This document shows, piece after piece, positions 1 through 64,000 of a DNA stretch of 64,000 nucleotides. Position 1 is the stretch's first letter; every line of letters starts with the position of its first letter. The DNA is taken from positions 2,102,001 to 2,166,000 of the forward strand of contig NC_013132.1 in the NCBI RefSeq assembly GCF_000024005.1, written 5' to 3'. The notes below the pieces were generated by a model that had not been told where the DNA came from, made no database searches, and saw nothing but the letters and a program-made list of their open reading frames with translations. Origin of the DNA: Chitinophaga pinensis DSM 2588. GTDB taxonomy: Bacteria > Bacteroidota > Bacteroidia > Chitinophagales > Chitinophagaceae. The position numbers and the translations under genes are program-made.

Positions 1-2027
1 GCAGTGGTGGTAACGGAGATAACTTTATTCAGCAGTGTTTCCCTTCACAGGCCTGGGGTAAGCGCTATCTGACAGCTCCTACATCCACTGATGAAGATCC
101 GTCCAAAATGATGGGTAACGTGTACAGGATTATGGTAAAGGATCCCGCTACAAAAGTGAAGGTAGATGGCGTATTACTGACCGGGTTGAATAAAGGTCGC
201 TTCTACCAGTATGTAAGTGAAGAACCAGCCTATATTGAAGCTGATCAGCCAATTATGGTGGCACAGTATATGGCTTCATGGGGTAGATGTTTTAATACCG
301 ATGGTTACGGTGATCCTGAGATGATTTATCTCAGCCCGATTGAACAGGGTATTAAAAAGCTTGGTTTCTATCGTAATACTGAAGAAGGTATTGTTACCAA
401 CTACCTGACCCTGATCATTCCGACCAATGGTGTGAGCAGTCTGAAAATAGATAACAGCACATTGTTCGACTACAAATATCCGCACCCGTCATTGCCAGGT
501 TACACGGTAGTAGTAAAACGTTGGGATGCAACGAAAGCACAGAGTTACGTAGAAAGTGATTCTGCATTTACTGCAATCACTTATGGTCTGGGTGAAGATG
601 AAAGCTATGGTTATAACGCCGGTACGCTGGTAAGAAACCTGAATACCCGTGCTTCGATCTCCAACGTGAATAACGGTACAGGCGCTGCTAATGACTACAC
701 CTGTGAGAATACGCCGTTCAGGTTCACCTTTATATCGACACAACGGCCAACCTCTTTACAGTGGAACATCAGTAAGGTGAGCAATATCACACCTGCTGCT
801 GATGTGACACAGAATAATCCGGTACCGGTCGATTCCTTCATGGCGAACAATAAGAAATACTACCGTTTCGCGATTGATGCAGACTACGCCTTCTCTAAAG
901 CAGGTACTTATTATGTGCCGGTAGTGATGCAGGACCCATCATTCGAAGGCTGTGATAACAAAATAGAGACCTTCCTGCCGGTGAATGTAATAGCCGCACC
1001 GAAAGTTGATTATACTGCCACTTTCAACGGATGCGTAAGCGACTCCGTACACTTCGAAGGAACAGGTTCAACAACTAATAACGCAGCTATCACAAAATGG
1101 AAATGGGAGTTTGGTAACGGTGCGATAGATAGTATACAGTCTCCTGTATATCTCTACTCAGCTGGTGGTACATACGATGTGACCATTGGTCTGGTAGCAG
1201 AAGATGGTTGTATAGCCGATACGACCAAAGCACTGGAAGTAAAAGGACCTGCAGAAGGACTACTGGTCAATGACTCACTGGCCATCTGTATGGGTACAGC
1301 CGCTTCTTTCGAAGTACAAAGCCCTGCAACAGGTGTAGACTACAGCTGGTATGATGCCGCTGCAGGCGGTAATAAAATAGCGGATGGCAGTACACTGAGC
1401 GTCACCAATGTTACTGCAAACGCCATCTATTACCTGGAAACAAATAAAGAAGGTTGTGCTTCACCAGTACGTACACCTGCGGTACTCTCCGTATTGCCAC
1501 AGCTGACGGCACCAGTTGTAACACTCGATTCCACAGGCGTAAACGCCCTGCGTTTCACCTGGGATGCGGTGCCAAATGCTTCAGGATATGAAGTATCCAC
1601 CGATGGTCTGAACTGGACTACTCCATCTTCCGGCAGCAAAGGATTATTCCATATCCTTACCGGTTTACAACCCGTACAGGAAGTAAAACTCTGGGTAAGA
1701 GCGTTGGGCTGTAAACCAGTAGAAGCAGGACCGGTAAGCGGTACCACACTGCTGGGCGGTATCTATATCCCGAATGCTTTCACACCTAATGGCGATGCGG
1801 TGAACGATGAACTGAAAGTGTATGGTAGCATCATCAAAGACATCCACCTGATGATCTTCAACCAGTGGGGTGAAAAACTCTTCGAATCTGATGTACAGAA
1901 CCGTGGATGGGATGGTACTTATAAAGGCAAGCCCCAGCCATCAGGCGTATACATGTATGTATGCAGACTGCAACTGGCAGATGGCAGTACGGTAGATAAG
2001 AAAGGAATTATCAACCTGATCAGATAA
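1..2027 (+). CDS. IgGFc-binding/PKD surface protein with type B sorting domain (5' partial)
   Basis: The frame is open from base 3, and the residues before the first internal ATG (108) align with the paralogue immediately downstream (both contain QAWGKRYLTAP), so the gene begins outside the window. In order the visible part holds the end of an IgGFc-binding-protein-like N-terminal domain, one PKD module (signature KWKWEFGNG), an Ig-like module, a fibronectin-III-like module and a C-terminal gliding-motility-associated domain (YIPNAFTPNGDAVNDE near the start, GTYKGKPQPSGVYMY later). By family knowledge the last domain is a type IX secretion type B sorting signal, so the protein is probably exported and surface-bound. 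The next gene starts 2 nt after its stop, so the two are co-transcribed. Ligand unknown. Confidence 0.9.
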   Translation, partial: SGGNGDNFIQQCFPSQAWGKRYLTAPTSTDEDPSKMMGNVYRIMVKDPATKVKVDGVLLTGLNKGRFYQYVSEEPAYIEADQPIMVAQYMASWGRCFNTDGYGDPEMIYLSPIEQGIKKLGFYRNTEEGIVTNYLTLIIPTNGVSSLKIDNSTLFDYKYPHPSLPGYTVVVKRWDATKAQSYVESDSAFTAITYGLGEDESYGYNAGTLVRNLNTRASISNVNNGTGAANDYTCENTPFRFTFISTQRPTSLQWNISKVSNITPAADVTQNNPVPVDSFMANNKKYYRFAIDADYAFSKAGTYYVPVVMQDPSFEGCDNKIETFLPVNVIAAPKVDYTATFNGCVSDSVHFEGTGSTTNNAAITKWKWEFGNGAIDSIQSPVYLYSAGGTYDVTIGLVAEDGCIADTTKALEVKGPAEGLLVNDSLAICMGTAASFEVQSPATGVDYSWYDAAAGGNKIADGSTLSVTNVTANAIYYLETNKEGCASPVRTPAVLSVLPQLTAPVVTLDSTGVNALRFTWDAVPNASGYEVSTDGLNWTTPSSGSKGLFHILTGLQPVQEVKLWVRALGCKPVEAGPVSGTTLLGGIYIPNAFTPNGDAVNDELKVYGSIIKDIHLMIFNQWGEKLFESDVQNRGWDGTYKGKPQPSGVYMYVCRLQLADGSTVDKKGIINLIR

Positions 2028-2029
2028 CC

Positions 2030-5000
2030 ATGACGACATTCGTAACCAACATTTTCAAAAACATGCAGGCAGCAGTCCGTACAGGCGCTGCTGCCTGCTT
2101 ACTCACACTGTGCGGCGTTAGCGCGATGGCTCAGGGACTGTCCAACAGAGGTAAGGAATTCTGGGTTGGTTATGGACACCATCAGTTTATGGAACCCGGC
2201 TTCACCAATAGTCAGAACATGGTAGTGTACCTGAGTGCCGAAGAAGCTGCTAACGTGACTATAAGCATTGATGGAACCGCATGGTCAAGAACATATAATA
2301 TTCCCGCTAACACCGTGATCGTAAGCGATCTCATTCCTAAAGCCGGCTCTGTAGATGCGAGGCTGTATTCTGTACCGCCTTCTTATGGTGGTACCGGTGG
2401 GGAAGGAGTCTTTAGCAACAAAGGTATTCATATCATAAGCGACGTACCGATCGTAGCTTATGCACATATTTACGGAAGCGTATCCTCCGGTGCTACAATG
2501 CTGATGCCGGTATCTACCTGGGGCTATTCTTATATCTCATTAAATAGCCAGCAGAGCTTTGCAAATGACTGTTTTTCCTGGATGTATGTCGTCGCGAAGG
2601 AAGACAATACGATGGTTGAGATTAACCCCTCTGAGTCGAGCCGTAACGGACGTCCAGCTAACGTACCGTTTACGGTGACGCTCAACAGAGGCGATATCTA
2701 CCAGCTGGTAGGTGCGCCGCTCGGTGGCGGTAAAGGAAAAGAACTGACAGGTACGACTGTCCGCTCCATCGCCAATGCATCCGGTAAGTGTTTCCCCATA
2801 GCCGTATTTTCCGGTAGTAGCCGAACAAGTATCAATTGTCCGGGTAGTACCGCAGGCACCAGCGGAGATAATAATATGCAGCAGGTATTTCCCTATCAGG
2901 CATGGGGAAAACGTTACCTGACAGCTCCTATCTCCGGCAGAGTAGCCACTAGTTTCCAGACCAACTTATACAAAGTGGTCGTGAAAGATCCTTCTACTGT
3001 CGTAAAACGGAATGGTGTTGTACTGACGGGATTGTCTCATTCCTGCTACGAGTTTATCAGCAACACCGCCGATTATATTGAAGCTGACAAGCCGGTATTA
3101 CTGGCGCAGTTTATGGCCTCTCAGGGTGGTTGTCCGAATACTACCGGTATAGGAGATCCTGAAATGATCTATCTCAGTCCTATTGAACAGGCCACGAAGA
3201 AAGTAGCCTTCTACAGGAATAATGTGGAAAAGATCGAAGTAAACGGCCTATTACTCGTGATTCCTGACAACGGTATTCCTTCGCTGAAAATAGATGGTCA
3301 GCCTACTTTTGATCTGAGTTATCCACATCCGAACCTGCCAGGATATACCGTGGTAGTGAAACGCTGGACAGCCGCCGCTGCACAATGTACCGTACAGAGT
3401 GATTCGGCTTTTAATGCTACTACTTATGGTCTGGGTGATTTTGAGAGCTACGGATACAATGCTGGTACTTTTATCAATAACCTGAATGCAATAGGGCAGA
3501 TCCACAATCAGGCCGATACATCCAGGGCAATGCATCCATTCACCTGTGTGAATACGCCCCTGGATCTCTCTGTATTGCTGACCTATCAGCCTACAAAACT
3601 GGAATGGCAACTGAGTAAACTGGGCGCGAATATCAACCCTGCTGCGGATGTTTTGCAAGATTCACCGGCGCCTGCCAAACAACTGGTGATAGAAGGTGTA
3701 CAGTATTACCAATATACATTACCACAGCCATATAGATTTCCGAATGCCGGTTATTATGATATTACCGTGTTATCCACAGCGCCGCATATTGACAACTGTA
3801 ACAATACAGAAGAAGTCAATTTCACAGTAGCGGTGAAAGGGAAGCCAGATGCCGTTGCTGCTTATACTTTCTCTACTGCCTGTGAACTGGATACGGCGTA
3901 TTTCGCAGGTAAAGACAGCAGTAATGGCTATAAATTGACCCAATGGAAATGGGTTTTCCCGGGTGGTGTTACATCCGCTTTACAGCAGACGGATCAGCAC
4001 CTGAATGCAGGCACACAAGCCATCACGTTAGCAGTAGCTACGGAAGATGGTTGTGTGGCAGATACAAGCTTTAACCTGACAGTTTATAACAAACCGGTGG
4101 CAGATTTTGCCGCTACAACGGCGGCAATCTGCGCTGGTAGTACCGTTACTTTCAATGACAAGGCCGCCTATGTAGGTACTGCGCCAATAAAAGAATGGAA
4201 CTGGGATTTTGGTAATGGTACCAGTAAAACGAATACCACCAACGCTGCCACAACAGCGGCCTATACGGACTACAAAACCTATACGGTCAGCCAGGTGGTG
4301 AAAGTAAGCGACCTCTGTGTGAGCGATACCGTAAAGAAAACAGTGACGGTATACGCTGCGCCGGTAGCCTCCTTTACCTATCCGGATGATTGTATCACAC
4401 AGGGTACACCTGTACAGTTTACAAGTACTGCAACTGCCTCTGACGGACAGGCAATAGCTACTTATACCTGGGATTTCGGAGACGCCAATGCAACACCTGT
4501 CAATCCCAATACATCAACTGTCAACAATCCTTTACATTCCTATACCTACTATGGTTCCTATAAAATCCGGCACAGTGTGACGACCGTAAACGGTTGTGTG
4601 AAAGACACGTTGGTAACAGCTACTTTCAACGTAAAGCCTGTACTGACTTATGCGAGTATTCCAGCTGTTTGCGAAAGCGTAAAGGGCACCGTGTCCATTG
4701 CGCTTGCCGGGGTTACGAATGGCGTGACCGGGGCCGGTATCTACCGGGGCCCGTATATTGATGCTGCCGGCAATTTTAATCCGTCGGCAGCCCGTGCCGG
4801 CACACATACCGTCACATATGTGTTCACTGCGGATAGCGGATGTAAAGACTCTGTTACTGCCAACGTCAATGTACTGCCTGCACCTCTTGCTGATTTCTCG
4901 CTTACTGCGGATGTGTGCCTGGGAAGTGTAGTGACTATCACCGATCAATCTACGGTAGGCAGTGGTAGCATTATTACCTGGAACTGGCAGTTGGGAGATG

Positions 5001-6145
5001 GTACGACTGCTACGCAGAACAACAACAACCCTTTCAGTCAGCTGTATACAGCCGCAGGTACGTATGCCGTAAAACTGTCTGTCGTGAGTGATAATGGCTG
5101 TGTAAGCGATACCACTACCAAGAACGCTGTTGTACACGCATTACCGGTCGCCAATTTCAATCCGTCTGCAGCGATCTGTATGCCGGAGGGAAACGCAGTA
5201 TTTACCAACTTATCTACCGCCGCAAATACTTATGAATGGAATTTCGGTGATGGCAGTGCCACTGCTACTGACAGAAACCCTTCACATGTTTTTACAACGG
5301 CAGGTAGCTACAATGTGACCTTATCGGTCGTATCTGCTTATGGCTGTACACATGATACCACTAAAACACTCAGCGCATTTTTCAATAAACCTACAGCTGC
5401 TTTTACAGCCTCTCCTGATACCTTATGTCAGGGTACAGACAATTTCTTCGCCGATAACAGTACAGTTGATAATGGCGCTATTAGTGCCTGGTCCTGGGAG
5501 TTTGGTGATGGTAGTTCCGACAATATCGCGGACCCTGTGAAGCGATACCAGGAACCGGGTGCTTACACTGTACAACTGACGGTGACAAGTACTGCAGGTT
5601 GTATCTCCGAGCCATTTACCGCACCGGTAACCGTGTATTTACAACCTGTAGTAGATGCCGGGCCTTCATTCGTGGTAGCAGAAGGATCTGTTGTACAATT
5701 CGCACCTGTTGTAAATAATGAAAACGAACTCACTTTCAGATGGACGCCTGCTACTGATCTGTCCAATCCGGATATCCTGCGGCCTGTACTGACCGTAACA
5801 GCAGATGCGGTATATACCCTGACTGCTACCGGCCTTGGTGGTTGTACCGCCAGTGATGACCTGTCTGTAAAAGTATTCAAAGAAGTAAAAGTCCCCAATG
5901 CTTTTTCTCCGAATGGAGATGGCATCAATGATACCTGGGTATTGACCAACCTGTCTGATTACCCGGAGTGTTCTGTTGAAATCTTTAACCGTTATGGACA
6001 GAAGATATTTCAGTCCACCGGTTATAAAACAGCATGGGATGGTACGATGAATGGACATCCGCTGCCACTCGCTACTTACTATTATGTCATAAAAATAAAG
6101 AATGGATCTGCGCCGCTGACTGGTTATGTAGTGTTGGTGAGATAA
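2030..6145 (+). CDS. IgGFc-binding/multi-PKD surface protein with type B sorting domain
   Basis: 1371 residues with a signal peptide ending near AMAQG. An internal ATG at 2063 would also give a good signal peptide, so the start is uncertain by 11 codons. The N-terminal third matches the IgGFc-binding-protein-like domain of the upstream paralogue. It is followed by six PKD-type modules, each marked by a WxWxF/WxFGDG-like signature (QWKWVFPGG, EWNWDFGNG, TYTWDFGDA, TWNWQLGDG, YEWNFGDG, AWSWEFGDG), an Ig-like segment between them, and a C-terminal type B sorting domain (VPNAFSPNGDGINDTW). Probably an extracellular adhesin or filament secreted by the type IX system with the PorP/SprF-like proteins just downstream. 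A tandem duplicate of the preceding gene with more PKD units. Confidence 0.92.
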   Translation: MTTFVTNIFKNMQAAVRTGAAACLLTLCGVSAMAQGLSNRGKEFWVGYGHHQFMEPGFTNSQNMVVYLSAEEAANVTISIDGTAWSRTYNIPANTVIVSDLIPKAGSVDARLYSVPPSYGGTGGEGVFSNKGIHIISDVPIVAYAHIYGSVSSGATMLMPVSTWGYSYISLNSQQSFANDCFSWMYVVAKEDNTMVEINPSESSRNGRPANVPFTVTLNRGDIYQLVGAPLGGGKGKELTGTTVRSIANASGKCFPIAVFSGSSRTSINCPGSTAGTSGDNNMQQVFPYQAWGKRYLTAPISGRVATSFQTNLYKVVVKDPSTVVKRNGVVLTGLSHSCYEFISNTADYIEADKPVLLAQFMASQGGCPNTTGIGDPEMIYLSPIEQATKKVAFYRNNVEKIEVNGLLLVIPDNGIPSLKIDGQPTFDLSYPHPNLPGYTVVVKRWTAAAAQCTVQSDSAFNATTYGLGDFESYGYNAGTFINNLNAIGQIHNQADTSRAMHPFTCVNTPLDLSVLLTYQPTKLEWQLSKLGANINPAADVLQDSPAPAKQLVIEGVQYYQYTLPQPYRFPNAGYYDITVLSTAPHIDNCNNTEEVNFTVAVKGKPDAVAAYTFSTACELDTAYFAGKDSSNGYKLTQWKWVFPGGVTSALQQTDQHLNAGTQAITLAVATEDGCVADTSFNLTVYNKPVADFAATTAAICAGSTVTFNDKAAYVGTAPIKEWNWDFGNGTSKTNTTNAATTAAYTDYKTYTVSQVVKVSDLCVSDTVKKTVTVYAAPVASFTYPDDCITQGTPVQFTSTATASDGQAIATYTWDFGDANATPVNPNTSTVNNPLHSYTYYGSYKIRHSVTTVNGCVKDTLVTATFNVKPVLTYASIPAVCESVKGTVSIALAGVTNGVTGAGIYRGPYIDAAGNFNPSAARAGTHTVTYVFTADSGCKDSVTANVNVLPAPLADFSLTADVCLGSVVTITDQSTVGSGSIITWNWQLGDGTTATQNNNNPFSQLYTAAGTYAVKLSVVSDNGCVSDTTTKNAVVHALPVANFNPSAAICMPEGNAVFTNLSTAANTYEWNFGDGSATATDRNPSHVFTTAGSYNVTLSVVSAYGCTHDTTKTLSAFFNKPTAAFTASPDTLCQGTDNFFADNSTVDNGAISAWSWEFGDGSSDNIADPVKRYQEPGAYTVQLTVTSTAGCISEPFTAPVTVYLQPVVDAGPSFVVAEGSVVQFAPVVNNENELTFRWTPATDLSNPDILRPVLTVTADAVYTLTATGLGGCTASDDLSVKVFKEVKVPNAFSPNGDGINDTWVLTNLSDYPECSVEIFNRYGQKIFQSTGYKTAWDGTMNGHPLPLATYYYVIKIKNGSAPLTGYVVLVR

Positions 6146-6191
6146 GTATAAACAACTATTTAAAACATTGATCAAATAAAAAGCTGACATC

Positions 6192-7199
6192 ATGAGAACT
6201 TTTACCAAAGCATTGTTGATGCTGTGCTTAGTGGGCCTGACCGGTAAAAAGCTGCAGGCGCAATCCGACCCGCACTTCTCCGGTTACTATGTGTATCCGG
6301 CATGGTTGAATCCTGCGCTGACAGGTGTATTTGATGGCGACTACCGTGTATCTGCCATCTATCGTTCTCAGTGGGGAAGTGTGAGCAGCCCTTTTAAAAC
6401 CTATGGTATTGCAGGAGAAGTGAAGACGAATAACAATATCAACTTCGGCGCCAGTGTACTGAATCAGAAAGCAGGAGACGGAGGATATAACTATACGACT
6501 GCCTATGGTAGCGCTTCTTATACAGGTGTACGCCTGGGTGCATTCGAACAACACAGGCTGGTATTTGGTCTCCAGATGGGACTGATCCAACGCAGATTTG
6601 ATCCGGCTAAACTCCACTTTGGTGATCAATGGAATCCTATCACTGGTTACAATCCTGGCCAGGCTACCAATGACATGTTCAACAAAACAACTTCCGCCGC
6701 TTTTGATGCAGGCGCCGGTGTATTGTACTATGATGCACAGCCGGGTAAGAAATATAATCTCTATGGTGGTTTTTCTGTCATGCACCTGAATAAACCAAGT
6801 GATCAGTTCAGCGCTACCGGCGATGCCCGCATCCCTATGCGTACCACTGCACATGCCGGTGTAAGAGTGACCATTTCAGAACTGTTCAGCCTCACGCCCA
6901 ACGTCCTGTATATGAAGCAGGGTGCAGCGTCTGAGAAGATGCTGGGTGCTTATGGTCAATACGCTGTATCAGCTGAAACAGATGTCATGCTGGGGGCTAA
7001 CTATCGTCTCAAAGATGCATTCTCTGTCTATACAGGGGTAAGCTATAAAAGCTTTATGCTCGGATTGAGCTATGATGTCAACTCTTCTGATCTGGGTAAG
7101 ATCACCAGGGGTAATAACAGCTTCGAACTCTCTTTATCATTCATTGGCAGGAAGTCAGTGAAAACACCAGCCGGTGATTTCGTTTGCCCAAGGTTATAA
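6192..7199 (+). CDS. PorP/SprF family type IX secretion outer-membrane protein
   Basis: 335 residues with a signal peptide (cleavage after KKLQAQ) and the family opening DPHFSGYYVYPAWLNPALTGVF, followed by an amphipathic beta-barrel-like sequence. PorP/SprF proteins sit in the outer membrane; SprF of Flavobacterium johnsoniae is needed for export of the type B cargo SprB. Its position 46 nt behind two type B cargo genes suggests a dedicated secretion or attachment partner, by inference. A second, divergent family member lies at 8982-10019 in the same operon. Confidence 0.9.
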   Translation: MRTFTKALLMLCLVGLTGKKLQAQSDPHFSGYYVYPAWLNPALTGVFDGDYRVSAIYRSQWGSVSSPFKTYGIAGEVKTNNNINFGASVLNQKAGDGGYNYTTAYGSASYTGVRLGAFEQHRLVFGLQMGLIQRRFDPAKLHFGDQWNPITGYNPGQATNDMFNKTTSAAFDAGAGVLYYDAQPGKKYNLYGGFSVMHLNKPSDQFSATGDARIPMRTTAHAGVRVTISELFSLTPNVLYMKQGAASEKMLGAYGQYAVSAETDVMLGANYRLKDAFSVYTGVSYKSFMLGLSYDVNSSDLGKITRGNNSFELSLSFIGRKSVKTPAGDFVCPRL

Positions 7200-7217
7200 A
7201 GAAAAAAAGATTACAAC

Positions 7218-8978
7218 ATGAAGAAAGTATTTCTGACAATGATAGCCCTGTCCGCGATGCAGCTGGTATGGGCACAACATAAAGTGAGTTATCTGAAAGC
7301 CGCGGATAGCTATTACAAACAGGCAGATTATTATTCAGCTTCTATGTACTATGAAAAGTACCTGGCTGTGAATATCAAAGCTGCTGCTAAAGAAGGATAT
7401 AATCCATATACAGCGCCGGGTGGTACGGCGAAGCCTGCACCTTCAGCAGATGAAGTGCTGGCGGCTTATCAGTTGGGTGATAGTTATCGTCACTTACACG
7501 ATCATGATAAGGCAGCGCCTTTATTTGCAAAAGTAGTAGCGGCTGATAGCAGCCGTTTCCCGCTGGCAGCTTATTACTACGGAGAAAGTTTACGTGCACT
7601 GGCAAGATATGATGCCGCTGAAGCTGCGTTCAAAGATTTCCTGTCCCGCTATGATAAAAAGGATGCATACAGTAGTGCGGCAGCGCAGGAGCTACGTAAC
7701 CTGCCTTTTATCCGCGAACAGTTACAGCAAAAAGAGCAGTCCGATTACCATATAAGAAAAGCGTCCGCCGCGCTTAATGCCGGCGGCGCTTCTTATGCGC
7801 CTGTATGGGCAGGTGATCAGTTAATATATACTTCTACTAAAGAATCCAATTACACCAACCGTATCTATCTGGCGAAAGATACGGCTGCTGTTACCAGCCG
7901 CGCCGGTATTCCACAGGCAGCAAAGACCCATCAGGGTGCTGTAAGTATTTCCGCTGATGGGAATGTAATGTATCTCACACAATGGACGACCGCTGATGGC
8001 AAGAAGTCAGCAGCTATCTATTCCAGCTATAAAGAAGGGGATAAATGGAGCGAACCGGTTAAACTGGATGCGGTGATCAATGCCGCAGGCGCTAATACGC
8101 AACAGCCTTTTATCATGTCTGATGGCCGCCATCTGTTGTTTGCCAGCGACAGGGCAGGAGGGCTGGGAGGATATGACCTCTGGAGCGCGGAACTGGATGC
8201 TGCAGGTAAACCATTGTCTGTACAAAATCTTGGACCAGCCATTAATACTTCTTCGGATGAAGAAGCACCTTTCTTTCATCCTGCTTCCGGCACCCTGGTG
8301 TTTGCCAGCAATGGCCGGACAGGTATGGGAGGTTTTGATCTCTATTATGCAAAGGGTAATCTGACGAAATGGGAAACGCCTGTCAACTTCGGTTATCCGG
8401 TGAATGATGTGAAGGATGATATGTATTTCTTCAGCCGCAGCAAATCGGAATATATCCTGGAAGATGCCTGGTTCTCTTCCGACCGTTCTGCAGAATGTTG
8501 CCTGGAATTATTCAGTCTGCACCTGGCGCCACCGCCGCCGCCTGTGAAAGAAGAACCTGTAGTGGCTGTGACTCCTCCGCCAACCCTGGCCGATACCATC
8601 CTGAATGCGCCGGTGAATACAGCCATTACCATGCAGGAGATTTACTACGAAGTGAACGAATTTATACTGACGCCTGCTTCTCATCCGGCGCTGGACAAAC
8701 TGGTGGCTTTACTGAAAGACCATCCGCAGATGGAAATAGAGATCAGTGCACATACGGATAACACAGGTTCTGCCGCTTACAACCAGCAACTGTCAGAAAA
8801 ACGTGCACTGAACTGTGTGGCTTACCTGGTGGATAAAGGTATCGACAAGAAACGTTTACAATACAAGGGATATGGCGCTACCAAACCGGTAGCACCTAAT
8901 ACCAATCCTGACGGAACAGATAATCCGGAAGGCAGAAGACTGAACAGACGTATCGAACTGAGGATCTTAAAACAGTAG
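7218..8978 (+). CDS. TPR-PD40-OmpA family protein (PorE-like)
   Basis: 586 residues: signal peptide ending VWAQ, a TPR-like helical region (about 25-160), a PD40/WD40-like beta-propeller (about 190-420, with recurring SDRAGGLGGYDLWSA and SNGRTGMGGFDLYYA blocks), a proline-rich linker (APPPPPVKEEP), and an OmpA C-terminal peptidoglycan-binding domain (AHTDNTGS, then NPEGRRLNRRIEL). This domain order matches PorE, which ties the type IX machinery to peptidoglycan. It lies 18 nt after one PorP/SprF gene and 3 nt before another, so it very probably works with them as a periplasmic anchor. Confidence 0.9.
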   Translation: MKKVFLTMIALSAMQLVWAQHKVSYLKAADSYYKQADYYSASMYYEKYLAVNIKAAAKEGYNPYTAPGGTAKPAPSADEVLAAYQLGDSYRHLHDHDKAAPLFAKVVAADSSRFPLAAYYYGESLRALARYDAAEAAFKDFLSRYDKKDAYSSAAAQELRNLPFIREQLQQKEQSDYHIRKASAALNAGGASYAPVWAGDQLIYTSTKESNYTNRIYLAKDTAAVTSRAGIPQAAKTHQGAVSISADGNVMYLTQWTTADGKKSAAIYSSYKEGDKWSEPVKLDAVINAAGANTQQPFIMSDGRHLLFASDRAGGLGGYDLWSAELDAAGKPLSVQNLGPAINTSSDEEAPFFHPASGTLVFASNGRTGMGGFDLYYAKGNLTKWETPVNFGYPVNDVKDDMYFFSRSKSEYILEDAWFSSDRSAECCLELFSLHLAPPPPPVKEEPVVAVTPPPTLADTILNAPVNTAITMQEIYYEVNEFILTPASHPALDKLVALLKDHPQMEIEISAHTDNTGSAAYNQQLSEKRALNCVAYLVDKGIDKKRLQYKGYGATKPVAPNTNPDGTDNPEGRRLNRRIELRILKQ

Positions 8979-8981
8979 CGT

Positions 8982-10019
8982 ATGCAGCTGAAGGGCATGA
9001 TAACAGCGATAATACTTGTACTGGCCTTGCCGGTACAGGTATTGGCGCAACAGCAACCACACTATACACAGTATGTACTGAACACGTTTATCATTAATCC
9101 TGCCGTAGCGGGGATAGAGAATTACTGGGATGTAAAGGCCAGTCATCGTCATCAGTGGACGGGTGTGAATGGAAGTCCGGTCACCACCTATCTCACCATA
9201 CACGGTCCTTTGCGTAAAACAGACTATCCGCAGGCATCTGCAACGGGTTTTAATCCGGAAGGATCCAACCCCAGAGGGAAGGCGTATTGGGAGACTTATA
9301 CAGCCCCTCCTTCACATGCAGGCGCAGGAGTTACTATCCTGAATGACAAGACAGGACCGCTGAGCAGGTTTTCCTTCAGCGGTACGTATGCACATCATAT
9401 CGGGATAGCGCCGGGTACCAGTCTGAGTGCAGGTATCAGTGTCGGTGCGCAACGCATCTCCCTGGATGCGACCGCCTTAGAGTTCCAGAATCCTTCTGAT
9501 CCAGCCATCGCTTCCAGCACCGTATTAGGCCGTTGGAGGCCGGACGTGAGCGCAGGGCTGTATCTCTATTCATCACAATATTTTGCCGGTATTTCCGCTC
9601 AGAATGTAGTGCCTTCAGGGATTGGTTTTGATGATGGGAAAGTAAAAGGAGACAGCATCTACAGAGGCAAACTGGTACCACATTTATTTGCGACGGCGGG
9701 ATACCGCTTGTGGGTAAATGAGGAGGTGAGTCTGCTGCCTTCAGTAATGATCAAATATGTGACGGCATTGCCTGTGAGCTTTGATGTCAATGCCAAACTG
9801 CAATACCGGGACCGCATATGGGTAGGCGGATCTTACCGCTATAACGATGGTATTGCTGCAATGGTGGGGATTAATGTGAATGCCACTTTTAACATCGGGT
9901 ATTCTTACGACTATACAACTTCCGGACTGAATATAGCCAGCCATGGTTCTCATGAAATGGTATTGGGTATTATGATCGGGAATCGCTTTGCGGATCTGTG
10001 TCCGCGTAATATGTGGTAA
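8982..10019 (+). CDS. PorP/SprF family type IX secretion outer-membrane protein (second copy)
   Basis: 345 residues with a signal peptide (cleavage after VLAQQ) and the family start QPHYTQYVLNTFIINPAVAGIE, then a predicted beta-barrel. It starts 3 nt after the OmpA gene, indicating translational coupling. It differs clearly from the copy at 6192, including a longer insertion around residues 80-110 (ATGFNPEGSNPRGKAYWE). With two cargo genes and two SprF-like genes in one operon, a one-to-one pairing is possible but cannot be shown from sequence alone. Confidence 0.9.
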   Translation: MQLKGMITAIILVLALPVQVLAQQQPHYTQYVLNTFIINPAVAGIENYWDVKASHRHQWTGVNGSPVTTYLTIHGPLRKTDYPQASATGFNPEGSNPRGKAYWETYTAPPSHAGAGVTILNDKTGPLSRFSFSGTYAHHIGIAPGTSLSAGISVGAQRISLDATALEFQNPSDPAIASSTVLGRWRPDVSAGLYLYSSQYFAGISAQNVVPSGIGFDDGKVKGDSIYRGKLVPHLFATAGYRLWVNEEVSLLPSVMIKYVTALPVSFDVNAKLQYRDRIWVGGSYRYNDGIAAMVGINVNATFNIGYSYDYTTSGLNIASHGSHEMVLGIMIGNRFADLCPRNMW

Positions 10020-10108
10020 CTCTTATACAGCACAGCTGCTTCAACGGAAACTATTTGATGGAGACAATTCAATCACTTTAACTTAAAATTCAAAACCTAA
10101 ATCGAAAC

Positions 10109-10687
10109 ATGAGAAAGATGTCATTGTATGCTTTAATGTTATGCGGTATTATTTTCTTCGGTGCATGTGGTAAAGATGGTGAAACTGGTCCTGCGGGCGC
10201 AAAAGGTGATACCGGTGCAGCTGGTCCTGCCGGTACGCCTGGTAAAGATGCCACTTCCGGTATTATCTATTCTGACTGGCTGGATGTCACCTTCACCGCT
10301 GTAAAGGAAGAAACAGATGACAACGGTAATGGCGTACTCGATACAATCTTCTTCGGCGCACAGATCGAAGCAGAAAAGATCACGGACGAGATCCTGTCTA
10401 CCGGCGATGTAAGAGTATTTATCAATACTTATTCTGACGCAGAGAAAGATATCGCACCTTTGCCATATGTGAGTCCGGTGACCGGCGCTACGATCAGCCC
10501 GTCTTTTTCCACTGGTCTGATCACACTGCTGGCAAACGGTCCGTTCAACACTTTTACAGATGGTACAGCAAAATATCAGCAATACAGATATGTAATTATT
10601 CCCGGTGGTGCTGAAGCCCGTAAAGCCGCTGGTATCGACTGGAATGACTACAAACAGGTGAAAGCTTACCTGCACCTGAAAGACTAA
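10109..10687 (+). CDS. Collagen-like triplet lipoprotein
   Basis: 192 residues. A lipoprotein signal with lipobox FGAC places it on the cell envelope. It is followed directly by nine uninterrupted Gly-X-Y triplets (residues about 21-47, from GKDGETGPAG to GTPGKD), then a globular region of about 145 residues that I do not recognise. Short collagen-like stretches right after the lipidated cysteine are common in Bacteroidota envelope lipoproteins, where they may act as a stalk or trimeriser. It follows the PorP/SprF gene by 89 nt and ends at a strong terminator, so it could be the last gene of the adhesin operon or a separate unit. Function unknown. Confidence 0.85.
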   Translation: MRKMSLYALMLCGIIFFGACGKDGETGPAGAKGDTGAAGPAGTPGKDATSGIIYSDWLDVTFTAVKEETDDNGNGVLDTIFFGAQIEAEKITDEILSTGDVRVFINTYSDAEKDIAPLPYVSPVTGATISPSFSTGLITLLANGPFNTFTDGTAKYQQYRYVIIPGGAEARKAAGIDWNDYKQVKAYLHLKD

Positions 10688-10708
10688 GAAATAGTAAAAA
10701 GGGCATAA

Positions 10709-10740
10709 AAAAGAGACTCCGGTTTTGGAGTCTCTTTTTT
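10709..10740 (+). terminator. Rho-independent terminator
   Basis: Hairpin with stem AAGAGACTCC / GGAGTCTCTT, a short loop and a following T run. It closes the unit ending at 10687 and lies before the GH92 gene. Confidence 0.9.
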
Positions 10741-10781
10741 CATTTGTACTTTACCTGTCCTATCATGCAAAAAGGAATCTA

Positions 10782-13037
10782 ATGAAAAGAAACAGGTACT
10801 TGATAAGTACAGCCATTTTAGTCTTAGGAATTACCACGTCAGCGTTGGCTCAGGTGGGTGCAGGCAGCACCTGGAAACCTACAGGAAATTTAACTTATGT
10901 AGATCCCACTATCGGTAGTGTGGGACTGATTCTGGAGCCTACCAGGCCCGCTATGTATCTGCCAAACAGTATGGTGAGGGTATTCCCTTCCCGGAAAGAT
11001 CAGCTGGAAGATCAGATCAACTTTTTTCCACTGACAATAGCCTCTCATCGTCAGCAAAGCCTTTTTGGCTTTATGCCGCTTTCCGGTGAGGTGAATACCG
11101 AAAACTGGAAGCGTTCAAGAGTGTATGACCGGGAAAAGATATCACCTTGCAAATATTCTGCATATCTGGATGATACTGACGAGATCACATTTGCACCCGC
11201 AGCTCACAGCGGATATTTTGAGATTGACTTTACAGGTAATACGCCGCATTACCTGCGTCTGAGCATCCTCAACCGTGACGGAGATTTGACCGTAGACGGT
11301 AAACGCGCTATCAGTGGCCGGGAAACTTTCAACGGTATGAGCGCTTATTTTTATGCGGAAGTGAATGCGGATATCATCGGTACCGAATACCGCGGAGATA
11401 AGAAACAGCACCTGTTTGCCGCATTGGGTAACAATCCGCAGAAAATAGCCGTACGCTACGGTGTTTCCTTCATCAGCGTAGAACAGGCGAAAGCTAACCT
11501 GAAGAAAGAAATTCCTTTATGGACGATTTCACCGCTCGTGATTAAAGGTGCAGCAGCCTGGAACAAGGTGCTGGGTCAGATTAATGTAAAAGGTGGTACA
11601 GACGCACAGAAGCGGGTATTCTATACCTCCCTGTACCGCGCTTACGAGCGCATGGTGAATATCAACGAGTACGGTCAGTACTACAGCGCCTACGATCATA
11701 AAGTACATACTTCCGACAAGCCTTTCTATGTGGATAACTGGCTATGGGATACCTACATCGCACTGGAACCACTCCAAACACTGTTAAATCCGGAAATGGA
11801 AGCCGATAAGATCCGCTCTTATGTGGATATGTACGAGCAGAGCGGCTGGATGCCTTCATTCGCAGTAGCGCATGGTGATATGCCTTGTATGACAGGTAAC
11901 CACGCAGCGGCATGGATGGCAGATGCCTGGTTCAAAGGCGTACGCAATTTCGATATTGCAAAGGCATATGAAGGACTGAAAAAGAACTCCTTACAGGCTA
12001 CTTTACTGCCCTGGAGAAACGGTCCTGCTACCTCGCTGGATACATTCTACACAGAACATGGTTATATGCCTTCCCTGAAACCGGACGAGAAAGAAACCGT
12101 GAAGGAAGTAGATGATTTTGAACGCCGTCAGGCAGTAGCGGTAACACTGGAAAACAGCTATGACGACTGGTGTATTGCCCAACTGGCAAAAGCAGCTGGT
12201 CATCCGGAAGACATTCCGTTGTTCCTGAAACGTGCCACTAACTACAAAAATGTATATCGTGCAGATAAAGGCTTTATGTGGCCGAAAGATGCAGATGGTA
12301 ACTGGATAGAACCTTTTGATCCTAAGTTCTCCGGCGGACAGGGCGGACGTGACTATTTCACGGAAAACAATGCTTACACCTATAACTGGGATGTAAAACA
12401 TGACCTGACCGGCTTATTTGACCTGATGGGTGGAAAAGCAAAGGCAGAGGAAAAACTGGATCAGTTATTCCGTGAAAACCTGGGTCGTAGTAAATACAAT
12501 CTCTGGTATACCTTCCCGGATGCAACTGGTATGGTAGGTCAGTTTGTAATGGGAAATGAACCAAGTTTCCACATTCCTTACCTCTACAATTACACCGGTG
12601 CGCCATGGAAAACACAGAAACGTATCCGTATGCTGCTGGATACCTGGTATACTGACAACCTGTTTGGCATTCCAGGAGATGAAGATGGTGGTGGTATGAC
12701 CGCATTTGTGGTATTCTCCATGATGGGTTTCTGTCCGGTAACCCCTGGTATTCCGGTGTATAATATCGGTAGCCCGGTGTTCTCTGAGATTACCATCAAA
12801 TTGTTCAGTGGTAAGACATTCACGATATCAGCACCAGGTAGTTCTGCTACTAAAAAGTATATCCAGCGTGCTACGCTGAACGGTCAGCCGCTCAATGTAC
12901 CCTGGTTTACACATGAAGACCTGCTGAAAGGTGGTGTACTGGAACTGGTAATGAGCGAATCGCCTAATAAAGAATGGGGTACAGGAGCGCAGGCAGCGCC
13001 GCCTTCTTCCCTCAATTACAGCCCGGCGGGAAAATAA
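10782..13037 (+). CDS. GH92 family alpha-mannosidase
   Basis: 751 residues, signal peptide ending TSALAQ. The ATG at 10782 is chosen because the longer frame begins with a TTG inside the upstream terminator. Family blocks are visible: ENNAYTYNWDVKHDLTGLF, GNEPSFHIPYLYNYTG and PGDEDGGGMTAFVVFSMMGF. In GH92 the last block holds the acidic residues (here D633 and D635) of the calcium-dependent inverting mechanism. Known family members are exo-acting alpha-mannosidases that trim N-glycans or mannans in the periplasm or at the surface; the exact linkage cannot be read here. No SusCD pair is adjacent. A bidirectional terminator and a heptamer array follow the stop. Confidence 0.93.
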   Translation: MKRNRYLISTAILVLGITTSALAQVGAGSTWKPTGNLTYVDPTIGSVGLILEPTRPAMYLPNSMVRVFPSRKDQLEDQINFFPLTIASHRQQSLFGFMPLSGEVNTENWKRSRVYDREKISPCKYSAYLDDTDEITFAPAAHSGYFEIDFTGNTPHYLRLSILNRDGDLTVDGKRAISGRETFNGMSAYFYAEVNADIIGTEYRGDKKQHLFAALGNNPQKIAVRYGVSFISVEQAKANLKKEIPLWTISPLVIKGAAAWNKVLGQINVKGGTDAQKRVFYTSLYRAYERMVNINEYGQYYSAYDHKVHTSDKPFYVDNWLWDTYIALEPLQTLLNPEMEADKIRSYVDMYEQSGWMPSFAVAHGDMPCMTGNHAAAWMADAWFKGVRNFDIAKAYEGLKKNSLQATLLPWRNGPATSLDTFYTEHGYMPSLKPDEKETVKEVDDFERRQAVAVTLENSYDDWCIAQLAKAAGHPEDIPLFLKRATNYKNVYRADKGFMWPKDADGNWIEPFDPKFSGGQGGRDYFTENNAYTYNWDVKHDLTGLFDLMGGKAKAEEKLDQLFRENLGRSKYNLWYTFPDATGMVGQFVMGNEPSFHIPYLYNYTGAPWKTQKRIRMLLDTWYTDNLFGIPGDEDGGGMTAFVVFSMMGFCPVTPGIPVYNIGSPVFSEITIKLFSGKTFTISAPGSSATKKYIQRATLNGQPLNVPWFTHEDLLKGGVLELVMSESPNKEWGTGAQAAPPSSLNYSPAGK

Positions 13038-13038
13038 A

Positions 13039-13069
13039 AATTAAAAATTAAGAATTAAGAATTAAAAAT
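13039..13069 (+). repeat. AATTAAG heptamer array, forward arm, convergent junction A
   Basis: About 4.4 units of AATTAAA/AATTAAG beginning 1 nt after the GH92 stop codon. It faces the inverted array at 13234-13265. Confidence 0.85.
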
Positions 13070-13125
13070 CGGGGCTGAATGTATTGATATCGAGGTACTT
13101 TCCAGACCAATTTTAATTCGTAAAA

Positions 13126-13170
13126 ATATAAGGGGCTGACCAAAATTTTACTTTGGTCAGCCCCTTATAT
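13126..13170. terminator. Bidirectional terminator, 19-bp perfect stem
   Basis: Perfect inverted repeat 13126-13144 / 13152-13170 (arm ATATAAGGGGCTGACCAAA) with a 7-nt loop and A/T-rich flanks on both sides. It lies between the convergent GH92 and ArsR genes and can serve both. Confidence 0.9.
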
Positions 13171-13233
13171 TTTACTATTTATAGTTATAACTTACTTAAT
13201 TATCTAATAAACAACAATCTTCGCTGCATTTCC

Positions 13234-13265
13234 AATTCTTAATTCCTAATTCCTAATTCCTAATT
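13234..13265 (-). repeat. AATTAGG/AATTAAG heptamer array, reverse arm, convergent junction A
   Basis: Read on the minus strand: three AATTAGG units, one AATTAAG and a partial unit, starting 1 nt after the ArsR stop. It is followed by AATGCAGCGAAGAT, a tail also found after the array at 47735. Confidence 0.85.
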
Positions 13266-13266
13266 T

Positions 13267-13569
13267 TTACAGTTCCTTTAATATCAAATCCCCCAACTGC
13301 TTTATCGCCTCTTCATTTCGCTTATAATGCGTCCACTGCCCTAAACGGGTCGCTATCAGCAGATTAGCCCGCTGTAATAAAGACAGGTATTCTGACACGG
13401 TGGATTGTGTCAGTCCTGATTTCTGCTGAATGTGTCCCACACATACACCTGTTTTCGCAAACTCACCACATTCCTGTTTAGGGAAATGTTTTTCCGGTTC
13501 CTTCAGCCAGGCTAATATTTCGAGCCTCTTTTTGTTGGATAAGGCCTTAAAAACGTCTACTTGATCCAT
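13267..13569 (-). CDS. ArsR-family winged-helix repressor
   Basis: 100 residues, the usual ArsR/SmtB length. FKALSNKKRLEILAWL opens the winged-helix fold, and GLTQSTVSEYLSLLQRANLL is the recognition helix region. Two cysteines (C34, C43) before the HTH could bind a metal or sense redox, but the classical ELCVCDL metal motif is absent, so the signal is unknown. A TACCTTTG element sits exactly 4 nt before the ATG. Divergent from lysA at 13672; no obvious target operon is adjacent. Confidence 0.88.
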   Translation of the reverse strand: MDQVDVFKALSNKKRLEILAWLKEPEKHFPKQECGEFAKTGVCVGHIQQKSGLTQSTVSEYLSLLQRANLLIATRLGQWTHYKRNEEAIKQLGDLILKEL

Positions 13570-13573
13570 ACTA

Positions 13574-13581
13574 CAAAGGTA
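13574..13581 (-). promoter_or_regulatory. -7 element TACCTTTG of the ArsR gene
   Basis: Matches the Bacteroidota -7 consensus TAnnTTTG on the minus strand, with only TAGT between it and the ATG, so the transcript should start at or next to the start codon. No clear -33 element was found. Confidence 0.6.
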
Positions 13582-13671
13582 TCGGAATTCCCCGATTTTT
13601 AGCCGTAGCGATTTTATAATGTTTTCATAACAATAATTTCTGCTATCTTAATGTTTTATAGATAATTTTTT

Positions 13672-14979
13672 ATGGATTTGTTTCAATATAAGAATGGCGT
13701 ACTGTATTGCGAGGATGTTCCCGTAGACAGTCTGCCGGCCAAGGGCCTTCCGACTCCTTTTTACCTGTATTCTGCGAACACGCTCAGGTTGCATTATAAG
13801 AAGATTTATGGTGCTTTTGAGAAGCTGGATCCTGTCATCTGTTTTTCGGTAAAATCGAGTAACAATGTTCACCTGCTGAATGAACTGGCAGCCCTGGGCG
13901 CCGGTATGGATATCGTGAGCGGGGGAGAGCTGTTTGTGGTGAAACAGAGCAATGCTGACCTGTCTAAAGTAGTTTTTGCAGGTGTAGGTAAATCTGATGA
14001 AGAAATCACGGACGCCATCCTGAGTGAGGTGGGTTATATCAATATCGAGTCAGAACAGGAACTGGCAAGGGTACAGGAACTGGCAGGCGACCTGAAAAGA
14101 GAGGTGAGTGTACTGATCCGCATACAGCCGGATATCACCGACGAAAAGACCAATGAAAAGACCCGGACAGGTTATAAAGGTGCAAAATTCGGGATTGATT
14201 ATGCAAACGTGGAAGCGCTGATAGAAGAGAATGCAGATCATCCTTTTGTGAAAATCAAAGGACTGCATTGTCATATTGGTTCACCGATATCTTCTTATAC
14301 ATTTTATGAAGAATGTATCCGTAAGATGGTAGGTCTGACGGAGTCTTTGAAGCAGAAGAATATCATCCTGAAAGTATTGAATATCGGAGGTGGATTTCCT
14401 GCTAATTACATGGATAACGACAATTTCTCCTGGGAGAGTTTTGCCGGTCCGATCATTGAATTACTGGAGCCTTATGTGAAAAAGGAAGGATTTAAGATCA
14501 TCCTCGAACCGGGAAGGTCTATTTCTGCGAATACAGCGGTCCTGGTCACCAGGGTACTCTACGTTAAAAAATCCGGCGACAAAAATATCGCGATACTGGA
14601 TGCCGGTATGACGGAACTGATCCGTCCGGCGATGTACAATGCCTTTCATTTCATATGGCCGGTTAAGCCGGAGGCACAGCACCTGCTGACTAACAGGAAC
14701 TATCCGGTAGAACAGGAAGGATTGACAAATTATGACGTGGTAGGGCCTATCTGTGAATCGTCCGATTACCTGGCGAAGGAACGTGCTTTGCCGCCATTAC
14801 AGCAGGGAGATTATGTAGCCGTATTTACTGTAGGCGCCTACGGCATGGTAATGGCCAGCAATTATAACCTGCATGTGAGACCCGCTGAAGTAATGATTGA
14901 TAAAGACAAAATATATATCATCAGGGAACGTGAAACCCAGCAGGACCTGGTGAGAAAAATGATCAGACACGAACTGTAA
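13672..14979 (+). CDS. lysA: Diaminopimelate decarboxylase
   Basis: 435 residues. Converts meso-diaminopimelate to L-lysine, the last step of lysine biosynthesis, in the cytosol with PLP. Alanine-racemase-type barrel with the PLP lysine in CFSVKSSNN (K61), the HCHIGS block, the glycine-rich phosphate site NIGGGFP, EPGRS, and the C-terminal active-site block GPICESSDYL containing the conserved cysteine. Length fits LysA. The related carboxynorspermidine and arginine decarboxylases are less likely given GPICESSD. Monocistronic or followed by the SUFU gene 32 nt downstream. Confidence 0.93.
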   Translation: MDLFQYKNGVLYCEDVPVDSLPAKGLPTPFYLYSANTLRLHYKKIYGAFEKLDPVICFSVKSSNNVHLLNELAALGAGMDIVSGGELFVVKQSNADLSKVVFAGVGKSDEEITDAILSEVGYINIESEQELARVQELAGDLKREVSVLIRIQPDITDEKTNEKTRTGYKGAKFGIDYANVEALIEENADHPFVKIKGLHCHIGSPISSYTFYEECIRKMVGLTESLKQKNIILKVLNIGGGFPANYMDNDNFSWESFAGPIIELLEPYVKKEGFKIILEPGRSISANTAVLVTRVLYVKKSGDKNIAILDAGMTELIRPAMYNAFHFIWPVKPEAQHLLTNRNYPVEQEGLTNYDVVGPICESSDYLAKERALPPLQQGDYVAVFTVGAYGMVMASNYNLHVRPAEVMIDKDKIYIIRERETQQDLVRKMIRHEL

Positions 14980-15010
14980 TGTTAATCACCAATTGTAAAT
15001 GTTAATCACC
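14978..15010 (+). repeat. 13-bp direct repeat between lysA and the SUFU gene
   Basis: AATGTTAATCACC occurs at 14978-14990, overlapping the lysA stop, and again at 14998-15010, just before the next ATG. It looks like a small local duplication; role unknown. Confidence 0.6.
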
Positions 15011-15011
15011 T

Positions 15012-15665
15012 ATGACAAAGGAAGAGTACAGTAAACTGTTCACGGCAGATGATGCAGTGGGCTGGCTGGCAATTGACAAACAGCTGGACAGCATTTATCC
15101 GGGACAGGAACCAAGGCATTATGCACCGCCTTTACATTTCATGGTCGGAGGAGAAGACCCTATTGACGGTACCAGCATCTATGACAGTGAAAAGCAGATG
15201 AAGCACTTACACCTCGTCAGCTATGGCATGTCACAGTTATATTATGATGAAGAACAGGCTGGTAAGGAATTCAGTAAATGGGGCTTCGAATTTACCTTCC
15301 GCTTAAAACCATTTGCAGAAGATGAAGGCGATCCCGGATGGGCCATCCGGATGATGAATAACCTGGCCCGCTATGTATATAAAAGCGAGCGTTGGTTTGA
15401 ACCTTACCATTTTGTACCTGCAAACGGGCCAATCAGACTGGAAACGGCAACGGATATTGTAGGACTGGCATTTGTCCAGGATCCTGAATTAGGTGTGATA
15501 AATACACCGCATGGTGAAGTGACGTTCCTGCAGATGGTAGGACTGACAAAAAAAGAAGTTGAACGACTGCTGGCTAAACCACAGACCAGTGAAGTCGAAA
15601 AGCTGATCGACGAGATGCGGGAATATAACCCGCTGCTGATTACAGATCTCGACAGAGCAGACTAA
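15012..15665 (+). CDS. Suppressor-of-fused (SUFU) domain protein
   Basis: 217 residues, cytosolic, no signal peptide. The segments LHFMVGGEDPIDGTSIYDS, HLHLVSYGMSQLYYDE, KWGFEFTFRLK and GWAIRMMNNLARYVY are typical of bacterial SUFU-domain proteins. In animals SUFU represses Gli; in bacteria the fold appears as a stand-alone protein of unknown role or as immunity protein to secreted toxins. No toxin gene lies next to it, so an immunity role is unsupported here. It ends at a good terminator. Confidence 0.85.
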   Translation: MTKEEYSKLFTADDAVGWLAIDKQLDSIYPGQEPRHYAPPLHFMVGGEDPIDGTSIYDSEKQMKHLHLVSYGMSQLYYDEEQAGKEFSKWGFEFTFRLKPFAEDEGDPGWAIRMMNNLARYVYKSERWFEPYHFVPANGPIRLETATDIVGLAFVQDPELGVINTPHGEVTFLQMVGLTKKEVERLLAKPQTSEVEKLIDEMREYNPLLITDLDRAD

Positions 15666-15668
15666 TTG

Positions 15669-15700
15669 AAAGAGCCCGCATAAAAGCGGGCTCTTTTTTT
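15669..15700 (+). terminator. Rho-independent terminator
   Basis: Stem AAAGAGCCCGC (15669-15679) pairs with GCGGGCTCTTT (15686-15696), followed by T's. It ends the lysA/SUFU unit. Confidence 0.92.
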
Positions 15701-15734
15701 GCAGTATATGCAAGAAAAAAGTTAACACCTGTTT

Positions 15735-16613
15735 ATGGAATCCTGTTGTAACCCGCATCCTATTAAAAACGTTGTTGCCTTGAAGTACTTATCCTGGACC
15801 TTTGTGGTCCTGTTTGTTACCGCGGTTGCTGTACTGTCCTGGCAATATTTACAGGCCAAAGCACCGCATCCGGTATCTGCCCCTTACTATAAAACAGTAG
15901 GACAGCTGCCATTGCCGCCCGGTTTTAAAAGAGAACCTGTAGCGAAAGGGTCATTTGGTGAATGGCTCAGGACAATTCCTTTAAAAACAGATAATACGGT
16001 ATATCTGTATAACGGACAGAAAAAGGGAAATCAGACTGCACAATATGCCGTACTGGATATCTCTGTTGGCAAAAAAGATTTACAGCAATGTGCAGATGCC
16101 GTGATTCGCTTATATGCAGAGTATTTATATGCATCGCACCAGTATACGAAAATAGCCTTTCATGCTACGGATGGTACATTGATGGACTACAGCAGCTGGA
16201 TGAAAGGATATCGCTATCCTGTAAAACAGGGCCGTTTACAGAAGCAGCTGACGGGTGCGCCTTGTAAGGGAGATGCTTGTTTTGCTGATTTTCTGCAGAC
16301 CGTTTTCTCTTACGCCGGCACTTTATCGCTCAGTAAAGAATTGAATGTTGTGAATAATCCTGCTGCCATCAATATCGGTGATGTGTTTATCCGTGGAGGT
16401 TCTCCTGGTCACGCTGTGATCGTAATGGATATGGGTGTCAATAACGCGGGACAGAAGACTTTTTTGCTGGCACAGAGTTATATGCCCGCACAGGATATTC
16501 ACATACTGCAAAATCCAACCAGGAATCAAGATCCCTGGTACCAATATAACGGCGGAAAAATATTAAGCACACCCGAATGGATTTTTGACTGGAACCAGCT
16601 AATGAGGTTCTGA
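15735..16613 (+). CDS. DUF4846 membrane-anchored protein
   Basis: 292 residues. One transmembrane segment near the N terminus (about 18-40) follows a cysteine-containing cytoplasmic tail (ESCCNPHP); the remainder is predicted extracytoplasmic. The sequence GSFGEWLRTIPLK near residue 75, FADFLQTVFSYAGTLSL and GDVFIRGGSPGHAVIVMDM match my recollection of the DUF4846 family, whose function is unknown. The conserved GHAVIVMD resembles the His block of NlpC/P60 or transglutaminase-like enzymes, but I cannot assign a catalytic triad. Stands alone downstream of a terminator. Confidence 0.82.
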   Translation: MESCCNPHPIKNVVALKYLSWTFVVLFVTAVAVLSWQYLQAKAPHPVSAPYYKTVGQLPLPPGFKREPVAKGSFGEWLRTIPLKTDNTVYLYNGQKKGNQTAQYAVLDISVGKKDLQQCADAVIRLYAEYLYASHQYTKIAFHATDGTLMDYSSWMKGYRYPVKQGRLQKQLTGAPCKGDACFADFLQTVFSYAGTLSLSKELNVVNNPAAINIGDVFIRGGSPGHAVIVMDMGVNNAGQKTFLLAQSYMPAQDIHILQNPTRNQDPWYQYNGGKILSTPEWIFDWNQLMRF

Positions 16614-16663
16614 TAAGATTGTCACTCCCTATACCATGTAATGCCGGTCAGGCTGCTGATCCA

Positions 16664-16782
16664 CACATCAGTATGCCTGCCGGCTTTTTGAATGTCTGTC
16701 TTTCCCGGCATGACATACTGATTTTGCAATTGAGGTGAAACACATCAGTATGCCTGTCAACTTCTTGAATGCCGGTCTTTCC
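16664..16782 (+). repeat. Imperfect 42-bp direct repeat
   Basis: Copies at 16664-16705 and 16741-16782 share 36 of 42 bases (both begin CACATCAGTATGCCTG and end GGTCTTTCC or TGTCTTTCC) with 35 bp between them. They lie in the 278-bp space between the DUF4846 and DUF1349 genes. No gene or hairpin explains them. Confidence 0.75.
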
Positions 16783-16891
16783 TGTTATACCACACTCCTT
16801 TTGAAGTTCAGGTAAATTTGAATATTTTGCAATGATGTAACCCGTTCCTTTCTATTATTCACCAACTTTTTTATTCGCTCAAAACAATCCG

Positions 16892-17434
16892 ATGAAGTGG
16901 AATAACGAACCCAAAAACTGGTCAGGTAATGAAACAAAACTCAGTTGTACCATTGAACCAGACACCGACTATTGGCGGATCACACATTATGGTTTTATCC
17001 GTGATAACGGTCCCTTTTATTATAAAGAAATGACAGGGAATTTTGAAGCCGGCGTAAAGATCAGCGGACAGTATACAGAACTGTTTCACCAGGCTGGCTT
17101 AATGGTCAGAATTGATGAAAAGAACTGGATCAAAACCGGTATTGAATACGTGGATGGTGTACAGAATGTAAGCGCCGTCGTTACCCGTGAAGTGTCTGAC
17201 TGGTCTGTGATACCCAGACATGACAGTCCGGCTGCTATCTGGCTGACCTTACTCCGAAAAGGCGATTATGTAGAGATAAAATACTCTTTTGATGGCGTGA
17301 AATATGAGATGTTGCGACTGGCTTATTTTCCGCCTGATGTAAAGGCAGGTATTGGTATTGTGGCTGCGGCTCCGGGAAAGGAATCGTTTGAGGTGGTATT
17401 TGAAGATTTTCAGGTGAAAGAAATTAAGAATTAA
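16892..17434 (+). CDS. DUF1349 concanavalin-like protein
   Basis: 180 residues, no signal peptide. The order of WRITHYGFIRDNGPFYYKE, NFEAGVKISGQY, HQAGLMVRIDEKNWIKTGIE and VEIKYSFDGVKYEMLRLAYF is that of the DUF1349 family (yeast Ree1-like), a concanavalin-type jelly roll linked to carbohydrate or enolase regulation in fungi. Its biochemical role in bacteria is not established. Unusual end: the last residues I-K-N and the stop are encoded by the first two units of the AATTAAG array that follows. Confidence 0.87.
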   Translation: MKWNNEPKNWSGNETKLSCTIEPDTDYWRITHYGFIRDNGPFYYKEMTGNFEAGVKISGQYTELFHQAGLMVRIDEKNWIKTGIEYVDGVQNVSAVVTREVSDWSVIPRHDSPAAIWLTLLRKGDYVEIKYSFDGVKYEMLRLAYFPPDVKAGIGIVAAAPGKESFEVVFEDFQVKEIKN

Positions 17435-17720
17435 GAATTAAGAATTAAGAATTAAGAATTAAGAATTAAGAATTAAGAATTAAGAATTAAGAATTAAGAA
17501 TTAAGAATTAAGAATTAAGAATTAAGAATTAAGAATTAAGAATTAAGAATTAAGAATTAAGAATTAAGAATTAAGAATTAAGAATTAAGAATTAAGAATT
17601 AAGAATTAAGAATTAAGAATTAAGAATTAAGAATTAAGAATTAAGAATTAAGAATTAAGAATTAAGAATTAAGAATTAAGAATTAAGAATTAAGAATTAA
17701 GAATTAAGAATTAAGAATTA
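17422..17720 (+). repeat. AATTAAG tandem array, about 42.7 perfect heptamers
   Basis: 299 bp of uninterrupted AATTAAG with no variant unit, starting inside the DUF1349 coding end. Because the unit is 7 bp, every reading frame on both strands meets TAA within 21 nt. It is the expanded forward arm of convergent junction B; the inverted arm is at 17799-17830. Confidence 0.98.
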
Positions 17721-17798
17721 CTCCGCGCTAAAAAAAAAATTACCAAAACTTAAGACATTATCAGAAAAGGATGCCTTCAATAGTACAGGGGGCTAACC

Positions 17799-17830
17799 AA
17801 TTCTTAATTCTTAATTCCTAATTCCTAATT
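17799..17830 (-). repeat. AATTAGG/AATTAAG array, reverse arm, convergent junction B
   Basis: On the minus strand: two AATTAGG units, two AATTAAG units and a partial unit, placed just beyond the GH2 terminator. It is separated from the expanded forward array by 78 bp. Confidence 0.85.
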
Positions 17831-17863
17831 AAAAAAGGGCCGGTCCAGAAGAACCAGCCCTTT
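17831..17863 (-). terminator. Terminator of the GH2 gene
   Basis: On the minus strand AAAGGGCTGGTTC pairs with GGACCGGCCCTTT (two G-U pairs) with a 4-nt loop, followed by a T run, 21 nt after the GH2 stop. Confidence 0.88.
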
Positions 17864-17884
17864 CCTGTTGTTGTCTTTTAATAA

Positions 17885-20284
17885 TTATTGGTTCTTATTG
17901 TTGTCAATAGCCTGACGGAACATATTTCTTTCCTGTTCAGGAATGTTCTGTCCGTATTTTTCCAGGTAGGTATTTGCTGCGGAAGCATAGTTAGACCAGT
18001 CCTGTTTATTGAAAGTATACACGGTTTTGGCACGCAGATAGATCTCGTCACCCGGATCGCCATAAGGTTTAATGCTGTTGGCAATAGCTGACCAGTCAGG
18101 ATCTGCACTCTTCTGCAATACAGGGTCGATCACGTCTTTGAATACGATATTCATCAGTTTCACAGTCACCGGTCTTTTCTCTAACTGAGGATTGCTGGAT
18201 TGCAATTGTTGCTGTAATACAGCAAAACCTTTGTCTTTTGTACTGTTGGTGAACTGAAGGATCAGATCCAGCTGTTCAGGCGTATAAGGAGCGTGTAATG
18301 AGGCAATATAGGCACTGCCGGCCAGGTTAGCGCCTTCTTTATCGCCAGCCTGTTTTGCCATCATAGCGAGCTTGAAGAGGAATGAGGCATCGCGGCGGCC
18401 CCCTACGTATTCCTGCAGCATTTTACTGTAGGCGACGATCGGGTCGGTCAGGTCTGCATTCATGGCGGTTACCTGTGGTACAGTACCCAGATCAGGGTTC
18501 AGTGATGCATGGATACTACGCATCTGCTCAAACGGGATTTTAACCACTTCACGGTCGTACGTTAATAAGCCGTTCTGCTCACCTTCCACATCAAAAGGCT
18601 GTGTATAGATTGAGCCGGACAAGCCATCTGCTTCCAGCAGTTTCAGGTGCTGGTTCATGATGTTATATTTAGCCGCCAGTGCAGCTGGTTTTTCCTGTAT
18701 ATATCCCCAGGCGCTGCCGGTATTCCATTGGTGTTCAGGAATGAATACACCGATACCGCCAAACTCACCCAATACCCTTGCTTTACCTGGTTCTGCGGGT
18801 GCGTTCATCGGGTCAGGGTAGGAGTGTACGTCGGTCATATCTGCACTTACCCATGCATTCGGAGACGGGCTGCGCAGTTGTTCATTTACATACAGCATTT
18901 CACCGGAGTGACCATTTACGATACGGGAAGGATCCGCGCTTTTCACCCATTCAGTGATACGCTGCTGATCATAGGCACCCCATTTCTCATTAAAGATTAC
19001 CCAGGTAGTGATAGAAGGGTAATTATGCAGTTGTTCCAGCGTTTCTTTGGTTTCTTTCTCATACTCCGCTTTAGCGCCTTCCGGTAATCCCTGGTTAGGA
19101 TTCACGAAATCCTGCCATACCAGCATCCCCAGTTTGTCTGTATGATAATACCAGCGGGCTGGTTCAACCTTGATATGTTTACGGATGGTATTAAAACCCA
19201 TTGCTTTAATGGCTTCAATATCAAATTTCAGCGCATTATCGGTAGGGGCGGTGTACAGTCCGTCAGGCCAGAAACCCTGATCCAGGGTACCCAGATTGAA
19301 GTATGGTTTGTTATTCAGGAAGATGCGGTCAACGCCTTTTTCATCTTTCTGAATGGCGATTTTACGCATCCCGAAGTAGCTTTTTACTTCATCAACTGTT
19401 TTGCCGCCTTTGCTGAGTTTTACGGTGAGATCATACAGGAAAGGGCTGGCAGGAGACCACAGTTTCGCGTTCTTCACAGGCAGTTTCAATGGTACGCCTG
19501 CTTTGCCTTTTATTTTGCTGACTTCTGTGCCGTTATCAGTGGCGATCAGTTCTACATTAGTACCTGCCGGCGCGTTTACGCTCACGTTCAGGACGTTTTT
19601 GTCTACGTCGGGAGTAAGGGTCAGTCCTGCGATATAGGCTGCAGGCACTGTTTCCATCCAGACGGTCTGCCAGATACCGGAAGAAGGTGTATAATAGATA
19701 TTAGCCGGGTTCAGTACCTGTTTACCGTGAGGGCCAATGCCTTCACTGGTAGGGTCATAAACCTTTACTACAATTTCATTTTCTCCGTCTTTCAGGGCAG
19801 CGGTAATATCCTGTGAGAAAGACTGATAACCGCCAGCGTGTGTACCTGTTTCTTTACCGTTTACATAGACAGTCGCCTGCCAGTCTACGGCGCCGAAATG
19901 TAATAACACGTGTTCGCCGTTTTTCAGAGGCGTTTGTACAAATGTGCGCTTGTACCAGAGGTGTTGTGTAGGCAGCAGCGGCTTTTTTACGCCTGAAAGT
20001 GCAGATTCCAGCGGAAACGGCACGAGTATCTGATCCGCAAAGGCGGATGGCATGGCGGCGTCTTTGGGGGTAATGGTATATTGCCACAGGCCATTCAGGT
20101 TTTGCCAGTTCTCACGCACCATCTGTGGGCGAGGGTACTCCGGGAGGACATTGGTTGGGGATACTTCCTGTGCCCAACGGGTTTTGATTGTTGAGGACTG
20201 TGCTTTCCAGCCGGTCTGCGCCATAACGCCCTGACCAAGCACGACACTTAATAAACATACACTAGCAGTCTTAATCAGATTCAT
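17885..20284 (-). CDS. GH2 family glycoside hydrolase (beta-galactosidase/glucuronidase type)
   Basis: 799 residues with a signal peptide ending GVMAQ. In order: sugar-binding jelly roll (about 45-215), Ig-like beta-sandwich (about 215-310) and TIM barrel (about 315-600). The acid/base is E433 in WVIFNEKWG and the probable nucleophile is E507 in VLGEFGG. The LacZ-type substrate loop is not recognisable, so the sugar (galactoside, mannoside or glucuronide) is open. The last 180 residues (about 610-799) form a helix-rich tail that is not part of the usual GH2 fold. A LacI-type palindrome lies 60 nt upstream of the ATG, matching one before the first susC at 50270. Confidence 0.93.
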   Translation of the reverse strand: MNLIKTASVCLLSVVLGQGVMAQTGWKAQSSTIKTRWAQEVSPTNVLPEYPRPQMVRENWQNLNGLWQYTITPKDAAMPSAFADQILVPFPLESALSGVKKPLLPTQHLWYKRTFVQTPLKNGEHVLLHFGAVDWQATVYVNGKETGTHAGGYQSFSQDITAALKDGENEIVVKVYDPTSEGIGPHGKQVLNPANIYYTPSSGIWQTVWMETVPAAYIAGLTLTPDVDKNVLNVSVNAPAGTNVELIATDNGTEVSKIKGKAGVPLKLPVKNAKLWSPASPFLYDLTVKLSKGGKTVDEVKSYFGMRKIAIQKDEKGVDRIFLNNKPYFNLGTLDQGFWPDGLYTAPTDNALKFDIEAIKAMGFNTIRKHIKVEPARWYYHTDKLGMLVWQDFVNPNQGLPEGAKAEYEKETKETLEQLHNYPSITTWVIFNEKWGAYDQQRITEWVKSADPSRIVNGHSGEMLYVNEQLRSPSPNAWVSADMTDVHSYPDPMNAPAEPGKARVLGEFGGIGVFIPEHQWNTGSAWGYIQEKPAALAAKYNIMNQHLKLLEADGLSGSIYTQPFDVEGEQNGLLTYDREVVKIPFEQMRSIHASLNPDLGTVPQVTAMNADLTDPIVAYSKMLQEYVGGRRDASFLFKLAMMAKQAGDKEGANLAGSAYIASLHAPYTPEQLDLILQFTNSTKDKGFAVLQQQLQSSNPQLEKRPVTVKLMNIVFKDVIDPVLQKSADPDWSAIANSIKPYGDPGDEIYLRAKTVYTFNKQDWSNYASAANTYLEKYGQNIPEQERNMFRQAIDNNKNQ

Positions 20285-20344
20285 TGCTGTAATTGATTGG
20301 TTTTTAATTGATTTAGTTGTTGTGGAACCAAGCTTCCGCCTCAG

Positions 20345-20356
20345 TGTAATCGATTA
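20345..20356. promoter_or_regulatory. LacI-type operator GTAATCGATTAC upstream of the GH2 gene
   Basis: Perfect 12-bp palindrome 60 nt before the GH2 start. The extended site TGTAATCGATTACGCAGCGT differs by a single base from the site at 50204-50223. The form resembles LacI-family operators; no LacI-type gene is in the window. Confidence 0.75.
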
Positions 20357-20527
20357 CGCAGCGTTAGATAAAAGATCATCGTTGAGGTATAACACTAATA
20401 AGTATTTATTGCTGAAATGGTAACGTGCGAATTCGTCGTCCTGTCTGCGGATGCGATTGTTTTGGTCTTAACTTTTCTGGTCGTTCGAAAGACCAAGATA
20501 CTAAAATTTAACTAAAATCATTGATAA

Positions 20528-22258
20528 TCACTCAATTTTAATCACCGGACTCCTTTTGCCAATGCCATTTTCACCCAGGGCCTCTATGGAAAAATAATAG
20601 GTCGTTGTTTTGTCCAGCGCTTTCAGGTAGTACTCGCTGGCATTATATACCATAATGCTGCTGTATAGTTTGTCAGGGGCGATACCATAGTAGATATTAT
20701 AGGCATAAGCATCATTGGAAGGGTACCATTTCAGCCAGGCATTTCGTTTATCAGATTGCTGACGCAGTACCATGAAATTATTTACTGCTGCCGGTACCGG
20801 TCCGTTTCCTTTACCGAATATCCTTAATCCGCTGATGGCGAATTTACCATTGGCCATGTGGATATTTTCCAGTTTGATATAACGGGTTTTAACAGGCTGG
20901 GTGAGTGCTATATAGTCATGCGGCACATCCGTTTTGTTCCGGCTTTTGTCACATAAAAGCTGCCATTTTTTGCCATCTGTTGAGTGCCATAAACGGTATT
21001 GGTGATAGATATCGGTCCGTTTCCCCAGGATATCGGCATCCTGATCGGCATAATTGATCTGGATGGCGTGTACGGTCGCTGTTTGTCCCAGGTCTGTCTG
21101 TATCCATTCACCCGGATTGGCAGTAGTAGCGCACCAGTATGTTTTAATGTTTTCGTCTACCGCATTATTTGCAGCAAAAGCACCATAAGTGGAAGAAACA
21201 GAGACCGGGTGCTGATAATTCAAGAGCATCCAGCCGGTAAATTGTCCGCTTTCGGGCTCTCCCGGAAGATAATGTGGATAATCGCCAAAGGCCGTATTAC
21301 AATAGAGAATACCATCCTTGTCAAATCCGGCAGGCCAAATTCCGATCCTTCTTTCGAAGTTATTCTTCACATTCACCACAATCGTTGATACATGCCACCA
21401 ACGCTTGTTTTTATCCTGAAAGGTAGCACCATGACCAGCGCCCCGGGCAAAGCCACCCGGTTTATAACTAAAAGGGTTATGCGCCTGATAACTAAAAGGT
21501 CCCAGCGGATGATCACTGACATATACGCCATCTGCATAACCGCTGAATTCAGTGCCGGGAGCGCCGTACTGAAGGTAATACCTGCCATTGTGTTTATTCA
21601 TCCAGGCGCCTTCCATAAAAGGCGACATGAAGTTGTTGTCGTTATACTCTCCAAAACGTTCCCATCCATGTTGGTCGTCATGCAGACGGATAAGATCCTG
21701 TCGTGCCCCGGTAGGTTGCAGCGTATGCCGGTCTACTTCCTGTCCGTATAAGGGATAAGTATTACTGGACCCATGATAGAGATACAGGCGATTGTCGTCA
21801 TCCAGAAAAAAGGCCGGATCCCAGGCGCCGGCACGGAATGAATCTACCGCTTCTGTCCAGTCGTCCGTACGGGGATGGGTGCTCATCCATATAGGGAAAT
21901 TCTTTTCATAAGTCGACCCGATGACCAATAGCGTATCGCCTGATACAAAGACCGTAGGTGCGCATAATTCGTCATACACCTTGTGATAAGGTTTGAGAAA
22001 TTTCCGGGGTACGAAATGCCAGTCAGACATATCACTGCTCCACCAGTAGCCCCACTGATTAGTAGAAAACAGGTAATAATCGCCTTTAAATAAAGTAATG
22101 ACAGGGTCCGCAGTAGCCCGGTGCCGGCCGGCTTCTGAAAAGTTAGGAATAGGGGTAAAACCGTAGTCGATATTGATGGGGTTGCAGTAAGTGCGTTGCC
22201 GGGCATTTCCCGTAGTGAAGAAACATAGCAGGGAAATGAGGTAGATTGTATTTTTCAT
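20528..22258 (-). CDS. GH43-like hydrolase with F5/8 type C and Fn3 domains
   Basis: 576 residues with a signal peptide ending GNARQ. N-terminal five-bladed propeller of GH43 type: RATADPVITLFKGDYYLFST (general base Asp region), AWDPAFFLDDDNRLYLYHGS, and FMEGAWMNKHNGRYYLQY (probable general acid Glu). A discoidin-like F5/8 type C domain follows (about 340-475, AVDENIKTYWCA and GEWIQTDLG), then a fibronectin-III-like domain (about 480-576). Family 43 enzymes act on arabinose-, xylose- or galactose-containing glycans; the accessory domain may bind the substrate. It lies 243 bp upstream of the GH2 gene on the same strand but that gap holds a separate operator, so the two are probably separate units. 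Confidence 0.88.
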   Translation of the reverse strand: MKNTIYLISLLCFFTTGNARQRTYCNPINIDYGFTPIPNFSEAGRHRATADPVITLFKGDYYLFSTNQWGYWWSSDMSDWHFVPRKFLKPYHKVYDELCAPTVFVSGDTLLVIGSTYEKNFPIWMSTHPRTDDWTEAVDSFRAGAWDPAFFLDDDNRLYLYHGSSNTYPLYGQEVDRHTLQPTGARQDLIRLHDDQHGWERFGEYNDNNFMSPFMEGAWMNKHNGRYYLQYGAPGTEFSGYADGVYVSDHPLGPFSYQAHNPFSYKPGGFARGAGHGATFQDKNKRWWHVSTIVVNVKNNFERRIGIWPAGFDKDGILYCNTAFGDYPHYLPGEPESGQFTGWMLLNYQHPVSVSSTYGAFAANNAVDENIKTYWCATTANPGEWIQTDLGQTATVHAIQINYADQDADILGKRTDIYHQYRLWHSTDGKKWQLLCDKSRNKTDVPHDYIALTQPVKTRYIKLENIHMANGKFAISGLRIFGKGNGPVPAAVNNFMVLRQQSDKRNAWLKWYPSNDAYAYNIYYGIAPDKLYSSIMVYNASEYYLKALDKTTTYYFSIEALGENGIGKRSPVIKIE

Positions 22259-22348
22259 AACCAGCCCTTTTGATGCAGTATTAAAATTAAGAAAAACAAG
22301 GGCATGGGAGTAGGTTGATTTCCGTTCAGATAAGGCTTAGATATTTAC

Positions 22349-22396
22349 TATCCTACGTTCATCCTACGTTCGTGAACGTAAGATGAACGTAGGATA
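22349..22396. repeat. Inverted pair of duplicated 11-mers
   Basis: Arm 22349-22371 contains ATCCTACGTTC twice in tandem; arm 22374-22396 is its reverse complement with one mismatch, leaving a 2-nt loop. The result is four copies of CTACGTTC/GAACGTA in a symmetric 48-bp block. It could be a cruciform or a multi-half-site operator for the GH43-like gene. Confidence 0.85.
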
Positions 22397-22438
22397 AGCA
22401 TTATTAAAACGGCATCTGGTAAACCTCTCTGCATGAAA

Positions 22439-22471
22439 AAAGGTGTACCGGGAATATACCGATACACCTTT
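22439..22471 (-). terminator. Terminator-like hairpin after the macrodomain gene
   Basis: AAAGGTGTA (22439-22447) pairs with TACACCTTT (22463-22471). On the minus strand the hairpin is followed by T's. It lies 208 nt beyond the macrodomain gene stop. Confidence 0.65.
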
Positions 22472-22678
22472 CTGGGGTCTGATGGATAATGATGCTCCCC
22501 GGAAGACAAAGAAAAATGTACCTGTCAGGGAGGGAATCTGGCCATTTTCGTGCCCGATTCCTATATTGATACTCCGGAGATGCGTCGTGTATGCGTCGTA
22601 TATATCCCATATAGCAGGTTTGTACGGGTGCATTTTGATCCACGTGTGAGACAAACATCCGGTCCGGAAGTTCCGGGG

Positions 22679-23551
22679 TTAAACAACAGGGGTGAAAGGA
22701 CGGCTGAACTCTTTTATAAAAGCGTCTTTGCTTTGCTTTTTCTCCGATGGATCATAGATCGCAAAAACTACTCTTTTGAAGGCATGTCGGTATACCTCAT
22801 TATGCAACAGATGATGGGCAAACCAGGCCGCTACATCGGTCGTTTTATTCCTGAATACACCACAACCCCAGGCGCCAAGGATAAGGGTGCTTTGTTTATT
22901 GACAACAGCTACTGCTAACAGTTTCTCAATTCTTTCCAGCATCACTGCTTCTATTCTGTGTGCATTATTTGGCTGATTTTCAATCAGTGCGCCCCTGTTG
23001 ACAGCCGGGGAAGTAATGATGGACACAAAATAGGGACGTTCAATCAGCTGATCTTCATCATTTCTGAATACCGGTACCAGCGGCGAGTAAATCATATGAT
23101 CCGAGTACAGCAGATTGCCATCTGCACGGTTGAAATGATACATCGCAGGATTCGCTTTCAGCGATGTATACAGTCCGCTGGCCCTCGCCAGACTCTCCTC
23201 TTGCGCCTGTGCGCCACCCAGGAAACCACCACCAGGGTTTTTCGCAGAGGCGAAATTCAGACAACAGACATCTTCCAGTCCTTCTTCCCGGATCAGTCTT
23301 GCAGCAGCGGCGAAGGTCGTTTCTGCAGTCACTTCGAAGGTGCAGCTTGCCGCAACCGGTGTCTGCAACAGCTTGTCTCTTGCAATCAGTACGTTTTCAA
23401 AATCATCAGGGGTATAATGAATTGTGTTATCTACTGTGTATTGCAGTTCCGCACTGATATCTATCAGCTCATTCTTAGGGTTTCTGTACTGACCCGTGCT
23501 TAAAATATCCAGGGTCTCATAAGCGATCGCCACTCTTTCATTTTTGTTCAT
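22679..23551 (-). CDS. TIGR02452-type PARG-like macrodomain protein
   Basis: 290 residues, cytosolic. The segment GGGFLGGAQAQEESLARASGLY carries the poly(ADP-ribose) glycohydrolase signature GGG-X(6-8)-QEE (G107-G109, Q117, E118, E119), and ILGAWGCGVFRN is the second ADP-ribose-binding loop. Members of this bacterial-type PARG family remove ADP-ribose chains; the catalytic glutamate is the second E of the signature. It is divergently transcribed from a PPP phosphatase 120 bp away, which suggests a shared regulatory region and possibly a shared nucleotide-metabolism or stress role (inference). Full length with all catalytic residues. Confidence 0.92.
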   Translation of the reverse strand: MNKNERVAIAYETLDILSTGQYRNPKNELIDISAELQYTVDNTIHYTPDDFENVLIARDKLLQTPVAASCTFEVTAETTFAAAARLIREEGLEDVCCLNFASAKNPGGGFLGGAQAQEESLARASGLYTSLKANPAMYHFNRADGNLLYSDHMIYSPLVPVFRNDEDQLIERPYFVSIITSPAVNRGALIENQPNNAHRIEAVMLERIEKLLAVAVVNKQSTLILGAWGCGVFRNKTTDVAAWFAHHLLHNEVYRHAFKRVVFAIYDPSEKKQSKDAFIKEFSRPFTPVV

Positions 23552-23671
23552 AGTGGGTTTATTTTACTTTGTGTTAATTCGACACAAAGAGAAATCTTTT
23601 TGCTGAAACAGACAAATTATTTTTCCCGAAAGGCGTAATTTTCCGGCTCTAACCTTACCCTATACTGCAAT

Positions 23672-24682
23672 ATGAGCCGCACATTCGTCGTAGGAGATAT
23701 CCATGGTTGTTTTGATGAACTGATACAACTGACTGATCTGATGGGACTACAGCCCGAAGACCTGTTGCTTTCCGTAGGAGATATCGTGGACCGTGGGGCA
23801 AAATCCCGGGAGGTATATGAATACTTCCGGAACAGACCAAACAGTAAAGTGCTGATGGGTAACCACGAACGTAAACACCTGAACGGTGTGCTGAGTTATG
23901 CACAGGAAATCGTAAAACTGCAGTTCGGAGAAAGATACCCGGCATTCCTGGAGTGGTGTGCGACACTGGAATATTTTCATGAAACGCCAGAAGCCATCAT
24001 CGTACATGCCGCCTTTGAGCATGATGTTCCCTTATCAGCCCAACGGGAAGAAGTGTTATGTGGTGCTACTGCCGGAGAACGTTACCTGGAAAAGAAATAT
24101 GGTACTGCACCGGAATGGGTGAATCTTTATCCGGGTAATAAGCCTCTGATATATGGTCATCACGTCACCGGTGCACTACCCGAAATAAAGAACAATACCT
24201 GGGGAATCGATACCGGAGCCTGTCATGCAGGTTATCTTACTGCGATAGAATTACCAGGGTTTATCATACACCAGGTGAAAGTGGAACGTGATTACTGGAA
24301 AGAAGAGCAGGTGACCTGGCAGATACCGGTACTCAAATCGAAGGACTGGGAAAACATGACCTTTGAGCAGATACAGAAACAACTGGAAAAACTGGCCTAC
24401 ATAGAAGTGCCGGAAGTAAAGGGATACCTGTCTGCCATTGCGCAATGGTCTGCCCGTTTATCTGCGATGTATCCGGCACTGATAACAGGGATAGGGGTGT
24501 TTGTGCAACAACTGACGGAGACACACGGAGAACAGTTCTCCATAGTAGCCAATCAGTATGCCTTCAAAACATACCTGTTTAAAAGCAAGGCAGGGAATCT
24601 GAAAGTAGCAGATATGGAAAAGAGTTTGAATACGCCGGCTAAAATAATAGCATTGGCAGCCGCCCTCGGAATGTCGCTATAA
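23672..24682 (+). CDS. PPP-family metallophosphoesterase with C-terminal extension
   Basis: 336 residues, cytosolic. Metal-binding motifs GDIHG (8-12), GDIVDRG (36-42) and GNHE (63-66), with a later YGHHVTG, define a calcineurin-like phosphoesterase of the PPP type, as in bacterial serine/threonine phosphatases and Ap4A hydrolases. The core ends near residue 220; the remaining 110 residues are helical (TFEQIQKQLEKLAY, then WSARLSAMYPALITGIGVFV) and I do not recognise them. The substrate could be a phosphoprotein, a dinucleoside polyphosphate or an RNA end. Divergent from the PARG-like gene. Confidence 0.85.
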   Translation: MSRTFVVGDIHGCFDELIQLTDLMGLQPEDLLLSVGDIVDRGAKSREVYEYFRNRPNSKVLMGNHERKHLNGVLSYAQEIVKLQFGERYPAFLEWCATLEYFHETPEAIIVHAAFEHDVPLSAQREEVLCGATAGERYLEKKYGTAPEWVNLYPGNKPLIYGHHVTGALPEIKNNTWGIDTGACHAGYLTAIELPGFIIHQVKVERDYWKEEQVTWQIPVLKSKDWENMTFEQIQKQLEKLAYIEVPEVKGYLSAIAQWSARLSAMYPALITGIGVFVQQLTETHGEQFSIVANQYAFKTYLFKSKAGNLKVADMEKSLNTPAKIIALAAALGMSL

Positions 24683-24989
24683 GACAATGCGTAATAAAAC
24701 GATGTTTTTTGTTTTTAAACAAATTTGCCATAATTTCAGTTCGTGGGATCATAATCACAACGACTCAGAATAATCTATACTATACTCAAAATCGACCTCA
24801 GAGAATTAATCAATTCAATTCACATTTGAACGTACGATGTAGCTGCACCACAGCGCTTCGTGTTTTTTGCTGCGGAATTCAATAACTGGTGAAATTATTT
24901 TATTTGTTGCAGGTAGCCGGCATGATATGCCCGGACATGTTTGCTATTGCCCATAGTATTCCTCGAATGATCATCGTAAACCACAACTC
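24683..24989. other. 307-bp intergenic region
   Basis: No gene seen. The only structure noted is the small palindrome GGCATGATATGCC (24919-24931), about 60 nt before the decarboxylase start. Confidence 0.5.
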
Positions 24990-26708
24990 ATGCAAAACGA
25001 AACATTTACCGTCGCGGATTATTTATTAACCCGGCTTAGACAATTGAATGTTACAGAAGTCTTCCAGATCCCCGGAGATTATGTAAAGCACTTTACACAA
25101 ACATTGGAACATTTCCCCGGCGTGAATGCGGTTGGCGCTATCAATGAACTGGATGCTGCTTATGCTGCGGATGCATATGGCCGTACCCGTGGACTGGGCG
25201 CTGTATCCCTGCAATATGGGGTAAGTACTTTCATTGCATTAAACGCAATCGGTGGCGCTTATGTGGAGCGGAGTCCCGTTGTGGTTATTTCTGCTACTCC
25301 CGGAGCTGATGCAAGACAGATCACAAAGATGTATGACGTGTTGTATCATCACTCAACCGGTAATCTTGCTGCGGATCAGGAAGTCTATGATCAGGTAACC
25401 GTTGCTTGTGAAACACTGAGTACTTCAGCAGGGGCTGCGGAAAAGATTGATCAGCTGATCGTAGCTGCCCTGACCTATAAGCGGCCGGTATTCATTGAGT
25501 GTTACAAAGAAGTATGGGGAGAACCCTGCGTACGTCCTTCAGAAACACCACTGGAAGCGATCAAATTCGTAAGCGAACCACTGGCGCTGGAGAACGCAGT
25601 CAATACAGCATGGGCACAGCTGACAGCGGCACAGAAACCCCTGATCTTTGCAGGCGTGGAAGTATTACGTCACGGACTTTCCCCGCTTTTACAGGAACTG
25701 ATCGACGTCAGCGGATATCTTTACACCACCACCAGTTTGGGTAAAACGGTCCTGGATGAAGGTGGTAATAAATTTATCGGCACTTATTCTGACCAGGCTT
25801 CTATCGAAAGCGTACGTAACCTGGTGGCGGAATCGGATTGTTTCCTGACACTGGGTACTATTATCACAGATGACTATCTGTGGTTCATAGAAAACAAGTA
25901 CGCAGATATGGTACTGGCTACTACCGAACTCGTAAGAGTGGGGTACTTCATCTATGAAGAAGTGACCATGGAAGATTTCATGCGTGCACTGATCGACCGT
26001 TTCAAACTACACGGGGCGCCTTATCCCTTGAATGTAACAGCGCCGCCACAGCCGCCTTACCCCGAACCATGGATCTCCAATTCGGATCCTGTTTTTGATG
26101 TGGAACCGCACGTCCTCACGTACAACCGCTTCTTCCAGCATACCATGAAATTCCTGAATGACCAGAATATGCTGCGAGATATCGTCTGGACATTTGGGAT
26201 CAGCTCTGCCATGTATGTAGCAACCAATGCTTACGGATTACCACAGAACAGTTTTCTCTCTTCAGCTGCCTGGCAGATCATCGGTTATGAAACCGGCGCT
26301 ACTACCGGTGCACAGCTGGGTAGTGGTAAAAGGGCATGGGCTGTAGCAGGTGACGGCGGCTTTATGACGGTATGCCAGTCGTTATCCACATTGGCCAGAA
26401 ATAACCTCAATGCAGTCGTATTTGTAATGAGTAATGCGGTATATGCTATCGAACAGGTATACGTGAATATGGATGCCTTTAAACCGGGTCCGGAACACAA
26501 ATTCGATACGTTCGATCTCCTGCCGAAATGGGATTACATCGCGCTGGCACAGGCATTTGGTGCACAAGGCTTCCGGGTTACTACGGTAAAGGAACTGGAA
26601 GACCTGCTCCCTACTATCGCTGCAATAACTAATCAGCCGGCACTGGTAGAAGTCGTTATTCCTCAGAAAGACCTGCCTGGACAGATGCGTCGTCTTGGCC
26701 TTGAATAA
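24990..26708 (+). CDS. ThDP-dependent 2-oxoacid (indolepyruvate/pyruvate-type) decarboxylase
   Basis: 572 residues, cytosolic. The N-terminal domain has the ThDP-activating glutamate in GAINELDAAYAADAYGR (E53). The adjacent pair H120-H121 in LYHHSTGN corresponds to the paired histidines of pyruvate decarboxylases and argues for a decarboxylase rather than acetolactate synthase. The cofactor motif runs from GDGGF (about 454) to SNAVYAIEQ. Substrate could be indolepyruvate, phenylpyruvate or a branched-chain oxoacid. A flavin amine oxidase begins 39 nt downstream, so the pair could turn an amino acid into its oxoacid and then the aldehyde. Confidence 0.9.
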   Translation: MQNETFTVADYLLTRLRQLNVTEVFQIPGDYVKHFTQTLEHFPGVNAVGAINELDAAYAADAYGRTRGLGAVSLQYGVSTFIALNAIGGAYVERSPVVVISATPGADARQITKMYDVLYHHSTGNLAADQEVYDQVTVACETLSTSAGAAEKIDQLIVAALTYKRPVFIECYKEVWGEPCVRPSETPLEAIKFVSEPLALENAVNTAWAQLTAAQKPLIFAGVEVLRHGLSPLLQELIDVSGYLYTTTSLGKTVLDEGGNKFIGTYSDQASIESVRNLVAESDCFLTLGTIITDDYLWFIENKYADMVLATTELVRVGYFIYEEVTMEDFMRALIDRFKLHGAPYPLNVTAPPQPPYPEPWISNSDPVFDVEPHVLTYNRFFQHTMKFLNDQNMLRDIVWTFGISSAMYVATNAYGLPQNSFLSSAAWQIIGYETGATTGAQLGSGKRAWAVAGDGGFMTVCQSLSTLARNNLNAVVFVMSNAVYAIEQVYVNMDAFKPGPEHKFDTFDLLPKWDYIALAQAFGAQGFRVTTVKELEDLLPTIAAITNQPALVEVVIPQKDLPGQMRRLGLE

Positions 26709-26747
26709 TCTAGCTCACATTTTCTCACCTTCAAATCACCACACAAA

Positions 26748-28808
26748 ATGGCTAAAACATATTCAATTTTTGGCGCCGGAGCAGCAGGACTTTATACTGC
26801 CTGGCGATTGCTGAACGGTAAAGTCAGAGATACCGGTGCAAAGGCAAAACAGCTGACTGCCGGCGATACACTGGACCTCATTGATTTCGGGCATTATGCC
26901 TTCAATGACAAAAATAAAGGTACGCGTGAACCAGGTGCACGTGTATGTACATGGCATTATAAAAACGATCCGGATAATTCTTACCTGGAAGTAGGTGGGA
27001 TGCGTTATTCCTACTGGAATGGGGATAATGACGGCAAAGCCGGTGGACACCGCCTGGTAACCACCGTCATCAAAAAACTCGGTCTGGATAAATACGCCGT
27101 ACCTTTTAATGAATCCACCAATCCGCTGTATTATCTGCGTACAAAGAATATGTACCTGAACCAGATCTCTTCGAATAATCCTGCCCCTTATAATGTAGAT
27201 AACTACGGTGCTGCAGCGTCTCCAGATACCGGTTTTAACATCGTGGAAAACCTGGCGGTGACTGCTCATTCTGGTCCGCAGACAAGAGCCGAATGGTGTA
27301 ACTTCTACGCCAACGGTGTGATCAAGGTCAATATGCCGGACGGATCCGCCTTCAAAAAAGGGGATAAATTAAGCGATATCGGTTACTGGAACCTGATGTT
27401 TGATCAATTGGGAACGGAGGGCTTCAATTACACTTCAGACGGTAACGGATATAGCTCTAACGTAATCAACTGGAACTCAGCGGTCGCATTCCAGGCAAAC
27501 AATGAATTTACACCGGGCACGGAGTACAAGACATTGACAAAGGGCTATTCTTACATGTTTACCGCCCTGTTTAACGCCATCGAAGACCTGGCGAAGGAGA
27601 AGGGTGTAATACTGAATTATAAGCATAATACGCGCCTGCATTCCATTTTGCAGGTGGGCGACAAGATCAGATATACGACGGCTTCCCGCGAGAACCCCAA
27701 CAAGAAGAACGGCGTCTTTGAGACAGATGCTGCCTGGATGGCCATGTCCCGTGCGCCGATCGAAAAAGTAGCGCAGGCTACGCGTTACGAAGATCTGGAG
27801 GGTGCAGTCGATGTACTGAATACCTCCAAAGTACAGCTCTATCTGGAATCGGCTATTTTACAGCCATCCTACAAAATAGGTATGTTCTTCCATGAGCCAT
27901 GGTGGGCAGATAATGCAAAGACCCCGCCGACCTATCCTGCACAGATCAATGGTTATGAAATCACTCAGGATGTGATCGAGCAACTGAGAAAAGCAGGTTT
28001 TCCGGAGCAATATCTGACGGATATTAAAAAGAACACCGACATCTTTGAAACGCCATTTGCATCTACTGATACCTTTGTGAAGGCAGTGGAACTGGCGGTG
28101 AATCAAAGACTGACAGTAGAGCAGGAAAAGCAATTACTGCTGGCTGCACATCGCAATACGATCGGACCAAGCGTAACAGATATGCCGATTCGCCAGGTTG
28201 TTTATTTCGGGGATAATGCCCTGAATAAAGAGGCGAAAAAAGTGTATGGTTTGCTGGCCGCTTATGATGATGAAACATATGCCAGCTTCTGGAAAGGGAT
28301 GGAACTGGGACCGAACCAACCGCGTCTCAGACCTACTTCTGAGGACTTCCAGACACTGGACGGACCGAGGGAACCATCCAAAGCAATGATCAAAATGCTG
28401 CGTACGCAACTTGCAGCCGTGCATTTTGGTCCGCAGTCAGACTATACTTTTGTTCCTGAGCCATTGGAAACAAGGTTCATGGACTGGTCCTTACCGCCTT
28501 TCAATGCCGGCTATCATGCCTGGGCAGCGCACTATGATGTATGCGATGTACAACAGAAGATCCGTAAGCCATCGTCACTCAATCCGGGGCAGGACGCAAA
28601 TATCTTCATCGTAGGAGAAGCGTATTCCAATGACCAGGCCTGGGTAGAAGGTGCTTATTGTACAGCGGAATCCGTACTGAATGACTTCTTCGGAATAGAA
28701 CCACTGATCGATGATGCGGAATATCCGTTCATCTGTCCATATGTACAACCAGAAAAAGAGAAGGAGAAGAAAAGTAATAAAAACGTGGAGGCAGCTGAGA
28801 TTGTCTAA
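26748..28808 (+). CDS. Flavin-dependent amine/L-amino-acid oxidase family protein
   Basis: 686 residues. N-terminal dinucleotide-binding site FGAGAAGLYTAWRLL without a signal peptide; EVGGMRYSYWNGD corresponds to the GGMR flavin-binding block of monoamine and L-amino-acid oxidases; the C-terminal IVGEAYSNDQAWVEGAY is the second FAD-contact motif. It is longer than typical oxidases (about 450-550 residues) because of a middle insertion (about 390-560). Forms an operon with the 2-oxoacid decarboxylase 39 nt upstream. The natural substrate, and whether it is an oxidase or a monooxygenase, cannot be decided from sequence. The charged tail EKEKEKKSNKN is unusual. Confidence 0.88.
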   Translation: MAKTYSIFGAGAAGLYTAWRLLNGKVRDTGAKAKQLTAGDTLDLIDFGHYAFNDKNKGTREPGARVCTWHYKNDPDNSYLEVGGMRYSYWNGDNDGKAGGHRLVTTVIKKLGLDKYAVPFNESTNPLYYLRTKNMYLNQISSNNPAPYNVDNYGAAASPDTGFNIVENLAVTAHSGPQTRAEWCNFYANGVIKVNMPDGSAFKKGDKLSDIGYWNLMFDQLGTEGFNYTSDGNGYSSNVINWNSAVAFQANNEFTPGTEYKTLTKGYSYMFTALFNAIEDLAKEKGVILNYKHNTRLHSILQVGDKIRYTTASRENPNKKNGVFETDAAWMAMSRAPIEKVAQATRYEDLEGAVDVLNTSKVQLYLESAILQPSYKIGMFFHEPWWADNAKTPPTYPAQINGYEITQDVIEQLRKAGFPEQYLTDIKKNTDIFETPFASTDTFVKAVELAVNQRLTVEQEKQLLLAAHRNTIGPSVTDMPIRQVVYFGDNALNKEAKKVYGLLAAYDDETYASFWKGMELGPNQPRLRPTSEDFQTLDGPREPSKAMIKMLRTQLAAVHFGPQSDYTFVPEPLETRFMDWSLPPFNAGYHAWAAHYDVCDVQQKIRKPSSLNPGQDANIFIVGEAYSNDQAWVEGAYCTAESVLNDFFGIEPLIDDAEYPFICPYVQPEKEKEKKSNKNVEAAEIV

Positions 28809-28856
28809 GCCGTCTTGCATCCTATAAAAGGCGCCGCTTCCATGGGTATTAAAAAG

Positions 28857-28895
28857 AACAGGTGTTGTATCATTTTTATTGATACAACACCTGTT
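28857..28895. terminator. Bidirectional terminator, 16-bp perfect stem
   Basis: AACAGGTGTTGTATCA (28857-28872) and its exact reverse complement (28880-28895) with a T-rich 7-nt loop, between the convergent oxidase gene and the gene at 28912. Confidence 0.85.
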
Positions 28896-28911
28896 GCTAT
28901 TTGAGCAGGTC

Positions 28912-29511
28912 TTATTTCGGAGCGACTACGCTTTTCGCGTCTGCCAGTTTTAGTGAGAATCGTGTAATAGAATCATTAATCCCTACATATTTCTCCTTCA
29001 GGAATTCCTTTCTTCTACGGTCAAGATTGTCCATAGTCAGAGAATCCGTGATGGTAGTCAGACTTTCCTTATACCGGTTGAATCTTTCATGTTGTACCGG
29101 ATTGTGTTCTCCGTCAATGTACTTCTGTAAGGTATCCAGGTAGCTGTTTTGCCTGGTTTTTACTTCGCCGGCCAGCGGACTATCCATATTCCGGGAAAGA
29201 CTGTCAGACAGCAGTTTAGCTTTCTGGGCAGCAGTCAGGATATTCACCACCGTATCTTTACTCTTGATCAGGGCTGCCTGATCGGAGATCACGTTATTTT
29301 TATAAGAAGTCGTCATGAAGGTAAAAACGCCGACGGTCACTGTCATGATAAAACAAACCAGCATATAGCGGTTGATCATCTTGATGATATTGGGATTAAC
29401 GTTGGGTAGGGGCACCAGACTACTGATCAGTTTATATGCCAGATACATCAACAAAAAGCCAAATCCGGACAGGCCGGTTCCTAATATCTGTACGATATCT
29501 AAATTATCCAT
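28912..29511 (-). CDS. Two-TM membrane protein of unknown function
   Basis: 199 residues from the ATG at 29511 (the 7-codon longer form starts with TTG). Two hydrophobic segments (about 8-30, and about 47-67 containing YMLVCFIMTVTVGVFTF) are followed by a charged, probably coiled-coil region of about 130 residues. No family recognised. A well-formed promoter lies upstream. The tail faces the periplasm or cytoplasm depending on topology, which I cannot decide. Convergent with the oxidase operon. Confidence 0.7.
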   Translation of the reverse strand: MDNLDIVQILGTGLSGFGFLLMYLAYKLISSLVPLPNVNPNIIKMINRYMLVCFIMTVTVGVFTFMTTSYKNNVISDQAALIKSKDTVVNILTAAQKAKLLSDSLSRNMDSPLAGEVKTRQNSYLDTLQKYIDGEHNPVQHERFNRYKESLTTITDSLTMDNLDRRRKEFLKEKYVGINDSITRFSLKLADAKSVVAPK

Positions 29512-29540
29512 TGGTATAGGTTTGAAATTCAATCTCAGGT

Positions 29541-29572
29541 CAAATATAGAATATTTCGAATGTATTATTCAA
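29541..29572 (-). promoter_or_regulatory. Bacteroidota-type promoter (TTG-N21-TATATTTG)
   Basis: On the minus strand a TTG -33 element (29570-29572) and a TATATTTG -7 element (29541-29548) are 21 nt apart, close to the TTTG/TAnnTTTG consensus. It would transcribe the gene at 28912 with a leader of about 25 nt. Confidence 0.6.
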
Positions 29573-29604
29573 TAGCCTGTTAGGAATGAGTATAAAAAGA
29601 AACA

Positions 29605-29618
29605 GCCCGAAAACGGGC
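29605..29618 (-). terminator. Short terminator hairpin
   Basis: GCCCG-TTTT-CGGGC on the minus strand, followed by GTTTCTTTTTATAC, 31 nt after the stop of the lipoprotein gene at 29650. Confidence 0.7.
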
Positions 29619-29649
29619 CGTAACTTGTTTTTTCTCATTTATTACCGTC

Positions 29650-31155
29650 CTACTTTTTCTGTTTATCAATTTTCTGAATGATCTTTTTTCCAGGATAGCT
29701 GGCGTTGAACATCGAAAACGTATAGTCGGCCGCAAACTTCGGATTGGTATCACTTGGAATAGGCGCAATCTGTGTGAACCGGTGGCAGCCGGTACAGGTT
29801 TGCGACTGAATGTAAGTTTCCATCGTAGTGTTTGCGACTGGCTGGTCTTTCGGAGACGGCGCCATACCGAGCGGATGTAAAGGCTGTATCTGCGGCTTTT
29901 CCGGGATACTTGGCGGTGGCGTTTTGGTCGACCATAGTACATTGACCAGGTGGTAATGTGACCATATAGACCCTGCATAGTTTTTGTCGATATACGCATG
30001 CAGTTTTTTATTCACCAGCTTCGCCAATGTATCTATCGGGAACTGTCTTTTTACCTGAATAGGAACAGGACCCATGCCACGGCAGAGATAGTAGGGCGGC
30101 GCCTGGTTAGGCAATGATGAGAAGGTAACAGTGGTATCTTTATTATTACAGCCGCTGGTCACTTTGACGGTGGGCGGCTTGTAATCAGGACTATAGAAAT
30201 TGTACGCAATGGAAGTCGTATCCGCCTGATTCATATCCGGCGCATTCGCTTCATGTTCAAAAGTTGTCCACACCCATTGTGGCTGAGAAGTGGTTTTCTG
30301 GAGAATATGTAATCCGACAAGTGCTACAAGTGCATAACGGTAAGTGCCTGTTTTAATATCTTCTACAACTGCTTTGGATAATTTATAGGTTTTCCACTTA
30401 GGATTATCCGGATCAGTCACTTCCAGCCAGGCAGATTTTACTTCTACTGCACCGGTAGGGCCGTTATAGGCGCCGGACGGGAATACGATAGGTACGCCTT
30501 TATTCACCGCTTCATGTTGCTTATAAGCATCGTAGAATTTATTGTTTACAATATAGTTATACTCATCCTGGTTGAAATGAATGGCGTACCATACATTCGT
30601 TCCGTTCTGTGCACCCAGCCAGGCAGGGCTGAACTGAGGCTGTGCTTCTTCCGTATTCATACTATCCAGGAACATCGGTAAACCATCAAATTTACTGGTC
30701 ATACTCAGCAGGAGCGTAGCTTCCTTCATACGTTCGTCCTTAGCCAGTGCGTCTTTCGGCAGATTTAAGTGTTCCCTTAGCTGTGTCCAGGGGCGGGGAG
30801 CAGCACCATCAGACGGATATAACTCTTCTGAAGTGATATAGTTCTCCCATTGTACCGGAGCAGTACTGCCAGGTTGACCGAAAAAGTCGCCTTGTGTAGG
30901 CCAGTTTAATGTGACGAATTCCCACCAGCCGAAACAATTGGCATTTACCTGGTTAGTAAACAATCCCGCAGGAAGATCTCCGGGAACATTGTTATTGAAC
31001 GGAATACTTACGCTGTCGCTGCATCGGCAGGAGCCGGCATCATCAGCTTGCGCTGTTGGCGTTTTCTTTTCAGTGTTGTTTGCGCAGGAGAAATAAATAA
31101 CCGCTGTAACGGGCAAAATCAGCAGCCATATCTTTCTATTGAATATGTACTTCAT
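29650..31155 (-). CDS. Lipoprotein with one c-type haem motif
   Basis: 501 residues from the ATG at 31155, chosen because it gives a clean lipoprotein signal with lipobox YFSC; a longer frame from 31209 adds 18 residues without signal features. A single CxxCH haem motif (CTGCH, residues about 454-458) lies near the C terminus, with a possible distal ligand in YTFSMFNASYPG. The rest has no family I recognise. Probably an envelope redox lipoprotein. A Crp/Fnr regulator is transcribed divergently across a 415-bp gap, which could reflect respiratory control (inference). Confidence 0.8.
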   Translation of the reverse strand: MKYIFNRKIWLLILPVTAVIYFSCANNTEKKTPTAQADDAGSCRCSDSVSIPFNNNVPGDLPAGLFTNQVNANCFGWWEFVTLNWPTQGDFFGQPGSTAPVQWENYITSEELYPSDGAAPRPWTQLREHLNLPKDALAKDERMKEATLLLSMTSKFDGLPMFLDSMNTEEAQPQFSPAWLGAQNGTNVWYAIHFNQDEYNYIVNNKFYDAYKQHEAVNKGVPIVFPSGAYNGPTGAVEVKSAWLEVTDPDNPKWKTYKLSKAVVEDIKTGTYRYALVALVGLHILQKTTSQPQWVWTTFEHEANAPDMNQADTTSIAYNFYSPDYKPPTVKVTSGCNNKDTTVTFSSLPNQAPPYYLCRGMGPVPIQVKRQFPIDTLAKLVNKKLHAYIDKNYAGSIWSHYHLVNVLWSTKTPPPSIPEKPQIQPLHPLGMAPSPKDQPVANTTMETYIQSQTCTGCHRFTQIAPIPSDTNPKFAADYTFSMFNASYPGKKIIQKIDKQKK

Positions 31156-31570
31156 TTTACTATGTGGATTTGGGTGTGATGTTGTGGAAAAATGAGACAA
31201 TAGTTTCACCGGCAGGCATCACTCCTGCATATGAGTTGTTGTGATATGACATGTCAGTACACTACGCTGGACTATTGTCGCGTGGATTTCAGATAAGGCT
31301 TACACTAAATATTAAGGATTTCAATTTTTGAATTGGTTGATGTAATAGTTTATGGTCTTCTGAGTCGTTATTTGAGGTGCGGTCTGCAATTAAATATACA
31401 GATAATTCGGACAAGTAAATCAATTTACGGTGCTAAATATTTTACAATGAGATAGTTAGTATTAAGGTGTTTTTTAAATTGTTGAGAAGATTATATATGT
31501 AGCCTTGTTTTCCGCGAGTGGTTTAACTTAGAGGTATAATCGGACGTTTCGCTGAATTAAATTTATCACT
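31156..31570. other. 415-bp divergent intergenic region
   Basis: AT-rich space between the CxxCH lipoprotein and the Crp/Fnr gene. No gene, strong hairpin or canonical Fnr/Crp palindrome was found. Confidence 0.5.
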
Positions 31571-32170
31571 ATGAACGAGTTGGAAGTATTGAAGCAACAT
31601 ATCCTAAAACGGATGTTGCTGCCGGAGGATGAACTGAATGCATTTGTCGCAGCCTTTGCGGTAAAACGCATTAAGAAGCGGCAGTTTATTATCCAGCCTG
31701 AATTTACAGCCCGTGTTCGTACATATATTATTCAAGGCGCTTTCCGCTCTTATGTAGTTGGCCCTGATGGAGCTGAACATACGATACAGCTGGCGATAGA
31801 CGACTGGTGGATCAGTGATTACAGCAGTTATATTTTCCAGAAGCCGGCTACAATGTTTGTGGTGGCATTACAGGATAGCATAGTGATGCAGATAGAATAT
31901 GAAACAGAACAGCGTCTGAAACGTGAATATCATAATATTGAAACCTTCTTCCGGATTGCCGCAGAAGGTCTTGCCGCTTATCACCAGCGCAGGATCATAG
32001 CTTCATTGACACGCACTGCGGAAGAAAGATACAATGACTTCATAACTGCTTATCCGGGTATGTTGGAGCGGGTACCACAGTATGCGATCGCTTCTTATCT
32101 GGGAGTGACTACACAGTTTATTTCTAAGATCCGTAATAAAAAAGCGGCTTTCAAACCGTTAAAAAGTTAA
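31571..32170 (+). CDS. Crp/Fnr family transcriptional regulator
   Basis: 199 residues. N-terminal cyclic-nucleotide-binding-type jelly roll (RIKKRQFIIQPEFTARVRTYIIQGAFRSY, then HTIQLAIDDWWISD), a long dimerisation helix, and a C-terminal winged helix (RVPQYAIASYLGVTTQFISKIR). No Fnr-type cysteine cluster and no complete cAMP phosphate-binding cassette, as in many Bacteroidota Crp-like regulators, so the effector is unknown. An SDR oxidoreductase follows 84 nt downstream on the same strand, a common arrangement in which the regulator controls the enzyme. Confidence 0.87.
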   Translation: MNELEVLKQHILKRMLLPEDELNAFVAAFAVKRIKKRQFIIQPEFTARVRTYIIQGAFRSYVVGPDGAEHTIQLAIDDWWISDYSSYIFQKPATMFVVALQDSIVMQIEYETEQRLKREYHNIETFFRIAAEGLAAYHQRRIIASLTRTAEERYNDFITAYPGMLERVPQYAIASYLGVTTQFISKIRNKKAAFKPLKS

Positions 32171-32253
32171 TCTAGGTTCATTGTTTTTTTTAATCTGCTT
32201 GATTTTTACACTGTTATTTCTGTGGGAGCTTTGTGGCAACAAAACAAAGAGAT

Positions 32254-33006
32254 ATGTCACAGAAATTAAAGAATAAGGTAGCGGTAATTACCGGAGGAAA
32301 CAGCGGCATCGGTCTGGGTACAGCAAAGTTATTTGCACTGGAGGGCGCTAAAGTAGTGATCACAGGCCGTGATACGGAAACGATCAGCAGTGCAGTAGCT
32401 GAAATAGGAAATGACGCAACAGGTTTTGTTAGCGACGTTAGTGATATGAGCAGTTTCGCCCCACTCTTCCAACAGATAGGTGCTACACAGGGGAAAATAG
32501 ATGTATTGGTAGTAAATGCAGGTACGATGCTGACAGCGCCAATAGCTGAGATGACAGAAGAGATATTCGACAAAGTAACGGATATCAATTATAAAGGGGC
32601 ATTCTTCACCATAAAACATGCCTTGCCATATATGAATGAGGGCGCTTCTATTGTTATTACCACGTCTACGGTATCTGATAAAGCCTTCGTAGAAGGTAGC
32701 GCATATGTCGCTTCCAAAGCTGCAAAAAGAGCGCTGGTGAGAGTATTGGCAGCGGAACTGGCTGCCCGGAAAATAAGGGTGAATGCATTAGCGCCGGGAT
32801 TTATCGACACGCCTTTTTTAGCCAAGTCTGGTTATACCCAGGAGTATGCAAATTCGGTACGCGGCTTTTTTGAAGGTGCAGTAGCGATGAAACGGGCTGG
32901 TACTGTAGAAGAAATGGCCAAAGGATTTTTGTTCCTTGCGTCTGATGACTCGTCTTATATGACAGGAGGGGAGTTGCTGATGGATGGTGGTTACAGGGAT
33001 CTGTAA
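32254..33006 (+). CDS. SDR family NAD(P)-dependent oxidoreductase
   Basis: 250 residues from ATG 32254; the 7-codon longer frame starts with GTG and lacks support. Classical short-chain dehydrogenase: cofactor loop TGGNSGIG (about 13-20), VVNAGT, catalytic Ser in TTSTVS and Y151-xxx-K155 in AYVASKAAK. The C-terminal FLFLASDDSSYMTGGELLMDGG is typical. Substrate unknown. Follows the Crp/Fnr regulator and ends at a perfect palindromic terminator. Confidence 0.92.
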   Translation: MSQKLKNKVAVITGGNSGIGLGTAKLFALEGAKVVITGRDTETISSAVAEIGNDATGFVSDVSDMSSFAPLFQQIGATQGKIDVLVVNAGTMLTAPIAEMTEEIFDKVTDINYKGAFFTIKHALPYMNEGASIVITTSTVSDKAFVEGSAYVASKAAKRALVRVLAAELAARKIRVNALAPGFIDTPFLAKSGYTQEYANSVRGFFEGAVAMKRAGTVEEMAKGFLFLASDDSSYMTGGELLMDGGYRDL

Positions 33007-33020
33007 AGGTTACACTACAT

Positions 33021-33058
33021 AAAAAGCAAAGGCAGGAATATTCCTGCCTTTGCTTTTT
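33021..33058. terminator. Perfect 38-nt palindromic terminator
   Basis: 19-nt arm AAAAAGCAAAGGCAGGAAT and its exact reverse complement, with A and T runs at the two ends, 14 nt after the SDR stop. It can also act for the convergent DinB gene. Confidence 0.92.
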
Positions 33059-33168
33059 ATCGTTATTTCTTAGTCATGGCGATCCTGATACCCATCAGGA
33101 TATACACTGTCACTTTTTGAATTCAATACTGAATGCACCGGAGGCTGTTTTGTTGTTGTAAGTGTTAA

Positions 33169-33699
33169 TTAACAAGTGAATAGGCGCATGTCTATCCGTT
33201 CTTTCTGCCGGAAATGATGCCGCATATGCATTTCCATAAATTGTACCCATTCAGCAGCGCTGAAATATAATAGTCCCGGATGCAAGGATTTTCCTGTTGC
33301 ATTTAAAAGCGGTTGATCTTCAGCTGATTTATTCACATCTGCTTGTATCTGTAATAATGCCTGCCGCAGTTCCTCCTTGCTTTGTGGTTGTCTGATGGGG
33401 GTATTGGTAGCCGGTCCTTCGATCTGCATATCCGGAAAACTATTATGCAGGAACATTTGTCTGGCATTCGGGTGCATATCTTCCTTACTGTTATCCACAT
33501 CCGACAAGGCCAGTTTCATTTGTGCTACCTGGTATTGTGTATCATCAATAATATGGATGTACACCTGACCGAGTGACCAGCTGTCTGGCAGGGGTTGCCG
33601 GTGTAACATCTCAAGAGTATAGTCGTCCAGGTAATTCACCCAGGTAGTAATGGTATGATTGAATCGCTCCAGAATCTCAGCAGGATCAAGTCTTTGCAT
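33169..33699 (-). CDS. DinB family protein
   Basis: 176 residues, cytosolic four-helix bundle. SWSLGQVYIHIIDDTQYQ carries the first metal-ligand histidine and FMEMHMRHHFRQKERID the second cluster, the usual DinB/YfiT-like His triad. Family members are thiol-dependent transferases or hydrolases, or of unknown role in Bacteroidota. Monocistronic. The terminator at 33021 lies downstream of it too. Confidence 0.85.
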   Translation of the reverse strand: MQRLDPAEILERFNHTITTWVNYLDDYTLEMLHRQPLPDSWSLGQVYIHIIDDTQYQVAQMKLALSDVDNSKEDMHPNARQMFLHNSFPDMQIEGPATNTPIRQPQSKEELRQALLQIQADVNKSAEDQPLLNATGKSLHPGLLYFSAAEWVQFMEMHMRHHFRQKERIDMRLFTC

Positions 33700-33805
33700 A
33701 ATGTGGATTTTTTTAATGGCTTAAATCATCCCGAATTTATATATTTATCCCTCCATAAACTCTATTGTAAGCCTCATTTTTTGAAATTCTAATTTAAGAT
33801 ATCTT

Positions 33806-34468
33806 ATGGGACTAGACTGGCGTCCGTTGGGTAAACCCAAACCTGCATGTAAAGAGAGGTTTGATCAGCTTTTTCGTATACTCAATGGATCGGAACCTAT
33901 ACCTGTAATTCCTGGCACAAAGAAGCGATATTCAAGGGAAGCGTTGAAAGAAGAGTGGTTTGCGATACAGATACCTTCCTATGAAACTATCAAAGCGCCC
34001 ATGGTGGGAAGAGATCCGGAAGCAGATGAGTGGGTAAAAGCACAGTACGAGGAAAGTGATAAATCTGACAGCCTGGAATTCTGGTATCAGCATTATAAAG
34101 GATATTATGTGATCGAGCTGGCGAAAGAGACAGACGGGGTGCCTGTATATGTATCTGAGATCCAGGATGAGAATGTGTTCAGGGGGAAATTTTTGACAAC
34201 TTTCTGCAAAGAACTGATAGGGAAAGAATTATATGAGGCTGCCTGGGAAACCCACCTGGCAGATAGTACACTCCAGTATGGCGAACGGCTGCTGGAGGTA
34301 GCTGATCAACTGGCTGCAAAACATGATCTGTTGTATCTGAGAGAGCAGTATCTTCCACCGGATATAGAAGTAGGCTCATTGCCAAGTCAGGTACATATTC
34401 TGTATGCTGCCGCCCGTTGGTTGATCTTTTATGGCAGGAACGGTCATGGATTTGAGGCAGATGAGTGA
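33806..34468 (+). CDS. Conserved-looking cytosolic protein of unknown function
   Basis: 220 residues, no signal peptide or membrane segment, rich in acidic and aromatic residues. Opening MGLDWRPLGKPKPACKERFDQ and the segment LEFWYQHYKGYYVIELAKETDGVPVYV look like a folded domain, but I recognise no family. Codon use matches its neighbours. It is convergent with the methyltransferase gene, whose stop is 11 nt away, and no terminator fits between them. Confidence 0.75.
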   Translation: MGLDWRPLGKPKPACKERFDQLFRILNGSEPIPVIPGTKKRYSREALKEEWFAIQIPSYETIKAPMVGRDPEADEWVKAQYEESDKSDSLEFWYQHYKGYYVIELAKETDGVPVYVSEIQDENVFRGKFLTTFCKELIGKELYEAAWETHLADSTLQYGERLLEVADQLAAKHDLLYLREQYLPPDIEVGSLPSQVHILYAAARWLIFYGRNGHGFEADE

Positions 34469-34479
34469 TCTGTCAGTGG

Positions 34480-35085
34480 TCAGGGAAGACTGAGTTGCGC
34501 TATCCACACGGTAGCATTACCACACTGCGGATCATTTTCCTGATAAGCGATTACCTGGAAATGATGCGCTTCCAATAAGGTCTGGTATTGATCACGGTTG
34601 AGTGAGGCATGGAATAAGTTTTCACCGCCGTTCATACCCCATGCTTCTCCATGTTCTGTGCCGGATGTGAATATCAATATTCCTTTGTCATGTAAATGGT
34701 CCTTAAAGACCTCGAACATAGCTGGTTGGTCTTCTGCAGGCAGATGAAAGAAGCTGTGCCAGGCAATGATGGCGTGGAATTTCCTGTTCAGCCGGAGCGT
34801 CCGCATGTCAGCCTGTATAAATACAGCGGATGGCAGGTTTTGTTTGGCGATTTCCAGTATACGATGACTGCCATCAATACCTGTCACTTGCAGTCCCTGG
34901 CCGATCAGATAATGCATCATCGGTTTACCCGTCCCGCAGCCCAGATCGAGTATATGAGCATCTTTACCTGTGAGTTGAATCAACTTATCCAGGTATGCTT
35001 TCTCCATCAATTCCTGAGGACGGTTGGCCGCAAACCAGTCCGCAATGATGTTGTATATTTTGAAAACATTTTTCTTCTCTTCCAT
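34480..35085 (-). CDS. Class I SAM-dependent methyltransferase
   Basis: 201 residues from the ATG at 35085. This start is preferred over the longer frame (35124) because it avoids overlap with the upstream gene and follows a TACCTTTG element by 4 nt. SAM site DLGCGTGKPMMHYL, then VTGIDGSHRILEIAK (acidic residue for ribose) and FIQADMRTLRL. Small-molecule or protein substrate unknown. Confidence 0.9.
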   Translation of the reverse strand: MEEKKNVFKIYNIIADWFAANRPQELMEKAYLDKLIQLTGKDAHILDLGCGTGKPMMHYLIGQGLQVTGIDGSHRILEIAKQNLPSAVFIQADMRTLRLNRKFHAIIAWHSFFHLPAEDQPAMFEVFKDHLHDKGILIFTSGTEHGEAWGMNGGENLFHASLNRDQYQTLLEAHHFQVIAYQENDPQCGNATVWIAQLSLP

Positions 35086-35089
35086 ATTA

Positions 35090-35097
35090 CAAAGGTA
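35090..35097 (-). promoter_or_regulatory. -7 element TACCTTTG of the methyltransferase gene
   Basis: TAnnTTTG on the minus strand followed by TAAT and the ATG. It predicts transcription starting at or beside the start codon; it lies just before the stop of the gene at 35115. Confidence 0.6.
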
Positions 35098-35114
35098 AAG
35101 CTGTCCTGCCGATA

Positions 35115-35945
35115 TTATCTCCAACCCGAAACCAGTAATCCTTGGGCCGCCTTCTCACTACATCGCTGGTATTTTGCATAAGCCTTCGCAGCACTGCCCC
35201 GTACATTTTCTACGGATTCATTCCTGACATAACTGCTTAATGCATCATGTAAGGTATATGCTTCCGGACACATCAAACCGGTCGTCCATACCAGGGGACG
35301 TGCCCGTGTAGCAACCAGGTGAGGACTGAAATAATCTCTGCTGATACAGGCCAGTATGATGGCATCTCTGCAGATGCTGTCTGTATTCACAAATCGCTCC
35401 TGCAAATTAAAATCCATCAGTCCGTCGTGACCAATGTAAGCCAGTAATCTTGCATTGCCATTGATCCCCAATGTTCTGTCTTTTACCTGTACCGTATCCT
35501 TGATAAGGCCGGCGCAACTGTTGAGAAAATCAACCGTACATTGCCGGATATATCGGCCATCATAAGCATCTGCTACGAGATAGTAAGGTTGTTGCACATG
35601 CCGGAAAATAAGACGTTCCAGGCGCAGACTGTCCATCCTGTATTTCCTGACCAGTGTCCACTCTTTGCTGTTTTTAAAGTAAGTACGGATACCATTGCCG
35701 CAGCCCCAGTACAGGTTCTTATCCGGGTCCTGGCCATTCCCTATTGCTTTAGGTACGGGAACAATGCCCTGGTTGTCATTGTCGCAGAGGGCGACGAAGA
35801 CATGGATGTATTGATAAGATGCATCAAAAGCAGCATTGCGGACAGGAAGGGTGTCCGTAGACCGGGTGACGGCTGTGATGGGTTGCGGGGAAGTGCCTGA
35901 CTGACAGGCGGCTACCAGCAGGGAAAACAATAGTAATCTGTTCAA
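35115..35945 (-). CDS. Lipoprotein with a possible clan CD (caspase-like) His/Cys pair
   Basis: 276 residues. Start is a TTG, the only position that yields the lipoprotein signal (lipobox VAAC). The order of beta-strand-like blocks resembles a caspase fold: YQYIHVFVALCD; a helix; RLLAYIGHDGLMDF with H173; then AIILACISRDYF with C200, and WTTGLMCPEAYT. A hydrophobic block ending in H(x)G and a later block ending in A-C is the clan CD pattern, but the H-to-C spacing (27) is short, so this is a suggestion only. I believe similar proteins are found as uncharacterised families in Bacteroidota. Confidence 0.72.
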   Translation of the reverse strand: MNRLLLFSLLVAACQSGTSPQPITAVTRSTDTLPVRNAAFDASYQYIHVFVALCDNDNQGIVPVPKAIGNGQDPDKNLYWGCGNGIRTYFKNSKEWTLVRKYRMDSLRLERLIFRHVQQPYYLVADAYDGRYIRQCTVDFLNSCAGLIKDTVQVKDRTLGINGNARLLAYIGHDGLMDFNLQERFVNTDSICRDAIILACISRDYFSPHLVATRARPLVWTTGLMCPEAYTLHDALSSYVRNESVENVRGSAAKAYAKYQRCSEKAAQGLLVSGWR

Positions 35946-36333
35946 TGCCTTGGGTTTATATAGAGATGCGGGAGGAGGGAATTTCCATACCCGGAATAAC
36001 GGCGCATGGCTGTTATTTAATAAATATTATTACTATTTTACCGGATGACAGTTGGTGGCAATTACATCTGATAATACATGTGGATACATAAAAATACTTT
36101 CGCAATCGGCGGACTTGAAAACGTGGGTTATGCACCGATGCAGGATCAGTTGTTGGTTTTATCTACGCAGGGAGAGGGAATATTTGATTGCATAAAAGGC
36201 GAAAAAATAGCCAGATATGAAAGCCAGGGGGATTGGTGGCGCTGAGCTGTGAGCTGGTGATTTACAGCAGGGTATAAGTAGTCTTAGGGAAGTTTTTTTT
36301 ATCTTACACCAGTCCCATTTAAGCAGGGAGAAT
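35946..36333. other. 388-bp intergenic region with a gene remnant
   Basis: Holds the truncated fragment at 36078-36245. Otherwise no terminator, palindrome or full gene was found. Confidence 0.5.
36078..36245 (+). pseudogene. Truncated N-terminal fragment of a conserved hypothetical protein
   Basis: A 55-codon frame reads MWIHKNTFAIGGLENVGYAP, then LLVLSTQGEGIFDCIKGEKI, then ARYESQGDWWR and a stop. The GGLENVGY...GIFDC..GEKIAR pattern matches the start of a larger uncharacterised bacterial protein as I recall it. The sequence ends right after this conserved start and neither other frame continues it, so it looks like a decayed remnant. A genuine small protein is the alternative. Confidence 0.5.
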
Positions 36334-37212
36334 ATGTTCGAGACAGACGATTTATCATTCAGAAGATCCCGTGATCTGCCTATCCAGGAACTGCTGGATG
36401 GAGAATATATGCGTATTGTCCGCTTACATAAAGACATCAACCATCTTTCCGTCATTCCCCATCGGCACGATCACTATGAACTGATGCTGGTAACCGCCGG
36501 TACGGGCACACATGCGATCAATTTCAAAAAATTCGGTATACAGCCAGGACGTCTGTACTTTATTCATCCCGGACAGGTACACCTGATAGCTCCTTTTGAC
36601 CGTGACGGCTGGCTGATTATGTTTGGTGAAGAGCTATTCAAGAGATTCCTGAAGATTCATCCGCATGAAGATGGAAGAGGACTCCTGGATGCCTTTGCGT
36701 CCGGGCCTTATATCGATCTGCATCCGCAGTTATCATTGGTTACAGATTTCATCATAGAACAGCTCTGTATTGCTTTAACTGGTACCAAACCGGATGTGGA
36801 TATTATCCTGCATTATGTCTCTTTATTGTTGCTGCAATACAATCAGCAGCACCAGCTGCAACATCCGCTTCCGCAGGCAAGTCTTGCACAGCGGGAGTTA
36901 CTCCACAAGCTGAAACAACGGATTGAACGTAACTTCCGGCAGGAACACCAGGCGGCATTTTATGCAAATCATCTGCGGACTGATATCAAAAAATTAAATA
37001 ACATCTGTCGGGCATCCACAGGACTGACCGTATTTGAATTGTTACAGGAACGCCTGGTCACGGAAAGTAAGATCCTGTTGCAGACGTCTGTACAAACAGT
37101 CAAGGAGATCAGTTATGACCTGGGTTTCAACGATCCTGCTTTCTTTGGCCGTTTCTTTAAAAAACATACCGGACTGACCCCTGCAGCTTTCCGGCAAAGC
37201 CGGTCCTTATAG
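36334..37212 (+). CDS. AraC family regulator with cupin sensor domain
   Basis: 292 residues. N-terminal cupin (HRHDHYELMLVTAGTGTHAI, FIHPGQVHLI) for effector binding and a C-terminal AraC double helix-turn-helix ending in ISYDLGFNDPAFFGRFFKKH. Located 58 bp upstream of the EmrE-type transporter on the same strand, which it may control. Effector unknown. Confidence 0.9.
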   Translation: MFETDDLSFRRSRDLPIQELLDGEYMRIVRLHKDINHLSVIPHRHDHYELMLVTAGTGTHAINFKKFGIQPGRLYFIHPGQVHLIAPFDRDGWLIMFGEELFKRFLKIHPHEDGRGLLDAFASGPYIDLHPQLSLVTDFIIEQLCIALTGTKPDVDIILHYVSLLLLQYNQQHQLQHPLPQASLAQRELLHKLKQRIERNFRQEHQAAFYANHLRTDIKKLNNICRASTGLTVFELLQERLVTESKILLQTSVQTVKEISYDLGFNDPAFFGRFFKKHTGLTPAAFRQSRSL

Positions 37213-37258
37213 GCCATAAATCACCCGAAAAGTACCATAAAAGGCTTGACTGCCCATC

Positions 37259-37266
37259 TAATTTTG
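37259..37266 (+). promoter_or_regulatory. -7 element TAATTTTG of the EmrE-type gene
   Basis: Fits TAnnTTTG and lies exactly 4 nt (TGGC) before the ATG at 37271, as for three other genes here. A TTGAC 8 nt upstream is too close to be the matching -33 element. Confidence 0.5.
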
Positions 37267-37270
37267 TGGC

Positions 37271-38251
37271 ATGTCTGAACAAAGAAAAGTTTTAAAGGCC
37301 ATTTTATGGGGTATTACAGCCTCCCTCTTTTTGTCTTCGACCTTCATTATCAATAGTCTCATTTCCGGTGCAGGCGGTCACTGGGCATGGACAGCAGCAT
37401 TACGTAGCTTGTTTCTCATTCCTATCCTGGGGCTTGTGGTATTCCTGGCAGGACAACTGAAATCAACACTATCTGCTATCAGACAAGCACCTGTCATCTT
37501 TATCAAATGGGGTGTTATCGGCTTTGGTTGTCTGTACACATTGCTGGCGGTAGCATCCTTATGGTCGCCAGGATGGATGGTCGCTGCTACCTTTCAGGTC
37601 AATATTCTGGCAGGGATTTTACTGGCTCCGCTTATCTATCCCGATCAACGGAAGGTGATACCCAAAAAAGCATTGATCATCTCTATCGTGATATTATCAG
37701 GGGTATTTATCATGCAACTGGAAAAACTCACGCAATTACATTCCCTGGGAAATACCATTTTAAGCATTTTAACGGTGATAGCCGGGGCGATCGTATGGCC
37801 ATTGGGTAATCGCAGGTTAATGGTAGATCTTGAGCAAAAAGGGCTTCATTTAGACGCTTTACAGCGGGTGTTGGGGATGAGTATCGGCTGTTTGCCTTTA
37901 CTGGTCATATTGAGCGTAATTGGCTTTGCTAAAAGCGGGTTACCGACACTGGTGCAGTGTGAATCGTCTTTTCTGTCTGCTTTGTTTTCAGGATTCCTCG
38001 GAGGTGTAGGCTTTTATCAGGCTACACAGATTGTGAGCAAAAATACAGTAGCGCTTGCGGCAATAGAGGCGACACAGGCGTTTGAAATCTTGTTTACACT
38101 GATTGGTGAGATGGTGTTAAAAGGGGCCGGTTTTCCGGGCGTATATGCACAAATCGGCTTTTGTGTGGTACTGGCGGGTATCAGTGTACATTTCCGGAAT
38201 ACCTGGAAACAGGCGGCATATCAGCCGGCGCCTATTGAAAAGACTTTCTGA
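37271..38251 (+). CDS. EmrE-type (multidrug resistance) DMT transporter
   Basis: 326 residues, about ten hydrophobic helices in two EamA-like halves (from ILWGITASLFLSSTFIINSL to IGFCVVLAGISVHF). The length and the TFIINSLISGAGGHWAWTAALR opening fit the multidrug-resistance efflux branch of the DMT superfamily. Substrate unknown. An AraC regulator lies directly upstream. Its last 20 bp overlap the 3' end of the convergent gene at 38232. Confidence 0.85.
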   Translation: MSEQRKVLKAILWGITASLFLSSTFIINSLISGAGGHWAWTAALRSLFLIPILGLVVFLAGQLKSTLSAIRQAPVIFIKWGVIGFGCLYTLLAVASLWSPGWMVAATFQVNILAGILLAPLIYPDQRKVIPKKALIISIVILSGVFIMQLEKLTQLHSLGNTILSILTVIAGAIVWPLGNRRLMVDLEQKGLHLDALQRVLGMSIGCLPLLVILSVIGFAKSGLPTLVQCESSFLSALFSGFLGGVGFYQATQIVSKNTVALAAIEATQAFEILFTLIGEMVLKGAGFPGVYAQIGFCVVLAGISVHFRNTWKQAAYQPAPIEKTF

Positions 38252-39134
38252 ATGCAACAGGAGAAAGATTGGTTTTTGTCTTGAATAGTTTGCTGAATGA
38301 CTGTGGATGTTCAAAGCCCAGTTGATAAGCAATCTCACTGACTGAAAGTGTGGTTGTTGATAACTGCTCTTTTGCTTTTTCAATCAGTTTCTGGTGAATA
38401 TGCTGTTGTGTATTGAGTCCTGTTAAGGTCTTCAGCATACTGCTCAGATAATCAGGAGAAACATGTAAGGCTTCTGCTACATGGGTCACTGTCGGTAGTC
38501 CGGTTTCTTCATCTAGATATCGCTGCAATATGTCCTCCAGTTTGTCCAGCAACTGATGATGGGAGATGCGCCTTGTCAGAAATTGTCTTCTGTAAAACCG
38601 TTCCGAATAGTTGAACAGGGACTCCATGTGGGAGATAATAATATCATGACTGAGCTGGTCAATATTCGCGTGATATTCCTGGTCAATATTGGTAATGATT
38701 TGCCGGATGGTGATCTCTTCTTTTTCAGAAAGAAACAGGGCTTCATTAACGGCGTAGTCAAAAAACTCATATTGCCTGATCTTCTTTGCCAGGGGTGTAT
38801 TCCATAGAAAATCAGGATGCAGCAGGAGCATCCATCCGGACGGATGCCCTTCGACGGGCCCCTCCATCTCAAAGCCAAGCAATTGCCCCGGACCTGTAAA
38901 AGACAAAATCCCCTCGTCAAAGTCATACTCCTTTTGTCCGTACCGGACCTTGATATTACCGGCAAATCCTTTTTTCAGGGCGATCATATAAAAGTCGGTA
39001 ACTATCAGTTTAGGTCCCCTGGGAATTTCCGTCAGACTTCCGATATCAATCACACTGATCAGCGGATGCTGAGTTTTAGGCAGCCCTCTTAGCTGCAAAA
39101 ACTCAGCAATTGTTTTTACTCTGTAGGGTTGCAT
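38232..39134 (-). CDS. AraC family transcriptional regulator
   Basis: 300 residues from the ATG at 39134; the slightly longer frame begins with a TTG that overlaps the previous stop. An N-terminal ligand-binding region lacks an obvious cupin motif. The C-terminal AraC domain is clear: LHVSPDYLSSMLKTLTGLNT and VSEIAYQLGFEHPQSFSKLF. It starts 2 nt after the NAD(P)-binding protein gene, so it is co-transcribed and probably regulates it. Tail-to-tail overlap of 20 bp with the transporter gene. Confidence 0.88.
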   Translation of the reverse strand: MQPYRVKTIAEFLQLRGLPKTQHPLISVIDIGSLTEIPRGPKLIVTDFYMIALKKGFAGNIKVRYGQKEYDFDEGILSFTGPGQLLGFEMEGPVEGHPSGWMLLLHPDFLWNTPLAKKIRQYEFFDYAVNEALFLSEKEEITIRQIITNIDQEYHANIDQLSHDIIISHMESLFNYSERFYRRQFLTRRISHHQLLDKLEDILQRYLDEETGLPTVTHVAEALHVSPDYLSSMLKTLTGLNTQQHIHQKLIEKAKEQLSTTTLSVSEIAYQLGFEHPQSFSKLFKTKTNLSPVAFRKSFQ

Positions 39135-39136
39135 AC

Positions 39137-40054
39137 TCAAATGTACTTCTTTGCAAATTCCTTGACAAAATCGGTCAGTTTCACCTTTCCTAATACCGGT
39201 CTGTGGCGGTCATACTGCGCGAGTATGGTACCGTCGTGAATAGCTGCCTGCATCTTTACAAGGTCTGAAGCCAATCCTTCCGGTAGTCCTGCCATCTTAT
39301 ATCCCTGTAACATCTGTTTATCTGAAATCCTGATCCATTTCATCCAGGGCTTTCCTATTGCTGATCCGAAAATAGCAGCCGCCTCATTACAGGTCAGATC
39401 ATCACTGCCTACATACCTTACTTTCAAACCGCTGACAGGTGTGTCAAACTCCTCAGCCGCTGCTGCCGCTATATCCTCCGGTGCTACGAGTACGATTCGG
39501 TCGTCAGCGCCATAGTTCCCTATCAATAAACCTCTTCTTCCAAACAATGCCCTGATACCGTATGCGCGTAGACCCATGACTAAGCCCATCGTTCCTTTCC
39601 CGCGCATCATATCCATCATCTGATAGAAGTTAGTATAGAAAATGGAAGGGCGGAGTTCAGAGATGGCGACACCTTCCAGTTCTTTTTGTACAGCGTTTAA
39701 ACCATGTCCTGCGATTTCAGCTGCCCATCCTGTCAGAAATATCGCTTTTTTGATACCATTCTGCCGGATCGCCTGTACGTAATTACCTAGGATCTGCTTC
39801 ATGTGTGCATCCTGATCTGCTATTGAAAAATCGAACGGAATCATGCAATAGACGGCTTCAGCTCCGCTAAACGCTGTATTGACAAACATGGTATCGGAGA
39901 GTGAACCGATAGCCGCCTTTGCGCCTGATTGCTCAATTTCCTGCTGCTTTGCCGGATTACTGCTAATAATGGTCACGGAATGACCTTTTTTTATCAACGC
40001 TATGCTAAGCGGTTTGCTGATGTTCCCCAGAGAACCTGTGATAACTATTTTCAT
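39137..40054 (-). CDS. NmrA-like NAD(P)-binding atypical SDR protein
   Basis: 305 residues. Rossmann start MKIVITGSLGNISKPLSIAL, with no YxxxK catalytic pair, and AVYCMIPFDFSIADQDAHM then AIFLTGWAAEIAGHGLN as in NmrA/NAD(P)H-azoreductase-like proteins that sense redox cofactors or reduce quinones. It heads a two-gene operon with the AraC regulator and has a TACCTTTG element 4 nt before its ATG. Confidence 0.87.
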   Translation of the reverse strand: MKIVITGSLGNISKPLSIALIKKGHSVTIISSNPAKQQEIEQSGAKAAIGSLSDTMFVNTAFSGAEAVYCMIPFDFSIADQDAHMKQILGNYVQAIRQNGIKKAIFLTGWAAEIAGHGLNAVQKELEGVAISELRPSIFYTNFYQMMDMMRGKGTMGLVMGLRAYGIRALFGRRGLLIGNYGADDRIVLVAPEDIAAAAAEEFDTPVSGLKVRYVGSDDLTCNEAAAIFGSAIGKPWMKWIRISDKQMLQGYKMAGLPEGLASDLVKMQAAIHDGTILAQYDRHRPVLGKVKLTDFVKEFAKKYI

Positions 40055-40058
40055 ACAC

Positions 40059-40066
40059 CAAAGGTA
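40059..40066 (-). promoter_or_regulatory. -7 element TACCTTTG of the NmrA-like gene
   Basis: TAnnTTTG on the minus strand, followed by GTGT and the ATG at 40054; same 4-nt spacing as at 13574, 35090 and 37259. Confidence 0.6.
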
Positions 40067-40133
40067 CCTATGGGGTGGTGGAGGGGCTTAGTCAAATCCG
40101 GCAGGTTTGTAACCGTTTCCTTGTAGTTGTCAG

Positions 40134-40547
40134 TTATATATTCAGTCCTTTGTTATTTTTATTGGGCTCCAGCAGGTCCCACCGGTTCCCATAGAGGTCT
40201 TCAAAAACGGCTACCATCCCATATGCTTCTTGTTTTGGCGGCCTGATAAAATGAATTTGTCGTGCAATCATGGTGTTGTAATCGCGCCAGAAATCATCGG
40301 TAAATAAAAACAGGAATACCCGTCCACCGGTTTGGTTGCCGATACTTGCGGCTTGTTGTTCATTGGCTGCTTTAGCCAGCAACAAACTACATTCCCCGGC
40401 GCCGGGAGGCGCTACTATTACCCATCTTTTTCCATCGACCTGTGGAGTGTCTTCAATAAGGGTAAAACCCAGTTTCTCTGTGTAAAATTGAATGGCTTCA
40501 TCATACTCTTTTACTACCAAGGCAATATGTGCTATTCGCTGTTGCAT
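40134..40547 (-). CDS. VOC (glyoxalase/bleomycin-resistance) family protein
   Basis: 137 residues, one vicinal-oxygen-chelate module with two beta-alpha-beta-beta-beta repeats: HIALVVKEYDEAIQFYTEKLGF (metal His near the start) and GMVAVFEDLYGNRWDLLEP (metal Glu near the end). Probably a dioxygenase, isomerase or antibiotic-sequestering protein; substrate unknown. Confidence 0.9.
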   Translation of the reverse strand: MQQRIAHIALVVKEYDEAIQFYTEKLGFTLIEDTPQVDGKRWVIVAPPGAGECSLLLAKAANEQQAASIGNQTGGRVFLFLFTDDFWRDYNTMIARQIHFIRPPKQEAYGMVAVFEDLYGNRWDLLEPNKNNKGLNI

Positions 40548-40728
40548 AACTGCTATTTCTTCTTAGAGGTGATGTGAAGCCGGATTAAGACAGGCTTATG
40601 CTTAAAATTAGCACTTCTGTGTTGAACTTTTATGCTGAGAGGAGCATTTCGAATCTCTCCCTTTAGTGTTCTTATTTTCTAAAAGCAGGTTTTTTTAGGG
40701 CTTTGGTGTAGGGGTAGAAAGCAAAAAA

Positions 40729-40751
40729 CCGCTACAAGTAACTTGTAGCGG
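40729..40751 (-). terminator. Terminator of tRNA-Gln
   Basis: On the minus strand, an 11-bp stem (arm CCGCTACAAGT) followed by TTTTTTG, 9 nt beyond the tRNA 3' end. Confidence 0.88.
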
Positions 40752-40760
40752 CTTCTTTTG

Positions 40761-40831
40761 TTGCCTGACCTGGATTCGAACCAAGACAAACAGAGTCAGA
40801 GTCTGTCGTACTACCGTTATACTATCAGGCA
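40761..40831 (-). tRNA. tRNA-Gln (anticodon CTG)
   Basis: On the minus strand the 71-nt sequence folds fully: acceptor TGCCTGA with TCAGGCA, discriminator A, T8-A9, a D arm containing AACGGTAGT, anticodon arm ACAGA-CTCTGAC-TCTGT with anticodon CTG, and a T arm with GGTTCGAATCC. The CCA end is not encoded. A T-run hairpin terminator follows. Confidence 0.95.
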
Positions 40832-40945
40832 AGGTAGTTTTTGTTTCCCTCTTTCGCTTTGCGTGTTTGGGATGGCAAAATTATGCAAATCTTCATAACT
40901 TCCAAAAAAATCTATAAAAAATTTATAAATCACTGAAAATGAAAA

Positions 40946-40973
40946 AAGTAGTTCCGCAAAGGCGAAACTACTT
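40946..40973 (-). terminator. Terminator of the subtilisin-like protease gene
   Basis: Stem AAGTAGTT...AACTACTT extended by CGC/GCG with one mismatch; T run follows on the minus strand, 27 nt past the stop. Confidence 0.85.
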
Positions 40974-40999
40974 CTATTGGAAATCGGAGATTGATTGTC

Positions 41000-42583
41000 T
41001 TATTTGTAAGTGGCAGCCCGTTCCAATGCTTTGTAAGCATTTACCACACCACCTGTACGACACAGGTCCGTCATCTGTACAGATTTAGGCTGGTCTTCTA
41101 CCATAATGGTCACCGGATGCTCAACTTTCACCACAGATTTCAGGATGATATCCTTTACCTGAACTGCGCTCAGTTTTGGATAATAAGAGCGGATCAGGGC
41201 TGCCAGACCAGCTACAACAGGCGCTGCCATACTGGTACCATCATGATATTCGTAGTGAGAACCCGGAGTGGAAGAGTAGATACCAACACCTGGTGCAAAA
41301 ACATCCACGTTTATTTTACCGTAATTAGAGAAAGGTGCAGCCAGTGTTTCATTATCTTCCGGACCAGAAGCGCCTACCTCGATCCATGCAGTAGCGGTGT
41401 CACCGTTCTGGTATACACGGCTTGGATAGTTAGGCGTAACGTCATTGTTTTCTGCATCGTTACCTGCGGCATGTACCAGCAGTACGTCTTTGGAGATAGC
41501 GTATTTTACCGCTTCATCTACTACATCCTTGTTAGGAGAATAAGACTTGCCGAAGCTCATATTGATCACTTTAGCGCCATTATCTGTTGCATAACGGATC
41601 GCGTTTGCTACGTCTTTATCTCTTTCGTCACCATTCGGTACAGCTCTTACTGACATGATACGTACGTTGTCAGCAATACCGTCAATACCCAGGTTGTTAT
41701 TTCTGCCAGCGCCGATGATACCTGCTACGTGTGTACCGTGATCTGCATCCGGACCGGTAGCATCACCGGAACCATAATATCTTTCTGTTGCATTGCTATA
41801 GTCGTCGCCAACTATCGCACGAGGATCATAATCCAGGTTCAGGGAGTAGTCTACCTGCTCTTTATAGTGTTTTACAGCAGCATCCAGTTCTGTCGTCCTG
41901 AAGGTCTTGAAATCAGGATAACGGTCCAGTTGTGCGGAGATTACCTGTTTGATCTGTCCTTCTGCAGGATTCTGCGGTGTATAAGCCTGTAATTCTGCAG
42001 CTGTCGGGTTAGGGTTGCCTAACTTCACCAGCATGGTATCGAGCATCTCTACAAAACGGCTGATCCCTACCAGTGTCTGCTGTGCTTCGGATAATTTCAG
42101 ATCGTATTTGTTCTTCAGTATTTTATACTGGTACAGTCCGGCAGTATCTTTTGATACACTGTTCAGACTGCCGAATTGTTTCTGTTGTTGACGGATGATA
42201 CGGGTCAGCTCCAGGTTGTCAAAGTCAACATTACCTTTAGGAGAGCCGATGAAGTTCCATCCATAAATATCGTCAGCATAATGGTTTTTATCGTCATCCT
42301 TGCCATTTCCTCTCTTCTCTTTAGCATTAATCCAGAGGATGCTTTTCAGGTCTTCATGCGTAGTGTCAATACCACTGTCGATGACTGCCACAACTACTGT
42401 TCTTGACTTTTTGCCGTTCAGCAGATCTGAATAAGCTTTTTCAGCACTGATACCAAATACTGAATCTTTCTGAAGATCCATGCTCTGCCAGTTATGTTTC
42501 TGTGCATCCGCAACGAATCCTGACAATAATAATGTGGCAATGACTGCCGCTGGCTTACAAATATTCATGTGATAAAAATTCAT
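41000..42583 (-). CDS. Subtilisin-like S8 family serine peptidase
   Basis: 527 residues, secreted (signal peptide ending VADAQ; an ATG 15 nt inside is an equally good start). Catalytic triad D69 (VAVIDSGID), H282 (DHGTHVAG) and S451 (GTSMAAP), with oxyanion N375 (AAGND). More than 200 residues separate Asp and His; about 150 of them (110-260) form an inserted charged helical block (KNKYDLKLSEAQQTLVGISR). No C-terminal type IX signal or prodomain is obvious, so it may stay periplasmic. Monocistronic. Confidence 0.93.
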   Translation of the reverse strand: MNFYHMNICKPAAVIATLLLSGFVADAQKHNWQSMDLQKDSVFGISAEKAYSDLLNGKKSRTVVVAVIDSGIDTTHEDLKSILWINAKEKRGNGKDDDKNHYADDIYGWNFIGSPKGNVDFDNLELTRIIRQQQKQFGSLNSVSKDTAGLYQYKILKNKYDLKLSEAQQTLVGISRFVEMLDTMLVKLGNPNPTAAELQAYTPQNPAEGQIKQVISAQLDRYPDFKTFRTTELDAAVKHYKEQVDYSLNLDYDPRAIVGDDYSNATERYYGSGDATGPDADHGTHVAGIIGAGRNNNLGIDGIADNVRIMSVRAVPNGDERDKDVANAIRYATDNGAKVINMSFGKSYSPNKDVVDEAVKYAISKDVLLVHAAGNDAENNDVTPNYPSRVYQNGDTATAWIEVGASGPEDNETLAAPFSNYGKINVDVFAPGVGIYSSTPGSHYEYHDGTSMAAPVVAGLAALIRSYYPKLSAVQVKDIILKSVVKVEHPVTIMVEDQPKSVQMTDLCRTGGVVNAYKALERAATYK

Positions 42584-42850
42584 TGATCAGCTGTAGTCCT
42601 GTTCTGTGTATGACTAGCTGGGGTTGGTTTATTGAATTGTGTGTTAAATAAATGCTACATCCAATCCTGAGTGCTCTGACCCGTGCTCCTGACGGAATTA
42701 CTGTTCCGCAAGGTAAAGTTTTAATGGCATTGAAAAATGTTAAAAGTTGTCAGGCGGTCACAGATTTATTCAATTGGATTAACAAAAAAACTGTAAACGG
42801 CATGTTATAGCGTTAATATTGTATTGAAATGTGGGAATTTGTAGCCTGTA

Positions 42851-43645
42851 TCAATGCACATCCTGCTGGAAGCTGGATGGCCGCTTATTGGTCAGCTGGT
42901 AGAAAACCTTACTGAAAGCAGCAATACTACTGTACCCCGTCTGATACGCGATCTCGCTTAATGTCTGGTTCGTTTGCAGGATCATTTCAATGCCTCTTAC
43001 CACCCTTAAAGTCTGCAGGTATTGCACAAAAGACATATCCAGAATATTGGTGAAAAGCCGTGATAAAGTACGTGGACTCAGATCAAACTGACTGCTGACG
43101 CTTTCCAGTGTCAGCTGCTGATCGAAGCTTTGTGCGATATACTGTAATACCGGCCGTAAACGCTCGTGTTGTGTAGTAGGTAATGCAACAGGTAAGGCGC
43201 TCGTACTGATGTCAGGTAAAATATCCTTGATCGAACTTAGAAAACGGAATCCGGGATCTCCCGGTAACACATGTCTTTCCCAACGGGCAGAATAATTGAT
43301 CATTTCCAGTAAGAGATCATTCACCGGATAGATGCCCAGTTTGTTATAAAACGGGGTAAGATGATCGTCCTGACTGTAGAAATAAAGGTTCCTGGTAGTA
43401 GTAGACTTGGAATGCCTGATCTGCATATAATGCTCCTGTTGTTTAGGAATCCATATATAATGTCGTGCAGGTATTACATAGGATTTGTCAGGCATGTTAC
43501 AGAATGCGATACCTCCCTCTACATAGGTCAGTTGTCCTTTTATATGCGAGTGCATAGAAAACTTACGCTCAACCTTTTCATGCATCACATATACTGAGTC
43601 CGGATGTACATCTATTTCGTTCAGATAGTCTGCCAATAAGTGCAT
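42851..43645 (-). CDS. AraC family regulator with cupin sensor domain
   Basis: 264 residues from the ATG at 43645; the longer frame to 43681 starts with TTG and runs into the divergent promoter. N-terminal cupin (HSHIKGQLTYVEGGIAFC, ARHYIWIPKQQEHYMQ) and C-terminal AraC helices (LESVSSQFDLSPRTLSRLF, LSEIAYQTGYSSIAAFSKVF). Divergent from the TolC-HlyD-MFS operon and probably its regulator. Confidence 0.9.
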   Translation of the reverse strand: MHLLADYLNEIDVHPDSVYVMHEKVERKFSMHSHIKGQLTYVEGGIAFCNMPDKSYVIPARHYIWIPKQQEHYMQIRHSKSTTTRNLYFYSQDDHLTPFYNKLGIYPVNDLLLEMINYSARWERHVLPGDPGFRFLSSIKDILPDISTSALPVALPTTQHERLRPVLQYIAQSFDQQLTLESVSSQFDLSPRTLSRLFTNILDMSFVQYLQTLRVVRGIEMILQTNQTLSEIAYQTGYSSIAAFSKVFYQLTNKRPSSFQQDVH

Positions 43646-43712
43646 AGTGTCAAATGGCTTGAATGGACAAATAATTGGCAATTTAGATAAAAGCGTTCAT
43701 ATCTCCTCACAG

Positions 43713-43720
43713 TACCTTTG
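43713..43720 (+). promoter_or_regulatory. -7 element TACCTTTG of the efflux operon
   Basis: TAnnTTTG consensus, 16 nt before the chosen TolC start (ATG 43737). No good -33 element was seen; a TTG lies about 35 nt upstream. Confidence 0.5.
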
Positions 43721-43736
43721 CATCAGAACAAAGATT

Positions 43737-45074
43737 ATGTGTACTGATATAAGAAAGGTGGTGTTGATGCTACCTTTTATGTTTTTGACAATGTGCGTAA
43801 CGGCACAACAACCTCATGACACTACCAAACCGTTACATCTTACACTGGTGCAGATATGGGAACAGGCAGAACTGAACAACAAAAGGATAGCTATGTCCCG
43901 TTTGCGCGTGGAAAGTAGTGAAGAAGCATTGAAAGATGCGAAGGCGGAACGTCTGCCTGAAATCAATGCTGCCGGCGCTTATGCCCGTGTGACAAATATG
44001 CCTGTCTACGAAGATGGCCTCTTTCATACACCAGATCAGTTTCCCGTATTGCACAACTTTTACAAAGTAGGCGGAGAAGCTTATTTCAACATTTATAATG
44101 GCAATAAAACGAATCTTGAAATTAAGAAGGGAGCAACGGAACATGCAATAGCAGAAGAACAAAAGAACCTGACCGTATCAGAAGTAAAATTCAATGCGGC
44201 GGTCTGTTACCTGGATCTGGCACGCAGTTGCCGGTTTAAAGAACTGATAGCAAAGGACATTGAAGAACAGGAAAGGCAACTCGTCCACATCCAGGAATTA
44301 CAGAAAAATGGCGTTGTGCTGAAAAGCGATGTACTGAGAGCTACACTGAAATTATCCCGTCAGAAGATGGGCATGATACAGATAGAAAATGACATCGCTA
44401 TCGCAAGTCAGAAACTGGATTTAATGATCGGCATAGATGAACATGTACTGATTCAGCCGGATAGCTCAATGACAACAGATCTTGCTGTACCGGGTACTTA
44501 CGATGACTACCTGGTAGCTGCCGCGGAACATGCGCATGAATACAGGATTTCAGAACGGGAAACCGCATTGAAAGAACTGTCACTGAAACAGGTGAAAGCG
44601 AATGTCGCCCCCAGGATAGGTCTGTTTGCAGAGTACAACTGGTCCTACCCGCAGATCCAGTTTTATCCTTATGGCGACGCCGTGTACGGATTAGGTATGT
44701 ATGGTGTGAAAGCTTCTTTCCCGATATCCTCCTTCTATCACAATAAACACAAGGAAAAAGCAGCAAAACTGCAACTGGAAAGACAGGAAGTTGAGCATAA
44801 AGAAACAGGCGACGTTGTAAGACAACAGGTCAACGAAGCTTACCTGCGTTATAAGGAAGCGCTTACCCGTATTGATGTGGCAGAAACCAATATCAAACAG
44901 GCAACAGAGAACCTCAGGATTGTAAATAATACCTATTTCAACCAGCTCTCCCTTGTTACAGATCTTTTAGATGCAGATACACAAATGCTGCAAACAAAAT
45001 TTGACCTGGTATCAGCCAATATCGCTGCCCGCGTCAGATATTACCAGTTACAAAAAGTTATAGGCAATTTATAA
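43737..45074 (+). CDS. TolC family outer-membrane efflux channel
   Basis: 445 residues from the ATG at 43737, which yields a signal peptide ending CVTAQ; the longer frame begins with GTG inside the divergent promoter. Typical TolC pattern of long amphipathic helices in two repeats (ALKDAKAERLPEINAAGAYA, then QVNEAYLRYKEALTRIDVAE) with beta segments near residue 90 and 300. First gene of the export operon; partners follow at 45080 and 46140. Confidence 0.92.
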   Translation: MCTDIRKVVLMLPFMFLTMCVTAQQPHDTTKPLHLTLVQIWEQAELNNKRIAMSRLRVESSEEALKDAKAERLPEINAAGAYARVTNMPVYEDGLFHTPDQFPVLHNFYKVGGEAYFNIYNGNKTNLEIKKGATEHAIAEEQKNLTVSEVKFNAAVCYLDLARSCRFKELIAKDIEEQERQLVHIQELQKNGVVLKSDVLRATLKLSRQKMGMIQIENDIAIASQKLDLMIGIDEHVLIQPDSSMTTDLAVPGTYDDYLVAAAEHAHEYRISERETALKELSLKQVKANVAPRIGLFAEYNWSYPQIQFYPYGDAVYGLGMYGVKASFPISSFYHNKHKEKAAKLQLERQEVEHKETGDVVRQQVNEAYLRYKEALTRIDVAETNIKQATENLRIVNNTYFNQLSLVTDLLDADTQMLQTKFDLVSANIAARVRYYQLQKVIGNL

Positions 45075-45079
45075 TTAGT

Positions 45080-46147
45080 ATGACAGCTAAGAAGAACAAC
45101 CATGCCCGCACAGACAGATTAATTACCACCATCACCGGATGGGCAGCAGGTGTTATCCTGATAGCGCTGGCTATATGGGGAATAAGTACATTATTCGAAC
45201 TGCGTAAATATGAAGAAACAAACGATGCGCAGGTAGAAGAATATATCAACCCGGTCACCGCAAGAGTGACAGGTTATATCAGCAGGATCAATTACGAAGA
45301 GAACCAGGATGTGAAGAAAGGAGATACCCTGCTTATCATTGACGATAGCGAATACCAGCTGCAGCAACAGGAAGCAAATGCCGCCCTGTTGAATGCACAG
45401 GCACAGGTACAGGTCCTGGAAAGTAACGTAAATACGACTGCAAAGAATGCGAATGTAACGGAAGCACAGATCGCCGCTGCAAAAGCGAAACTCTGGAAAC
45501 AACAGCAGGAATATGACCGTTACCAGAAGTTGTATGACGCAGAATCTGCTACAAAACAACAACTGGAAAATGTTGAAACAGCTTTGAATGTCGCGAAAGC
45601 AGACTACCAGACTGTTATCAATAACTACGATGCTGCCGTATCAAAAATCAACGATATCAAATCCCAGAAGGCAGTACTGGCTGCTGAAATAGAACGCAGA
45701 CAGGCCATGCTTGGACGTAATAAACTGGATGTTTCCTATACGGTTATCCGTGCGCCATATGACGGGAAAATGGGACGCCGTACTATCCAGGAAGGACAAT
45801 TGATCCAGGCTGGACAAACGCTTGCATTTATCGTTAACCAGGCTACCGGAAAATGGATCATTGCCAACTTCAAAGAAACACAGGTCAGTCATATGCATAT
45901 CGGACAGACGGCCGATATTGAGATTGACGCTTTTCCCGGTAAGACCTTCAACGGTACGATAGAATCCTTATCACCCGCTACAGGTTCAAGGTTTTCATTA
46001 TTACCTCCCGATAACTCATCAGGCAACTTCGTGAAAATCGTACAACGTATTCCTGTACGTATTAAACTCACCAGCAACGTAACTGAAACAGCTTTACTCC
46101 GTGCCGGTATGAATGCGACTGTAGCAATCAGTAAGAAAAATGGCTAA
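45080..46147 (+). CDS. HlyD/EmrA family membrane-fusion protein
   Basis: 355 residues. One N-terminal membrane anchor (about 18-34, WAAGVILIALAIWGIS), a lipoyl half-motif (RVTGYISRINYEENQDVKKGDTLL), a long coiled coil (about 95-205), the second lipoyl half (YTVIRAPYDGKMGR) and a beta-barrel tail. Adaptor between the MFS pump and TolC. Starts 5 nt after the TolC stop and overlaps the MFS gene by 8 nt. Confidence 0.93.
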   Translation: MTAKKNNHARTDRLITTITGWAAGVILIALAIWGISTLFELRKYEETNDAQVEEYINPVTARVTGYISRINYEENQDVKKGDTLLIIDDSEYQLQQQEANAALLNAQAQVQVLESNVNTTAKNANVTEAQIAAAKAKLWKQQQEYDRYQKLYDAESATKQQLENVETALNVAKADYQTVINNYDAAVSKINDIKSQKAVLAAEIERRQAMLGRNKLDVSYTVIRAPYDGKMGRRTIQEGQLIQAGQTLAFIVNQATGKWIIANFKETQVSHMHIGQTADIEIDAFPGKTFNGTIESLSPATGSRFSLLPPDNSSGNFVKIVQRIPVRIKLTSNVTETALLRAGMNATVAISKKNG

Positions 46148-47735
46148 TAGTACTCCCATATTCAAACCATGGGCCTCTGAATGGCTGATCAGGATCGTGA
46201 TATTCCTGAACCTGATGCCATCTATGCTGATGTTTGGTATCTCTACCGCAAGCGGATCCAATGCCGCAGGTTACTACGGTATAGAACCAGCAGATGTACA
46301 GTACTCTATGGTGTTGTTTTATGCGTCGCTGGCAGGCTTCTTTGCGTTGGAAAGAAGATTCTTCATTTATATTGCCAGTAAGGAATACCTGCTCATTGGC
46401 GTAATTATACAGATAGTCACTTCCTACGGATGTTTTGTTACACGCGATCTTTATGTATTGTTACCGCTCCGTTTCATTCAGGGGATGGCCAACTGTATCA
46501 CCACCAGTGTTTGTATAACGCTTGTATTCAGCCGGTTGAGAACGAACCGTGCCCGTGAGGTCGGTTATTCACTGTTCTATGGTGTGTTGCTGGGTATTAC
46601 GGCTTTTACCACATTGGTTACAGCGCCGATCATAGATGCGTTTGACTTCAACGTATTGTATAAGTGGATGATTTTTACCTACATCCCTGGCGCAATATTA
46701 CTGGTCATTATCATGAACAGGATCCGCCTGAACAGGAAAATACCTTTGTATCAGCTGGATTGGGCCAGTTATGTGGTATATACCACCATGCTCTGTTTAA
46801 TCGGATATATCCTTTTATATGGGCAACAGTATTACTGGTTGCAGGATGAACGTATTATGGCGGCGAGCATTGCGGCAGTTGTGCTACTGCTTATCCACAT
46901 TATCAGGCAACGGTCTTTGAAAAGACCTTATCTCAGTCTGGACGTATTCCGTTATCGTAACTATGTCATCGGGGTAAGCCTTATTACGGTACTATATGTT
47001 TGCAGAGGTGCTTTTAATATCACTACGAACTATTTTATAACGGTCCTGGGACTGGATCCGAGACACTTGTCTTACATCTTACTGGCGAACATCGCCGGTA
47101 TCATATTAGGGGTGCTTTACTCTTCCAGGTGGATATTGATGAAGCGTTCCGTAAGATGGATCTGGATGGCCGGCTTCTCATTGTTACTGATATTTCATCT
47201 GTGGATGCACGCTCTGTTTGCCACACAGGCAGATGTACCCACTTTTATCATACCATTGATCTTACAGGGTATAGGTGTGGGCCTTTTGATGGCGCCCATG
47301 ATTATTTATACCATTTCTTCAGTGCCCGCGCATCTGGGCGGTACTGCTTCCGCAACAGGGGTATTATTCCGTTTTACAGGTTTCTGTATCTCCATTGCGT
47401 TGATCAATTACTTTCAACTGTTTTCCAGAAAAGTTCACTACAACCGTTTTCTGGACCTGGTCACCTCGCTGGATCCCTTAGTGACAGCCAAGCTGGTAAA
47501 CTACAAAACGGCTGTTGCTGCAAAAGGGCTTCCGGCCGATCAGGCAGCAAAGATTGCCAACGGACTACTATATCGCTCTGCCGATATGCAGGCGCAGATA
47601 AGATACTCCATGGACTATTACTACCTGATCAGCTGTGCATTAGTAGTGATCATACTGCTGATTGCCTTTGTGCCTTATCTGAACAGAACAGTGATCAATC
47701 TGAGAAATAATCAGCCTGCGCCGGCGTCGTATTAA
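46140..47735 (+). CDS. MFS (DHA2/EmrB-like) transporter
   Basis: 531 residues with about 14 hydrophobic helices, the DHA2 count. Motif-A-like SRLRTNRAREVGYSL in the loop after helix 4 and PLRFIQGMANC. Completes an EmrAB-TolC-like tripartite exporter. Substrate unknown: typically hydrophobic toxins or metabolites. The stop codon is followed immediately by a heptamer array. Confidence 0.92.
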   Translation: MANSTPIFKPWASEWLIRIVIFLNLMPSMLMFGISTASGSNAAGYYGIEPADVQYSMVLFYASLAGFFALERRFFIYIASKEYLLIGVIIQIVTSYGCFVTRDLYVLLPLRFIQGMANCITTSVCITLVFSRLRTNRAREVGYSLFYGVLLGITAFTTLVTAPIIDAFDFNVLYKWMIFTYIPGAILLVIIMNRIRLNRKIPLYQLDWASYVVYTTMLCLIGYILLYGQQYYWLQDERIMAASIAAVVLLLIHIIRQRSLKRPYLSLDVFRYRNYVIGVSLITVLYVCRGAFNITTNYFITVLGLDPRHLSYILLANIAGIILGVLYSSRWILMKRSVRWIWMAGFSLLLIFHLWMHALFATQADVPTFIIPLILQGIGVGLLMAPMIIYTISSVPAHLGGTASATGVLFRFTGFCISIALINYFQLFSRKVHYNRFLDLVTSLDPLVTAKLVNYKTAVAAKGLPADQAAKIANGLLYRSADMQAQIRYSMDYYYLISCALVVIILLIAFVPYLNRTVINLRNNQPAPASY

Positions 47736-47768
47736 ATTAGGAATTAGCAATTAGGAATTAAGAATTAG
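47735..47768 (+). repeat. AATTAGG/AATTAAG heptamer array, forward arm, convergent junction C
   Basis: About 4.9 units (AATTAGG, AATTAGC, AATTAGG, AATTAAG, AATTAG) starting on the last base of the MFS stop codon. The array is followed by AATGCAGCGGAGAT, nearly the same tail as beside the array at 13234. Confidence 0.87.
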
Positions 47769-47837
47769 AATGCAGCGGAGATGATGTGGATGGTATAATA
47801 CAATTTGCTTAGCTGTCAATGTGTATATAGAGGGAAA

Positions 47838-47865
47838 AGAAGCGCTTCATTGCCGAAGCGCTTCT
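47838..47865. terminator. Bidirectional terminator hairpin
   Basis: AGAAGCGCTTC pairs perfectly with GAAGCGCTTCT, 6-nt loop, between the two heptamer arrays of junction C. Confidence 0.85.
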
Positions 47866-47890
47866 CATTTATGTTAGTTTGAAGAAAATT

Positions 47891-47928
47891 ATTCTTAATT
47901 CTTAATTCTTAATTCTTAATTCTTAATT
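47891..47928 (-). repeat. AATTAAG heptamer array, reverse arm, convergent junction C
   Basis: On the minus strand 5.4 perfect AATTAAG units. The first two encode the last residues I-K-N and the stop of the gene at 47916. Confidence 0.9.
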
Positions 47929-49427
47929 TTTTCCTGCAACACTGTTCCGAGCGATTTTCTCTTCAACTTTGCTTCTATCCATGCACTGAAGTCAAACAAT
48001 TTCAGCTGCTGCCGCTCATATTTATCCGCTCTTATCTTATCAAAACTGGCGTTCATCTTCTTCCATAAGGCGGTACGAAAAGCAGTAACTGCCGGTATTT
48101 CTCCGCTTCCCAGGAACTTGATAACGGTACGTTCCAGCATATAAGAGCGTCTGGCATCTGGTTGTAAATGCCGGCGAAAAGCCCTGGTTTCATAGCGGAT
48201 GTATTCAAAGTTGCCCAGCTCATATTGTATCAGCAGGTGCACCAGCCGGCAGGTACGATAAATAGGTAATGTGCTGTACAGATTACTTTGCAGTACCTGT
48301 TCAAGACTGTTATGTGCATTGTTGATATCTTCATTACCCAGATAGATCAGCGCCATATAGAGGTATATTTCGGCCTGCTTGCTGATATCCATTAGAGAGA
48401 TGTTCTTTTGGATTGTAGGCGCGTATTGTTGCAGCAATTTTAAAGCAAAGCCAAAGTCGCCACTGTCGATATAGGCCCCGGATTCATAGATGAAGAGTAA
48501 TCTTTGTTGCATGATCTCAAAATAGACCCCATCACTTTTGAGACGTTTTATCTTATCAATAAAAGAGAACAGTTCTTCATAATGTTTCCCGGCACGCAGA
48601 CTATCCAGTATCCCTTCTATAATAAGCAGGTGATCAGCAGGGGTGTCTTCAAAAAGTGCCGGATGCGTTTCCAGTAATTGATTCAGCTGATGAAATACCT
48701 GTAATGCAGCCGGGTGATCGCTGGTAGCAAGATGATAGTGTGCCTGGAACAGCAGGTGCGTCTTCAGACTGGTCGTAGATTCAGGTACCGGAGCGGGCAT
48801 CTCTGCATGTAACATATCTACAGATTCCTGTTGACGAATAGTACGTGCACTGCCTCTGTATAGCAGTGTATGCCGCAAAGTTTCGTATAGTGTTGTCTGT
48901 TTCCGTATCTGCTGCATGTCATCCAGGGTATGCTGGATATCCGACTGCTTATGGGAAAGCTCTTCGGCGGTGATACCCGAAAAGTTCAGCTGCTGCAGGA
49001 GTTGGATCTCCTGTTGCTGCGCCCATAACAATAACAACTGCTTTTCATTGGCAGTAGCCGTCGTCTGTATTTTTTGTAATTGTTTCAATGCCTCTTCATG
49101 CAGGGAACGTTCAAACAGAATATCGCATTTTAATATACCCGCAGTCAGCATAGCGGTAGACTGCTTCTGCAGCCGCAGATGCAGCAGGCAATCCAGCAAA
49201 ACTTTATAGAGATACTTACTACATACATCATAACTACATCCCGCATACTGTTGTTGAAAAGCGAGCTTTACTTCCGCTGTACTTTTGAATGATTGGTGTT
49301 CCATGAGGTCAAACAGATTCACATAATCCTTATTGCCTTGCTGGAGCGCAGTATACATACGGAAATACCTTTTTTCAGCCTTGGTAAGTGTATTTATAAG
49401 TCTGCTAAGCATGTCAGCTTTAGCCAT
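47916..49427 (-). CDS. Helical (TPR-like) cytosolic protein of unknown function
   Basis: 503 residues, almost wholly alpha-helical with TPR-like spacing; no signal peptide. Opening MAKADMLSRLINTLTKAEKR is followed by long helices rich in Leu, Gln and His. I recognise no domain; similar long helical proteins are common in this phylum. Like the DUF1349 protein, its C terminus (KIKN and stop) is read from an AATTAAG array. Divergent from the susC operon across an 842-bp gap. Confidence 0.8.
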   Translation of the reverse strand: MAKADMLSRLINTLTKAEKRYFRMYTALQQGNKDYVNLFDLMEHQSFKSTAEVKLAFQQQYAGCSYDVCSKYLYKVLLDCLLHLRLQKQSTAMLTAGILKCDILFERSLHEEALKQLQKIQTTATANEKQLLLLWAQQQEIQLLQQLNFSGITAEELSHKQSDIQHTLDDMQQIRKQTTLYETLRHTLLYRGSARTIRQQESVDMLHAEMPAPVPESTTSLKTHLLFQAHYHLATSDHPAALQVFHQLNQLLETHPALFEDTPADHLLIIEGILDSLRAGKHYEELFSFIDKIKRLKSDGVYFEIMQQRLLFIYESGAYIDSGDFGFALKLLQQYAPTIQKNISLMDISKQAEIYLYMALIYLGNEDINNAHNSLEQVLQSNLYSTLPIYRTCRLVHLLIQYELGNFEYIRYETRAFRRHLQPDARRSYMLERTVIKFLGSGEIPAVTAFRTALWKKMNASFDKIRADKYERQQLKLFDFSAWIEAKLKRKSLGTVLQEKIKN

Positions 49428-50269
49428 AGTCCTAACGGTTTAAATTTATAAGGCCCCCAAACTTTCCATTTTTTCAATAACAGATCTTGGTTGATATGGG
49501 ACAAAATAAGTTAAATAACGAATAGTAAGTAATGCACCACCAGATGTCGTATTTATGCTTTCAGATTATCTGAAATGTATGTATATTATATTTTATTTAT
49601 CTGGTCTGTGTGATATTAACTATCTGATTTCTAATTATTAATATGTTTGGTAGTAGTGTGGAAAAGTGACGCCATATGAATTGGGAATGTCTATTCTTTA
49701 TAAAAAAAGGTTAAAAAGTTATCATACGGCTCATTATATTTGAATCGTAATGAAGGCACAAATGCAAACAGCATTGTCCGGTATGTTATAAATTCCCGTT
49801 AGCGAGCCCTGATGAAATTGAAGAAGTTTAGTTAATCGCATTATATTCAACCTAATAATCACCGTAGAAAAATTGTAGCAGGATCTAAAAATTTGAATTA
49901 ACAGGAGTATAAGTAACCAGCAACTTCGCAAAGCATCAACAGCCAAAATCATTTTTTTCTAAAACCTAAACACTTTTTTATTTGATGAAAAGCACTAGCT
50001 AAAACGTTTTATACAACAGTTAGGAGATACTATCCCAATGCAGAAAAACTGCATCATCATCTATTTCACGTTATAGTTTCCACGGGTCCGGAGCGTATTG
50101 TTCACCCTGATCTCTAGTATAAATACCTCTTTTAGCAAATGCTATGGAAGCCTCAATGACTTTGGTTGTGCGCTTCCGGTAATTCCAGTATATAAATACA
50201 TGATGTAATCGATTACTCAGCGTGATGCGCTGATGTGATCAACTCTGCCTGTCTTAAATTATTTACCTT
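49428..50269. other. 842-bp AT-rich intergenic region
   Basis: No credible gene (a 72-codon minus frame at 49734-49952 has no supporting features). The last 70 bp contain the LacI-type operator. The function of the remaining 770 bp is not visible; a small RNA or a long leader cannot be excluded. Confidence 0.5.
50205..50216. promoter_or_regulatory. LacI-type operator GTAATCGATTAC upstream of the susC operon
   Basis: Perfect palindrome 53 nt before the susC start, within TGTAATCGATTACTCAGCGT, one base different from the site upstream of the GH2 gene. Predicted to place both under the same regulator. Confidence 0.75.
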
Positions 50270-53170
50270 ATGCGTGTACTCGTACGGATCTTCATTTCGT
50301 GCCTGGCACTGTATTGCCCAAACCTTTTGTCAGGGCAGGATACAGCGAAATTACACAGACCGGAGGTCCGTGTAACAAAGGCCGATTCTATTTCAGTGGA
50401 ACGTGAAAATGTTTATCCATATTCCTCTCTGCATCAGTTGCTGAAAGGCAATGCAGCCGGTGTATATATACAGGAACCAAGTGGAGAACAGGGGGGCTAC
50501 AGCGGTATAGCACTAAGAGGTACTGCTATCCCTTTTATCAGCAGTAAAGATATTTATGAGTCGCAACCTACAGTTATACTCGATGGTATTCCATTGATCA
50601 TGGACCATCCCTTTACTTTTGATATCCAGCTGTTTGGTTATAATCACCTGGGGCCTGCTACCAATCTGCTTTCAACCATAGATCTGAATAATATCGAAAA
50701 GATCGAAGTGGTAAAGGATTTTGGTCACGCGGCAATGTATGGCCCGCGTGCAGTGAATGGCGGCGTCATATTACTTACTACAAAAGCACCGGTTGTCGGT
50801 CGCCGGAGAATAAGTTTTAACACCTATTTCGGTATGGTGCAACGTCCGCATATCTACACCACCAACGCCAAATTTGAAAACGAATTCCGGCAGCGTTTCT
50901 ATGATAAATATGCAACTACTGAACAGTTGCAGACATACCCGCTTTACCTGCGCGATTCCACTAATAACGCCTACTACGGCCCATCCGACTGGACAGACCT
51001 CTACTTCAAAAACAGGCCGGTATATGGTGTGAATGCCAGTCTTTCCAGTGGAACTGACCGCGCTAATTTTATGTTTGCAGCAGGTAACCAGCGTTCTGCC
51101 AATACAGCGGATAACAGCAAGATGGATCGCTATAACGCGATGTTTGAAATTAACATGGTGCCACTGAAAGGATTGACAATATCCTCAATGATCAGTGCCT
51201 CCCGTCTTGAAAGAACCCGTAGCTCCTGGTTACGCGACCGCTTCGCGGAAATGCAATATCTACCTGATCTCAGTAGTCCGCTGCCACCCAATAAGAACTA
51301 CTATGGCCAGTACCTGAATGAGTTTCAGAAGTCATTCGATGATAATAAAACCAACGAGGTAAATGGTTACTTTAAAGTGAACGTCAAACTGGGTGATAGC
51401 TGGCAGATAAATTCCATGTTCGGATTTGACTATAACGAAGGACTCCGCGATCTCTTCTATCCCAGTACACTGCTGGAAAAGGTGAACTACCTGTCCAACT
51501 ATTTCGGATATAATCAACGGGTATTCTTCAATAACAATATCCAGTACAATCATACCTTCAATGAGAAACACCGCATCAGCGTAGAAGCAGGTGAAGGTTT
51601 TCAGGCAGATTATCACCGGTACAACTATGCATACGCATACAAAGGCCCGAATGACCTGATCCGTATTAATCTGCTGCACTCCGATATCCTCAAATCAGAG
51701 TACCTTTCTCCTAAATCCTTCGACCATGCGCTGATATTCTCTTTCCTGGATAAACAGCGTGCGCGTTTGTTGTCATTCTATGGCCGTGCTGCTTACTCCT
51801 ACAATGATCAACTGGACGTATCCGTATTGTTCCGCGCCGATGGTTCTTCCAGTGCGCAGCCTGACAACTGGTGGTTATACACACCTACAGTCACCGCAGG
51901 TGTGAATATCAAGAACATCTGGCTGAAAGAACAAAATAGCATCAATGCCCTGAAACTACAGGCCAGCTGGGGAAGAATCGGCAGGCTCATGCCGGATGAC
52001 CGCTTTGGAGAAGGCTCGCAGTACACTTCGGATATGTCTTTCAGCAACAACCCGGTTCGTTTTTCCTATAACGGTTTCCCGGGCATCAGCAGGGCTTATT
52101 CCTCCGGATATATCGGCTATGGTATTACCTGGCCATATGCAGATCAGCTGAATGTAAATCTGACAGGCGCATTCCTGAACAACAGGCTGCAGGTCTCCCT
52201 GGATCTCTACAATAAGGAAGACCACAACATGCTGCTCGGCGTACCATTCGCTGCTGAATATGGGTACAACTTCCGCTATAAGAACGGTATGGACGTTCGT
52301 AACCGTGGTATCGATCTGGGTGTAAAAGCCAGCGTATTACCCGCAACCAGCGCTTTACAATGGATACCAGGTATTACGCTCAACTATAATAAAAACACTT
52401 TACTCGCTTTGCCTGACGGCAGGGATGAACTGGTCGTAGCCAATGGCAGCAAATTATTGCGTGTAGGTCATGCGATCGATCAGTACTGGGTACTGGAAAA
52501 CGATGGTATCTATAATCGCGATGGTGAAATTCCTGTCAGTGCAGAAGGGAAAAGACTGAATTATAAAGGTATCGCTTTACAGGCAGGTGATCCCCGCTGG
52601 AAAGACAGGAACGGCGATTATATCATTGACGACAAGGACAAAGTATTGAAAGGACACGTATTACCAGTGCTTTCCGGTGGTTTTAACAGTGATTTCTACT
52701 GGCGTGGCTTTAGCCTGGGATTCTCTTTCTACTATACCCTGGGCCGTAAGGTAATGAATGCCGAAGTGGCTGACCGTTTCGACTTCATTAATAAAGAAGG
52801 TAAGATAGATATGAGTGCTGTAAAGGAGATCACCTTCTGGAGCAAAGTAGGTAACTATGACAAATATCCCCTGTATAATCCCTGGAGCACGGTGGATGCC
52901 TACCGTATTGACCAGGACCTCTTCCTGGAAAATGGTTCCTTCCTGAAACTGCGCAACCTCTCGCTGCAATATGATCTGACCACCGCTAAATGGTGGAATA
53001 AAAAGGGAAAGATCAATGGACTGGCTATCTACGCTACCGCTACTAACCTGTTTACCATCACACCTTATACCGGTGGTGATCCGGAACTGGTAGACTTCAA
53101 TGGCTTTGATACCGGTTATTCATTACCGCTTTCCAGGACTTACACCATAGGACTTAAAATGGATCTCTGA
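50270..53170 (+). CDS. SusC/RagA-type TonB-dependent outer-membrane transporter (short form)
   Basis: 966 residues with a signal peptide ending LLSGQ. The plug (about 45-170) has GVYIQEPSGEQGGYSGIALRG and QPTVILDGIPL, then a 22-strand barrel. It lacks the N-terminal carboxypeptidase-regulatory-like domain that most SusC proteins carry and that the second susC here has. Imports a glycan breakdown product with the SusD at 53170, whose ATG overlaps its stop. An operator lies 53 nt upstream. Confidence 0.93.
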   Translation: MRVLVRIFISCLALYCPNLLSGQDTAKLHRPEVRVTKADSISVERENVYPYSSLHQLLKGNAAGVYIQEPSGEQGGYSGIALRGTAIPFISSKDIYESQPTVILDGIPLIMDHPFTFDIQLFGYNHLGPATNLLSTIDLNNIEKIEVVKDFGHAAMYGPRAVNGGVILLTTKAPVVGRRRISFNTYFGMVQRPHIYTTNAKFENEFRQRFYDKYATTEQLQTYPLYLRDSTNNAYYGPSDWTDLYFKNRPVYGVNASLSSGTDRANFMFAAGNQRSANTADNSKMDRYNAMFEINMVPLKGLTISSMISASRLERTRSSWLRDRFAEMQYLPDLSSPLPPNKNYYGQYLNEFQKSFDDNKTNEVNGYFKVNVKLGDSWQINSMFGFDYNEGLRDLFYPSTLLEKVNYLSNYFGYNQRVFFNNNIQYNHTFNEKHRISVEAGEGFQADYHRYNYAYAYKGPNDLIRINLLHSDILKSEYLSPKSFDHALIFSFLDKQRARLLSFYGRAAYSYNDQLDVSVLFRADGSSSAQPDNWWLYTPTVTAGVNIKNIWLKEQNSINALKLQASWGRIGRLMPDDRFGEGSQYTSDMSFSNNPVRFSYNGFPGISRAYSSGYIGYGITWPYADQLNVNLTGAFLNNRLQVSLDLYNKEDHNMLLGVPFAAEYGYNFRYKNGMDVRNRGIDLGVKASVLPATSALQWIPGITLNYNKNTLLALPDGRDELVVANGSKLLRVGHAIDQYWVLENDGIYNRDGEIPVSAEGKRLNYKGIALQAGDPRWKDRNGDYIIDDKDKVLKGHVLPVLSGGFNSDFYWRGFSLGFSFYYTLGRKVMNAEVADRFDFINKEGKIDMSAVKEITFWSKVGNYDKYPLYNPWSTVDAYRIDQDLFLENGSFLKLRNLSLQYDLTTAKWWNKKGKINGLAIYATATNLFTITPYTGGDPELVDFNGFDTGYSLPLSRTYTIGLKMDL

Positions 53171-54684
53171 TGAAACGTTTACTGCTTATAACAATATGTT
53201 GTTGCACGACTGTGCTGACAGGATGTAACAAGTTGCTCGATATTAACTCTTCTCATGCAGTATCAGAGGAAAACTTCTGGAACTCGCATGAGGATACCCG
53301 TACGGCGCTTATCGGCGTATACGGACTCTTACGTGCCGCTATGGCGGACAATAACGCCTGGTGGATGTATGGGGAATTCCGTAAAGGAGACTTCTTCGCC
53401 ATCCAAAGACAGGATATGAAGGCACTTATCCGTAATGACCTGCGGGCAGCTTATCCTTTGCTGGAACAACTCTCTAACTGGCGTCGCTTCTATGCAGTGA
53501 TCAATGCGGCGAATATGTTCCTTGAACACGTTGGTGAGGTAAAAGCACGCGATCCTAAATATTCAGACGAGAATATGCGGGTAGACATCGCACAGATGCG
53601 TTGTATACGTGCCTATGTTTATTTCTTCCTTGTATCCGTATGGGGGGATGTACCCCTGATCACCGCTTCTCATGACGGTGAGTTTGCCAACAAGGCAAGA
53701 GAAAGCAAAGAAAATGTACTGGCATTTGTAGAAAAGGAACTGGTACAGTCAGCGGCTGATCTGCCTTATAAATATAGCGCCAACGATCCACAGCAATCCG
53801 GTAGTTACTATAACGAAACCGATACCCGCTGGTCAGGTGTACTGGCGCGTAAACACACTGCCTACGCTATTCTGGCCCATGTGGCAGCCTGGCAGGGTAA
53901 GTATGTGGATGCATCCGTATACGCACAGTTTGTACTGGATAATTACTCAAAAGGCGGCAGCTATTACATCAACACAGACGAACTGGTTAACAGCAACGGT
54001 TTTTTCAAATGGAAAAAGGACAATCACATCCTGGCATTCAACTTCGACTGGGGCCATGTGGATGCTACTTTCTCCGGTCACCTGGAAGAACTGACCCTGG
54101 CAGCACCGGTTGTGAATAAAGCCCTGCCGGATATCTATGTTCCAAAAGATACGATTCTGTCCGTCTTTGACCGGCCATCTGACGAGCGGTTTAGTCTGGA
54201 TACGCTCACTGGCGTACCTACATCCCAACGCTACTTTGCCAATTTCAACAGCCAGATTCCCATTTTCAATAAAATAAAAGTGATCCAGGATGGTAATACG
54301 TCAGATCCTTCCTTCAGGATCTATTCCAGCACCATCATCATTACCCGCCTGGAAAACATTGCCCTGTTACAGGCAGAATCACTGGCCGTAATCGGCGAAC
54401 AGCAAAGGGCCATTGACCTGCTGAATACGATCAGAGATCTGCGTAAGATCAAAAGATATGATGCCGCCACAGAAGGTGATCTGATTGACGCCATTTTCAG
54501 GGAACGTCGTAAAGAACTGATGGGAGAGGGCTGGCGCTGGTTTGACCTGATCCGCTATAACAAGATCAAACAGAATGATCCTGCCTTTATGGAACTGATT
54601 GCCAAAGGTGGTATCTATTGGCCCGTGGCAGAAGATGTTATAAAACAGAACCCATTGATCACCCAGAATCCTTATTGGCAATGA
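53170..54684 (+). CDS. SusD/RagB family glycan-binding lipoprotein
   Basis: 504 residues, lipobox LTGC then NKLLDIN, the usual SusD start. Conserved TPR-like helical scaffold; AIDLLNTIRDLRKIKRYD and FRERRKELMGEGWRWFDLIRYNK are the C-terminal family signature. Lid for the SusC encoded immediately upstream, with a 1-nt overlap between stop and ATG. Glycan specificity not readable. Confidence 0.93.
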   Translation: MKRLLLITICCCTTVLTGCNKLLDINSSHAVSEENFWNSHEDTRTALIGVYGLLRAAMADNNAWWMYGEFRKGDFFAIQRQDMKALIRNDLRAAYPLLEQLSNWRRFYAVINAANMFLEHVGEVKARDPKYSDENMRVDIAQMRCIRAYVYFFLVSVWGDVPLITASHDGEFANKARESKENVLAFVEKELVQSAADLPYKYSANDPQQSGSYYNETDTRWSGVLARKHTAYAILAHVAAWQGKYVDASVYAQFVLDNYSKGGSYYINTDELVNSNGFFKWKKDNHILAFNFDWGHVDATFSGHLEELTLAAPVVNKALPDIYVPKDTILSVFDRPSDERFSLDTLTGVPTSQRYFANFNSQIPIFNKIKVIQDGNTSDPSFRIYSSTIIITRLENIALLQAESLAVIGEQQRAIDLLNTIRDLRKIKRYDAATEGDLIDAIFRERRKELMGEGWRWFDLIRYNKIKQNDPAFMELIAKGGIYWPVAEDVIKQNPLITQNPYWQ

Positions 54685-56282
54685 TTAAAAAAATGAAACA
54701 CATGCTGAACATTCAGCAACTGCTTGCGCTGTGTATCTGTGTCGTGCTGCTCTATGGCGGATGCAAAAAGGACAGTGGGTACTATGGTTATCAGAATCAG
54801 TTACAGGAATTTGATGGCACTACCTACGATTTCCTGAAAAATGAACACCAGTACGATTCCTTCCTGCTGGCAGTAGAAAGGGTGCACCTGACTGATACGC
54901 TGAAGAATGGTTTATATACCGTATTCGCACCTACTGACGCCAGTTTCAAACAGGCTATTGAAAATATGAATACCCTGCGTACTATACAGGGAAGAGCACA
55001 TATGTATATCAATACCGTTCCCTATGAACAGCTCGATACCCTGGTATGCCGGTATTTTGTAAGAGATACTTTTTCCTCACACGTGATGACTTTACAGGAT
55101 GGTCTCGGACTGACGACTATCCGCTACAACTACCCAATGCATGGTAAGTTCAAACGTACAGATGCAGAAGGCCATGTCAGTGGCGGTCCCGGCGTCATCA
55201 CCTACAGTGATACCAAAGGCGTAATCTATACGAATCGCTGGAGCAACGCGACGACCGTAGCCCTCGATATCGTTACGAAGAATGGTTATGTCAACGTGCT
55301 GGAAAAGGATCACATGTTTGGATTTGATGAATTCATCCCAAGAATGAATCCAACGGTTTCTTCTCCCTGGAATGATTATCCTTTCTATATACCTGGTGTA
55401 GTCGGATTAGAACAATACAACCGTGGCGGTAACAAAGTCGCCTACCTGGACTTCTCCCTGAACAACCAGGGTGGCCAGTATCGCCCTGCTGATCAGGTGG
55501 ATATTACAACTGCCGGTGAAGGTGGCCTGAAGGTGGGATGGACAGAAACGGGAGAGTGGATGGATTACACTGTAGAAGTAACGCAAACTGGTGAATACGA
55601 TATGACCTTACGTTACGGTAGCGGAGGTGATGACGGTCGTGTACACCTGGAAATGGATGGTCGTCCGGTAGTAGGTAGCTCCGTTGTTATGCCTGGTTCC
55701 GGCGGCTATGATAACTTCCGGGATATTACTACTACTGTTCAGCTGACAGCCGGCCGGCATCTGATGAAGGTCTATTTTGACTTTGCCAACTTCGATCTGC
55801 GCTTCCTCAAATTTGTCATTAAGAATGCTCCCATGCCTATACCTGGCGTCATCGCCCTGGAAGACTACGATCCAGGTGGGGAAGGTGTTGGCTACCATGA
55901 TACCAATACGAGGAATGAAGGTAATAAGTACAGACAATCGGAAGGGATAGATATTGACTTCGCCAAGAATGAAGGTGGTGGTTACCAGGTAGGATGGAAC
56001 TCTACCGGCGAATGGATGAACTATACTGTCAATGTAAAAGAAACAGGTTCCTACAACACATTTATACTCGTCGGTTCTGAAGGTACGAACGGCATCTTCC
56101 ACCTGGAATTTGACGGCAAAGATGTGACCGGACAGTTAAAGGTGCCTAATACCGGTGGATACCACAAACGACAGACTATAGCCACCAGTGTATTCCTCAC
56201 CAAAGGTGTACATGTCATGCGCTTTTTTGTTGACCACGATGGCTTCGATGTGAAGTCTGTCACTTTCCGGCCTTTAAACTAA
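54681..56282 (+). CDS. Lipoprotein with fasciclin and two CBM6-like domains
   Basis: 533 residues from the ATG at 54681, overlapping the SusD stop by 4 nt. Lipobox YGGC. A fasciclin (FAS1) domain (about 30-230, YTVFAPTDASFKQAI) is followed by two CBM6-type jelly rolls (about 245-385 and 395-533), each with a VGW(T/N)xTGEWM(D/N)YTV core. Probably a surface glycan-binding protein of the SusCD system. FAS1 plus tandem CBM6 in one lipoprotein is an uncommon combination; the sugar bound is unknown. Confidence 0.88.
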   Translation: MIKKMKHMLNIQQLLALCICVVLLYGGCKKDSGYYGYQNQLQEFDGTTYDFLKNEHQYDSFLLAVERVHLTDTLKNGLYTVFAPTDASFKQAIENMNTLRTIQGRAHMYINTVPYEQLDTLVCRYFVRDTFSSHVMTLQDGLGLTTIRYNYPMHGKFKRTDAEGHVSGGPGVITYSDTKGVIYTNRWSNATTVALDIVTKNGYVNVLEKDHMFGFDEFIPRMNPTVSSPWNDYPFYIPGVVGLEQYNRGGNKVAYLDFSLNNQGGQYRPADQVDITTAGEGGLKVGWTETGEWMDYTVEVTQTGEYDMTLRYGSGGDDGRVHLEMDGRPVVGSSVVMPGSGGYDNFRDITTTVQLTAGRHLMKVYFDFANFDLRFLKFVIKNAPMPIPGVIALEDYDPGGEGVGYHDTNTRNEGNKYRQSEGIDIDFAKNEGGGYQVGWNSTGEWMNYTVNVKETGSYNTFILVGSEGTNGIFHLEFDGKDVTGQLKVPNTGGYHKRQTIATSVFLTKGVHVMRFFVDHDGFDVKSVTFRPLN

Positions 56283-56295
56283 AATATCAAGACCC

Positions 56296-57336
56296 ATGCG
56301 AAAAAGCTTATTATTTTTATCCTTGCTCCTGTTGCTTTTCGCCTGCCGGAAATGGGCGGCAGACGATCTCGACTTCCTTAGCAAACGGGCTGTATACAAT
56401 CAGAAAGTATTTGCTCCCATTCTGGGCAGGACAACTCTGTACTCCCAGATCTTCAATACAGATAATTCAACTACACCGATCAGTTTCCGTATCCTCAATG
56501 TGCGGTACAAAAGAGATGGTAAGGCTGCCAGCGATTTCGATCAACAGACGGATGTGCTGGTCTGGAAGTCCGCTTATACCGGGGAGGAAAAGTCACTGGC
56601 AGAAATAGAAAATAAACGTGCTGTAGAACGTCATTCCATATTTGAAATCAGACCAACCTCCGGTGACTTTGTACTGTGGGCTGAAGCCATTCAGTCGAAT
56701 ATGCGTCATCAACCTGACTCAGGTTACCTGTTTGATGTGGAAGCGACCAATTCCGGTGGCACGAACACCTATAAAGATCTTTCGCTGATGCCGATGCGGG
56801 AACAGCCATATGCGCCTTATGAATATGATGCAGTTACAGGTATACACCGGGCTAATTTCCCCAACCCTAATGATTCATCTGTATTTGAACTGATCTACAA
56901 TCATCCGGGCGTATATAACATGGTGGATGATGACACCAACCTTGATCTGAAAGGCGATAGTGTAAGGGTCTTCTTCAATAAAAAAGGGAATGGTAACTCG
57001 CTGTCATTCAAGTTTATGGATAAAGACTCATTGCCAATTGATCCTGCGAAATTTAACCTCACTCCCTGGGATTCCCTGATGCATGGTTTTGATAAGAAGA
57101 TCACGACAACAGAGGTTACTTATCAGGTCGCATATCCAATACCTGCAATGCGGTTTAGAACCAGGTATACCAACGGGGACGGCTCACAGGCTTATGTGAA
57201 ATTCAGTTTTACCCGTGTGGCATTTGGTAATATCCGCCAGACAGGTGTACTGGACCTCAACTTCAATATTTATCAGAAAGGCGACTGGGAAATTATCTTC
57301 TATTTCAGGAACAATCCCCGGTTCAGGGATGAATGA
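56296..57336 (+). CDS. DUF5007-like lipoprotein of the SusCD operon
   Basis: 346 residues, lipoprotein signal with lipobox LFAC. LDFLSKRAVYNQKVFAPILGR and later KGDSVRVFFNKKG and MRFRTRYTNGDGS fit my recollection of the DUF5007 family, which occurs next to SusD genes. Probably a surface glycan-binding accessory protein; the family name is less certain than the role by context. The second susC begins 25 nt downstream. Confidence 0.78.
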   Translation: MRKSLLFLSLLLLLFACRKWAADDLDFLSKRAVYNQKVFAPILGRTTLYSQIFNTDNSTTPISFRILNVRYKRDGKAASDFDQQTDVLVWKSAYTGEEKSLAEIENKRAVERHSIFEIRPTSGDFVLWAEAIQSNMRHQPDSGYLFDVEATNSGGTNTYKDLSLMPMREQPYAPYEYDAVTGIHRANFPNPNDSSVFELIYNHPGVYNMVDDDTNLDLKGDSVRVFFNKKGNGNSLSFKFMDKDSLPIDPAKFNLTPWDSLMHGFDKKITTTEVTYQVAYPIPAMRFRTRYTNGDGSQAYVKFSFTRVAFGNIRQTGVLDLNFNIYQKGDWEIIFYFRNNPRFRDE

Positions 57337-57361
57337 GTTATCAACACAAAAATCTATCGCT

Positions 57362-60300
57362 ATGCAATGTAAGCGTATGTATAAATTTTCAGGACTGCTT
57401 TTTCTGCTGCTGCTGCCGATATTTTTGAGCGCGCAGGAAAAAGTACAGATCAAAGGGGTAGTAAGGGACGCCCAGACAAATGAACCACTGGTGGGCGTAA
57501 GTATCATGGCGGGTACGCCGCCGAAGGCGGTGGGTGTGACCAATGCAAACGGGTCATTCTCAGTAGCAGTACCAGCAGATGCACAGCTGGTATTCCGCTA
57601 TATCGGTTTCTCCGATTATAAGATAAAAATGAAAGATAAACGGGACCTGGTGATCCGTCTGGTGGTGACAGAGAATAAACTGAATGAGGCAATCGTGATC
57701 GGTTACCAGAAAAAGACCAGGGAGGTAACGACTGGTTCTGCGGTGATCGTAAGTGGTAAGGAATTACAGGACGTTCCCGTATCCAACGTAGAACAACTGT
57801 TACAGGGTCGTGTTGCTGGTCTGAATATCCAGAATAATACCGGTACACCGGGTGGTCGTGGTCTGATACAGATCAGGGGCTTGTCTAATATCAGTGTATC
57901 CGGTAATGGTAACGACGCGTTCCTGTCGCCGACATCTCCGTTATATGTGATCGATGGGGTACCTGTAGAGGCGGATGCTAACTTCGAATATGGATATCAG
58001 TCTGCTGGTCCTGGTGTAAGTCCGCTCTCCCTCATCCCTCCGGAAGACATCGAAAGTATGGAGATCCTGAAAGACTCCCAGGCAACCGCCTTATACGGTT
58101 CCAGGGGTGCTTACGGCGTGATTCTGATTACCACCCGTCGGGGTAGTTCTCCGATTCCGCTGGTGAGATATACCGGTAACTTCTTTGTGAATAATCCACC
58201 GAAGTTACGTCCGACGATTGGCGGTAAAGAAGAAAGAAGGATCCGACTGGGTATGATCTATGGAGGTAGTAACATGGAAGACATCTATCAGATTTCTACC
58301 AAGCCTTTCCTGGCAGATAGTCTGAATCCTTACTATAACAATTCTACCAACTGGCAGGATGTATTTTATGCCACTACGGCCAACCAGACGCACAACGTGA
58401 ATATCAGTGGCGGTGATCCTAAATTCAACTACAAGGTGGATCTGGGATATTATCATGAAAATGGTGTGATCCGCAATACAGGCTTTGACAGGTATTCCAT
58501 CAATACGAATATGCTGTACCAGCCTAATACAAAGCTCCGCGTATTCACTACTTTATCCACACAGGTGGGTAGAAGAAACAAAGGCAATGGTAACGGTCTG
58601 ACACAGAGCGGTGTATCCTCAAATGCTGCTGCTTCTTCACTCTTGCCCGGCCCTTCTTTCTACCAGAGTACAGCTGGTGTTTTGGCGGCTTTAAACACAC
58701 GTAATGATAACAAAACGGGTAACGTGCGCAGTAGCCTGGATGTCAGCTATCAGCTGGTACCCGGACTGAACCTCGGATCAAGCGTGAGCTATGAATATGC
58801 TTCCAATACGGAAGACAGGTTTACGCCGGCAGAAGCGAATAACGACTTCTCACAGATCTATGCCTATAACGACCGTAAATTTACACTGTACAACCGTAAC
58901 ACAATTTCTTATAACCGCGTTGTTAATACAAACCACAATTTCTTTATCTCCGCATTTAACGAATTCTATAACCGTGGCTTCCAGGCGCAGGTGATCCGGC
59001 AGGAGAAAACGCCGAATAACCAATACGAAGGACCGCTCGGTTATGATGGATATGCTTCCCGTGGAGGGGGCCTCCTGGATAACTACAGCAAACAGCATGT
59101 GGCCTCCTTTGCAGGAACATTTTCCTACAACTACAAACAGAAGTATGTAGTGGACTTCAGTTACAGGATGGACGGTACGTCCAGCTCCGGTTTTGAAGAT
59201 CCTTACTCCAAGAACCCTGCTATCGGTGTCAGGTGGAACTTTAACAAAGAGGCGGCTTTCAGTGAGAAGACATGGCTCACCTATGGTTCCTTACGTGGTA
59301 GCTGGGGACAGAACATCGTTCCCTCCGGCGATATATTTTCCATCTATGGTACCTATGATCCGAGAGGTACTTATAATGCGAATCCACGCCTGGGGATCAA
59401 CTTCAATCAATTACCCAATACATACCTGCAACCTACAGCTACTACACAGTATAACGGCGGTTTTGAGGCCGGTTTCTTTGATAGCAGGATAGAGGTGATC
59501 TTCGACGCTTATTACAAGACCGTAAAGAATCTCCTCCGTACCAAATCGCTGTCCAATATCACAGGTTTCAACGAGATCACCACGAATGAAACTTCACTGA
59601 TCAACTACGGGTATGAGCTCACCCTGACTTTCCGTCCGCTGCCCCGTACCAGTGAAGTACAGTGGACACTCTCCCTGAATGCGGCGTTGAATAAAGACGT
59701 GCTGACCAGTCTCCCGAATGGCGCAAGACAATTGGTACAGTACGACAACTCCACCAGTCAGCATACACTCTTCCGTGTGGGCAGAAACAGTTTGACCAAC
59801 TACCTGTTGAAAACGGAAGGGGTGTATGCCTCAGATGCAGACGTACCGGTTGATCCGGCTACCGGTCAGCGTTACCGTACGTCCAACGGTACTTATTTCA
59901 AGGCAGGCGATCCTATCTGGAAAGACGTGGATGGCAACTACATCCTCGATGCAAATGACTATGTAGCTGCCGGTAACTCACAACCATTGATCACCGGTGG
60001 TATCCAGTCTTACGTAAACTGGAAGAATTTCTCACTGAACATCAGTACTTCCTTTACCCTTATCAGGGACATCCTGAACAATGCATTTGCGGAAAGAATG
60101 CAGTTCCTGGGCGATCCTTATAATCCAAAGGCAATGGTTGATTTCAGTGATGTGGATTACTGGAAAGGTCCGGGATCCAGCGCTCACTATCCGAATCCTT
60201 TTGACTACAAACGCTACAACGATATCAGGCCTTACCGCTATGATCAGACCCTCATACAGGAAGATGGCTCGTATTTCAAGGTTAATACCATGACACTGGC

Positions 60301-60496
60301 CTACCTGGTGAACAGGAAGTTTACCAATCGCTATGGTATCAATTCAGTCCGCATGTATCTGTCAGGCAATAACCTGATCACCTTCTCACCATACAGCGGC
60401 CCTAACCCGGAAAACGTATCGGCGCTGGGACGTGACCAGTCAGGAGGTTATCCGATTGCCCGCAGCTATAACGTGGGATTGAACGTAGAATTCTAA
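57362..60496 (+). CDS. SusC/RagA-type TonB-dependent transporter (long form)
   Basis: 1044 residues from the ATG at 57362; the longer frame overlaps the previous gene out of frame. Signal peptide ending FLSAQ, then a carboxypeptidase-regulatory-like domain (about 25-100, IKGVVRDAQTNEPLVGVSI), plug (about 105-220, VSNVEQLLQGRVAGLNI, PLYVIDGVPVE, SQATALYGSRGAYGVILITT) and barrel. Pairs with the SusD at 60515. The two SusCs are clearly divergent, so they may take up different products. Confidence 0.94.
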   Translation: MQCKRMYKFSGLLFLLLLPIFLSAQEKVQIKGVVRDAQTNEPLVGVSIMAGTPPKAVGVTNANGSFSVAVPADAQLVFRYIGFSDYKIKMKDKRDLVIRLVVTENKLNEAIVIGYQKKTREVTTGSAVIVSGKELQDVPVSNVEQLLQGRVAGLNIQNNTGTPGGRGLIQIRGLSNISVSGNGNDAFLSPTSPLYVIDGVPVEADANFEYGYQSAGPGVSPLSLIPPEDIESMEILKDSQATALYGSRGAYGVILITTRRGSSPIPLVRYTGNFFVNNPPKLRPTIGGKEERRIRLGMIYGGSNMEDIYQISTKPFLADSLNPYYNNSTNWQDVFYATTANQTHNVNISGGDPKFNYKVDLGYYHENGVIRNTGFDRYSINTNMLYQPNTKLRVFTTLSTQVGRRNKGNGNGLTQSGVSSNAAASSLLPGPSFYQSTAGVLAALNTRNDNKTGNVRSSLDVSYQLVPGLNLGSSVSYEYASNTEDRFTPAEANNDFSQIYAYNDRKFTLYNRNTISYNRVVNTNHNFFISAFNEFYNRGFQAQVIRQEKTPNNQYEGPLGYDGYASRGGGLLDNYSKQHVASFAGTFSYNYKQKYVVDFSYRMDGTSSSGFEDPYSKNPAIGVRWNFNKEAAFSEKTWLTYGSLRGSWGQNIVPSGDIFSIYGTYDPRGTYNANPRLGINFNQLPNTYLQPTATTQYNGGFEAGFFDSRIEVIFDAYYKTVKNLLRTKSLSNITGFNEITTNETSLINYGYELTLTFRPLPRTSEVQWTLSLNAALNKDVLTSLPNGARQLVQYDNSTSQHTLFRVGRNSLTNYLLKTEGVYASDADVPVDPATGQRYRTSNGTYFKAGDPIWKDVDGNYILDANDYVAAGNSQPLITGGIQSYVNWKNFSLNISTSFTLIRDILNNAFAERMQFLGDPYNPKAMVDFSDVDYWKGPGSSAHYPNPFDYKRYNDIRPYRYDQTLIQEDGSYFKVNTMTLAYLVNRKFTNRYGINSVRMYLSGNNLITFSPYSGPNPENVSALGRDQSGGYPIARSYNVGLNVEF

Positions 60497-60514
60497 AGTT
60501 TTAAATGTATTGCT

Positions 60515-62047
60515 ATGATCCGGAGGTTTATTTATATCACTACCTGTTTACTGCTGATCAGTCAGTACGGGTGCAAAAAGTTCCTGAACGTGGAGCCGCT
60601 GGACCGGCTCTCAGGTAATACCTTCTTCAAAACAGCGAAAGATGTGGAAGATAATGCCTGGGACATCTATGGTCTTTTCAGGGATGTAACAGGTTCCTGT
60701 CCGCTGTTTGCGATGGCAGGGGAGGCCCGGGGAGGTATGCTGGCCATGTCGCCAAAGGGCGATGGTTCAGACAGAACCTTTGTGGAGTATATCGCGAAGA
60801 ATGACCTGCTCTCTGTTATTTACAGACCGGCAGGGAAGGAATTCTGGGACATTTTCGACCTGTATAACATGGCGGACTGGAAGCCCTATTATCGCGTTAT
60901 ACAGGCTTGTAATATCCTTATTTACGAAGTAGACAGACGCCAGATACCCGATCTGACAGAAGCCCGTAAAAAGGCTTATAAAGCCGAAGCAACCTTTATG
61001 CGTTGTCTGAGCTATTTTATCATGGTGAGAATGTGGGGAGATGTAGTGTACTACACTGACGCCTATCATGAGGCTCCCTTACCCAGGGAGAAAATGGTCA
61101 ACGTGGTGAATAACTGTATCAATGAACTTACCGCCGTACTGGGCGATATGCCATGGTCATTTACAGAACCGGCCTACCAGGGCGCCAGAGCAAGCAAAGG
61201 CGCTGCTATTGGTTTGCTGATGGAGTTACATATGTGGAACGCCGGTTTTGATAAAATCAATGCGCAGCAGCATTACAAGGCTACCGCCGATCTGGGTGAT
61301 GAGATGATCAAGAGCGGCGCTTATTCACTGCTGCCTATTGAAGAGTCATTCACCATCTTTAAAGGCCGTTCAAGAGAAAGTCTGTTTGATATCGTGATCA
61401 GCTCCAACTATGGAGAAGGACTGGCAGAAAAATGGAATGACCTTTCTGAATTTGTTGTGCATTACCCCTATAAACGTCCTGCATACAATCACCAGTATAG
61501 TTTTACCTACTTCCGGGCAGAATACCTGCGACGCCTCTATCCGACTGGTGTGCCTGACGCAAGAATAGAAATGTGGTTTGACTCACAGATGTTTGCCAAT
61601 GACGGCACTTTCATGTTCCTCAAGTATAACAGCCTTTATGAACAGGGTAACTCAGATGTGAATGTGGATAACAACCTCATCGTATTGCGGTACGCAGGCG
61701 CTATTCTCCTCAGAGCAGAAGCACTGGCTGAACTGGGCGAAACGCAGACCGCTGAGGCCATCAGGATGATGAATATGATCAGGCTGCGCGCTAAAACACC
61801 TGTATATCAGGGTGGCGGCGGACAAGCCCTCAAAGACGCCATCTTCACAGAAAGAGCAAAAGAACTGATGATGGAAGGTCACTACTATTTCGACCTGGTA
61901 CGTACCGGTCGTGTTACCAACCAGCAATGGTGTTATTATCCGCTTACACAGGCGCAGTTTGATAATGGCGGATGGACCTGGCCTATCAATACCGGCGCGC
62001 TGGATAACAACCCTTATATGCAACTGAACAACTATTGGTTAAGATAA
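60515..62047 (+). CDS. SusD/RagB family glycan-binding lipoprotein (second copy)
   Basis: 510 residues, lipobox QYGC then KKFLNVEPLDRLS. Family end motif FTERAKELMMEGHYYFDLVRTGR. Partner of the long SusC 18 nt upstream. Sequence differs strongly from the first SusD. Confidence 0.93.
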   Translation: MIRRFIYITTCLLLISQYGCKKFLNVEPLDRLSGNTFFKTAKDVEDNAWDIYGLFRDVTGSCPLFAMAGEARGGMLAMSPKGDGSDRTFVEYIAKNDLLSVIYRPAGKEFWDIFDLYNMADWKPYYRVIQACNILIYEVDRRQIPDLTEARKKAYKAEATFMRCLSYFIMVRMWGDVVYYTDAYHEAPLPREKMVNVVNNCINELTAVLGDMPWSFTEPAYQGARASKGAAIGLLMELHMWNAGFDKINAQQHYKATADLGDEMIKSGAYSLLPIEESFTIFKGRSRESLFDIVISSNYGEGLAEKWNDLSEFVVHYPYKRPAYNHQYSFTYFRAEYLRRLYPTGVPDARIEMWFDSQMFANDGTFMFLKYNSLYEQGNSDVNVDNNLIVLRYAGAILLRAEALAELGETQTAEAIRMMNMIRLRAKTPVYQGGGGQALKDAIFTERAKELMMEGHYYFDLVRTGRVTNQQWCYYPLTQAQFDNGGWTWPINTGALDNNPYMQLNNYWLR

Positions 62048-62057
62048 AAACTGTTTT

Positions 62058-62759
62058 ATGCGGACAATACTCTGTTTAATGACAGCCCTTTTGATGGTAT
62101 TCACGGCCTGTAAAAAAGATGAATACTTCCAGGATTCAGGAAAACATGATCCTGCTTTTAAAGGAACTACCATGGATTACCTGGATGCGGTTCCTCTCTA
62201 CTTTGATTCGCTGGCCACAATAGTGAGACTGGCAGGAATGGAAGAGGTATTCAAAAGCGATACCCTGACATTCTTCGCGCCGACCGATAGAAGTATACTC
62301 CGGCTGGTACGGGAATTGAACTACAGCCTGTATTATCAGGGACACGATACAATAAAAACACTCGCTGACGTGCCACAGCGCATCTGGCAGAAGTATCTGC
62401 AGATGTACATGTTCCATGGCGCTAATGAGCTGAAAGATTATCCACAGATAGATTATAACCTGCTGAATACTTATCCTGGTCAGGGATACCTGTCCTGGTT
62501 CGGTACCCCCATGAATATCGGTGTTATCTACAATGATGATAACGGTGTGAAATATGTTGGCTACCGCCAGTTAACGATTGCCTGGATACCTGATCCGGCG
62601 AAGCCAAAAGACAACTGGATCATTGAACGTATTGCGTCCTGTAATATCACTACCTACAATGGCGTGGTGCATACGATCAATGATAATCATCTTTATTTCG
62701 GTTTCAGCGCGTATCTCTTTATCTCCGATGTGATCGCTGCAATGGAAAACGGAGGTTAA
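62058..62759 (+). CDS. Fasciclin-domain lipoprotein
   Basis: 233 residues, lipobox FTAC. A single FAS1 domain with LTFFAPTDRSILRLV. No CBM domain, unlike the protein at 54681. Ten nt downstream of the second SusD, so in the same operon. FAS1 lipoproteins beside SusCD are common in Bacteroidota but their exact role is not known; adhesion or polymer contact is the usual guess. Confidence 0.87.
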   Translation: MRTILCLMTALLMVFTACKKDEYFQDSGKHDPAFKGTTMDYLDAVPLYFDSLATIVRLAGMEEVFKSDTLTFFAPTDRSILRLVRELNYSLYYQGHDTIKTLADVPQRIWQKYLQMYMFHGANELKDYPQIDYNLLNTYPGQGYLSWFGTPMNIGVIYNDDNGVKYVGYRQLTIAWIPDPAKPKDNWIIERIASCNITTYNGVVHTINDNHLYFGFSAYLFISDVIAAMENGG

Positions 62760-62777
62760 TAAAAAAGTCAGTATCAC

Positions 62778-64000
62778 ATGAGAAGAATAATAACAGCAGT
62801 GCTGCTGATGCTTGTCATCGCCGCCTGTAAGAAAGAAGAGAAATTCGAAGATCCTTACGCTGGTGGAAAAGAACCACTGGGTGTGCAACTGAGTACGGAA
62901 ATACCGGCTCCTTCAGAAGCCGCGCCGGGTACGGTGATCACCTTTAAAGGAAAAGGACTCGTAAAACATAAAGACGCCCTGCTTTTCAATTTCAACGGAG
63001 AACCGGGTGAAATTATCAAAGTAGATTCTGCCGGCATACAGGTAAAAGTGCCTGTAACCGCCAGCACAGGTGTTACCTCTGCTACTATCGGAGACCAGAT
63101 ATTTTTTGGTCCGCTTTTCAGGGTAAGAGGAAACCTGGATATTGACCCTAACTATAAAGTAGTGGTAGGCGCTAATAACTGGGTGAATGACGTATACCGT
63201 TACGCAGATGGCAGACTTCTACTGGTAGGCGATTTCCTGGATTATGAACGTAAAGGCATTGTAAGACCTATCAGCAGGATCGTGCTGACTTCAAAGGATG
63301 GAGAAATGGACCGTAGTCTCCAGTCAGGCAGAGGTGCAGATGGTTCCCTGAACAGTATTGCCGCTCTGCCTAGTGGTAAACTGGTAGTGGGTGGCAACTT
63401 TGCTTCCTACGATATCCATCAGGCAGAAATCCACAATATTACCATACTCAATAGTAACGGTTCTTTGGATTCCATGAGTGTGAACACCTTTACAGACAAG
63501 GATACCGTGCCTGCCTTCAATGGCGGTACAGATGGCCGCATCTCCAGGCTATTTGTTCACAATAACCGCATTACCGCAGTCGGTAGTTTCAATTACTATC
63601 TACAGTTTGTATATGGTAAATCTGATTACCTGAAGGAAAGAGATTCCCTGATTACAGACAGTGTGCTGGTGCGTCAGCTGGTCCGTTTTATGCCGGACGG
63701 CTCGCTGGATTCCTCCTTTAACTATGACCTGGCCCGTCACAGGAGCTTTGACGGTCCTAATGGACCTATATCCGATGCTTATCAGCAGGCAGATGGCAAG
63801 ATTATCATCGTAGGTCGTTTTACCCGTTATAATGGCCAGCCGGCTCCATATATCGCCCGTATTAATGTAGACGGAAGCCTGGATCCTGGTTTTGGCGGTG
63901 GTGGAGCAGATAACTCTATTTTCTCTATCCGTTTCAATGAGGCCACGCAAAGGTTCGTTCTCTCAGGTAGTTTTATCAAGTTTGATAACGCACCTGCCAG
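62778..64000 (+). CDS. DUF5008/delta-60-repeat lipoprotein (3' partial)
   Basis: Open from ATG 62778 to the window edge (407 codons). Lipobox IAAC. An IPT/TIG-like domain (about 40-115, APGTVITFKGKGLV) precedes delta-60 (DUF5122) repeats: YADGRLLLVGDFLDY, LPSGKLVVGGNFASYD, QADGKIIIVGRFTRYNG with SLDPGF, as in the DUF5008 lipoproteins of SusCD loci. Last visible gene of the operon, cut by the window end. Confidence 0.8.
   Translation, partial: MRRIITAVLLMLVIAACKKEEKFEDPYAGGKEPLGVQLSTEIPAPSEAAPGTVITFKGKGLVKHKDALLFNFNGEPGEIIKVDSAGIQVKVPVTASTGVTSATIGDQIFFGPLFRVRGNLDIDPNYKVVVGANNWVNDVYRYADGRLLLVGDFLDYERKGIVRPISRIVLTSKDGEMDRSLQSGRGADGSLNSIAALPSGKLVVGGNFASYDIHQAEIHNITILNSNGSLDSMSVNTFTDKDTVPAFNGGTDGRISRLFVHNNRITAVGSFNYYLQFVYGKSDYLKERDSLITDSVLVRQLVRFMPDGSLDSSFNYDLARHRSFDGPNGPISDAYQQADGKIIIVGRFTRYNGQPAPYIARINVDGSLDPGFGGGGADNSIFSIRFNEATQRFVLSGSFIKFDNAPA

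Follow-up and report, generated by a model that had tools for sequence, protein, structure and literature searches.

Inverted pairs of AATTARG heptad arrays at gene 3' ends in Chitinophaga pinensis

In a 64,000-nucleotide stretch of the Chitinophaga pinensis genome (hereafter referred to as the window; G000:C1:2102001-2166000 of the single 9,127,347-bp contig searched), arrays of the heptamer AATTAAG or AATTAGG (together, AATTARG) face inverted arrays of the same kind across three junctions between convergent genes. The initial annotation of this DNA proposed that they belong to a genomic element marking transcript ends. This raises the question of whether the paired arrays are a fixed mark that the host builds at its gene ends, or something that has arrived there.

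Paired arrays in the window and across the genome

The three inverted pairs are present, at or a few bases from where they had been placed (Table 1), and are far above chance expectation. With up to one mismatch allowed, AATTARGAATTARG is matched 58 times in the window where 0.17 matches would be expected, and 0 of 100 shuffles reach 58; all of these matches fall at the three sites (13039, 17422 and 47735), and the best 21-mer elsewhere in the window has 5 mismatches. The four other convergent junctions, described as lacking an array, carry no arm (best 21-mer 7–11 mismatches), and the hairpins lie where the initial annotation had them, within the arms at 13039 and 47735 and outside at 17422. 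The spacers between the arms measure 171, 87 and 124 bp for elements 1, 2 and 3, rather than the 78–164 bp claimed. The arm-to-stop distances are +1/+1 (13039), −13/+54 (17422) and −1/−13 (47735); the arrays are therefore as close to stop codons as had been noted (within 2 nt, or overlapping), at five of the six arms rather than four. The inner tail ATGCAGCGGAGAT comes after the element 3 forward arm, and the AATTGGAAATGCAGCGAAGATTG-type tail of element 1 also adjoins heptads elsewhere in the genome. A known RNA family was considered for positions 12900–18000, and discarded: the six matches with an E-value of 0.1 or better are all far below gathering scores.

Table 1. Features of the three elements and their flanking genes, in window positions; the last row lists insertion sequence loci elsewhere in the genome.
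Feature	Position	Strand	Remarks
GH92 gene	10725-13037	+	Element 1 forward arm starts 1 bp past its stop
Element 1 forward arm	13039..13066	+	4 heptads, A-rich variants; TRF 13031-13069
Element 1 terminator-like hairpin	13127..13169	unassigned	Between arms
Element 1 reverse-arm inner tail	13215..13237	-	AATTGGAAATGCAGCGAAGATTG on - strand
Element 1 reverse arm	13238..13265	-	4 heptads; 1 bp from stop of ArsR-like HTH gene
ArsR-like HTH gene	13267-13569	-	Convergent to GH92; both Pfam matches below cut-offs
DUF1349 gene	16892-17434	+	Stop codon supplied by element 2 forward arm
Element 2 forward arm	17422..17720	+	TRF: 42.7 copies of AATTAAG, 100%
Element 2 reverse-arm inner tail	17791..17802	-	AATTGGTTAGCC on - strand
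Element 2 reverse arm	17803..17830	-	4 heptads; 54 bp from GH2 stop
Native terminator hairpin beside element 2	17834..17863		Also in YS-16 and YR627, both without element 2
GH2 gene beside element 2	17885-20284	-
MFS transporter gene at element 3	46140-47735	+
Element 3 forward arm	47735..47769	+	5 heptads; overlaps last stop base of MFS gene
Element 3 terminator-like hairpin	47839..47864		Between arms
Element 3 reverse arm	47894..47928	-	5 heptads; supplies stop of convergent gene
Convergent gene at element 3	47916-49427	-	No Pfam match
IS4-family IS loci	L291-L300, e.g. L295:1604-2842	-	Two copies in one array

Genome-wide, three consecutive AATTARG heptads give 452 + 482 overlapping matches. 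The stricter search for three AATTAGG heptads gives 83 matches and its reversed form 0; this control is void for AATTAAG arrays, since their reversal is the same repeat in another phase. The placement of arms was analysed in a sample of 1.664 Mb (GC 0.452), consisting of the window and 80 stretches of 20 kb, of which 60 were taken at 76-kb intervals from the first 4.58 Mb, outside the window, and 20 at intervals of 200–300 kb from the remainder, with genes called by a home-made ORF and hexamer script rather than a standard caller. A 21-bp segment was counted as an arm if it differed from three heptads at no more than 4 positions, and as a strong arm if at no more than 2; by this definition, the element 2 forward arm spans 17422-17715, with 42 heptads. 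The sample holds 114 arms, 107 of them strong, against 8 arms in one 3-mer-block shuffle. Leaving aside the strong arms close to a stretch end, 103 remain; an opposite arm is present within 300 bp on the inner side of 88 of them and on the outer side of none, and 15 are unpaired on both sides.

The sample contains 45 paired elements, of which 19 lie between convergent, 22 between tandem and 4 between divergent genes. Three of the convergent ones are those of the window, which is the discovery site; without it 42 elements remain (16, 22 and 4, respectively). Counted per junction with a gap of at least 0 (173 convergent, 761 tandem and 177 divergent junctions, or 190, 834 and 178 when overlapping genes are included), elements are found at 19/173 convergent junctions versus 22/761 tandem (p = 2.7e-5) and 4/177 divergent ones (p = 0.001). 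Of the 95 arrays with at least two exact heptads, tandem junctions account for 46, convergent ones for 39 and divergent ones for 8; one is at a stretch edge and one overlaps a gene end. The initial annotation had opposed the convergent placement to arrays being found equally elsewhere; the enrichment holds, but a convergent junction is not required, as inverted pairs also occur at tandem and divergent ones. In a tandem junction one arm is antisense to both genes, and the pairing thus does not result from neighbouring genes that mark their ends separately. Rather, it is a property of the element, and independent arrays at individual gene ends are ruled out by the inverted pairs at tandem and divergent junctions.

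The association with gene 3' ends is well borne out. At 47 of the 60 gene 3' ends facing an element, the arm edge lies between −20 and +11 bp from the stop codon, and at 18 gene ends it lies at −6, −13 or −20, where the array itself provides the stop codon, through its AATTAR stop in one of three frames; the heptads hold TAA or TAG in every frame of both strands. Within the same −20 to +11 range, 12 of the 19 convergent elements touch both stops, six touch one and one touches none, while at tandem junctions the element is closer to the upstream stop than to the next start in 17 of 22 cases (p = 0.017). At convergent junctions the median distance from stop to hairpin is 75 bp with an element (n = 22) versus 26.5 bp without (n = 152; p = 2.5e-5), as if an arm had been inserted between the two. 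In a Tannerella MAG (L066:4736-4749), two heptads are found at the stop of a homologous GH92 gene; none of the other related loci compared has an exact double heptad, and this one may be due to chance.

The arms are of similar size, with four heptads on 29 and five on 28 of the 90 arms (57/90 together), and outliers of up to 42. The elements span 82–409 bp and their cores 10–190 bp (45 elements). Some arrays are pure, with 42 perfect copies at 17422 and 8–24 heptads at others. Across the 45 elements, no excess similarity was found between the two arms of one element, whether aligned from the outer (z = 0.51) or the inner end (z = 1.31), and the variant AATTAAC is present in both arms of five elements (p = 0.28). 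Arms of one element are therefore no more alike than arms of different elements, and no selection on their pairing was detected. At one locus (L324; G000:C1:6270001-6271500), a forward arm is followed by two tandem reverse arms 116 bp apart, perhaps a duplicated half-element.

Inner tails, recurring cores and hairpins

Inward of the heptads, many arms carry a conserved tail. The form GGAATGCAGCGRAGAT, with at most one mismatch, is found at 53 places in the genome, against 0 for the reversed pattern, and all 30 of the places fetched adjoin at least one heptad; the arm tail is also written GGAATGCAGCGGAGAT. A typical compact element consists of heptads, AATTGGAATGCAGCGGAGATCTTCGCGGTAATT and inverted heptads. 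By the patterns used, the named tails are present on only 26 of the 90 arms. Other repeats are seen beyond the tail at two loci, namely a long GATA tetranucleotide run at L230, shortly after G000:C1:2563, and a tandem array of GAGGGGGGATTATT-like units at L212, beside G000:C1:1863805.

Some cores recur. The 97-base core of the element at 2,358,005 has homologues at 2,360,470 (query 1-84) and 2,370,913 (query 18-75), and its stem (33-84) is also found at 2,384,630, other matches all having E-values of at least 0.4. These four places lie within 27 kb, and all are between arms. In the relative YR627, which is ∼91% identical in the window region, a core of this type is seen at the 2,360,470 site, and not at the 2,358,005 or 2,370,913 sites. 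The core of 2,449,338 recurs at 1,419,205 (79% over 58 bases), between arrays, and at 6,790,206 (75% over 84), where there is an array on one side. Of four cores searched, the three window cores have no second copy in the genome, the core of element 1 matching at an E-value of 1 or better only its own reverse strand and one 25-base stretch. Comparing cores of at least 40 bp with each other, 33 of the 1128 pairs exceed the top score from an equal number of shuffled pairs, although many of these owe their score to the common tail, similar stems or orthology.

As RNA, all 14 compact elements fold well (z −4.1 to −14.5; in a separate run, L225 has z −6.5), far better than shuffles, as is expected of elements selected for inverted arms; base-pairing of the arms in RNA, as the initial annotation suggested, is thus plausible. 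In the window, 13039-13180 has a z-score of −7.7, 47735-47884 of −1.25, and 17715-17840, a part of element 2, of −0.12; of the three, just the fold at 13039 is clearly exceptional. By a simple criterion, a strong hairpin is found inside 14 of the 45 elements and only on the outside in four, the remaining 27 having neither. Such a hairpin is inside 9 of the 19 convergent elements, compared to 73 of 104 element-free convergent spacers of 40–400 bp. Hairpins are thus rarer in elements than in element-free convergent spacers, which argues against a general role in termination. Judging from the sequences, the case for a terminator role would be strongest where an element stands in for a terminator.

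Turnover among relatives and the origin of the elements

The elements have a patchy distribution. Three consecutive AATTARG heptads are found in 15 of 79 Chitinophaga genomes, C. pinensis included, and only C. pinensis is rich in them; heptads followed by the tail are found in six of the 79. Across the class, 12 of 395 genomes, again including C. pinensis, match three AATTAGG heptads, mostly with one array each among the matches listed. Within the family, 294 genomes (of these 294, only six are from the genus Chitinophaga) were searched for the arm tail with up to two mismatches, and 8 have it, with 57 places in C. pinensis and one in each of the seven others, against 2 for the reversed control. 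In another Chitinophaga genome (G043), the same tail lies mostly beside the heptad AATTACG (18 matches), with inverted partner arms behind, and in nine such pairs the longest exact inverted match is 11–30 bp. The arms with the 30-bp match (L302) include a flanking GTTTT in it. In the same genome, three terminator-bearing pairs with stems that are similar by eye lie within 5 kb (L308, G043:C20:642001-652000, about 3017-7120).

Comparison with YR627 was made only where its contig C3 is syntenic, and hairpins as well as decayed heptads and stems were compared by eye from the sequences. Of the C. pinensis sites in this region, 16 could be mapped and three could not. In YR627 arrays are present at three of the 16, decayed heptads at 4–5, and neither at 8–9, the ranges reflecting one site (L154) that has none by eye and decayed heptads by a second criterion. 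At 13039, the arm is absent from all 12 loci with a homologous gene (best 21-mer 6–7 mismatches), eight of which keep the convergent neighbour. YS-16 and YR627 have no arms there and share a hairpin that is missing from C. pinensis, so that the arms and hairpin of element 1 are new in the C. pinensis lineage. For sites other than 13039, the direction of change is presumptive.

Gene ends with and without arms were compared among the 137 junctions aligned with YR627. The median identity of convergent spacers is 0.49 where only C. pinensis has arms (n = 6), versus 0.90 for armless ones (n = 11); these numbers are small, and as arms lengthen the spacer and thereby lower identity by themselves, the hairpins are a better measure. 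At the six junctions the hairpin is different in three, missing from C. pinensis in one, alike and between the arms in one (L146 5759, where YR627 has a remnant of one arm), and kept outside the arms in one (17422), while a recognisable stem is kept at 8 of the 11 armless controls. Seven compact or near-compact elements could be compared, and YR627 has arms at four and none at three. At L225 and L229 it has a hairpin terminator where C. pinensis has a compact element. Of these loci, two could be read in G001 for arms: decayed arms are present at one (L237), and none at the other (L216).

The patchy distribution, the absence of arms at orthologous junctions and the terminators that differ between strains are more indicative of an element that spreads than of the fixed mark of transcript ends that had been proposed. 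It is, on balance, just probable that the pairs belong to a non-autonomous inverted-repeat family, similar to REPINs or MITEs, that sits at gene 3' ends and carries or replaces terminators. Each pair would be one element that moves as a unit, its core flanked by two inverted arms that each have about four or five AATTARG heptads, the core being either a short bare palindrome (10–50 bp) or a longer sequence, often with a hairpin terminator. A small number of Chitinophaga lineages, C. pinensis foremost among them, would have been colonised by the family, which would insert beside or across stop codons and most frequently at convergent junctions. At these sites, the heptads could replace the native stop codon, and the hairpin of the core or of the whole element would replace or join the native terminator and may end transcripts. 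Slippage would later alter arm length, to as many as 42 copies, and the arrays are landing sites for an IS4-family insertion sequence (see below). Against this count that no mover was found, that the arms do not covary, that 15 of 103 strong arms are unpaired, and that counts outside the C. pinensis genome are small. No target-site duplication is readable by eye at the orthologous sites, where heptad ends and replaced spacers would hide one. A longer autonomous element was also considered, at three sets of facing tails 1.8–5.3 kb apart (7,365,935/7,367,752, 7,923,744/7,927,163 and 4,578,971/4,584,306). No transposase was found among the nine genes between them, which include, by Pfam, a Na/H exchanger, an acyl-CoA dehydrogenase, an arginase and an acetyltransferase, and the tails belong to short pairs or lone arms.

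It is also possible, if unlikely, that the arms are old and fixed and that only the core moves, by ectopic gene conversion or recombination between arrays, swapping terminators; this needs no transposition beyond a first spread. The 2,384,630 site fits, as C. pinensis (L286) and YR627 (L244) share the arms and the outer terminator there while their core hairpins differ, and so do the confinement of one recurring core to 27 kb, the three pairs clustered in G043, and the arms kept at some sites in G001. However, YR627 is armless at 8–9 of the 16 mapped sites and none of the 12 loci homologous to 13039 has an arm, so that arms must also reach new sites, and another core recurs over megabases.

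I consider it less likely again that the pairs are a host signal for 3' ends under selection, such as a terminator, an RNA stabiliser or a protein-binding site, built where it is needed. The seat at stop codons, the convergent enrichment, the strong folding of compact elements and the persistence of some elements at orthologous places in G001 would all be expected of such a signal. It is difficult to reconcile with matches in just 15 of 79 genomes of the genus, of which C. pinensis alone is rich, with a relative of ∼91% identity that is armless at about half of the mapped sites, with arms that do not covary, or with the ordinary hairpins that most array-free convergent junctions possess. Finally, it is very unlikely that AT-rich stop regions (TAA, AATTA) simply grew arrays in place by slippage, the pairs being two independent ends: this accounts for the 42 perfect copies at 17422 and the other pure arrays, for orthologous arms of 12 versus 2 heptads at L141 4386, and for the double heptad in the Tannerella MAG, and it survives as an explanation of array length, but it cannot be the whole explanation, since it conflicts with the pairing rule (tandem and divergent genes also have inverted pairs between them, and none of the 103 arms has an outward partner) and leaves the usual arm length, the tail, the recurring cores and the differing terminators unexplained.

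Known repeat families and an insertion sequence in the arrays

The closest precedent for these elements is the GGGAATC heptamer of Xanthomonas (Rehm et al., 2015; PMC4692102), which is treated there alongside the GGGGA(T/C)T heptamer repeats of Nostoc. In the available part of that account, GGGAATC arrays mostly have four units (range 2–26), are mostly intergenic with few between divergent genes, and form close pairs in convergent orientation (70 cases in Xcc, 75 in Xac). Downstream of genes they lie mostly 0–50 bp from the stop, on the sense strand and in some cases overlapping it; upstream of genes they are mostly on the opposite strand. Long repeats are at different genes in two species, and the authors found the surroundings to be more conserved than controls, with generally no association with mobile elements. 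The period of seven, the arms of about four heptads with a range into the tens (here up to 42), the convergently oriented pairs, the sense-strand position at or over the stop and the scarcity between divergent genes are thus common to both. In contrast, GGGAATC is G-rich and was read by its authors as a G-quadruplex motif, while AATTARG has no G-tract and no run of three G. The conserved tail, the terminator exchange and the targeting by an insertion sequence are features of AATTARG, none of which is noted in that part of the account of the Xanthomonas repeats.

REPINs are inverted doublets with a spacer that replicate as a unit and can form hairpins (Bertels & Rainey, 2011; PMC3116915), and the GTAG/CGTC REPs are found downstream of coding regions, for the most part where the neighbouring genes are convergent or unidirectional (PMC3733652). 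The AATTARG unit is likewise an inverted doublet (88/103 inward, 0/103 outward). It differs in that its arms are stacks of heptads with no GTAG/CGTC tag (by eye on arms and tails), and in that its cores can hold a terminator. Nor is there a RAYT (Y1_Tnp, PF01797) in C. pinensis or in any of eight relatives, although 5 of 14 control genomes were positive, which rules out a RAYT as the mover.

The small size (82–409 bp), inverted-repeat ends and intergenic location are also those of MITEs. BrickBuilt, a MITE of Porphyromonas gingivalis, itself in the Bacteroidota, has a tandem repeat within a small element, with an internal unit of 23 nt, and lies 49–591 nt from genes (PMC4596501). In AATTARG, however, it is the inverted ends that are made of the repeat, directly next to the stop codon, and no parent IS is known. 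The TAACTGA repeats of Beggiatoaceae, Cyanobacteria and some Bacteroidetes (MacGregor, 2015; PMC4679880) are also patchily distributed intergenic heptamer repeats, with up to 43 copies in Bacteroidetes and Cyanobacteria. According to the available part of that study, they are direct rather than inverted pairs, and in the main genome mostly lie just upstream of starts.

No earlier description of AATTARG elements was found in the literature searched, which left most subscription papers outside, and the C. pinensis genome paper, in its accessible text, mentions repeats only as a CRISPR count of 0 (PMC3035255). The paired heptamer anatomy is known from Xanthomonas; the AT-rich heptad, the terminator exchange and the role as IS target are new here. 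An AT-rich version with the same anatomy provides a natural control against the G-quadruplex reading of the G-rich repeats. A broader, and doubtful, proposition is that AATTARG, GGGAATC and perhaps other heptamers are of one general kind, in which the period of seven, about four units, the inverted pairing and the seat at the stop matter and G-quadruplex chemistry does not, and which act as mobile, exchangeable terminators, carrying or swapping hairpins and bringing their own stops. If true, small repeat elements would rewrite gene ends in some bacteria, replacing stops and terminators, which would change how the evolution of 3' UTRs is read.

The arrays are themselves the target of an insertion sequence of 1.44 kb, encoding a 412-residue transposase of the IS4 family (NF033592, 222 bits against a cut-off of 115) and having the ends CTATAGTGTCCGG. 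A search with one 24-base end found ten copies, all of them inside heptad arrays and with AAT or ATT on both sides; target duplications of 3 and 10 bp are indistinguishable here, given the period of the array. A similar preference is found for ISRm22, also of the IS4 family, all copies of which are in REPs (ten of ten in the table of the part available, nine in the text; Tobes & Pareja, 2006; PMC1525189). The target in Chitinophaga is a tandem heptad array instead of a REP, and this insertion sequence, with all ten copies found in such arrays, adds another example of an IS whose target is highly selective.
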